Shown: positions 1 through 37,255 of the stretch, piece by piece | Numbering within the stretch: position 1 is the stretch's first letter | Layout: the number at the start of each line of letters is the position of its first letter | Notes under the pieces: model-generated | Databases searched by the model: none | The model's input: only the letters and a program-made list of their open reading frames with translations | Told to the model about the DNA's origin: nothing | From: Granulosicoccus sp. | GTDB taxonomy: Bacteria > Pseudomonadota > Gammaproteobacteria > Granulosicoccales > Granulosicoccaceae | Reading direction: 5' to 3' | Assembly (NCBI GenBank): GCA_023301795.1 | Contig: JALZVU010000208.1 | Span: forward strand, 1 to 37,255 | DNA: 37,255 nt | Made by a program: the position numbers and the translations under genes

Positions 1-599
1 GGACTTGGACTTGGCGGTGGCTCTTCGGGTTTGCTGCTGGATGTGAATCGAATGTCTACCAAACCACGCGCGTGTTGAGCTGTCAAAGTCTGGGCTGTGG
101 CTGCCCATTGTTCAGGATTAGTGTCGGAACTCCAGCCCTGCTGTAAGGAAAGTACTTCAATGCCGCCTTCAGTAAATGGCAGCGGTATCGACCACGACGC
201 TGCGCTGGATTGATCGTCGCCTGCTCTAACGAGAACCTGATAACGTTCGCCCGATGCAACACGCAAAGGTGAACTTAACGCCGACCAGCTGAAGCTGGTT
301 CCATTTCCAGACACTTGCGCTCTTGCTGCTATATCGCCATCTTCACTCAGAATAACCACTTCCTTATTGCCGTTGAAGTGACCGCCTAGTTGTTCAATCT
401 GGCCAGCTTCCTGGATTCTAAATCGATACCCGAAGACATGGTTTCCCTGTGCTAATCCTCCGTACACCGGGGCGTCTGTTTGCGCAAGACGTTGAGCGAG
501 GGGTGTGGTAGCACCATGCCCAGGCTGGTAAATGGTGATGCCTGAGATCACGAACAGTCCAAATAGCGTGACGAGACGGTGAAATATATAAGTGCGCAT
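1..599 (-). CDS. Secreted protein with DUF4082-like domain (3' end outside window)
   Basis: The minus strand is open from an ATG at 599 to the window edge, about 199 codons with no stop, so only the N-terminal part is seen. The first 29 residues form a signal peptide: basic start (MRTYIFHR), hydrophobic core (LFGLFVISGITIY). The next ~130 residues read like a small beta-sandwich: a GYRFRIQEAGQIEQLGGHF stretch, then VVILSEDGDIAARAQV and a SPLRVASGERYQVLVR segment. This resembles DUF4082-type domains found in secreted, carbohydrate-associated proteins. The visible C-terminal part turns proline- and serine-rich (KPEEPPPSPS), probably a linker to a further domain beyond the edge. The exact function cannot be told. 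It is divergently oriented to davA with ~285 bp between. Confidence 0.7.
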   Translation of the reverse strand, partial: MRTYIFHRLVTLFGLFVISGITIYQPGHGATTPLAQRLAQTDAPVYGGLAQGNHVFGYRFRIQEAGQIEQLGGHFNGNKEVVILSEDGDIAARAQVSGNGTSFSWSALSSPLRVASGERYQVLVRAGDDQSSAASWSIPLPFTEGGIEVLSLQQGWSSDTNPEQWAATAQTLTAQHARGLVDIRFTSSSKPEEPPPSPS

Positions 600-884
600 G
601 CAGTCGCGTTTAGTCAAGTGTATCTCTACACAATAGCTTGTCAGCAATACCTGGCGAGCAGCAATCGGTTATTATTGCAGTTCAGTAATGTAACTATAGC
701 CTTCATCTCAGTCATATATGCCGGTGGCTATCAGATTCATAACATAGTGGCAGACGCCAACTGTTCTCGCATATAAAGCAGTAAGCTGGTCGAACGAGCT
801 AGCAGATTTTGAAGTGTCGGTATTGTAAATATACCCACGATAATTTCTTTACAAAAAACATAGCAACGACGTAAATGAGGAGAA

Positions 885-1715
885 ATGGTGTCGGAATCAA
901 ACAGCGTTAAATCAATGAATCGATCTAGCCTGCGAGTAGCTATAGGGCAACATGCGCCTACACCTGGCGACATTGATCGAAGTCTGCTGAGATTCGAAAC
1001 GCTGGCTACACAGGCTTGTGTGAGCGCTGATCTGTTAGTGCTACCCGAAGCTAGCCTCACCGGCTACAACGTGCCACTGGAAATCGCCCAATCGGTCGCT
1101 GTGCTACGTGATTGCAAAACAACTGAGACTATTCAAGGTATCTGCCAACGCTCTAATATTGCTATTGCGTATGGGTACATTGAACGCGATGGAGATTCTT
1201 TGTTTAACTCTGTGAATGTGATTGATTCATCGGGCACTAGTGTTGCGCATTATCGTAAATGCCATCTATGGGGGGAGCTTGATCGACGACTGTTTATGGC
1301 TGGTAACAGTTTATCACCTGTATTCACTCTCTCGGGATGGGAAGTAGGTTTACTCATTTGTTACGACATTGAGTTTCCAGAATCAGTTCGCCATCTGACA
1401 TTGCAGGGAGCCGAACTAATAGTTGCTCCCACGGCTCTGATGAAGCCTTGGACGTTTGTTGCTGAGCACATGAGCCGTGTGAGAGCTGCTGAGAATCAAG
1501 TGTATTTTGCATATGCCAATTATTGTGGTACTGAGCGTGATATCGACTATGTTGGGCTTAGTTGTATTGTTGGTCCGGATGGCGATGACGTTGCACGCGC
1601 CGGATCAACCCCGACGCTCATTCAAGCAACGCTCACCAAACAAATGATTGGTGATATCAGGGAGCAAGTTCCCTACCTTCGTGATCGACGTCCAGAGCTA
1701 TTTTCGATAAACTAA
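885..1715 (+). CDS. davA: 5-aminovaleramidase (nitrilase-superfamily amidohydrolase)
   Basis: Hydrolyses 5-aminopentanamide to 5-aminovalerate and ammonia, step two of the aminovalerate route of lysine catabolism, in the cytoplasm. The 276-residue protein is one carbon-nitrogen hydrolase domain with the full Glu-Lys-Cys triad: E55 in LVLPEASLTGYN, K125 in HYRKCHLWGELDR and C159 in GLLICYDIEFPE. The FGELDR/WGELDR and YANYCG stretches match what I recall of Pseudomonas DavA, and length is normal (~265). The next gene is davB, overlapping by one base (TAATG), so the two are almost certainly translationally coupled. A GAGGAG motif lies only 2 nt before the ATG at 885; GTG 888 or ATG 933 are alternative starts. 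The substrate assignment rests mainly on the davB partner. Confidence 0.88.
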   Translation: MVSESNSVKSMNRSSLRVAIGQHAPTPGDIDRSLLRFETLATQACVSADLLVLPEASLTGYNVPLEIAQSVAVLRDCKTTETIQGICQRSNIAIAYGYIERDGDSLFNSVNVIDSSGTSVAHYRKCHLWGELDRRLFMAGNSLSPVFTLSGWEVGLLICYDIEFPESVRHLTLQGAELIVAPTALMKPWTFVAEHMSRVRAAENQVYFAYANYCGTERDIDYVGLSCIVGPDGDDVARAGSTPTLIQATLTKQMIGDIREQVPYLRDRRPELFSIN

Positions 1716-3370
1716 TGTCAGCCTCTAACCCTATAAGCGTATTTGGTCCTGATTTTCCATTTGCCTACGATAGTTGGATAACGCACAATTCTGGATTAGG
1801 TGCTTTGCCAAGCACAAGACACGGTCAGGAAGTGGGGGTTGTCGGTGCCGGCATGTCTGGAATGGTTGCATCATTTGAATTGATGAAGTTGGGCCTGAAG
1901 CCCATTGTTTTCGAACAGGGGCGAATGGGTGGAAGGCTTCGATCGCAAGCGTTTGTTAATGCCCCCGATGTTATTGCTGAATTAGGTGGTATGCGCTTTC
2001 CTGAATCTGCAACAGCATTTAATTATTACGTTGATCTGCTAAAGCTTGACACTCGTCCATTTCCTAATCCGTTGACTGAGGCTGCTGGCACTACGGTCGT
2101 TGATTTGTCGGGTACTCCACTCTTTGCGCGATCAATACAAGATCTGCCTCCCTTGTTTCGAGAGGTGGCGGACGCATGGGAAGAGGCGCTTAATACCGAG
2201 GCGCACTTTCAGGAACTGCAGAAGGCCATTCGAGAGCGAGACGCCATCGAAATCAAAACTCGATGGGATAAACTTGTTCATGAATGGGACGATCGCACGT
2301 TTTACGATTTTATAGCGACTTCGCAAGCATTCAGCCGACTCTCGTTTCGACATCGTGAGGTTTTTGGGCAAGTCGGATTCGGAACTGGAGGCTGGGATTC
2401 CGACTTTCGTAATACGATGTTAGAAATTCTCAGAGTGGTGCTAACTGAATGCGATAGCAATCAGCACTATATCGTCGGCGGTGCCGAACAAATTCCGCGC
2501 GGTTTGTGGGAAGCCACACCTGAATGCGCACATTGGCCTGAAGGCACATCGTTACGCTCGCTCAACAAGGGTGCAACCAGACCAGGTGCTACCAAAATCA
2601 ACCGTATTGACGGCACAACTCTGCGAGTAACAGATCAATACGATAACGAATACGATTTTCCTGCGGTGTTGGCTACCTGCCAGAGTTGGTTGCTAACTAC
2701 CAGCATAGAAACTGATGAATCGCTGTTTTCCCAAGATCACTGGATGGCTCTGGATAGAACCAGCTATATGCAATCATCCAAGACGTTCGTGATGGTGGAT
2801 CGACCATTCTGGAAAGATATTGACCCTGACACAGGGCAACCATGCATGAGCGTGACACTTACGGATCGTCTAACCAGAGGAACGTACCTGTTCGATAATG
2901 GTGACGATCTTCCTGCCGTAATTTGTCTGACCTATACCTGGATGGCTGATGCCCTGAAGATGCTGCCATTGCCCGCTGACAAAAGAGCCAAGCTAGCGCT
3001 GGATGCTTTACACAAAATCTATCCGAATCTGGATATTCGGGGTCATATTATCGGGCATCCGATTACAATTTCCTGGGAAGCCGATCCAAATTTTCTAGGT
3101 GCGTTCAAAGGCGCGCTGCCCGGGCACTACCGCTATAACAGGCGTATGTTTACACATTTTATGCAGGAACAGTTTGTAACTGAGCAGCAGGGTATTTTCA
3201 TTGCTGGTGATGACGTATCCTGGACACCGGGGTGGGCCGAAGGTGCTGTGCAGACAGCACTCAATGCAGTTTGGGGCATTGTACATCACTTGGGTGGTCA
3301 CACCGTCCCGGATAATCCAGGGCCGGGTGACTGCTTTGATGATATAGCGCCTGTGAATCTGGATTCTTGA
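1715..3370 (+). CDS. davB: L-lysine 2-monooxygenase (FAD amine-oxidase family)
   Basis: Oxidatively decarboxylates L-lysine with O2 to 5-aminopentanamide, CO2 and water; first step of the aminovalerate pathway. The 551 residues match Pseudomonas lysine monooxygenase over the whole length: IFGPDFPFAYDSW-like start, dinucleotide-binding VGAGMSGMVASFE at 43-55, GGRLRSQAF, AELGGMRFPES, the FGTGGWDSDFRN block and the FAD-capping IAGDDVSWTPGWAEGAVQT near the C-terminus. D230 and C246 line up, by my alignment from memory, with the Asp238 and Cys254 reported as functionally important in a Pseudomonas L-lysine oxidase/monooxygenase. Related IaaM (tryptophan 2-monooxygenase) is less likely because similarity to DavB is much closer. 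The genes for the next steps (davT, davD) are not in this window. Confidence 0.93.
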   Translation: MSASNPISVFGPDFPFAYDSWITHNSGLGALPSTRHGQEVGVVGAGMSGMVASFELMKLGLKPIVFEQGRMGGRLRSQAFVNAPDVIAELGGMRFPESATAFNYYVDLLKLDTRPFPNPLTEAAGTTVVDLSGTPLFARSIQDLPPLFREVADAWEEALNTEAHFQELQKAIRERDAIEIKTRWDKLVHEWDDRTFYDFIATSQAFSRLSFRHREVFGQVGFGTGGWDSDFRNTMLEILRVVLTECDSNQHYIVGGAEQIPRGLWEATPECAHWPEGTSLRSLNKGATRPGATKINRIDGTTLRVTDQYDNEYDFPAVLATCQSWLLTTSIETDESLFSQDHWMALDRTSYMQSSKTFVMVDRPFWKDIDPDTGQPCMSVTLTDRLTRGTYLFDNGDDLPAVICLTYTWMADALKMLPLPADKRAKLALDALHKIYPNLDIRGHIIGHPITISWEADPNFLGAFKGALPGHYRYNRRMFTHFMQEQFVTEQQGIFIAGDDVSWTPGWAEGAVQTALNAVWGIVHHLGGHTVPDNPGPGDCFDDIAPVNLDS

Positions 3371-3434
3371 ATCACGCTCATCTGGTGATACACCATCGTT
3401 GAATCAATCGAATTGGCAAGGTTTTGCTACCACA

Positions 3435-4643
3435 TCAACGTACAGAGCTTTTTTGAGCGTCCACTGCTTGCGTTTGCCAAGTTTCGAGCTGTTCGATAAC
3501 ACCTTTGTTTTCCAGATAGTCTCTATTGAGCTTGGTATGAATACGCATATCATCAGTACTATCGACACTCCAGTGCGCTAGATAATTGCTGACATGAACG
3601 ATTCCCACAGCATCGAATTGTTTCGAGAATACGCACGCTGGATTATCGTGAAAGGTTACTGCTTCAACAATGGGTGTTGGTAGGCCCCAGATGTTCAGAA
3701 AGCACCCGCCCAGCTCGGCATGGGTGCACCCTAGAATGTCCCGTTCGCTTTCCTGATTGACCCATGAATTTTCATGCCCATTCGTGTCGCCAACAAGGGC
3801 AGGTATAAGTTCAGGTTTCTCCAGTGCAATGATGATTTTCCCTACGTCATGAAGCAGTCCGGCAGTAAATGCGGTAGCGGACTGTTCGTTGTCTGGAACA
3901 AGCTCTCGAGCTATGGTTGAAGTCAGAACACAATGTCGTTGCAGCAGAGCAGGATCAAATCCTAATAGTTTTGGTAAGCCCTTGGTCATTTCAAACATTT
4001 GATTTGCCAATACCAGGGATCGCAGTGTGTCGGCACCAAGATAGCTCACTGCCTCGCTTGCTGAATCAATCGATCTCTGCCGTCGGAAGAACGAAGAGTT
4101 CACCAGTTGTAGTACCTTGGCGGTTAGAGCGACATCCTTTTCAACTATATTCGTTATTTCCTTTACAGAACTATTGTTCGTATCGAGAAGCTCAAGAAGG
4201 TCGTTGTGGCTGCTTGAAGTTCCCGGTAGACGTCCAGCTTTTCCGGCAAGTTCTTTGACGACGGCGTTGTCAAATGCCTCGATTAATCCACAGTCTCTGG
4301 AAATCGCTTCGTCCAGATCTTCCATCGAGCATGGTTTTCGCAGATAACGTTGAGCCAGTCTTGTCAACTTGATGGTGCTTTTATCATCGGTGTAGCCAGT
4401 CAACGCGATACGGGTTGCCGTAGGGTGGTTATCTTTGGCGTGCTCTAGTACTTCAAGTCCGTCTACACCAGGCATTCTTATGTCTGAGACGACCACGTCG
4501 TAGTCAGCCTGATTCATGGCACTGATGGCATCTTCGCCGCCACAGATGAATTTCATGTCCCAGCAATGTGTGAATCCATGCAGTAAATCTTCTAGTCCCG
4601 CCAGAACTGCAGGTTCGTCATCTACAAACAGTATTTTCTTCAT
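3435..4643 (-). CDS. Response regulator with C-terminal HDOD domain
   Basis: A 402-residue cytoplasmic two-domain protein. Residues 1-118 are a receiver domain with acidic pocket DDE at 8-10, phospho-acceptor D54 in VVVSDIRMPG, T82 in LTGYTD and K103 in LRKP. Residues ~130-340 form an HDOD (HD-related output) domain with the LLNSSFF-like VLQLVNSSFFRR stretch and an LLHDVGKI motif around 265. The remaining ~60 residues are a variable tail. HDOD regulators act by protein-protein or signalling contacts, not DNA binding. The start overlaps the kinase stop (ATGA), so phosphorylation by the adjacent kinase is very likely. Unlike RpfG-type proteins there is no HD-GYP signature, so c-di-GMP hydrolysis is not supported. 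The gene converges with davB, leaving 64 bp. Confidence 0.88.
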   Translation of the reverse strand: MKKILFVDDEPAVLAGLEDLLHGFTHCWDMKFICGGEDAISAMNQADYDVVVSDIRMPGVDGLEVLEHAKDNHPTATRIALTGYTDDKSTIKLTRLAQRYLRKPCSMEDLDEAISRDCGLIEAFDNAVVKELAGKAGRLPGTSSSHNDLLELLDTNNSSVKEITNIVEKDVALTAKVLQLVNSSFFRRQRSIDSASEAVSYLGADTLRSLVLANQMFEMTKGLPKLLGFDPALLQRHCVLTSTIARELVPDNEQSATAFTAGLLHDVGKIIIALEKPELIPALVGDTNGHENSWVNQESERDILGCTHAELGGCFLNIWGLPTPIVEAVTFHDNPACVFSKQFDAVGIVHVSNYLAHWSVDSTDDMRIHTKLNRDYLENKGVIEQLETWQTQAVDAQKSSVR

Positions 4644-6109
4644 GCTGCCAAATCCTCACTGGTTATGTGGGCTGTCGTATTGCTGATCACTTTGGCACCT
4701 GACACGGGAAGTTTGATTTCAAAAGTTGTACCTTTTCCAGGTTCGGTGATAAAGCTCAGACGTCCTGCATGTTTGTTGACAATAATATTATGTGATATGG
4801 CTAACCCTTGCCCGGTGCCTCTTCCCACTTCCTTAGTGGTGAAAAATGGATCAAATACCCGATGTTGAATATCTTGTGGTATCCCAGCTCCATTGTCTGA
4901 GACGCTAATGACAACCTCAGTGTCTTGCTCAATCAGAGTTTTAATTGTAATTATTCCGTCTTTTTCAGCGTGATCTGAGATTGCGTGCGCCGCATTGATA
5001 ATAAGGTTCAAAAATACCTGATTAAGATCCCCTCGATAGCAATGTACCAGTGGCAATTGATCGAAATCCGTTACAATTTTTGCCACATATTTGTACTCAC
5101 TTTTAGCGACCGTCAGGGTTGTCTCTAGTGCTTTGTTGATGTCCGTACCTGTTTTTTCAGCGCTATCGGGATAGGAAAACTCATTCATAGCTCGAACAAT
5201 ATTGGTAACTCTGTCAATGCCGTCCAGTGCACGATCAATAGCTTTTGGTGCTCTGTTTTTGATATGAGCAAGATCAATGTCGTATACGATTTTCTCAAGC
5301 TCTGCGCGTGTCGTTGCTGAATTCAGGTCTTCCTGACTCAGATAGTCTTCAACGTGCAGACTTAAGGTTTGTAATTCTGAAAGTGTATTTTTCAAATATT
5401 GCAAGCTGTTACCGATGTACTGTATAGGGGTGTTGATCTCGTGTGCGATACCGGCGGCAAGCTGGCCTACGGCCTCAAGTTTATTAGCATGGCGATGTTC
5501 GACTTCCATGCGTGCTCGTTCACTAATTTCGTATTCAAGTTTTTGGTTTGCTTCTCTGAGTTTTTCAGCATTATGCTCAAGAGCCCGAGTGCGTCTGATT
5601 ACTCGTTGTTCCAGTTCTCGGTTGAGAGTGCGAAGCTCGTCAGACAGTCGCTCACTGTCCGCCAGAGATGCTCTCTGTGCTTGAACCAGATTTAGGAAGT
5701 CGGGCATGGAGCTGTGCAAGGGGAAGTTGTTGAGCGTCAACCCCAACTGATCAAGAGCGTTTAGCTCTGTAACCCAGGGAGCCACCAGAAAGTAACACTG
5801 GCAGCGAACAGTGGACGCCACTAATTGCCCGCGAAGGAGGAGCTTGGGGTTAGCCAGCGACCTGACAAGAATGGGGGTGTCCTTGTGCAGTTTTAGTTCG
5901 TCTATGCTGACAATGTCAGCGGGGTGGTGAATTATGAAATGATCGGGCAGACGTTCCGTACCGTCCGCTTTAATATCCAATACGCGACGTAACGTAGCAC
6001 CGCAATTCACTATCATTCCATGATCATCGATGACAAAATGAAATGGAAATGCTTGCATAGCTATCGATTTGCATTCCGAATTTTCAGATAATGCAGATTT
6101 TGGGATCAT
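4640..6109 (-). CDS. Sensor histidine kinase with N-terminal HNOBA-like (PAS-fold) domain
   Basis: A 489-residue soluble kinase; no transmembrane segment is visible. Residues ~17-130 (AFPFHFVIDDHGMIVNCGATL, then LRRVL and IHHPADI) look like the HNOBA domain that usually partners H-NOX nitric-oxide/heme sensors. A coiled coil (140-210, RELEQRVIRRTRALE) leads to HisKA with phospho-acceptor H223 in GIAHEINTPIQYIGNSL, then a complete HATPase_c: N box NLIINAAHAI, G1 DNGAGIP, F box FDPFFTTK, G2 GRGTGQGLA. The product probably phosphorylates the overlapping HDOD regulator. No H-NOX gene lies in the window, so NO sensing is only a possibility; a partner elsewhere or direct ligand binding are alternatives. 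No strong ribosome site precedes the ATG at 6109; M18 is another possible start. Confidence 0.87.
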   Translation of the reverse strand: MIPKSALSENSECKSIAMQAFPFHFVIDDHGMIVNCGATLRRVLDIKADGTERLPDHFIIHHPADIVSIDELKLHKDTPILVRSLANPKLLLRGQLVASTVRCQCYFLVAPWVTELNALDQLGLTLNNFPLHSSMPDFLNLVQAQRASLADSERLSDELRTLNRELEQRVIRRTRALEHNAEKLREANQKLEYEISERARMEVEHRHANKLEAVGQLAAGIAHEINTPIQYIGNSLQYLKNTLSELQTLSLHVEDYLSQEDLNSATTRAELEKIVYDIDLAHIKNRAPKAIDRALDGIDRVTNIVRAMNEFSYPDSAEKTGTDINKALETTLTVAKSEYKYVAKIVTDFDQLPLVHCYRGDLNQVFLNLIINAAHAISDHAEKDGIITIKTLIEQDTEVVISVSDNGAGIPQDIQHRVFDPFFTTKEVGRGTGQGLAISHNIIVNKHAGRLSFITEPGKGTTFEIKLPVSGAKVISNTTAHITSEDLAA

Positions 6110-6602
6110 GCTGCCAGAAAACCTGCATGAGTCACGCTGAAAAATATCAATGTGTGGCTTAGTTTCATTGGTGGAAAAAATTCACGCATAGAAGATTTTC
6201 TTATCAAGGGGTGTTGCAACCGTACAGAGTGCTTGCGGCAGTTTGCTTACCTAAGTTAACCTGTTGCGCACACACTGGGCGTGAAAATGCCGTATCAGGA
6301 GATTTTCCTGTTGCAAATGTGCAGTGAGTCAACCTTAAAATCTGCACAAAATCCTTGAGGCAACGCCGTGTCCTGTTTTGGCGTTACGAGTAATGTCAGC
6401 TGTTATTCCAATCAATATTAAAATTGACTTGAAACTTCACGACCAATTGTTCATCCTTGAGAGAATTCACGTCGGCTGCGATCTATCAATAATATAACTA
6501 CGGAAAAGCAGCCAATATTTACTTGATTTGGGCGTCCACTAGTAATGGTCCGAGCGAACCGACAGGCTTCTAATCAGTATCAACCCTGTTGATCAACTAA
6601 CT
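6110..6602. other. Divergent intergenic region, kinase / MFS
   Basis: About 490 bp with no convincing gene. It must hold the promoters of the two-component pair (minus) and the MFS gene (plus). A TTGACT hexamer lies near 6426 but no good -10 follows at the right distance, so I call no promoter. Confidence 0.6.
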
Positions 6603-8054
6603 ATGACATTGCCTTCTAAAGATCCAGTTCCAGTTCCAGTTGCATGGCGAGAAATCGTCAGTACTGAGCATCGCGGTAAGCTTGTGCTGATTTGTGCCGG
6701 TGTCTGGTTACATGCAGCCGATGCGTTGGTTGTTGCCACGATGATGCCGTCAATAGTCGCGGATATCGGTGGTACTCATCTGATTCACTGGTCGGTTGCA
6801 CTCTACGAAATTGGATCGATAGTCGTCGCCGCTGCTGGCGGACTTCTCGCTGTTCGATTTGGCATTCATTTCCCTATGTCAGTTGCAGCCATGGTTTTTG
6901 CCATGGGTTGCATACTCAGTGCTTCAGCATCTGAGATGTGGGTGCTCTTGGTGGGACGACTTATCCAGGGCATGGGAGGAGGAGGTCTGTTTGCGCTGTC
7001 ATTTGTTGCAGTGAATCGTCTGTTTCCCAGACGACTTATGGCTCGTGTACTGGGTGGTGTGTCCACGCTGTGGGCTACCTCAGCCTTGTTGGGACCACTG
7101 ATCGGTGGTTTGTTTGTTGAGTTTTTTAATTGGCGAATTGGTTTTGCGTTCTTTGCGGCTCAAGCTTCTTGCATGGCTTTCTTGATGTTTAGTTACAACA
7201 CTAAACAGTCCATGTGGCCTGCACAAGCTGCAACTGAGAGTTTTCCAGTAGTACGACTTGCGTGGTTGTGCGCTGGCATTTCTTTTATTGCTTATGGCGG
7301 GCAAGATGTATCGTCACCGCGCACCTTGATTTTGTGCATTTTGGGGCTGGTGTGTCTTGCGATCTTTATGCACCGTGACAGAATGAGTAAGGACTCAAGA
7401 TTACTGCCTCAGAGATCTTTGAGTTTTTTCGATCCAGTCGGCTCAGCCATGATTCTCGTATTATGTTTTGCCGCCGCAACAATTGCGCTCACTTTGTATG
7501 GTCCATTGCTTATTACGCGACTATACGCAGTGTCTGAGCTTACGGTCGGCGTTATATTGGCCGCAGAAGCTGTTACCTGGAATCTGGTTGCCATCGTGGT
7601 ATCAGGGCAACCAGAGCGGAATGATCGCACCTTAATCTTTGCCGGCGTTGCAACAGTGACGCTCAGTATAGTCGGATTTGTGTACTGTATTGTGACGGGT
7701 CCGTTGTGGCTTATTGCTAGTTGCGCAATATTACAGGGTGCCGGATTTGGGTTGTCGTGGACGTTTATTCTTCGCAGGGCTAGTCTTCTTGCGCCTGAAT
7801 CTGAAAACTCACGTGTTGCTGGTGCTATTCCAACATTGCAGCGAGTTGGCTATGCATTAGGAGCGTCCTACCTTGCCATTGTGGCTAATAGTACTCACGG
7901 CGATGTGATAAATGATGGCACATCCGCTCAACTGGCAGAAATAGCTTACTGGATATTCATGTCCTGTCTGCCACTAGCCGCCATTGGCCTTGTGGCAATG
8001 GTTGTATTCTTACGCGGACCGATCAAGACGTCTATCGATACGGACTTGCATTAA
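6603..8054 (+). CDS. MFS transporter, drug:H+ antiporter-like
   Basis: A 483-residue polytopic inner-membrane protein. Hydrophobic segments begin at LVLICAGVWLHAADALVVATMMPSI (~30) and run through to the C-terminal PLAAIGLVAMVVFLRG. Two DHA-type signatures are clear: GRLIQGMGGGGLFALSFVAV with a following LFPRR, and antiporter motif C in STLWATSALLGPLIGGLF. Motif C points to export rather than uptake. Length and the spacing of segments suit 12 or 14 helices; I cannot decide between DHA1 and DHA2. The ATG at 6603 has no strong Shine-Dalgarno. It lies just upstream of, but is separated by ~390 bp and a sigma-54 promoter from, the dehydrogenase island, so it may not belong to it. Substrate unknown. 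Confidence 0.85.
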   Translation: MTLPSKDPVPVPVAWREIVSTEHRGKLVLICAGVWLHAADALVVATMMPSIVADIGGTHLIHWSVALYEIGSIVVAAAGGLLAVRFGIHFPMSVAAMVFAMGCILSASASEMWVLLVGRLIQGMGGGGLFALSFVAVNRLFPRRLMARVLGGVSTLWATSALLGPLIGGLFVEFFNWRIGFAFFAAQASCMAFLMFSYNTKQSMWPAQAATESFPVVRLAWLCAGISFIAYGGQDVSSPRTLILCILGLVCLAIFMHRDRMSKDSRLLPQRSLSFFDPVGSAMILVLCFAAATIALTLYGPLLITRLYAVSELTVGVILAAEAVTWNLVAIVVSGQPERNDRTLIFAGVATVTLSIVGFVYCIVTGPLWLIASCAILQGAGFGLSWTFILRRASLLAPESENSRVAGAIPTLQRVGYALGASYLAIVANSTHGDVINDGTSAQLAEIAYWIFMSCLPLAAIGLVAMVVFLRGPIKTSIDTDLH

Positions 8055-8201
8055 GGCTAATAGTGTTGGGAAGTTGAAAGTGTGACTCAAACTGATATCA
8101 GTTGCTATCTAGCTTGAAATATCCATGAAATCGCCTTATCAATCCCAGTGATAGAACTGCGCGCTCCATGAGTGTACTAGCATACGAATACAGCCGCAAT
8201 A

Positions 8202-8228
8202 TGTCTCAATTTGTCGCAAGATGTCGCA
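8202..8228. promoter_or_regulatory. Candidate enhancer-binding site: three TGTCNCA direct repeats
   Basis: TGTCTCA (8202), TGTCGCA (8212) and TGTCGCA (8222) are spaced exactly 10 bp apart, one helical turn, 130-155 bp upstream of the sigma-54 promoter at 8358. The same heptamer or its complement recurs upstream of the other two sigma-54 promoters of the island. Inference: binding site of the AcoR-like activator encoded at 20171-22192. Confidence 0.5.
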
Positions 8229-8357
8229 CGGTGATACACGACGACTAAAAAATTTCTGAAAAATAGTTTGTCATCTATAAGAAAATAACGAATCTAATTC
8301 GTGTGTTAACGTCTTTCACAAGAGTGTGTGACGCTGTTATCGAATAAGCCATGACGC

Positions 8358-8373
8358 TGGCCTCTACTTTGCA
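8358..8373 (+). promoter_or_regulatory. Sigma-54 (RpoN) promoter, -24/-12
   Basis: TGGCCTCTACTTTGCA keeps the invariant GG at -24 and GC at -12 with exactly 10 nt between, plus the TTGCA end of the consensus TGGCACG-N4-TTGCW. Transcription would start near 8384, giving a ~65-nt leader before the ATG at 8449. This argues against the alternative GTG start at 8389. Confidence 0.75.
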
Positions 8374-8448
8374 CCCTATGACTATGGAGTGCAGAAACAA
8401 TCAAATCGGTATCCTGCATTCGTTGTTGCCATTCTTTGGAGGATGTCC

Positions 8449-8811
8449 ATGAGACCAGTGTATTGGCTTCTAGAGGTTTCTATTGAACTTTCCTATTTTG
8501 ATGATTTTGAAAAGCTCATGATGGAGCTGGTTTTGGAAGCCGATAGAGAGGCGGGTACCATGGCCTGTGAGTGGAATTTCAATAGCGATGGAACGGTCTG
8601 CTACATCTATGAAAGGTTCACAAATGCTGATGCAGCCATGATCCACCTTGGCATGTTTGGAGAGCGATTCGCGGAACAATTCCTATCAGTTTGCCGCGTG
8701 AGTAATTTAACGATACTTGGCTATGCGAACGACGAGCTGGAGGATGTGCTCAAGGGGTTCAATCCGACTGTCTTGCACCAGCGAGCAGGTTTTGCCCGCT
8801 TTGTCGCATAG
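8449..8811 (+). CDS. ABM-family (antibiotic biosynthesis monooxygenase-like) small protein
   Basis: A 120-residue dimeric alpha/beta-barrel type protein. It shows the usual order of a beta strand (VYWLLEVSI), a helix (FDDFEKLMMELVLEADREAGT), a strand with the charged CEWNFNSDGTVCYIYERFTNADAAMIHL block and a second helix (MFGERFAEQFLSVC). Such proteins are often cofactor-free oxygenases, quinol monooxygenases or small-molecule isomerases; the reaction here is unknown. The start was chosen because GGAGG (8438-8442) sits 6 nt before ATG 8449; ATG 8443 overlaps that site, and GTG 8389 lies only a few bases after the predicted transcription start. First gene of a sigma-54 transcribed unit with the lipoate-ligase-like and CobT-like genes, 34 bp before the former. 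Confidence 0.75.
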   Translation: MRPVYWLLEVSIELSYFDDFEKLMMELVLEADREAGTMACEWNFNSDGTVCYIYERFTNADAAMIHLGMFGERFAEQFLSVCRVSNLTILGYANDELEDVLKGFNPTVLHQRAGFARFVA

Positions 8812-8845
8812 TGTTATACCCACTCAACGTTCTGGTTGTTGAACC

Positions 8846-9589
8846 ATGAGTTTATTCACCAATGTTTCAAACAATTTGTCACTGATTGATCATTATTCTG
8901 ATCCAGCAGATGCCCTGAAAGCTGAGTTATTGTTGGTTGAACAGTTCAAGAACCCGTCGGTTAACTATCACATCGCCTGGTGGGCAACGACACAAAGCCT
9001 GATTGCACCACGCTCCTTGCAAAGTGTACCTAATATTAAAGATGCAACTAATATTTCAGCGTCCTGTGGTTGGCCTGTGTACTTTCGAAGTACCGGTGGA
9101 GATATCACACCGCAGGGAGAGGGGATATTGAATGTTGCTGTTGCTTTTGCCCTTGATTCAACAGAGCAACCTTCAATCAGTGGTGTATATGAGATCTTCT
9201 GCGCGCCCATGCTTGGTTGGCTACAAGAGCATGGCTGCAGTGCGCAAAATGGTTTCGTGCCTGGTAGTTTTTGTGATGGTGAGTACAACATTGTTGTCAA
9301 TGCGCGAAAGTTTGCAGGGACCGCTCAAAGATGGACACGTGTAAGGGCTATTGAGTCGAGGCAGATCGTGTTTGCGCATGCACTGCTGTTGTTTGACGCA
9401 AAAATCGATGCTGGTGTTGAAGCTATTAACCGATTTTTTGAGCACTGTAACCTAGACAGATCTGTACAGAGCCTTGCGCATGTTAATTTGAATGAGGTAC
9501 TTGAAACCCCTTCTATTCACTGGCAAGAGGACTTTGTTCGCAGTCTCAATGAAAAATACTCGCGAGAGCTGAAGGCCTTGACGTCGTGA
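8846..9589 (+). CDS. Lipoate-protein ligase A-like (BPL/LplA/LipB fold)
   Basis: A 247-residue protein of the biotin/lipoate transferase fold. The substrate loop FRSTGGDITPQGEGILNVAV replaces the classical RRxSGGGAVxxxxGNLN, and the catalytic-lysine segment reads NARKFAGTAQRW (K155) in place of GKKISGSAQR. Length is shorter than full LplA (~337), lacking the C-terminal accessory domain, as in LipM/LplJ-type or LplA-N enzymes. Expected job: attach lipoate or octanoate to the lipoyl lysine of an E2. The acoC-like E2 (lipoyl K46) encoded 4.3 kb downstream is the obvious client, as acetoin-dehydrogenase clusters sometimes carry their own ligase. The loop is divergent, so transferase versus ligase chemistry is open. 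No good Shine-Dalgarno before ATG 8846. Confidence 0.72.
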   Translation: MSLFTNVSNNLSLIDHYSDPADALKAELLLVEQFKNPSVNYHIAWWATTQSLIAPRSLQSVPNIKDATNISASCGWPVYFRSTGGDITPQGEGILNVAVAFALDSTEQPSISGVYEIFCAPMLGWLQEHGCSAQNGFVPGSFCDGEYNIVVNARKFAGTAQRWTRVRAIESRQIVFAHALLLFDAKIDAGVEAINRFFEHCNLDRSVQSLAHVNLNEVLETPSIHWQEDFVRSLNEKYSRELKALTS

Positions 9590-9617
9590 GTGCATTGAAC
9601 GCGCTGTTGCACGATTG

Positions 9618-11486
9618 ATGAATGAGAATTCTTCAACGCTTGCGAATGACCCTTGCAAGGAACTGGATCTGGATGCGTATGAGGTGGCATCGCAGGCATA
9701 TTTGCGCACGATGAGTAATGATACCTCACTCATTGTGGCCAGCAGTGACGACGATCTGTGTGAGGTTTCAGTCGTTGCTGTGCCAAGGTTGAAGTCGATG
9801 TATGACAAACAACGTTTGGCTCTTCATAGAGGTCTGCTGGATTCGTACGCGTTCATGAGGCAGTATCACGATATTGATGTGCACAAGCTGAATGCACCCG
9901 AAGATGAAATATCGGTTCGGTTGTTCAACTTGTTGGAGCGTGAGCGGTTTGAAGTACTAGGGGGGGAACAATATGCCGGCTCTCAGTTAAATCTTACAGC
10001 CCTGTGGGCTGGCAGCTACACACCGGAGTTGATTGATCGTCTTGCTGGTGTGGAACAGCTGGAGTGGATAATCAGTGTGCTGTGTCGTGAGCACTTGAAT
10101 GCTGCACCGGCTCCAGACTATGTTGCTCCACTCATTGAACCTTTGCGAGGCCCTGTCGAGGCTCTGGTTGGCGTGCATTTGACCGAAATGGCCAAGGTGC
10201 GCATTGATCAGCAGCGCTATGCGCAAGAAGTGTTGCTACTCATTGAGCAACTTGGATTTGCCATTGACGGTGAAGAATCCGTTTCTGATGATCCAGCTAC
10301 GACTGACGATAGTGCAACAGAGCTGGATCCCGAGAACACTGAGGGTGAGGACGTCAACGATGTCTCGCAAGTTGGCTCTGGAGTGCTTCCTGAACCTTGT
10401 GTTTCAGATCATGAAGATCACGGCGCTTTAGTCAGAAACGCTGAATGTACAAATTCTTTTGAATCTACACTGAAAGAGCTTGAACAATTGGCTGAAAACG
10501 AAGCCACTCGCGAGGTATTGCAAAACAATGGTAGCAGTGCAATCAATGCTTATTCGATCTATGATCCATCCTTTGATGAGGAAGTAAGTGCGCTGGATCT
10601 TGTCGATCCAGTGGAGCTCAAGACATTGAAGTTATCGCTTGATCGTTGTGTCAATCAGCATTCACAGTTAATACATAGACTGGCGGCACGTTTACAGAGA
10701 CATCTCATGGCTCAGCAAAAGAGAGCCTGGCTTGATGAGCAGGATGAGGGCGAGCTGGATACGCGTCGCCTGCCTCGACTGATTATTGACCCGGCAACGC
10801 CTGTCAGTTACCAGATTGAAGCAGAGCTTCCGGTACGCAGCACTACCGTTACGATTCTTGTCGATAATTCGCGCTCTATGCTGGGCCGGCCCATCGAGCT
10901 GGCTGCGGTCTGCACCGAGTTGCTGACACGCACCTTGGAACGCTGTGGAGTGAGTAGCGAAGTTCTTGGGTTTACCACCGTTGCCATGTATGGCGGTGCC
11001 TCAAAGGCTCTGTGGCAGGAAGCTGGGGAAGTCAATAGCCCGGGACGTTTGAACGGTGTGCGCCATATCATCTACAAATCGGCACATATGCCTTGGCGTC
11101 GTGCAAGAGAGCGTTTTGCTGTAATGCTGAAGTCTGATTTACTCAAGCAAAACATCGATGGAGAGGCGTTGCAGTGGGCACATGAACGTCTGCTTAAACG
11201 GCCTGAACAAAAGCGATTACTGATTGTTGTTTCGGATGGCGCGCCATCTGATGCAGCGACACTGACTGCCAATAACAAGGATTTTCTGGTGAAGCATTTA
11301 CGGGCAGTGGTGAGTGACATAGAAAAGCGCTCTCCAGTAGATCTCATGGCGATCGGCATCGGGCATGATGTCAGCGAACACTATGCAAACGCCATGATGA
11401 TTAATGATGCAGATGAATTAGGATCGGCATTGCTACGTCATTTGGCTCGTATGCTGATCGATAGCCATTCGCACCCGATAGTCTGA
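9618..11486 (+). CDS. CobT-like protein: VWA domain, cobaltochelatase subunit family
   Basis: A ~622-residue protein with the layout of aerobic cobaltochelatase CobT. There is an N-terminal helical region (1-215), an acidic linker (219-250, rich in D/E/S/T), a second helical part (280-375) and a C-terminal VWA domain (~385-610). The CobT-specific entry GELDTRRLPRLI precedes the MIDAS motif DNSRSMLGRPIE (D417, S419, S421), and family blocks LERCGVSSEVLGFTT, GRLNGVRHIIYKSA, PWRRAR, NIDGEALQWAHERLL, RPEQKRLLIVVSDGAPSD and AIGIGHDV follow. CobT normally works with the AAA+ protein CobS and with CobN to insert cobalt into hydrogenobyrinate diamide; neither gene is in the window. Here it ends the sigma-54 unit with the ligase-like gene (28 bp gap). 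Its role may therefore differ. An in-frame TTG at 9615 is an alternative start. Confidence 0.75.
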   Translation: MNENSSTLANDPCKELDLDAYEVASQAYLRTMSNDTSLIVASSDDDLCEVSVVAVPRLKSMYDKQRLALHRGLLDSYAFMRQYHDIDVHKLNAPEDEISVRLFNLLERERFEVLGGEQYAGSQLNLTALWAGSYTPELIDRLAGVEQLEWIISVLCREHLNAAPAPDYVAPLIEPLRGPVEALVGVHLTEMAKVRIDQQRYAQEVLLLIEQLGFAIDGEESVSDDPATTDDSATELDPENTEGEDVNDVSQVGSGVLPEPCVSDHEDHGALVRNAECTNSFESTLKELEQLAENEATREVLQNNGSSAINAYSIYDPSFDEEVSALDLVDPVELKTLKLSLDRCVNQHSQLIHRLAARLQRHLMAQQKRAWLDEQDEGELDTRRLPRLIIDPATPVSYQIEAELPVRSTTVTILVDNSRSMLGRPIELAAVCTELLTRTLERCGVSSEVLGFTTVAMYGGASKALWQEAGEVNSPGRLNGVRHIIYKSAHMPWRRARERFAVMLKSDLLKQNIDGEALQWAHERLLKRPEQKRLLIVVSDGAPSDAATLTANNKDFLVKHLRAVVSDIEKRSPVDLMAIGIGHDVSEHYANAMMINDADELGSALLRHLARMLIDSHSHPIV

Positions 11487-11567
11487 GTATTTTCAAGAAA
11501 CGAAAAAGTGCACTTGCTTTGGTTGTTCTAATTTTCGCTGCTGAAAGTTGTATTTGTAAGGCATCCA

Positions 11568-11603
11568 TGTGACAGGTGTAGCGCACATGCGACACTCTCG
11601 ACA
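11568..11603. promoter_or_regulatory. Candidate activator site upstream of acoA
   Basis: TGTGACA (11568), TGCGACA (11588) and CTCGACA (11597) are near-copies of the complement of TGTCGCA, spaced about two and one helical turns, and lie 43-78 bp before the -24 element at 11646. The intervening TGT-N12-ACA has partial dyad symmetry. The match to the repeats near 8202 and 20017 suggests the AcoR-like protein binds here. Confidence 0.45.
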
Positions 11604-11645
11604 CTTGGGTTTTAGTGTTTTTCAATGAAATCAATAACATAATTC

Positions 11646-11661
11646 TGGTATAGCGGTTGCT
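11646..11661 (+). promoter_or_regulatory. Sigma-54 promoter upstream of acoABC
   Basis: TGGTATAGCGGTTGCT has GG-N10-GC at the exact spacing and ends TTGCT as in the consensus; the CAC after TGG is not conserved. The start of transcription would fall near 11673, ~90 nt before acoA. Confidence 0.68.
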
Positions 11662-11764
11662 GAGTAGTAGAACAGTGATGAGCAGCGCGCGAATAGACAT
11701 GCATAAATTTCATCACCAAGGTCGCCGCCGTTGTGTGGCGTGATTTAACTTAGGAGAAATCAAT

Positions 11765-12730
11765 ATGCAGTTGTCTCGTGACGAGTTGATTGAATCATAT
11801 CGGGTGATGCGCACGATTCGGGATTTTGAAGAGCGTGTGCACGAAGAGTTTTCAGGTGGTGCTATTCCAGGGTTTGTTCACCTCTACAGTGGCGAAGAGG
11901 CGTCGGCTGCTGGTATTTGTCAGCACCTAAGTGACAAAGACAAGATTGCCAGCACTCATCGTGGACACGGGCACTGTATTGCCAAGGGTTGTGACGTCCG
12001 GCAGATGATGCTTGAAATCTATGGGCGTGGGGAAGGGCTATGTGGTGGTAAAGGTGGCTCGATGCACATCGCTGATCTGTCTAAGGGAATGTTGGGTGCT
12101 AACGGCATTGTAGGAGGCGGGCCACCACTGATTTGTGGCGCTGCCTTGACGGCTAAGTACAAGAAAACAGGCGGGGTAGCGATTGCTTTTGTAGGTGATG
12201 GTGGATCGAATCAGGGCACCACACTGGAGTCATACAACTTGGCCAAGGTGTGGAATTTACCAGTCATCTTTGTCGTAGAAGACAACGGCTATGCTGAAGC
12301 AACATCAAGCAGTTGGTCTGTTGCAGGTAGTCAGATGGATCGCGCCAAAGGTTTTGGCATGCCCGCAGTACAAGTGGATGGGCATGATTTCTTTGCAGTC
12401 CATGAAGCTGCTGGAGAGGTCATTGAGCGGGCACGCGCTGGGGGAGGACCCAGCTTGATGCACGTGATACTCAATCGATTCTTTGGCCATTTCGAAGGTG
12501 ATGCAATGACTTACCGCGCAGAGGGTGAGATTGCTAGGTTGCGCAAGGAAAAAGACAGCCTCAAAATATTTAGAACTAATGCAACTCAGGCAGGCTTGCT
12601 TGAAGATGCCGATATGGACAAAGTCGACAAAGAAGTCGCTGGTCTGATTGATGATGTGGTGAAAGAGTCCGAGAAGGCTACGCCACCACCTCTCGAGAAA
12701 CTGACCACTGACGTTTACGTCAACTACTGA
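11765..12730 (+). CDS. acoA: TPP-dependent dehydrogenase E1 component, alpha subunit (acetoin dehydrogenase-like)
   Basis: A 321-residue E1 alpha. With E1 beta and TPP it decarboxylates or cleaves a 2-oxo compound or acetoin and passes the acyl group to lipoyl-E2. The HRGHGH stretch (THRGHGHCIAKG), GGKGGSMHIAD and the TPP/Mg motif GDGGSNQGTTLESYNLAKVW-N are all present, and length fits AcoA/PdhA of the short type. TAGGAG lies 8 nt before the ATG. acoB follows after 18 bp. Acetoin rather than pyruvate is favoured by the fused lipoyl-hydrolase E2 and the AcoR-type regulator, but the subfamilies are hard to separate by eye and the true substrate is uncertain. Confidence 0.87.
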   Translation: MQLSRDELIESYRVMRTIRDFEERVHEEFSGGAIPGFVHLYSGEEASAAGICQHLSDKDKIASTHRGHGHCIAKGCDVRQMMLEIYGRGEGLCGGKGGSMHIADLSKGMLGANGIVGGGPPLICGAALTAKYKKTGGVAIAFVGDGGSNQGTTLESYNLAKVWNLPVIFVVEDNGYAEATSSSWSVAGSQMDRAKGFGMPAVQVDGHDFFAVHEAAGEVIERARAGGGPSLMHVILNRFFGHFEGDAMTYRAEGEIARLRKEKDSLKIFRTNATQAGLLEDADMDKVDKEVAGLIDDVVKESEKATPPPLEKLTTDVYVNY

Positions 12731-12748
12731 AACCGGAGATACAAGGTA

Positions 12749-13753
12749 ATGTCAAAAAAATCATATCGGCAGGCGATCAACGAAGCAATCGCGCAGGAAA
12801 TGCGCCGCGATGAGAACGTACTCGTCTGGGGTGAAGACAATGCCGGTGGTACCGGTGGTGATGGCGAACAGGACGCCTGGGGTGGTGTGCTCGGCGTGAC
12901 CAAGGGACTGCTTCCGGAGTTCGGTCCCAATAGAGTGCTGGATACACCCATTTCGGAAAGTGCTTTTATTGGTGCGGCTGCAGGTGCTGCAGCAACAGGA
13001 TTGCGTCCAGTTGCAGAATTGATGTTTGTTGATTTTATGGGCGTCTGTTTTGATCAGATATTTAATCAAGCAGCGAAATTTCGATATATGTTTGGCGGCA
13101 AGGCGGTGACACCCATGGTAATTCGTACCATGTACGGTGCAGGTTTTCGAGCTGCTAGTCAGCATAGTCAGGCATTGTATTCGGTCTTCACTCATGTGCC
13201 TGGATTGAAAGTTGTGGTGCCCTCATCGCCTTATGAGGCGAAAGGCTTGATGACTCAAGCCATTCGTGATGATGATCCTGTGATCTTCTTTGAAAACAAA
13301 GTCATGTATGACGATGAAGAAGAGGTGCCTGATGATCCTTATGCAATCCCGTTCGGTGAAGCGCGACTCACTCGTGAAGGTGACGACGTAACCATAGTGG
13401 CGATCGGCCGTATGGTGGGCATAGCCAATCAAGCTGCAGATGAACTGGAAAAAGCGGGAATATCAGCAACCGTTGTTGATCCTCGGACCACCTCACCGTT
13501 GGACGTCGATACCATTATCGAATGTGTTGAGGATACGGGACGACTGGTGGTAGTTGATGAATCTCATCCGCGTTGTTCTGTGGCTTCAGATATCTCGTCC
13601 ATCGTGGCGCAGCACGCCTTCAAGGCACTTAAAGGCCCCATTCAGATGGTCACTGCACCCCATACTCCAGTTCCTTTTGCACCAGAACTTGAGGATGCCT
13701 ATGTGCCAAATCCTGCCAAGATAGTTGATGCCGTCAAGGTTGCTATGGCGTAG
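12749..13753 (+). CDS. acoB: TPP-dependent dehydrogenase E1 component, beta subunit (acetoin dehydrogenase-like)
   Basis: A 334-residue E1 beta. Visible blocks: YRQAINEAIAQEM, VWGEDNAGGTGGDGEQDAWG, VLDTPISESAFIGAAAGAA, GLRPVAELMFVDFMG, QAAKFRYMFGG, the SQALYSVFTHVPGLKVVVPSSPYEAKG stretch (split here for length) and a C-terminal transketolase-type domain with TVVDPRTTSPLD and VDESHPRCSVASDI. It forms an alpha2-beta2 heterotetramer with AcoA. CGGAG lies before the ATG. A large inverted repeat (13768-13805) separates it from acoC, suggesting separate tuning of E1 and E2 levels. The protein reads intact. Confidence 0.88.
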   Translation: MSKKSYRQAINEAIAQEMRRDENVLVWGEDNAGGTGGDGEQDAWGGVLGVTKGLLPEFGPNRVLDTPISESAFIGAAAGAAATGLRPVAELMFVDFMGVCFDQIFNQAAKFRYMFGGKAVTPMVIRTMYGAGFRAASQHSQALYSVFTHVPGLKVVVPSSPYEAKGLMTQAIRDDDPVIFFENKVMYDDEEEVPDDPYAIPFGEARLTREGDDVTIVAIGRMVGIANQAADELEKAGISATVVDPRTTSPLDVDTIIECVEDTGRLVVVDESHPRCSVASDISSIVAQHAFKALKGPIQMVTAPHTPVPFAPELEDAYVPNPAKIVDAVKVAMA

Positions 13754-13767
13754 TTAATCGTAGTTGT

Positions 13768-13805
13768 CTGACGGTGCAGTGCTCTATTCTGCGTTTGACC
13801 GTCAG
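13768..13805 (+). other. Intercistronic stem-loop between acoB and acoC
   Basis: Perfect 8-bp arms CTGACGGT (13768-13775) and ACCGTCAG (13798-13805), with inner arms GCAG (13776-13779) and CTGC (13789-13792) able to extend the stem. There is no T-run after it, so it is not a canonical terminator. It may protect the upstream mRNA end or act as a partial attenuator. Confidence 0.6.
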
Positions 13806-13873
13806 GCATTCACCCAAAACAGGATTGCAGCTTGCTAGCAAGCTCAAGTACTAATAAACAGTTGAGATAAATT

Positions 13874-14995
13874 ATGACTGACAGTATTCAACCGATCATT
13901 ATGCCCAAATGGGGATTGGCAATGACGGAAGGTTTGTTGGCAAGCTGGAGTGTTGTGGAAGGTGTGACTATCAATGCTGGAGACGAGATCTGCGAAATTG
14001 AAACCACAAAGCTTGCAAACATGTTCGAGTCCCCCGTGAGTGGTCTATTGAGACGATGCGTGGCAACTGAAGGTGAAGACCTACCCGTAGGTGCGCTACT
14101 AGCTGTTGTTGCAGCGAGTGATGTATCTGACGTTGATGTAGACGCTTACGTTGCCAGATTTCAGGAAGACTTCGTGCCTGAAGAAGCTGATGATACAGGG
14201 CCTGAACCAGAGAGCGTAACAGTGGATGGACTGCGTCTAGTGTATTTGAAGCAGGGGGAGGGGGACGGTATTCCGATTATATTGCTCCATGGATTTGGTG
14301 CTGATATGAATGGGTGGCTGTTCAATCAAGGCGATCTGTCTGAGGTTGCACCAACGTTCGCTCTAGATCTCCCGGGTCATGGTAAGTCAGCGAAGCAGGT
14401 TGGTGATGGAAGCCTTATGTGGATGGCAGGAGTTGTGGAAAAATTCATGAGTGCAATGTCATTACCTACAGTACATCTTGTAGGTCATTCTATGGGGGCG
14501 GGAATTGCATTGCAGATTGCAGCGGATCAGCCACAGGCGGTTAAGAGCTTGACGCTAATTGCTGGTGCAGCGTTGGGTGATGAGGTGAATATTGAGTTTC
14601 TGGAAGGCTATGTTGCGGCAAAACGGCAAAAGCATATGAAACCCGTACTTCAGCAACTAGTGTATGACAAGGACTTGATCAGTCCCGATATGATGGAAGA
14701 GGTATTTAAGTTCAAACGCATTGATGGTGTGATCGACGGTCTGAATACACTGATTCAAACAAATTTTGTCGGAGGTACCCAACAAGGCTCATTACGTGAT
14801 GCACTGTCGGCGCTGAGCATCCCTGTGACGATTATCTGGGGCAGGGAGGATCAGATAATTCCTGTTAGTCACACTGATGGTTTACCTGCATCAGTCAAGA
14901 TTGAAATAATTGAACATTCTGGACATGTCCCGCAGATGGAACACGCATCGCGTGTCAACGAGATTATTACTGCCACAATTGCGTCGGCAGCATAG
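13874..14995 (+). CDS. acoC: Acetoin dehydrogenase E2: lipoyl domain fused to alpha/beta hydrolase
   Basis: A 373-residue protein. Residues 1-82 are a biotinyl/lipoyl domain with modified lysine K46 in EIETTKLANMFESPVSG. A linker rich in D/E/P (100-115) leads to an alpha/beta-hydrolase domain (118-373) with nucleophile S206 in LVGHSMGAG, acid D326 in WGREDQIIP and H351 in HSGHVPQMEH. In place of a CAT-type acyltransferase, AcoC proteins carry this hydrolase fold and are taken to move the acyl group from lipoyl to CoA. This architecture is the best argument for acetoin dehydrogenase over pyruvate dehydrogenase. No E3 (lipoamide dehydrogenase) gene follows, so a shared E3 elsewhere is needed. 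A GAG-type Shine-Dalgarno precedes ATG 13874. Confidence 0.88.
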   Translation: MTDSIQPIIMPKWGLAMTEGLLASWSVVEGVTINAGDEICEIETTKLANMFESPVSGLLRRCVATEGEDLPVGALLAVVAASDVSDVDVDAYVARFQEDFVPEEADDTGPEPESVTVDGLRLVYLKQGEGDGIPIILLHGFGADMNGWLFNQGDLSEVAPTFALDLPGHGKSAKQVGDGSLMWMAGVVEKFMSAMSLPTVHLVGHSMGAGIALQIAADQPQAVKSLTLIAGAALGDEVNIEFLEGYVAAKRQKHMKPVLQQLVYDKDLISPDMMEEVFKFKRIDGVIDGLNTLIQTNFVGGTQQGSLRDALSALSIPVTIIWGREDQIIPVSHTDGLPASVKIEIIEHSGHVPQMEHASRVNEIITATIASAA

Positions 14996-15173
14996 AGTCT
15001 TTCAATCTGAGTTATGAACACAGCTGGGTGTTGATCAGGGAAGATCTACCCATAAGTGAACGAGCATAATGCTTGACGTTGGTGTTCCCTATAATTCTCA
15101 CTCAGAGCTGTTTCGTTGCTTGTATCGCAACTGTTTGTTCAGCATGAGCCGGTTCGGTGTCCATACAGGACAG

Positions 15174-15211
15174 GGTGTCATCCAAGAACAAGCATGCACT
15201 TGTCTGACACC
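15174..15211. other. Nested inverted repeat between convergent acoC and ABC ATPase genes
   Basis: GGTGTCA (15174-15180) pairs with TGACACC (15205-15211); inside, ACAAG (15188-15192) pairs with CTTGT (15199-15203) around CATGCA. A further small dyad, TGTCC-N5-GGACA, lies just upstream. The position between two converging operons suggests a bidirectional transcription barrier, but no T-run is present on either side. Confidence 0.5.
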
Positions 15212-15224
15212 GCAAGATGGCTTA

Positions 15225-16322
15225 CTAAATCAGGGATACTCCTGATTCTCGCTCAAAAAGATGCCATCGCGAGGTGTCCATACCCAGGTAGCAAGTATCA
15301 CCCATGTCAGCAATGTAGTCCGGATCAGTCTTGATTGTCACACGCGTATCGTTTACGTTAGCCTCGACTAGCAGATCGCCGCCCAGCAGTTCAGTGACTA
15401 GTACCTCGCCCTTGATTGGATGCTCGGGTGTCGCCCGTGCACTAATCGTTACATGCTCCGGACGAATACCCATATGAACCTGTGAGTGTTCCTTCGCTGA
15501 GCCATTGAGTTTTGCGATGTGTTCGGCATTAAGGGCAAATGAGAATGCATTATGACTTAAATGCAAGTGCCCGTTGCTTTCCGTTAGTGAACAGTCGAGA
15601 AAATTCATCGCCGGCTCACCGATAAAGCCTGCTACCCATTGGTTGGCCGGTTGATTATAAATCTCTGATGGAGTGCCAACCTGTTGCAGCACTCCATCGC
15701 GCATGACAGCGATACGATCAGCCATCGACAGTGCTTCGAGTTGATCGTGTGTTACGTAGATCATCGTAGTCTTCAAGCGCCGTTGCATGATTTTTAACTC
15801 ACTGCGCATATGGGCTCTGAGCTTAGCGTCCAGATGCGCGATCGGCTCATCGAATAGAAAGAGTTCTGGCTCGCGCACAATAGCTCGCCCAATGGCGCAC
15901 CGTTGCTTTTGTCCACCAGAAAGCTCCAGAGGTTTACGGTCTAAAAGGGGTGAAAGCTCTAGAAGCTCTGCAGCCCACTTAACTTTCTTGTCTATCGTAG
16001 CTTTGTCTACTTTTTGAATCTTCAGGGCATTGGCCATATTGTCATAGACGGATTTATGAGGATAGAGGGCATAGTTCTCGAACACCATTGCCAGATTCCG
16101 ATCCTTAGGCGGAAGATCATTTATTCGCTTGTCGTTAAATAGAATATCGCCAGCAGTGATATGCTCAAGTCCTGCCAGCATGCGCATCGTCGAACTCTTG
16201 CCACATCCTGAAGGGCCTAGGATACAAACGAATTCACCATCCAGACACTCAAGATTCAGATCTTTTACTGCCGGTGTGTCACCGTAATATTTCCAGACTG
16301 ACTTGATGCTAATTGATGCCAT
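15225..16322 (-). CDS. Carbohydrate-type ABC transporter ATPase (MalK/UgpC family)
   Basis: A 365-residue ATPase that powers import through the two permeases encoded upstream. Walker [10 protein letters not shown] (36-44), signature [15 protein letters not shown], Walker [15 protein letters not shown] and switch His in VTHDQLEA are intact. A ~120-residue C-terminal TOBE-type regulatory region (MGIRPEHV) is typical of this family. The Q-loop residue is Glu, not Gln (E82 in FENYALYPH, equivalent in number to MalK Q82). Last gene of a four-gene minus-strand unit behind a sigma-54 promoter; 90 bp separate it from permease 2. Substrate class (sugar, polyol or other small hydroxylated compound) cannot be fixed from sequence. 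Confidence 0.9.
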
Positions 16323-16412
16323 TGGTTTCTACCGTTATACGTTTCGTTGATCTGGAAGTAGTTGCTGTGAAGTGACGGTGCCGAGCACTGTATTTCTCGC
16401 TGATAGAAATAC

Positions 16413-17291
16413 TCATTCTTTTACCGCACCCATTGTCAGGCCCGTTACCAGATATTTGCGTATGAGCAGTCCTAGTAATGTCATCGGCAAACTAGTGATT
16501 ACACCGGCAGCCATGATTTTCCCCCACTGGATGCTGGTGGGAGTGACGAGTTCCCTTGTGGCTACTGGTAATGTCTTGGCTCCGCCGGAACCGATGATCG
16601 AGGCGAACAGAAAATCGTTCCACGAGAACAGGATACACAGAACAATGAATGCGCCAATACCCGGCGCTGCTAGTGGCAGTATTTCCATAAATGCGCCAAA
16701 GCGTGTACGACCATCTACCATTGCAGCTTCTTCTATCGCGTAGGGGACGTTGTCAAAAAACCCTTTTAAAATCCAGATAGCAAATGGCAGATTGAATGTC
16801 GTGTATGCCAGTATCAGTCCTGGGATTGTACCTACCAAATCCAGATTCCTGAAGATCGCATATAGAGGCACCATGACGGCAACCACGGGAGCCATTCGTG
16901 TAGATATGATCCAGAAGAACACATGATCCTTACCCTTGAAATCTATGCGTGACAATGCGTAGGCAGCCATGGCCCCTAGGACCACAGACACTAATGCGGA
17001 GCCTGTGGACACGATGACACTATTGATAAAGTACACCGAGAAATTACGCTCTGTGAATAGTTCGGTGTAGTGCTTGGTAGTGGGTGTAAATTCAAAAAAC
17101 ACACCCATACCGGCAAAATCCCCGATTTCTGGTAGCGTGAAGGCTTCTAATAGATCCTTGAACGAGGACACAAACATGATAAGAAATGGCGCAAGCGTCC
17201 AAATCAGATAAACAATCAAAAAAATAGTAGTAAACACTGTGACAAGTGTGCGAGTCCGCGACTTGTACTGCACTGCTTCCAGCGTGGCCAT
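16413..17291 (-). CDS. ABC transporter permease (MalG/UgpE type)
   Basis: A 292-residue inner-membrane protein with about six hydrophobic segments, from VFTTIFLIVYLIWTLAPFLIM near the N-terminus to the last near IMAAGVITSLPMTLLGLLI. The EAA loop that docks on the ATPase is AIEEAAMVDGRTRFGAFMEI followed by LPLAAPG. It ends VTGLTMGAVKE, a close match to the usual VxGLTxGAVKG end of this family. Two bases separate it from permease 1, so they are co-translated. Together they make the heterodimeric channel. Confidence 0.9.
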   Translation of the reverse strand: MATLEAVQYKSRTRTLVTVFTTIFLIVYLIWTLAPFLIMFVSSFKDLLEAFTLPEIGDFAGMGVFFEFTPTTKHYTELFTERNFSVYFINSVIVSTGSALVSVVLGAMAAYALSRIDFKGKDHVFFWIISTRMAPVVAVMVPLYAIFRNLDLVGTIPGLILAYTTFNLPFAIWILKGFFDNVPYAIEEAAMVDGRTRFGAFMEILPLAAPGIGAFIVLCILFSWNDFLFASIIGSGGAKTLPVATRELVTPTSIQWGKIMAAGVITSLPMTLLGLLIRKYLVTGLTMGAVKE

Positions 17292-17293
17292 GA

Positions 17294-18274
17294 TCAGGTC
17301 CCTCCCGAATTGCTGCGAGTACTGGATGGTCGCTCGAATACACGGACCAGAATCATGCCCAGTACAATGGTAACCGCCAGTAAAGTCAGTGCTATTGCAG
17401 CACCTCGTCCGAGTTTGAAAAAGCTGAACGAGACATCGAACAGATAAGTTGGAAGAATCTTGGTGGAGTTTGCAGGGCCCCCACCTGTCAGAACAAGGAT
17501 TGCGTCTATAAAGCGGAAGTTATCCATGAATCGCAGCAAGATAGCGATCAGCAGAAAAGGGTAGAGGTTGGGTAGGGTAACCTGGAAAAAATTACGAATA
17601 TCCCCAGCGCCATCCACCATATTCGCTTCAAGCTGGTCTCGTGGTACGCGCTTCAAGCCTGCCAACACAATAAGTATGATTAGTGGCGTCCATTGCCAGA
17701 TGTCAACCATGACGATACCAATCATGGCAGTACTGCTACTTCCAAGTATTGACTTGTCACCCAGTATTCCCAAGCTCTGCATAAGCCAGTGATACCAGCC
17801 AAATGTGGAGTTGTACATGTAGTACCACACCAAACCTGCTATGACAGGTGCCATCATCATTGGCATTAGGAATATGGTTACCAGAATTTTTTCATAGCGT
17901 GACCGATTCAGAATGAGCGCTATCATCACACCTAGAGTTACCTCAAAGAACATGCATAGGCTGCTATATTTCAATAGTAGCCACCAACCTTCCTGAAACT
18001 TTCTATCCCGACCTAACCGTGTCCAGTTCTTAAGATTGTTCCATGTGTCGTCCGCCAGCCCCAGATCCACTGTGTGAAGACTCATGTAGATAAGCCAGAA
18101 GAAGGGATAAAGCGTAATTGCTGCAAGTACAATAATTGCAGGCATCATCAGATAGAAATAGAAACGATTCGATAGAGCTGCATTGCGGGCACCGGCAGGT
18201 GCGTCAATGACAAGGCCGCCGTCTCGAAAGATGGCCTTCGTAGATACGAAGGCCTCAGTAAGCTGATCTTTCAT
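17294..18274 (-). CDS. ABC transporter permease (MalF/UgpA type)
   Basis: A 326-residue inner-membrane protein. It starts with a ~37-residue cytoplasmic tail followed by the first membrane segment (FYLMMPAIIVLAAITLYPFF), then LCMFFEVTLGVMIALILN, MMMAPVIAGLVWYYMY and the later segments. The EAA loop is PRDQLEANMVDGAGDIRNFF followed by VTLPNLYPF. It begins 7 bp after the binding-protein stop. Family and position make it the partner of the 16413-17291 permease. Confidence 0.9.
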   Translation of the reverse strand: MKDQLTEAFVSTKAIFRDGGLVIDAPAGARNAALSNRFYFYLMMPAIIVLAAITLYPFFWLIYMSLHTVDLGLADDTWNNLKNWTRLGRDRKFQEGWWLLLKYSSLCMFFEVTLGVMIALILNRSRYEKILVTIFLMPMMMAPVIAGLVWYYMYNSTFGWYHWLMQSLGILGDKSILGSSSTAMIGIVMVDIWQWTPLIILIVLAGLKRVPRDQLEANMVDGAGDIRNFFQVTLPNLYPFLLIAILLRFMDNFRFIDAILVLTGGGPANSTKILPTYLFDVSFSFFKLGRGAAIALTLLAVTIVLGMILVRVFERPSSTRSNSGGT

Positions 18275-18281
18275 GATGTAT

Positions 18282-19811
18282 CTAGACTTCGTGTAAATCG
18301 TCGATCTGAATCTTCAGCTCATTACACGCCTCTTCTGGCTCTGTGTCTCCTGATACACATCTTTGTACTTCAGTAAGCAGGATGTTGTAGTACTCATTGG
18401 CTTCAGGAATTTTCGGACCCAATACGAAATGGGGATCTTTGATGCCGTAATCATAGACTGCGTCGAAGGTTAGAGCATTCGGCATACTTGAAGGGCGCGC
18501 TCGTGCCTCGATCACGTCGGGCTCGGTCAGCACTGACGGACGCGTCGGTGTTCCGCCAAGCTCCTTTAGCACTTTTAATTGTGTGCTCTTGGAGACAGAC
18601 CAATTAGCGAAAAGGTAAGCAGCGCGCTTGAGTTTCTCCTCTGCAGCAGAATTGATTCCGATGCCACCTATGCCGCAGTTTGTACCATTAACTACACCGC
18701 CATCACCAACCACCCAGCTTTGCTCGCCTTTTGGGCAAGGTGCATAGGCGGTTTTGCCATCAGCAGCGCGTGAGTTGCTGGGATCTTCAACAGAAGCTGC
18801 AAACTCGTGATACTGCACCTGCATCGCAATGTCACCTGCAGCATAGGCTGTATTGAGCTGTAGTGTACCGTTGGCTAAATTGTCTGGATGAGAAACATCA
18901 GCCAGCGCTTTGTATTTCTCCATCATCAGAATTGATTGCTCATCTCCCCAACGGGTGGGTCCAGGTGTTTTGGAGCCAAGCTTGTCATCTATGTCGAATT
19001 CTGTCCAACTACCATGACTGAACAGCATTCGCTGAATATCAAGATGAGTGGTCCAGGCGAAGGTTCCGTGATGCTGGCCGTAGCCGTAAGGAATGTCTGT
19101 GCGCCCGTCTTTGCGAAGCATGGTGAAGAAACTGGCAAAGTCCTGAACCTGCTTCCACGTTGTGTCGTTTGTAAACTCCATTCGATAGCCGTATTCAGCT
19201 TCGAAATCGGGTGACAATTGCTCAAACAAATCCTGACGGTAAAAAGTGCATGCTACCGCGCAATCGTAGGGAAAAGCTACGATACGCCCAGGTTCATAGT
19301 ACTCACCGCAGGCACGTAAAAAGTTCTCAAACCATGCGCCTTCTTCAAAGCCGTCTGGATCCTGTGGCAAAGTATCATCTTGCGCGTACTTGGTTAGATC
19401 CTCATAGAAATCAGCGAAGGGTGAGCCGATAGGTTTGTCCTGAATGTAGTTCAATTGAAAATCAGCTTGTCCACCGCGAAGATCGATACCAATTTTTTGC
19501 TGAACAATGGGTAGATCATCAGTCAAGATCTCAACCTCGATGCCCGTGAGATCGTAGAATTCTTTAAGGTTGTCTCGAATCGCAAAGCTTGGAGGTGTGT
19601 TTTCACTCATGAACACCAGTTTTGAGCCTTCGAATTGTCGCCATTTTGCATCTTCTGAAGAAGCCGCATAAACCGGTCGAGACACTATCATCGAGTTGAG
19701 ACCAACAGCGACCGATCCTGCTCCCAGAGCAGTGGCCACGCCACCTCCCAGTTGCAAAAACTTTCGTCGGGATATGGTCTTGTAATGTGGTTTTACAGGT
19801 GGTCTGAACAT
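18282..19811 (-). CDS. Extracellular solute-binding protein, family 1, Tat-exported
   Basis: A 509-residue periplasmic binding protein of the sugar-binding type. The N-terminus has a twin-arginine signal, ISRRKFLQLGG, then a hydrophobic stretch (ALGAGSVAVGLNSMIV) and a likely cleavage after VYAA. The mature part begins with a strand LVFMSENTPPS and FYDLTGIEVEIL as in family-1 proteins. GGAGAG sits 8 nt before ATG 19811, so this start is preferred to the in-frame ATG at 19835 (8 residues longer). Gene order binding protein, permease, permease, ATPase is canonical. Export by Tat is seen in only part of this family and suggests folding in the cytoplasm. The sigma-54 promoter at 19934-19949 puts it under the island's control. 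Confidence 0.88.
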   Translation of the reverse strand: MFRPPVKPHYKTISRRKFLQLGGGVATALGAGSVAVGLNSMIVSRPVYAASSEDAKWRQFEGSKLVFMSENTPPSFAIRDNLKEFYDLTGIEVEILTDDLPIVQQKIGIDLRGGQADFQLNYIQDKPIGSPFADFYEDLTKYAQDDTLPQDPDGFEEGAWFENFLRACGEYYEPGRIVAFPYDCAVACTFYRQDLFEQLSPDFEAEYGYRMEFTNDTTWKQVQDFASFFTMLRKDGRTDIPYGYGQHHGTFAWTTHLDIQRMLFSHGSWTEFDIDDKLGSKTPGPTRWGDEQSILMMEKYKALADVSHPDNLANGTLQLNTAYAAGDIAMQVQYHEFAASVEDPSNSRAADGKTAYAPCPKGEQSWVVGDGGVVNGTNCGIGGIGINSAAEEKLKRAAYLFANWSVSKSTQLKVLKELGGTPTRPSVLTEPDVIEARARPSSMPNALTFDAVYDYGIKDPHFVLGPKIPEANEYYNILLTEVQRCVSGDTEPEEACNELKIQIDDLHEV

Positions 19812-19933
19812 GCTCAATTCTCTCCGGTGGTCCAAGAATGAAAAACGACGCGGATGAACCTAAATCGCCAGATATTATTGTTATGTTATGTTCTGCTGCG
19901 ACTTAACTTCATGCGATGCGCTCTTTAGAGAGG

Positions 19934-19949
19934 AGCAGAGCTTATGCCA
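19934..19949 (-). promoter_or_regulatory. Sigma-54 promoter of the ABC importer operon
   Basis: Read on the minus strand, TGGCATAAGCTCTGCT has TGGCA at -24 and TGCT at -12 with GG-N10-GC exact. Transcription should start near 19923, ~110 nt before the binding-protein ATG. Best single match among the three sites for the -24 half. Confidence 0.72.
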
Positions 19950-20016
19950 AGGGTTGAGAAAGGCCTATGTTGTTGTTATTGATGAACAAAGTAAATCTGA
20001 TATTTGAACAGTATGT

Positions 20017-20061
20017 TGTCACAGTGTTGCAATGCGTCGCGCCGATGCGACACCTGTGTCA
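20017..20061. promoter_or_regulatory. Candidate activator site upstream of the ABC operon
   Basis: This stretch packs TGTCACA (20017), TGTTGCA (20025), a dyad GTCGC-N6-GCGAC (20036-20051), TGCGACA (20046) and TGTGTCA (20055). It lies 68-112 bp upstream of the -24 element at 19949, the usual place for an enhancer-binding protein, and shares the TGTCGCA/TGCGACA word with the sites near 8202 and 11588. Confidence 0.5.
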
Positions 20062-20170
20062 AGTCGATTTCACACATGGAACACATCGAATAAAATTTTG
20101 ATGAATACGTAAAACGCTATCTGAACAGGCGCTTCATGGCCAGGTGGCGAGTGCAACGTGAATTGATTGA

Positions 20171-22192
20171 TCAGATGTCTTGATGATCAGGTCTGACAAT
20201 GCCATATTTTTTAATATGGCGATGAGCGGTTGCCCGGCTAATTCCTAAGTCGTTTGCAGTTTTCGATACACACCATCGATTCCGATATAGAGCCTGCGTT
20301 AGCTCTTCCTGAGGTGACAGGTATATCTGTTGCACGGGAGGTACTGCAGACGGCAGTCTTCCGGCCGCAGGAATATTCTGTTGTTGAGGTACCGGTACAT
20401 AGTTGGCGGTACTGATCAAATCGTCCGGTAGATCATCAAGAGTAGCAAGGCCATCGCCGCAACTGAACACCGTGTATTGCATTACGTTGTGAAGCTGCCG
20501 AATGTTGCCCGGCCACTGACACGCCTTCAATTGTGCCCATACGGGATCTGACAAGCTTACCAAGCTGTCGGGGTCGAAGCGTTGCAGCAGATCTTCGACA
20601 ATTTCAGCGAAATCCTGTCGATTTCGTAGTGCAGGTAAGGTAAGTGTTGCACCACAAACTCGGTAATATAAATCCTCACGAAATTGGCCGTTTGCAACCA
20701 GTGAGATCAGATCCCTGTGACTGGCGCAAACCAGCTGGAAATCTACGTCAATAGATTTTGCACCTCCTAGTGGCTGCACTTTGTGTTCAGCCAGTACGCG
20801 TAGTAGACGTGTCTGTGATTCCATTGGCATATCGCCTATCTCGTCAAGGAACAATGTTCCCCCGTTGGCTGACACAATTTGGCCGGCTTTTCCCTCTTTA
20901 AGTCCACCCGTAAATGTACCTGGTGAGTAGCCGAACAGTTCACTGTCAATCAGGCTTTCGGGTATTGCAGCGCAGTTCAATTCGACAAATGGCTTTGCTG
21001 CTCTACAACTCTCATTATGCAAAGCTCGAGCGAAAGTGTCTTTGCCAGTACCAGTCTCGCCTTGCAGTAGAAAGGGTATGCCATCTGAGCTATCGCTGTG
21101 ACTGAGCATGCGTCTACAGACGTTCACAAGTTTCTGTGTACGTCTATCTGAGCCGGCCAGCTCGTCAAGCGACATATATTCATCAGAGGTTGTTGTGACT
21201 GATGCACGCTTTTTGCGTCGTGAAGTCTGTTTGGCTACGCGTTCACTCGGCGGGACGCTTACTGCATAACGACCAGATTGAATGTTCTTTTCTAGTCTGT
21301 GAAGGCGTCCGTTGCTGGAGAACAGGACATCCAGATCTAGGCCAATTACTTTGTCGATCGCGGTTCCTACTACTGTTTGTCGAGACCCCATTCCCAAACT
21401 GGAAATCAAATCGTTTGTTGCCCCTATGATTCGACCAGAATCATCAATCGCCAACAACCGCGACATATCGTGATTTTCATTGAAAAGTGAATCAGTGATT
21501 GCCACTAGCGTGCTATGGCGAAAAAAATCTCTGAAACAATAAGTGTGTAGTTGCTCAGCACTTCGTCGCACGTATTGGCTGACGCGAACTGCTTCGGTCT
21601 GACTTTGAGTGGCATTTCCAGTGACGTTGATTGCTCCGTACTGAAGACCTCTATGATCGAGTAAGGGCGCTGCGGAGCAGATAAACTGATGAAAGCTATT
21701 GTGGAAGTGTTGATCACCATTTACTGTCACTGCAGTCTTGCTGGCCAGAGCCGTACCCAGACCATTAGTGCCCACACAGGCCTCATCCCACAGGGTGCCC
21801 ACGGTTATGCCGCGTTTTTTCAGATCACGTGCCATAGCGGTGTCGCAATACTCCGCGATAGCAGCGCCGTCTGAATCTCCGATCAACATGCAGTAGTCCG
21901 CGTTCCTAACGACTTTGCGTATTTCATGTAGCACCGGATCTACACTTCTCAATGGCTCCTCTACACGTTCACGTCTGCTTACCAGCTCACTTTGGCTGTA
22001 GCGATTTCCCAATAAACTCGAGCCGCGACTCAATCCATATTCTGCTTCGCATCTTGTCCACGATTCTTGGATGAATGTCTTAGACGCGCTCTCAGTATTG
22101 AGATCAGGAAAAGTCGGAATGGGCGGGCGCTGGGCGTCGGTTTGAGAGTCCTTTAACGTTTGCACAGTGATGTTCTCCCAGACGTCGTTCAA
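20171..22192 (-). CDS. acoR: AcoR-type sigma-54-dependent transcriptional activator
   Basis: A 673-residue enhancer-binding protein. Residues ~85-225 are a GAF-type sensor with the AcoR/DhaR-family block GTLWDEACVGTNGLGTALA. A PAS-like segment follows (~245-305, LLAIDDSGRIIGATNDLI), then an AAA+ domain: Walker A GETGTGKD (378-385), sigma-54 contact loop GTFTGG (425-430, variant of GAFTGA), Walker B GGTLFLDEIGD and a WPGNIRQLHNVM sensor block. A Fis-type HTH ends the protein (TANDLGISRATAHRHIKKYG). It is expected to sense a small metabolite and activate the island's sigma-54 promoters by ATP-driven remodelling. The gene sits upstream of the ABC operon on the same strand, with that operon's own promoter between them. 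Confidence 0.9.
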   Translation of the reverse strand: MNDVWENITVQTLKDSQTDAQRPPIPTFPDLNTESASKTFIQESWTRCEAEYGLSRGSSLLGNRYSQSELVSRRERVEEPLRSVDPVLHEIRKVVRNADYCMLIGDSDGAAIAEYCDTAMARDLKKRGITVGTLWDEACVGTNGLGTALASKTAVTVNGDQHFHNSFHQFICSAAPLLDHRGLQYGAINVTGNATQSQTEAVRVSQYVRRSAEQLHTYCFRDFFRHSTLVAITDSLFNENHDMSRLLAIDDSGRIIGATNDLISSLGMGSRQTVVGTAIDKVIGLDLDVLFSSNGRLHRLEKNIQSGRYAVSVPPSERVAKQTSRRKKRASVTTTSDEYMSLDELAGSDRRTQKLVNVCRRMLSHSDSSDGIPFLLQGETGTGKDTFARALHNESCRAAKPFVELNCAAIPESLIDSELFGYSPGTFTGGLKEGKAGQIVSANGGTLFLDEIGDMPMESQTRLLRVLAEHKVQPLGGAKSIDVDFQLVCASHRDLISLVANGQFREDLYYRVCGATLTLPALRNRQDFAEIVEDLLQRFDPDSLVSLSDPVWAQLKACQWPGNIRQLHNVMQYTVFSCGDGLATLDDLPDDLISTANYVPVPQQQNIPAAGRLPSAVPPVQQIYLSPQEELTQALYRNRWCVSKTANDLGISRATAHRHIKKYGIVRPDHQDI

Positions 22193-22725
22193 AACCGAGC
22201 TACAGGATCATCGCAAAACATCGCTGAATTCGATGATTCCGTCTGCCTCTATGATTCGTGACAGCACGGACAAGTTCTAGTGAAAAAATCTACTCAAGGG
22301 GGTTACCTTATTACGAAAGCACAGAACGGTGCAATGATTTTTCACTAACAATTGAAGAAAAACGTTGGGATAAATGCTGCCAAGGAATTTTTTTTCATAC
22401 TGATTAGCGGTGAACTACTCAAAGAGATCGTATTTCGCCGGAGGGTATCAGCAATAATTTCAGTTGCTTGAAGTTAGCAATGCTCTCTTATTTTTTTGGC
22501 AAGCAGCGTGACGTTGGGCCTGTTTCAGAGGCTATGATTAGTCGATACAACGCAGGAACCCAAGATATGCTCATGTAGGTGATGGAGGAACACTCAGATC
22601 ATCCCACGAGAACCCCATCAGCAAGCATCCCGTCTTCTGCTTCAGTTATGTTGTTAGATCATGCGTGCTCGTGTTCGCTAAGTTACGATCAGGGCATCAC
22701 GAATATGGTGCAACGTTTAAAGAGC
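22193..22725. other. Intergenic region upstream of acoR
   Basis: About 530 bp without a supported gene. It should hold the acoR promoter and the 3' end of the small lipoprotein transcript. I see no GG-N10-GC site oriented toward acoR and no TGTCGCA word, so acoR is probably not under its own sigma-54 control. Confidence 0.5.
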
Positions 22726-23136
22726 TCATTCCACTTTCTCGATGGAAAGTCCTATCGAACAATCTGTGCTCTTCCCTCTAGTGGGTCGTGCAATTATTAC
22801 TCTCCCTTTAGAGCTTGTCAGATTCCCACCGTAGACTCGACGCGTCGCGCCGTTGGCCCTTGGAACTTCAATTCTGAAGTTTCCGTCAGAAGAAATAAAG
22901 CCTTTTCCCGCAGGTCCTTCAGGACCGATTTGTCCTTCTCCATTCGTGACGTCCATGTACGCACGTTGAAAATTATGCTTGCAATTGCCATAGGCATTGT
23001 TAGCCGCTAACACCCATTTACCGTTGAAATTGCCGTTTAGGTCGCGTTCACTGGCATCAGTTGCAACAGGTAAATTCAAACTACACCCAGCTAGAGTGAC
23101 CAAGCTTGATAAAAAACACAATTTAATTGCATTCAT
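22726..23136 (-). CDS. Small predicted lipoprotein
   Basis: A 136-residue protein with a type II signal peptide: MNAIKLCFLSSLVTLAGC, lipobox LAGC with Cys18. GGAG lies 8 nt upstream of the ATG. The mature part (~118 residues) starts SLNLPVATDASERDLNGNFNG, has a central NFQRAYMDVTNGEGQIGPEG and beta-rich C-terminal stretches (RVIIARPTRGK). Three cysteines remain besides the lipid one or near it (C53, C124 area), which could form a disulfide. I do not recognise the family. It stands alone between acoR and a long non-coding stretch. Confidence 0.7.
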   Translation of the reverse strand: MNAIKLCFLSSLVTLAGCSLNLPVATDASERDLNGNFNGKWVLAANNAYGNCKHNFQRAYMDVTNGEGQIGPEGPAGKGFISSDGNFRIEVPRANGATRRVYGGNLTSSKGRVIIARPTRGKSTDCSIGLSIEKVE

Positions 23137-23562
23137 TCTTGATCTCCAAAATGTGACTTTATCAATGATGTGTAAACGCAGTGTAGACCGAGGCTAGTGT
23201 TGTAAGCGGTCTGTGGTGTTCATTCATTGACCGTACGTAAACCTGAATCCTTTGTGCAGGCAACACCAGTCACTTGGCACCCGCAACGTAAAGTCTGCGA
23301 GCTGCTTCAAGACGTGATAGATAGATTTGTAAAAATGAAGGGAGTATCTATCGCCAAGCAAATGTATTCGCCATGTGAGTTTTGTTTCAATGTTAGGCGA
23401 TGCACACCAAATTTCATCTGAAACACTAACAAGTTTATCGTACCCATATTGTCTTGGAACTCCTTAAGAAAAACAGAAACCTCTACGCGTCGTAACATGT
23501 TAAAAATATCGATTACATCACAAATTGCTTGGCGCTAAGCATGGGGATCCTTAGGTTGTTAT
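23137..23562. other. Non-coding stretch
   Basis: About 425 bp with only short, unconvincing reading frames. It presumably carries the lipoprotein promoter. Nothing else is recognised before the palindromic element. Confidence 0.5.
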
Positions 23563-23654
23563 CTAGCCTGAACGATTCATGAAACGCGGAAGGCCGGCCT
23601 TCCGGATGAATCTGGACTGGGCGTCCCCGTGGATTCATGAATAGTTTAGGCTAG
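23563..23654. repeat. 92-bp palindromic, MITE-like element
   Basis: Terminal inverted repeats of 21 bp (23563-23583 and 23634-23654) match at 19 of 21 positions; they begin CTAGCCT and end inward with ATTCATGAA. Inside is a perfect 16-bp palindrome GGAAGGCCGGCCTTCC (23588-23603) and a second pairing of ATGAATC (from 23606) with GATTCAT (from 23632). A direct repeat TTGTT lies just outside on both sides (23556-23560, 23656-23660). The whole can fold into a long cruciform or RNA hairpin. No transposase is present. Likely a non-autonomous mobile element or REP-type repeat. Confidence 0.65.
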
Positions 23655-23853
23655 CTTGTTTGGACTGTCGCGGAACACGTGGGTCTGGTTTTCAGGTGGG
23701 GGTTAATCCAATACTCAGGCTAACAGTAACCTACCAGACGTACTGAGTACCTTAAGTAATGTCAATGCCAGCCACTAATTGGGTTGATGGATCACACTTG
23801 CAGACGCCAGCAGAGGCACTTCGACAGCAAACATAGGCGTTAGCCCGGATCTG

Positions 23854-26763
23854 ATGAGAATGAATGTAGATATTGGTATTAAGTCGAAGCTTCTATTTGC
23901 TTTCGCACTCATACTTACGACTACGCTGCTAGCCAGTGGAATTGCACTCACTGCATTTACCAAATATTCTGACGCGCTAAGCAGTATTACTCAGGATAGC
24001 GTGCCATTCATGGCTGAATCAATGGCGCTTTCACAAGCCGGCATGCAATTATCCGCCGAGGTTCCTCTCCTGGCGTCTTCCATAACCTTGTTGGAAGTAG
24101 ATAGCCACTACAACAATATAATTGCAAGTGCTGACAACCTTGAAAGCCTGCTTACTAGTAAGATAAAAGCTGGAGCAGCGCACGAGCCTTTCAATGCGCT
24201 GTCATCAGGTGTCAAGAAAGTTCGACAACTTGGTGAAAAACTGGAAACAGAGGTTCAACAGCGAATATCTTCACATGCCAATACAGCAGATGCCACAGCA
24301 CGCATTATGCTCATACAGAACAATGTAGACAAACAGCTTCTTGAAATTGTAGATAGAGCCAGTACTAGGTTTGTAATCGAGGCCGAAGATATTTTTGGAT
24401 CTAACAGTGATTTGGTGAACGAGTTGTTAAAGAGCCATGTTGGCGGCATGGTCAGGGCTTCACGTGTTCAATCGCAAACGTCCGAATTAATATCATTGAT
24501 GAATGATTCGTTAAGTCTGCAATTTCCAACGTCGATTCCTGATCCTGTATTGGCTGCCTCTATACCTGAGGCAGGCTTTTCGACTGACATCGTGATGACG
24601 CCGCAAGCGATTATTCAACCGACTGATGATCCTGTCCAGATAAGTAAAGATAATCTTAAGAAAGTAAAAAGTAATCAAGGAAAAGCAAAAATACTGCTGA
24701 GGAAAAACAAGTCGTTTCTGAAAAAAATGGATTTGACGCGTATCTACAAAAAAGATGAAGCTATTGCTGGATTTGAGCGTATCAATGAGCTTGCAGGTGT
24801 AGTGTTTAATTTGAACGCTTCACAACGCCATCCCGACTACATAGAATCGCTGATTCTTGAGCTCAATCAGGTAAATTATTTGCTTGCCAAATCACTATTT
24901 TCCATTGTGGATACCAATAAGTTTCTGGTCTTTCAATCTGGCCAAGAACTTCGAAAAAGTGTTGACGAAACACTTCCAGCTCTGATGAAAGACAATGTAG
25001 AGAATCTAGTTGGTTTGTTAGAATTACGAGCACAATTAAACTCTGTAGGCGGAATCCTGTCTCATGTTCCACAGGCTAATGTTGCCACTTTAAAATCACT
25101 CGAAGCGCAATTTAGTGTAGAAAGAAGCCTCATAGAAAATACCTTGAGTGCGGTAAAAAATACAGAAGGTGTTGGTAGTATTAGTGACGGCTTTGTTACA
25201 TTATTTGCTGAGACTGACCCCGATACAGGCATCTTTCACTCTCGACAGAACGAGCTGCTCAGTGAGGATGTCGTTACACAGATAAAAGACGAGTTTTTGT
25301 CAAACCAGGGATCATTTGTTGGTCATTTGATGAAGCAGGTAAGTGCTAGCCAGGAACAGGTAGAACTAGACAGTGTCAATGTCACTGAACTGATTGATTC
25401 CAGCCGGAAATTGCTAGTCATCGTATGTATAGTGTCAGTGTTTGTAACGATCCTGGTGTATTGGCTATTGATATCGAGGAACATACTTCAAAGGTTACTG
25501 AGTATTATCAATGCACTTCGTTCATTGGCCAGTGGAGATTATAGTGTTGAAGTTGATAGTCGCGGATCTGACGAATTAACAAGCCTTGCCAAGACTGTGG
25601 AGGTTTTCAAACACAATGGACTTGAAGCTCAACGATTGCAAGAACAACAAGATATAGCTGAGGCGCAAAGCAAGGAACAGGAACATAAGCAAGCCGAACA
25701 GCAACGCTTGCAGCATACCAAAGACTTGCAACGCCACGAGCAAGAGCAGGTATCAGCACAGGAACGGCAAAGAGAAGCCGATATATTGCAGCAGAAAGTT
25801 GACAAATTGCTGACCGCTGTTAGTGCTGCTGCAAAGGGCGATCTTGCCTACCCGATTGATTGTAGTGGTGACGATGTTGCAGGGCAAATGGGCAAGGCAT
25901 TGGACAAGTTGTTTTCTGAGCTGCGTAGTAGTATTTCCGGAATTAATGATAATGCCACTCGGCTTTACAAGGCATCGGAGAGCCTAACGGGCTTATCTGT
26001 CGAGATGAAGGAAATAGCGTCTGCCAATACTGACAATGCTAAAGAAGCGTCTGGGCTGGTCAGTGATGTCGCTAGTAGTGTTGATAGGGTTGCCTGTGCT
26101 ACCGACAATATGACGTTATCAACAAAGCAGATTTCACAAAACAGTAGCGATGCGGAGGCGGTGGCCAGTGAAGCCGTGGAACTTGCAAAGACAACCGATC
26201 TCACTGTAAGAAAATTGGCTGAGAGTAGTGCTGGAATTGGCAATGTCATAAAGGTAATTACATCTATTGCCGAGCAAACCAACCTCTTGGCTTTAAATGC
26301 CACTATAGAAGCGGCACGCGCAGGTGATGCAGGTAAAGGCTTTGCGGTCGTAGCTAACGAGGTGAAGGAACTAGCTAAGGAAACAGCTCAAGCAACTGAA
26401 CAGATCGAGTCTCGAATTATGGATATCCAATCCGACACAGAATCTGCGGTGCGGGCGATCCAGTCTATTAGCACCATCATTGATAAGGTTAGTGGCATTC
26501 AATCAACTATCGCCAATGCTGTCGATGAACAGTCATTGGTGACAAAAGACATTGATTCTTCAATAGTACAAACGGCAAGCGATACCCAAGCAATTACCGC
26601 AATCATTGAGGGCGTGGCTGATAAGGCACAACTCAATCAGCAAGCATCCAGTGATGTCAATAATGCCGCAACTGATTTGTCACACATGGCCACTCAACTT
26701 CAGGTTCTGGTCAGTCGTTTTACCGCTAGCCACGACCAACGGGTTGTTGACAAAGCTGCTTGA
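23854..26763 (+). CDS. Methyl-accepting chemotaxis protein with large periplasmic domain
   Basis: A 969-residue membrane receptor. Membrane segment 1 is at ~13-34 ([20 protein letters not shown]), followed by an unusually long (~485-residue), mostly helical periplasmic region, and segment 2 at ~520-541 ([20 protein letters not shown]). HAMP follows (545-597, [18 protein letters not shown]), then a Q/E-rich coiled coil (~600-648), a second HAMP-like unit (650-705, [20 protein letters not shown]) and the signalling domain with tip [20 protein letters not shown] at ~807-826. No CheR-binding pentapeptide is seen at the C-terminus. It would pass ligand information to a CheA/CheW complex not encoded here. 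Ligand unknown. Local A+T content is higher than in neighbouring operons. Confidence 0.92.
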
Positions 26764-26818
26764 TTACCTGTTGTAGCGCTTGGTCGACTTACCTATTTGA
26801 CATACGTACACAAGCGTA

Positions 26819-27298
26819 TTAGTCAGCAACGATAGAGCGCTGACGAAAGGCAATGTTATTAATGAAGTCCAAGCGCTCGATGACTCTCTCAAAAGGTACT
26901 TCAATATTAGATGTTGTGTCTGTAAATGCGTCAATAATATTAGCTGGCATATCAAGAGTACCGTCATCAACAACGTCGCACACGACAGGAAAACCCAGAA
27001 AAGTACCGCCATCACCACCTCCACCATCGTTGTTTCTAATCTCGCAGGTATCCAGTGTTTTGGTGTAAAACTCCACGTGTCTTGAAACCGGAAAATCATC
27101 ACCGTACTGCAGGAGATCGACATAAGCATCGCCACCACCCGTTGCTTTAGATTCAACGCGGAAAAATCCTATGTCAGTAAGCCACGCAGAGGTAGCAGTG
27201 TCTGCAGATTGAGCGTCAAGACCAGTAACGAGCAGTCCAGTTTCAGTGCCATCGTATGGAAGTTCGGCATGATCACTAGTGGTCTGTTTTGCCGACAT
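26819..27298 (-). CDS. Hypothetical protein, possibly with a damaged N-terminus
   Basis: From ATG 27298 the frame encodes 159 residues; the open frame extends to ATG 27394. The part from ETGLLVTGLD onward looks like real protein: alternating hydrophobic strands (AWLTDIGFFRVES, AYVDLLQYGDDFPVS, HVEFYTKTLDTCEI), a GGGGDGG loop, and a final helix (NIEVPFERVIERLDFINNIAF). It probably has a secreted beta-sandwich fold, with two cysteines. The upstream part of the frame is basic and proline-rich and does not look like a signal peptide, while another frame there reads more like protein, so a frameshift is likely. No Shine-Dalgarno is evident at either ATG. It follows the CotH gene on the same strand. 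Family not recognised. Confidence 0.45.
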   Translation of the reverse strand: MSAKQTTSDHAELPYDGTETGLLVTGLDAQSADTATSAWLTDIGFFRVESKATGGGDAYVDLLQYGDDFPVSRHVEFYTKTLDTCEIRNNDGGGGDGGTFLGFPVVCDVVDDGTLDMPANIIDAFTDTTSNIEVPFERVIERLDFINNIAFRQRSIVAD

Positions 27299-27454
27299 GA
27301 TTGCAAAATGTCGAAGCAGACGATGCCAGTGAGGCAGGAGCACGAATGCAGGCCTTGAGCGTTTCGGTGGTTTCGACCACACCGGCAGCCTCATTTAGAA
27401 GCCAACGACGATCAAATCGCCGTCTGCTGCATCAGTCATCGTACGCAATCTTAA

Positions 27455-28855
27455 CTACTGCGCGTTAATGTAGCTAGTAACCACCGCATCACGACTCACA
27501 GCATGAGCTTTTAGCTCAGTAATAGCGTTGTAGAAATCGTTCGCACCATTCAAGAAGGAATACCCTGGCAGTTCTGTTGTGGCATAAGGCTCAACTAGAG
27601 TGGAGTAGGTGTCATAGAGCGCTTGTGTGGTTGTGCTCTGGAATGCATCTGCCATAACCTCTACAAGGTATTCGTCGTATCGGGCTTTGTAGATACTATC
27701 GGCATAGAGTTTTTCGATCAGTGGCCAGCCGCCTGCCTGAATGTTCGCAAAATTCAGGTCCAGTGCGCCACCTTGCTTACCCGTTTGCAGCGCCTCGTTG
27801 TTGTCCCACGGTATCCATGTCAACTTTCCAGTCTCCGGATCGTTGTACAAGTAGTAGTTGTGCGTCATTCTCCCGTAGGTGTCCCAGTTCTGAATAATGC
27901 CGTTGACGGCTAGATACTTCAGGAAACCATCAACATCAAAGAGCACCTCCAGCTTAGCTCTCCAGGCAGCAGGATCGGTGTTGGCCGTCTCATCATGTAA
28001 CGCTGCAAAAAGCGCCTGGACATCAGTCCAGTCTGCATCATCCTCGTTGGTTTTCTTCTCGAAGTCTTCTTCGCTGAACATACCCTCCACAAAAGTGGAT
28101 CCGCTGTCTTCTGGTTTGTACAGGTTCCCATCATCACTGGAGAATTGTGTATCAAGCACCTCACCGTCGACCTCTTCAACCAAGGTATACAGGCCAAAGT
28201 ACTCAGGACCGTTGCCGTGATCAATGTATAAGGTGTAGAACGCAGTATGTGACACTGCCAAACCTGCTTTGGCGAAAACATCAGCGGCTACTTTCTCTCG
28301 TAGGTGAGAGTTATCGTCGAAATTATTCTTCAGGCTGAATTTTTTGAAGCCGTAGAAGCGCTGATTGTCGATCTGGGGATAATCATCCTCAAACTCATCA
28401 AAATCCATCTTGAAGGACAGCTTTAGAATCCCAGTTTGCCAGCTACTTTGCAGGCTTGAATTACCCTTGAAACGGATACCAACCTGATACCACTGTGTGC
28501 CGTTGTAGAAGACATCTGCCGGCACGAATACCGGGTCCTCCTCAACCTCTAATAACCCTCCACCTTGGACCGTACGCTGCCCAAACTCTCCGTAGGTTGC
28601 GGTCATGTCATCTAGCATGCTCTGCCAGCGATCCGGCGTGACTACGAAGTCGAAACGCTTGACCATCGTATCGTCAAATACCTCCGCAATATTAGGATCG
28701 GCGTCGTTACTATGAGTTTGCTCTGTCCAATCAGAAACGTCAAAATCCTCCGTTATTAGTGTGGAAATATTAGTAGGTTCGTCGATGGAAGTTGTTTCGA
28801 AATCTGTGCTGCTACTGTCGTTACAGGCACCTAACGCCATTGAGCTTGCCAGCAC
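27455..28855 (-). CDS. CotH-family protein, predicted lipoprotein
   Basis: A 466-residue protein of the CotH (spore-coat kinase H-like) family, widespread outside spore formers in secreted proteins. Family landmarks: VGIRFKGNSSLQSSW, KLSFKMDFDEF, FYGFKKFSLKNNFDDNSHLREKV (split: FSLKNNFDDNSHLREK), a YFGLYTLVEEVDGEVL block and WIPWDNNEAL. Some members phosphorylate protein Ser residues; bacterial exported ones are largely uncharacterised. A lipobox (ALGAC) lies only 11 residues from the GTG at 28855, too close for a working signal peptide. The frame stays open upstream with no ATG/GTG/TTG. A near-cognate ATT at 28918 would give a good 32-residue signal (core IVLLVLASSMALGAC), behind GGAG. The true start is therefore probably upstream. 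Confidence 0.83.
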   Translation of the reverse strand: MLASSMALGACNDSSSTDFETTSIDEPTNISTLITEDFDVSDWTEQTHSNDADPNIAEVFDDTMVKRFDFVVTPDRWQSMLDDMTATYGEFGQRTVQGGGLLEVEEDPVFVPADVFYNGTQWYQVGIRFKGNSSLQSSWQTGILKLSFKMDFDEFEDDYPQIDNQRFYGFKKFSLKNNFDDNSHLREKVAADVFAKAGLAVSHTAFYTLYIDHGNGPEYFGLYTLVEEVDGEVLDTQFSSDDGNLYKPEDSGSTFVEGMFSEEDFEKKTNEDDADWTDVQALFAALHDETANTDPAAWRAKLEVLFDVDGFLKYLAVNGIIQNWDTYGRMTHNYYLYNDPETGKLTWIPWDNNEALQTGKQGGALDLNFANIQAGGWPLIEKLYADSIYKARYDEYLVEVMADAFQSTTTQALYDTYSTLVEPYATTELPGYSFLNGANDFYNAITELKAHAVSRDAVVTSYINAQ

Positions 28856-29188
28856 CAGTAAGACAATTCCTCTGGGACACCTCAGGCAGTCAGAGGGGGT
28901 TATGTGACGTTTTAGAATTCCGATATCGATCTCCTGCGATTTGTGTTGGCTAAAAATGCCATCAAGGACATCGGATCATGTTGATGGTTCAAACTGAAAA
29001 TAATACGCAGGAAGTATGGAAACAATGTGCAGGTGTGTTAGCTGATTAACCTCTGAATTCGGAAGAGTGGAGCAACAATAGGAAAGTCTTTTTTGCGAGT
29101 TGGTATCGCACTTAACACGTGAGTGACGGTGGCTTATCGTGTTGGGGCGATGAATTTTTCGAATAAACCAGAAAGAGATTAGACACAT
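28856..29188. other. Intergenic region between ackA-pduL and cotH-like gene
   Basis: About 330 bp, both flanking genes on the minus strand. The last ~65 bp next to 28855 probably encode the N-terminus of the CotH-like lipoprotein. A 70-codon frame at 28976-29188 has no family features or ribosome site and is not called. No strong terminator follows ackA-pduL. Confidence 0.5.
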
Positions 29189-30970
29189 TCAGCATGTTGC
29201 CAACTCCGCATGCGCCGTACTCAATTGATCATAGACCGCATCGTCTACATCTGTTGGTGACATCTTTCCCGTGTTGTTCTTACCCAATTCAGCAGCATTT
29301 GCTTCATCAGTGTCTATGTGCATTTCCAGCGCATAACTGTCTTTGACCCGCACTAACACGTCGCCAAAGACCAGATCTCGTTCACCACCGACAATTGAAA
29401 CTGAGACCTCATCGCGATCAGCAACACCGAAGCGCCTGGCATCCTCTGAATGCATATGAATATGCCGCCGTGCACAGATCAAGCCTTCACTCAATGACAC
29501 GGTGCCACTTGAGCCTTCAAGTGTAATAGGGGCAGACGCTGCCACATTGCCCGAATCGCGAACCGGTGCATCCAGGCCAAGGCGAAACTCATCAGTGCGC
29601 GATATTTCAATCTGATCGACTTCACGTAGAGGGCCAAGTACACGTACATTATCAATCTGACCTCGCGGACCAATCAGGTTTACGCGTTGTTCGCAGGCAT
29701 ACTGACCAGGTTGCGATAGTTCTCGTGCTGGTGTGGGTGTTGCGTTCTCACCAAACAACGCTGCGAATGTGGCTTTAGTCAGATGGCAATGGCGACCACT
29801 AACCGCTATGGGTATATTCATGGACACCTGTGTCACTTCACTGGCAAGCAAGGAGCCGCATAACTTCGCCATCATCAGCTCCTCATTAGTCTTGACCACT
29901 ATTACTTCTACTCTCGAGCGCTCTGTGGTGATCCGTGCATACTCATCGTCTTTCGCAATGTGGGTATCTCGGTTGCGATCTACATCCAGCATAACGCCCA
30001 GAAATTCCAATCGTTGCAGTATTCTGCCTCGCATACTGGCACTGTTCTCGCCAATACCTCCGGTAAACACAATGGCATCAAGCCCGCCCATGGCAGCTGC
30101 ATAAGCCCCAATGTATTTGCGTGCCCGATGTGCAAACACATTGATTGCGAGACGCGCACCGTCGTGGCCTTGCTCAGCTGCAGTTTCAATGTCACGTAGA
30201 TCATTGCCTAGTCCGCTTAAACCTGCCAGGCCACTATTCTTGTTTAACAGTGTATCAAGTGCTTCAGCGTCGTAGCCCTTACGTAGCAGTGCAAGCAACA
30301 CACCGGCATCAACATCGCCAGAGCGAGTTCCCATCACTAACCCTTCAAGCGGTGTGTTACCCATACTGGTTTCAGCTGAGCGTCCGTATTCAACTGCACA
30401 AGCACTGGCACCATTGCCTAGGTGCAGCGTAATGAGGCGTGTTTCGTTCAATGGTCTTTGCAGAAATTGTGCTGCTATTCCTGCAGCATATTCGTGAGAG
30501 ATGCCATGAAAACCGTAACGTCTTATGCCGTGTTCGGTTGCCACATTCTGGTCTATGGCGTAGGTCTGGGCTCGACGTGGCATACGAGCATGGAAAGCGG
30601 TATCGAACACGGCGATGTGAGTGGCATCTGGCAAGGAGCTAGAGGCGGCTAGAATGGCCTCTAGTGCATAAGGGTTATGCATAGGTGCATCGGGAATGAA
30701 CCGTTCGATGGCGCTCAGTACCTGCGCATCAATACGCACAGCACTGTCATAGTCAGGCCCTCCATGCACAACACGGTGGCCAACCACTTGCACATCAAAT
30801 TGTGCAGTTTCCTCAAGGATTTCAGCAATGGCCTGACGATGGGCATCGCGGGAGCCATTAACGGTATCAGACAGACGTTCACGCTTGCCAGAGCTAAGCA
30901 GCGTTAACGCAGAATCGAATATTGCGTACTTGACGCTCGAAGATCCGCAGTTGATGATCAGTGTGTGCAT
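29189..30970 (-). CDS. Acetate kinase fused to PduL-type phosphotransacylase
   Basis: A 593-residue fusion. Residues 1-378 are a complete acetate kinase: TLIINCGSSSVKYAIF, GHRVVHGG, FDTAFHARMP, YGFHGISHEY, HLGNGASACAV, MGTRSGDVDAG and FTGGIGENS. From ~384 to the end is a PduL (PTAC) domain with its two His-x-His zinc motifs, GRHCHLT (H394, H396) and ARRHIHM (H503, H505), and the third zinc His in EMHIDTDEANAA (H551). Together they would convert acyl-CoA + Pi + ADP to acid + CoA + ATP in one chain, without releasing acetyl-phosphate far. ATG 30970 is chosen over the TTG at 30988 because family members start just before LVINCGSS. It follows the dpp-type operon by ~80 bp and may be its last gene. 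Confidence 0.9.
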   Translation of the reverse strand: MHTLIINCGSSSVKYAIFDSALTLLSSGKRERLSDTVNGSRDAHRQAIAEILEETAQFDVQVVGHRVVHGGPDYDSAVRIDAQVLSAIERFIPDAPMHNPYALEAILAASSSLPDATHIAVFDTAFHARMPRRAQTYAIDQNVATEHGIRRYGFHGISHEYAAGIAAQFLQRPLNETRLITLHLGNGASACAVEYGRSAETSMGNTPLEGLVMGTRSGDVDAGVLLALLRKGYDAEALDTLLNKNSGLAGLSGLGNDLRDIETAAEQGHDGARLAINVFAHRARKYIGAYAAAMGGLDAIVFTGGIGENSASMRGRILQRLEFLGVMLDVDRNRDTHIAKDDEYARITTERSRVEVIVVKTNEELMMAKLCGSLLASEVTQVSMNIPIAVSGRHCHLTKATFAALFGENATPTPARELSQPGQYACEQRVNLIGPRGQIDNVRVLGPLREVDQIEISRTDEFRLGLDAPVRDSGNVAASAPITLEGSSGTVSLSEGLICARRHIHMHSEDARRFGVADRDEVSVSIVGGERDLVFGDVLVRVKDSYALEMHIDTDEANAAELGKNNTGKMSPTDVDDAVYDQLSTAHAELATC

Positions 30971-31050
30971 GTTTGACAAATAACCCAAGGGTGAGATGTA
31001 CGAAGCTTACCCCAAGCGGCCGCGCACGGTGTTTAGGGTAGGGCGATCGT

Positions 31051-31830
31051 CTACGTCTGCCTAGGCACATCTCTGACAAAACCGAGCGAACTTTTGAGAA
31101 GCTGCTGGGTGTACGGATGCGAAGCCTGTTGCGCTCGCAAATCTTCAATACTCAGCAATTCAACAATCTGCCCGTTTTGCATGACCAGCACTGACTCACA
31201 CAGATGTCCCACTACCGCAAGATTGTGCGACACCATGAGATACGTCAGGCCACGTTCGTCACGCAAATCACTCAACAGGTTGAGGATTTCAGCCTGTACT
31301 GATACGTCCAGCGCCGAAGTGGGCTCATCCAGCAGCAGGATCGAAGGTTCTGAGGCCAGTGCTCTGGCTATGGCAACACGCTGACGTTGCCCACCGGACA
31401 ATTGATGGGGATAGCGGAAACGGAATGCTGTCCCTAGGCCAACATCGTCTAACAGCTTGATGATTCGACGATCAATATCTTTCAGACCGTGCAGGCTCAA
31501 GGTCTCACTTAGCACTTGATCCACTGAATGCCTTGGATGCAGTGATGCATACGGGTCCTGAAACACCATCTGTACCTTGTTGTAAAACGCCTTACTTCGC
31601 TTGCGCCCCAGTTTCTCACCGCCCACCATCATTGACCCTGACCAGCTTCCAGCCAAGCCCGTGATGGCACGCAAAATCGTAGATTTGCCAGACCCGCTTT
31701 CACCAACAAGACCAACGGAGGCCCCCTTGTCTACAGTGAACGAGACGGACTGCACAGCATCGACACGTTCAGGGCCCTGGCCAAACCAGACATTGAGATC
31801 AGCAATATCAATCCCCTGAACATCACTCAT
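31051..31830 (-). CDS. Peptide/nickel ABC transporter ATPase (DppF/OppF type)
   Basis: 259 residues from ATG 31830. Walker A GESGSGKS, Q-loop MVFQDPYASLHPR, signature LSGGQRQRVAIARAL, Walker B LLLDEPTSALDVS and switch H in MVSHNLAVV. It ends HPYTQQLLKSSLG, the zone that in this family carries the oligopeptide C-terminal region, but the usual cysteine-rich extension is short. The start overlaps the upstream ATPase stop by 8 bp; the frame is open 30 codons further upstream inside that gene, which I take as chance. Energises import with its partner ATPase. Confidence 0.9.
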   Translation of the reverse strand: MSDVQGIDIADLNVWFGQGPERVDAVQSVSFTVDKGASVGLVGESGSGKSTILRAITGLAGSWSGSMMVGGEKLGRKRSKAFYNKVQMVFQDPYASLHPRHSVDQVLSETLSLHGLKDIDRRIIKLLDDVGLGTAFRFRYPHQLSGGQRQRVAIARALASEPSILLLDEPTSALDVSVQAEILNLLSDLRDERGLTYLMVSHNLAVVGHLCESVLVMQNGQIVELLSIEDLRAQQASHPYTQQLLKSSLGFVRDVPRQT

Positions 31831-32698
31831 CAGGCATACCACTTGTTGGAATCTGCGCCGCGAGTGGCTCTCGCCAGCTCGGATCACGCTTGAGTACGGC
31901 CAGTCGATCGCGCGGGGCATCCAACCGTGGTAATGAATTCAACAGACCCCGAGTGTAGGGGTGTTTTGCATCATACAGCTGATCTGCACGACAACTTTCT
32001 ACTACTCTGCCTGCATACATGATCAGTACACGATCACAGAATGAGGAGACTAGATTCAGGTCATGGCTAATGAAGATAAGCCCCATACCTCGCTCGCTGA
32101 CCAGCTTATCCATGATGTTGAGAACCTGCATCTGTACGGTGACATCAAGCGCAGAAGTTGGCTCATCAGCAATCAGGATCCGAGGATCGGGGATCAGCAT
32201 CATAGCTATCATGATGCGCTGCCCCATACCGCCAGACATCTCGTGAGGGTAAGCGTTGAAAACGCGCTCAGGATCTCTTATGGCAACTGACTCCAGCATC
32301 GCCAGAGCGCGTTGCTTGCGCTCTTTGCGGCCGCCGCCGGATGACTGTCGGTAGGCCTCTACAATTTGCTCTCCTACCCGCATCACTGGATTTAGGGAGA
32401 ATTTCGGATCCTGCATGACCATGGATATTCTTCTGCCACGTACCGCTCGCATCTGGCGATCACTCATGGCAAGAAGATCATCGCCTTCAAGCCTCATGGC
32501 TGTAGCTTGAAGTTTGCCGGGAGGGCGAATAAGTCTGAGAATGGCGCGCCCGGTTAGAGACTTACCTGACCCTGATTCGCCGACAATACCCAGGCGTTCT
32601 TGGCCAAGAGAAAAAGACACACCTCGAACCGCCTCAAAACTACCGCTGCGAGTGGGGAAGGTCACACTCAGGTTCTCAACGTCCAACAGAGTCTTCAT
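31823..32698 (-). CDS. Peptide/nickel ABC transporter ATPase (DppD/OppD type)
   Basis: 291 residues. Walker A GESGSGKSL, Q-loop MVMQDPKFSLNPVM, signature MSGGMGQRIMIAMML, Walker B ILIADEPTSALDVT, switch H in FISHDLNLV, and the family tail HPYTRGLLNSLP. The start overlaps the permease stop by 4 bp (ATGA). The FSLNPV and PYTRGL blocks place it in the Dpp/Opp/Nik group. The two ATPases form a heterodimer. Confidence 0.9.
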   Translation of the reverse strand: MKTLLDVENLSVTFPTRSGSFEAVRGVSFSLGQERLGIVGESGSGKSLTGRAILRLIRPPGKLQATAMRLEGDDLLAMSDRQMRAVRGRRISMVMQDPKFSLNPVMRVGEQIVEAYRQSSGGGRKERKQRALAMLESVAIRDPERVFNAYPHEMSGGMGQRIMIAMMLIPDPRILIADEPTSALDVTVQMQVLNIMDKLVSERGMGLIFISHDLNLVSSFCDRVLIMYAGRVVESCRADQLYDAKHPYTRGLLNSLPRLDAPRDRLAVLKRDPSWREPLAAQIPTSGMPDE

Positions 32699-33606
32699 GA
32701 GGCACCGCCGCTTTTGGGATCAAGCAGATCTCGAAGTCCATCGCCCAGCAGATTAAATGCAAGACTGACAATGAAAATAGCGATTCCCGGAATTGTGGCT
32801 ACCCACCAGAAATCCAGAATGAATCGACGGCCTTCGGCAATCATTGCTCCCCATTCAGGTGAGGGTGGGCGCGCACCGAGTCCTAGAAATCCTAACCCCG
32901 CAGCCGCCAGGATGATGCCAGCCATGTCCAACGTGATACGAACAACCAGCGATGCGATACACAACGGCCAGATATGCCGCGTGATGATGCGCAGAGCACC
33001 CGCTCCCTGCAGTTTGACTGCACTGATGTAATCAGATCGTCGAATGCTTAACGTCTCAGCTCTGGCAATACGTGCGTACGGTGGCCAGGCAGTTAGTGCG
33101 ATTGCCAGCACTGCGTTTTCTATACCGGCACCTAGCGCAGCGACGAATGCCAATGCCAGAACCAACCTGGGAAACGCCAGGAATATATCAGTGAATCGCA
33201 TGAGTACGATATCCACCCAGCCGCCGATGTAACCTGCAACCGTGCCAATAAACAATCCAGCTACCGGTGCGATCAATGCCACTAGGCCTACGATATACAA
33301 GGTGATGCGTGAGCCGTAAATCAATCGACTCAGAATGTCGCGACCCAGTGAATCGGTACCAAACACATGACCATCAGTCCCCAGTGGTGCGAGACGGTTA
33401 GCAAGGTTTTGTTCAAAGGGATCGTGTGGGCTCAACAAAGGGGCGAAGGCTGCCACCAACACCAACACAATGAGAATAATCAGTCCGAGCAGTGCCAGCC
33501 GATTCGCCTTGAATTCTATCCAGCCGTGATAGATTGATGAAAAACGCGCCTGTGAACGCGACGTAGGGCTTTCATCATTGAGCCACTCGCCCAGACTCAC
33601 ACTCAT
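32695..33606 (-). CDS. Peptide/nickel ABC transporter permease (DppC type)
   Basis: 303 residues. An N-terminal cytoplasmic part precedes the first membrane segment (LALLGLIILIVLVLVAAFAPLL), then the DppC hallmark LSPHDPFEQNLANRLAPLG and FGTDSLGRDILSRLIYGSR. The ATPase-docking loop reads DYISAVKLQGAGALRIITRH. About six membrane helices. Ends overlapping the DppD-type start. Partner of the permease at 33673-34740. Confidence 0.92.
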   Translation of the reverse strand: MSVSLGEWLNDESPTSRSQARFSSIYHGWIEFKANRLALLGLIILIVLVLVAAFAPLLSPHDPFEQNLANRLAPLGTDGHVFGTDSLGRDILSRLIYGSRITLYIVGLVALIAPVAGLFIGTVAGYIGGWVDIVLMRFTDIFLAFPRLVLALAFVAALGAGIENAVLAIALTAWPPYARIARAETLSIRRSDYISAVKLQGAGALRIITRHIWPLCIASLVVRITLDMAGIILAAAGLGFLGLGARPPSPEWGAMIAEGRRFILDFWWVATIPGIAIFIVSLAFNLLGDGLRDLLDPKSGGAS

Positions 33607-33672
33607 GAGTGAATAGCTCCAGCTCTACATTCTAGGCACTGGCCCGCGTACCCATTTGATTTGACCACCATC

Positions 33673-34740
33673 TCAGCGGGACCGTGGATCAAAGAATACA
33701 TACAGCAGATCAGAGAAGACGTTGAGACATACGAACACGAGTCCCACGACCACTGTCCCACCTAATACAGCGTTCATGTCTGCCGACAACAGTGCTGTGG
33801 TGATGTAACTGCCGATGCCTGGCCAGGCAAATATGATCTCGGTCAATACAGACCCTTCAAGCAGGCTTGCATAGCTCAGTGCAATCACCGTAATCAGTTG
33901 AACCTTGATATTGCCGAATGCATGTCGTGTTATGACGACATACTCGGACAGTCCTTTCACCCGTGCTGTCGTGATGTACTCAGAGCCTAGTTGCTCCAAC
34001 ATGAAGGATCGAGTCATGCGGCTAATGTAGGCCAGACTGTAGTAGCCCAGAATAGATGCAGGCAGCACAATATGGCTCAGAGCATCACGAAATACATCCC
34101 ATTGACCATCAAGTGCGCTGTCAACAAGGATCATACCGGTAACAACAGGCACAACGTCAACGTAGAAGATCCCGACTCGGCCCGGTCCACCTACCCAACC
34201 CAAGATGCCATAGAACACCAGCAGGCCAACTAGCCCCAGCCAGAAGATAGGCATTGAGTAGCCCACCAGCGCAATGATTCTGCTGAGTTGATCAATCCAA
34301 GTGTCGCGTTTAACAGCACCAATTACACCTAGAGGAACACCAATCGTGACACCGATAATGGTACCTAGCGTGGCAAGCTCAAGCGTTGCAGGAAAGACTC
34401 GCTTTATGTCATCGATGACAGGGCGAGAATTCAATAGCGACTGGCCAAAATCACCTCTGGCAACATCGCTGATGTATAGAAAAAACTGTACCAGTAGTGG
34501 TCGGTCCAGACCCATGCTTGCATAGGCGGCGTCGTACACCTCTTTGCTGGCTCGTTCACCTACTACAGAGATGACAGGATCAATCGGCATGATGCGACCG
34601 ATGATGAACGTTACAAATAATAAGCCAAGCATGGTTGCAAGGATCATGCTTAGTGTTTTAATAATACTGTAGAAGACCGTCACCCACGAAGATCGAGCAC
34701 TTCGTGGATGCGGTCCCAGCGTGTCCTGTGTTGCGCTCAT
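33673..34740 (-). CDS. Peptide/nickel ABC transporter permease (DppB type)
   Basis: 355 residues, somewhat longer N-terminus than DppB (~30 extra residues before the first helix SMILATMLGLLFVTFIIGRI). DppB signs: MPIDPVISVVGERAS, YAASMGLDRPLLVQFFLYI, ARGDFGQSLLNSRPV and the docking loop YITTARVKGLSEYVVITRHA. It begins 20 bp after the binding-protein stop and is followed after 66 bp by the DppC-type gene. Confidence 0.92.
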   Translation of the reverse strand: MSATQDTLGPHPRSARSSWVTVFYSIIKTLSMILATMLGLLFVTFIIGRIMPIDPVISVVGERASKEVYDAAYASMGLDRPLLVQFFLYISDVARGDFGQSLLNSRPVIDDIKRVFPATLELATLGTIIGVTIGVPLGVIGAVKRDTWIDQLSRIIALVGYSMPIFWLGLVGLLVFYGILGWVGGPGRVGIFYVDVVPVVTGMILVDSALDGQWDVFRDALSHIVLPASILGYYSLAYISRMTRSFMLEQLGSEYITTARVKGLSEYVVITRHAFGNIKVQLITVIALSYASLLEGSVLTEIIFAWPGIGSYITTALLSADMNAVLGGTVVVGLVFVCLNVFSDLLYVFFDPRSR

Positions 34741-34760
34741 ACTGAAATCATGCAGCCAAG

Positions 34761-36395
34761 CTACTTGCTGACCGGCCAGTAGGATATGGCCGTGACAGCA
34801 CTACCCAGATTCAGATTCTGTACAGCTGCGTTTACGCCAGTCTGTTCAGTTTTCTGAAACAATATGGCAAACGGTGCTGTGGCTTGGAACTCACGTTGAA
34901 TTTCTTCATACATGCCGCGCCGCGCGTCGGTGTCACCTTCTGCTACTGCGGCCTCTACCATGCCACTCAAAGGACCTGGATCCCAGGCATTTCTGTAGGC
35001 GAGTAAACCGGTGGCCTGTGCCTCATCCGAGTTATCGGGGTTGAAGGCAAAGGTGCCCGCATTGGTATGAGGATCGGGATAGTCAGGTCCCCATGCACCG
35101 AGATACATATCAAGCTCGCGCGCACGATAACGCGTCAGGATCTGCTTTCCGGTACCGATGGTGATGTTCATGGTGACACCGGCCTGTGCAAAGGTATTCT
35201 GCAGAGACTGCGCTATTTCGATGCGCTCCTGCGCTTCACGTACTCCTGTTTCAAATTCCAGATTCTCAACGCCAGCCTCTGCCAGGAGTGCCTTTGCCTT
35301 TTCCACATTGAAGCTGAACGGCGTATCGTCGATTGCACCCAGGTAGGTGGCTGGTAGAAAATTCTGATGTACCTGCCACTGCCCCTTCAGAAAACTGTTC
35401 TGCATGCCATTGTAGTCAACCAGGTACTTCAAGGCTTCCACCACCTTGGGCTTGGATAGCTCCGGATGCTTCTGGTTGAACGAAATGTACATCAACCGGC
35501 CACGTAGCTCGGTAGTCACGGCCAAGCCCTCTTTGCCATCGATACCTGCAACATCTTCCGGATTCAGATTTCGAGCAACATCTATATCGCCTTTTTCAAG
35601 CAACAGGCGTTGTGTTGCAGACTCTTGAATGTGCTGCACGATAACTCGCTCCATAGCCGGTTCGCCTTTATAGAAATCCGGATTGGATACGAGCGTAACG
35701 GACTCGGCGGGCTTCCAGCTGACAACCTTGTACGCACCCGAACCAGCTGAGTTGGTAGCTAGCCAGTCGTTACCCATGTCACCGTCTTTTTCGTTTTCCA
35801 TGACCAGCGCTTTCTCGACGATGCTGCCGATTGTAGAGGTCAGGCAGTTCAACACGAAAGAGGTTGCATACTTCTTGTCAGTGGTGATGGTCAGCGTGTT
35901 GCCGTCAGCAACGATGGTCTGTTCGATGTTCTCAGGTGCAAAGCCAAACTGCGTAAGAATGAAGGAGGGCGTTTTGTTGAGTAGCACTGCACGACGTAGA
36001 GAAAATTCTGCATCTTCAGCGGTAACCGGATTACCTGAATGGAACTTGACGCCTTCACGCATGGTAAAAGTGATAGATTTTCCATCCTCGGAGACCGTCC
36101 AGCTTTGCGCAAGATCGGGCTCGTAGCCAGCTTCAAGATTCATGGGGTCGAAATTCACGAGCTTGCCGTAAACGTTTCGATTGACGTCACTGCCGGCAAA
36201 CTCGAATGACTGCGCCGGATCAAGAGTAGTGATGTCGTCAATGCGGTTGGCAATAACCAGCATGTTGTCAGGTGTTGCGGCTTGGGCAACCGTTGCGGTG
36301 CCGACAACGGATCCAAGTGCAATGGCAATGGCAACGGAACCGAGTGTCCTTTTCATGATACTGCGCCTTGCGGCTTGATGAAATGTCTTGATCAT
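34761..36395 (-). CDS. Peptide-type ABC transporter substrate-binding protein (SBP family 5)
   Basis: A 544-residue periplasmic protein. Signal peptide ~1-40 (MKRTLGSVAIAIALGSVVG, cleavage after VAQA). Mature landmarks of family 5: TLDPAQSFEFAGSDVNRNVYG, LAQSWTVSEDGKSITFTMRE and GVKFHSGNPVTAEDAEFSLR, with DMYLGAWGPDYPDPHT near the C-terminal lobe, a form of the usual W..DYPDP motif in peptide-binding members. AGGGAA lies ~9 nt before ATG 36395; ATG 36356 gives a more standard signal and is an alternative. First gene of the operon SBP-permease-permease-ATPase-ATPase. Short peptides are likely ligands, but the family also binds nickel, opines and glutathione. Confidence 0.9.
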   Translation of the reverse strand: MIKTFHQAARRSIMKRTLGSVAIAIALGSVVGTATVAQAATPDNMLVIANRIDDITTLDPAQSFEFAGSDVNRNVYGKLVNFDPMNLEAGYEPDLAQSWTVSEDGKSITFTMREGVKFHSGNPVTAEDAEFSLRRAVLLNKTPSFILTQFGFAPENIEQTIVADGNTLTITTDKKYATSFVLNCLTSTIGSIVEKALVMENEKDGDMGNDWLATNSAGSGAYKVVSWKPAESVTLVSNPDFYKGEPAMERVIVQHIQESATQRLLLEKGDIDVARNLNPEDVAGIDGKEGLAVTTELRGRLMYISFNQKHPELSKPKVVEALKYLVDYNGMQNSFLKGQWQVHQNFLPATYLGAIDDTPFSFNVEKAKALLAEAGVENLEFETGVREAQERIEIAQSLQNTFAQAGVTMNITIGTGKQILTRYRARELDMYLGAWGPDYPDPHTNAGTFAFNPDNSDEAQATGLLAYRNAWDPGPLSGMVEAAVAEGDTDARRGMYEEIQREFQATAPFAILFQKTEQTGVNAAVQNLNLGSAVTAISYWPVSK

Positions 36396-36925
36396 AGAAT
36401 TAATTTCCCTAGGGTAGCGAACGGCTTTTTATTAAATTCGATGGGTCAGCAGGCCCACTGGCCTGACATCCGCAGACTCGTTTCAAAACAGGCTGCGTTA
36501 TAACCATACCTTAATGACATGCGACTCTATTGCTACCGGTGGAATTATCTTTCTTGTTGCTACTGGCAAGTCAGCAATCTGAGCTACTGAGCATGGCTAC
36601 TATCCGCAGAGGGAGTTCCGTTTGGCTCATTTGCCCGATAGCTGAACCCGAGCATGGTGGTGAGAGGTCTGGCTCAATCGATCCTTCCAGAATATGGAGT
36701 TCTCCGTACAACCGTACGGCGGTCTTTGCTGGAAAGAAATACGACATTTTTAGAACATTTCGATCTGATAGGATTCACCCTCGTAACCAATTAGTTATCT
36801 TTTTGTGACAACTTTCAACTAAAGTTACTGAATAATGCTTGTGTTGTAGTGGTCTTATATTCGCTGATCGCTAATAAACAGTCATTTATCAACAACTTAC
36901 CCACTTTTTCAGGAGCAGCAACACG
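36396..36925. other. Divergent intergenic region, dpp-type operon / spondin lipoprotein
   Basis: About 530 bp without a supported gene. It contains a stem-loop, GTCAG-CA-GGCC paired with GGCCTGAC (36445-36467), in the presumed leader of the transporter operon, and an operator-like dyad at 36704-36719. AGGAG at 36911-36915 serves the lipoprotein start. Confidence 0.55.
36704..36719. promoter_or_regulatory. Operator-like dyad CCGTAC-N4-GTACGG
   Basis: Perfect 6-bp arms separated by AACC. Size and symmetry suit a dimeric regulator. It lies ~310 bp from the transporter start and ~205 bp from the lipoprotein start, so the target is unclear. Confidence 0.35.
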
Positions 36926-37255
36926 ATGTCAAGAAAAGCCGCAGCAGTAATATTTGCTTGTAGCGCATTAACAATTGCCGGATGTTCATCATCGGACGAC
37001 GATGACTCACCAATCGGTGGCGGCGACCCAAGTGGGGAAGTTGATCCAGGCGGAGAAGTTGACCCAGGCGGAGAAGCTTCTACTGGTGGGATCTTCCGAA
37101 TCTCTATTACGAACCTGATTGAAGGTCAGCCGATGACCCCACCAGTTGTCGCAATCCACGATGCAGGAACGCATCTTTTTGAGATTGGCACCGCGTCCAG
37201 CACTCAATTGGCTGCGATCGCTGAGGATGGTAACAATGATCCTATGGTGGAGCTG
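36926..37255 (+). CDS. Spondin-domain lipoprotein (3' end outside window)
   Basis: 110 codons are visible from ATG 36926 (AGGAG 10 nt upstream) to the window edge. The signal is lipoprotein-type: MSRKAAAVIFACSALTIAGC with lipobox IAGC (Cys20), followed by an acidic SSDDDD stretch. A short repetitive linker holds three near-copies of a six-residue GEVDPG unit, coded by 18-bp DNA repeats. Then a spondin_N-like domain starts: FRISITNLIEGQPMTPPVVA, IHDAGTHLFEIGTASSTQL, AIAEDGNND. Such domains occur in exported bacterial proteins, probably for surface or matrix binding. The function is not established. The C-terminal part is missing here. Confidence 0.85.
   Translation, partial: MSRKAAAVIFACSALTIAGCSSSDDDDSPIGGGDPSGEVDPGGEVDPGGEASTGGIFRISITNLIEGQPMTPPVVAIHDAGTHLFEIGTASSTQLAAIAEDGNNDPMVEL

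Follow-up and report, generated by a model that had tools for sequence, protein, structure and literature searches.

The window analyzed here is a 37,255-nucleotide stretch of DNA from Granulosicoccus sp., a marine bacterium (GenBank assembly GCA_023301795.1, contig JALZVU010000208.1, positions 1 to 37,255). An intact open reading frame (ORF) for a CobT-like VWA protein, cobT, is located at positions 9618..11486 of the forward strand; it starts with an ATG codon at 9618 and encodes 622 amino acids (aa). The gene order in this part of the window is an ABM-like gene, a LipL-like gene (lplX), cobT and acoABC, with gaps of 34 and 28 bases between the first three genes and 278 bases before acoABC. 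A first-pass annotation, made from the letters alone, had placed cobT directly 3′ of a lipoate-ligase-like gene and 5′ of acoABC, and had seen no corrin gene nearby; the gene order was confirmed, and no corrin gene was present among the window proteins scanned. The same annotation had proposed looking for a co-occurring MoxR/CobS-type AAA+ gene. None was found in the cluster, and the sole AAA+ match in the window was a sigma54 activator, so that an AAA+ partner of this CobT, if there is one, must act in trans.

The first gene of the unit (8449..8811, forward strand) encodes a 120-aa protein that had no match in a Pfam search. Its AlphaFold2 (AF2) structure, predicted with moderate confidence (pLDDT 69), has the order beta-alpha-beta-beta-alpha-beta, and a Foldseek comparison matched the model to MupZ (2.5e-5) and to several ABM-family structures, indicating the fold of an ABM-like dimeric alpha+beta barrel protein. 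When the ABM profile was searched at the class level, four weak matches were obtained (E 2e-10 to 3e-5). The second gene, lplX (8846..9589, forward strand), encodes a 247-aa protein with the LplA/LipB fold (PF21948, 1e-13). LplX matched the LipL-type structures 2p5i (BH3822, 6e-9) and 2p0l, and the GS(F/Y)C and K..GxaQR motifs were conserved. In the motif of the window protein, GSFCDGxYNIVV...K..GTAQR, the cysteine is Cys143 and the lysine Lys155, and both residues align to 2p5i and are conserved in the host genome and in a second Granulosicoccus genome. These structure matches and conserved motifs favour the name LipL-like octanoyl/lipoyl transferase for LplX over that of a ligase. It resembles LipL, the octanoyl-[GcvH]:protein octanoyltransferase, in the sequence of the catalytic region and in the Cys and Lys motif, but differs from it in its tie to aco-type operons and in its score against the LipL equivalog model NF053589, which was far below the cut-off (44.1 bits against 400). 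The possibility that LplX is the only octanoyl transferase of the genome was ruled out by the presence of LipB, and LplX is therefore an extra and probably dedicated enzyme. At the class level, one distant match to the LipL-like gene was found outside the genus. A distant LipL-like relative was also observed in more than 20 Aeromonas species (loci L078, L080-L082, L084-L101 and L104), and those checked carry no aco genes nearby.

Downstream of cobT, profile matches identified an AcoA-like E1 alpha subunit (11765..12730) and an AcoB-like E1 beta subunit (12749..13753), followed by an AcoC-like E2 (13874..14995) with an N-terminal lipoyl domain and an alpha/beta hydrolase domain, all three on the forward strand. 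The E2 scored 452.7 bits with PRK14875, above the cut-off of 307. The sigma54 activator, encoded on the reverse strand at 20171..22192, is of the AcoR type, with a PF00158 match of 3.6e-58 and a Fis-type HTH. Elsewhere in the window, the reverse strand encodes a 599-aa fusion protein that combines an acetate kinase with a PduL-type phosphate propanoyltransferase (29189-30988), and a histidine kinase that matches the HNOBA domain (4640-6109) and adjoins an HDOD response regulator (3435-4643).

Both Pfam CobT domains were detected in the window CobT, each far above its cut-off: CobT (PF06213) at residues 21-244 with 8.2e-30, and CobT_C (PF11775) at residues 400-614 with 8.8e-75. Residues 16-613 align to residues 20-619 of the CobT in 9uka (E 2e-122). 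According to the Pfam matches and this full-length alignment, the protein retains the N-domain, the acidic linker and the C-terminal VWA domain, in agreement with the earlier description of it as a full-length CobT-like protein. An intact MIDAS had also been claimed, and D416, S418, S420, T453 and D540 are indeed present in both of the aco-linked CobTs that we found; the previous numbering (D417, S419 and S421) was counted from a TTG codon at 9615, whereas ours is counted from the ATG at 9618. With the cobaltochelatase equivalog model TIGR01651, the window CobT scored 453.7 bits over residues 23-613, below the cut-off of 759, which is also missed by the cobS-linked CobT of the same genome (699.8 bits); a third CobT of that genome scored 527 bits. 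An AF2 model of the window CobT, made from a two-row alignment, had a pLDDT of 33 and was left unused.

The intergenic DNA carries promoter-like signals, which are pattern matches, the sigma54 pattern (TGG-N8-TTGCW) and the half-site pattern both having been set after the sequence was viewed. A sigma54-type -24/-12 element, TGGCCTCTACTTTGCA, is located at 8358..8373 on the forward strand, upstream of the ABM-lplX-cobT unit, and a second one, TGGTATAGCGGTTGCT, at 11646..11661 on the forward strand, upstream of acoA. The window contains five matches to the pattern against an expectation of about two, and all but these two elements lie within genes; the pattern with the wrong spacing, TGG-N9-TTGCW, occurs in the window at chance level. 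Upstream of the ABM unit there are also three TGTCGCA-type half-sites, 10 bp apart (8202..8228, forward strand), a putative activator site, and a single perfect TGTCGCA half-site lies upstream of acoA (11588..11594, reverse strand). A further half-site cluster (20017..20052, reverse strand), together with a sigma54-like site at 19949, is found upstream of the ABC transporter operon at 15225-19835, which is probably a third unit of the regulon. Such clusters number two in the window and none in 60 window shuffles. The plain count of TGTCGCA in the window is at chance level (8 against 7.7), only the clustering being unusual, and a strict inverted-repeat pattern had no match. In a second Granulosicoccus genome (G023), the comparison concerns the acoA side, since the stretch upstream of the ABM gene lies off the contig; here, a similar sigma54-type site, TGGCACACGGATTGCC (position 3224 of locus L039), and a half-site cluster (3146-3187) were found at the corresponding places upstream of acoA. 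Taken together with the activator gene at 20171-22192, the sigma54-type sites and half-site clusters suggest that both halves of the locus form one AcoR regulon that includes cobT.

The first-pass annotation had called this CobT an orphan and left two options, namely that the organism keeps cobT apart from cobN and cobS, or that the protein is a paralogue. The host genome (5.78 Mb, 97% complete) encodes three full-length CobTs, one CobS, one CobN and one BchH. The canonical cobT, the kind of second copy that the annotation had asked for, is located on another contig (C149) directly 3′ of the only cobS found in the genome; the window cobT has no adjacent cobS. The third cobT, on contig C274 (L035:59-1861), adjoins an MMR_HSR1 GTPase gene. 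CobN is encoded in a corrin cluster with CbiD, precorrin-6A reductase, CbiE/T and CobW. Since a canonical cobS-cobT pair and CobN are both present, the first option is excluded; the word orphan holds for the locus but not for the genome, which has its cob operon elsewhere. A second PF02514 gene was considered as a second CobN client and rejected, because it is bchH within a bacteriochlorophyll cluster. This cluster, on contig C103 (L038), contains bchN, B, H, L and M, as in kelp-associated Granulosicoccus, in which B12-synthesis and bacteriochlorophyll genes are both present (PMC9238374).

Multiple CobTs are a feature of this genus. In a phylum sample of 398 genomes, each of the 134 other CobT-bearing genomes had exactly one match, and nearly all Granulosicoccus genomes had two to four, some of them fragments or split matches of one gene. 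By neighbourhood, four kinds of CobT can be distinguished in Granulosicoccus: canonical cobS-cobT, GTPase-flanked, divergent cobS-cobT and aco-linked. The GTPase-flanked kind, without cobS, was observed in most genomes of the genus with two MMR_HSR1 GTPases of about 550-600 aa (L042-L046, L049, L053 and others), often with a redoxin gene alongside and with UbiA and glutathione reductase genes near; the flavoprotein had been considered as a lipoamide dehydrogenase or mercuric reductase, and both were ruled out by its identity as glutathione reductase. The divergent kind is a further, shorter cobS-cobT pair beside a gene of about 860-890 aa, and was seen in several genomes (for example G013, G015 and G009; L071, L072 and L074) in addition to the canonical pair. 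The aco-linked kind was found in two genomes, the host (G000) and G023.

In G023, the genes for ABM, LipL-like protein, CobT, AcoA, AcoB, AcoC, a CMD-family protein and an AcoR-type activator lie in this order on one contig. Identities between the two genomes were 87% for AcoA, 88% for AcoB, 63% for AcoC, 61% for ABM, 46% for the LipL-like protein and 41% for the aco CobT; for comparison, they were 62% for the canonical CobT, 81% for CobS and 42% for the GTPase-linked CobT. Because it is kept at such divergence in two separate assemblies, the gene order is attributable neither to chance nor to an assembly fault. The LipL-like gene was detected in four of the 27 genomes of the genus, and CobT lies beside it in only two of these four. 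LipL-like relatives were also found beside aco-like operons or AcoR genes without CobT (L076, L079 and L083), which indicates that CobT is not generally needed for the LipL-like gene; the small gene next to the LipL-like gene in these loci is a different one, of the DUF1330 or thiamine-binding type. As judged from these loci, aco-type loci are repeatedly accompanied by a LipL-like gene and a small partner gene, and CobT is an addition to this set. Two of the aco-like operons in Granulosicoccus (L076:4952-9074 and L079) encode a 235-aa E2 that consists of the catalytic domain only, with no lipoyl domain found; in both, the LipL-like gene overlaps the E2 gene, a DUF1330 gene is present and an AcoR-type gene adjoins.

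A tree of 44 CobTs placed the aco pair in one clade (100/100). The first-pass annotation had asked whether CobTs linked to a lipoate gene form a clade of their own, and this was confirmed, for a clade that so far has two members. The pair joined the GTPase-linked CobTs (93/91), away from the cobS-linked CobTs. In a second, quick tree with alphaproteobacterial CobTs added as outgroup, the cobS-less group, comprising the GTPase-linked and aco CobTs, was recovered with an SH-aLRT of 100 as sister to the canonical Granulosicoccus CobTs (100), and both groups fell inside one Granulosicoccus branch (99). The branches of the aco CobTs are long (1.7 and 1.64 substitutions per site, the two being about 3.3 apart), and the position of the pair within the cobS-less group is accordingly unsure (86/52). 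In the simplest history, the gene would have been duplicated once in the Granulosicoccus line and then again, the later event giving rise to the aco type. The window CobT did not group with canonical CobT in either tree; with three CobTs in the genome, these results contradict the possibility, named in the first-pass annotation as the one that would overturn its proposal, of a single cobT grouping with canonical CobT, and they support the paralogue option.

Residues invariant in canonical CobTs (at least 95% across 39 rows, 19 alphaproteobacterial and 20 from Granulosicoccus; one of the 19 was in a wrong reading frame and was dropped for the second tree) were kept in both aco CobTs at 16 of 22 positions in the N-domain, 21 of 35 in the middle part and 67 of 120 in the VWA domain. 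Twelve such positions were missing from every GTPase-linked CobT and from both aco CobTs: C329, L348, G419, V428, W457, K458, R463, M504, G507, E511, D546 and E558. G419 was replaced by R or K and W457/K458 were lost in all cobS-less CobTs, and the surround of the MIDAS in both aco CobTs reads R419, M457 and Y458 instead of the canonical G419, W457 and K458. These residues lie in loops at the MIDAS rim, G419 in the DxSxS loop, W457-K458 just after T453, and D546 just past D540-D545. Replacements of this kind would be expected if the MIDAS face had changed its binding partner, and in the canonical complex the rim residues may touch CobN. Solved structures include CobN-CobS-CobT (9uka-9ukc), and PDB 21vu combines one chain from the N-domain of CobT with another from the C-terminal end of CobS; this pairing favours the N-domain as the part facing CobS.

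The window CobT thus resembles the CobT of CobNST (9uka, 21vt and 21vu) in full-length homology, the acidic linker and a VWA domain with MIDAS, but differs from it in lying away from cobS and cobN, in belonging to a separate clade, in its replaced MIDAS-rim residues and in its place in the aco regulon. With the GTPase-flanked CobTs (for example L035 and L042) it shares a tree group, the lack of an adjacent cobS, the change of G419 to R or K and the loss of W457/K458; those CobTs have GTPase neighbours and occur in most genomes of the genus, whereas the window type has aco neighbours and occurs in two. As far as can be read from the DNA, the window encodes one of several CobT paralogues of the genus, a diverged copy whose position and promoter-like signals link it to a lipoyl complex. 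We consider it likely that this paralogue is neofunctionalised and does not serve CobN.

Against this stands a reading in which the protein serves as a conditional spare subunit of cobaltochelatase: expressed when the aco genes are induced, it would join CobS and CobN and raise B12 output at times when the pathway calls for a B12-dependent enzyme. The complete CobT domain set, the intact MIDAS and the presence of CobN, CobS and a corrin operon in the genome fit such a role, and viral cobST clusters have been proposed to hijack host CobN (PMC8651126). We nevertheless regard it as improbable: cobS and cobN lie outside the regulon seen, residues around the MIDAS that are invariant in canonical CobTs are replaced, no B12-dependent enzyme was recognised beside the window cobT, and the aco CobTs have diverged much more quickly than canonical CobT between the same two genomes (41% against 62% identity). 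An equally small likelihood is given to a VWA adaptor for an AAA+ protein other than CobS, for example a MoxR-like ATPase or the magnesium-chelatase BchI of this phototrophic genus. Many AAA_5 matches were obtained in the host genome, and a bacteriochlorophyll cluster with BchH is present, but none of those AAA+ genes is linked to the window cobT, and most of the CobT-typical residues are retained in the N-domain, the part that 21vu shows with CobS. It is just as unlikely that the protein is a scaffold independent of any ATPase, bringing together the lipoyl transferase, the ABM protein and the E2 solely through its VWA/MIDAS domain. Domains of this type serve widely as metal-dependent binding modules, and neither conserved cluster has an AAA+ gene except the sigma54 activator; however, the whole CobT architecture is kept, including the N-domain and the middle part, which would be superfluous for a scaffold. 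A decaying duplicate without settled function, carried along with acoABC, could account for the long branches and for the absence of the gene from most of the genus, but is very improbable, as both copies are intact, have all MIDAS residues, share the 67 canonical-invariant VWA residues and keep the gene order and the promoter-like signals.

Returning to the neofunctionalised paralogue, the conserved linkage, the shared promoter signals and the altered MIDAS-rim residues suggest a putative client in the lipoyl complex, or the ABM protein as client. The best-fitting reading, to which we give even odds, is that the window CobT is a diverged VWA adaptor which works with CobS or another AAA+ in trans and whose client belongs to the lipoyl complex and is no longer CobN; the more particular statement that it links CobS, or a different AAA+, to a client from the aco regulon we place slightly below that, and any one named client lower again. 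In the proposed mechanism, the N-domain would dock on a CobS-type AAA+ hexamer at its lid, the simplest candidate being the single CobS of the genome, and the VWA/MIDAS face would grip an acidic residue of the new client, for which the LipL-like transferase and the lipoyl E2 (AcoC) are the likeliest candidates. ATP-driven remodelling might then help lipoylation or reactivation of the complex once AcoR and sigma54 have switched the regulon on. A precedent is provided by CbbO, a MIDAS-bearing VWA adaptor of the MoxR AAA+ ring CbbQ, which acts on Rubisco (PMC5385338). CbbO similarly ties a MoxR-group AAA+ ring to the metabolic enzyme in whose operon it lies, a likeness of working and not of family membership; it is encoded together with CbbQ, whereas the window CobT has no adjacent gene for an AAA+ partner.

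Among the papers available to the search, none linked CobT with acetoin and lipoate. To our knowledge, CobT has one known job, its part alongside CobS and CobN in inserting cobalt into the corrin ring, and AAA+ assistance to a lipoyl enzyme complex would be the first case. It is conceivable, though doubtful, that the CobTs of Granulosicoccus are exchangeable VWA adaptors for one CobS ring, one type serving CobN, another linked to the GTPase pair and a third, controlled by AcoR and sigma54, serving the lipoyl complex. For annotation, a lone “cobT” gene in Granulosicoccus should not be taken as evidence of a cobaltochelatase. If the proposal is true, the CobS motor would be re-aimed by swapping its VWA subunit, CobT having multiplied in the host genome and CobS having remained single, and this swap would parallel the action of CbbQ/CbbO on Rubisco.
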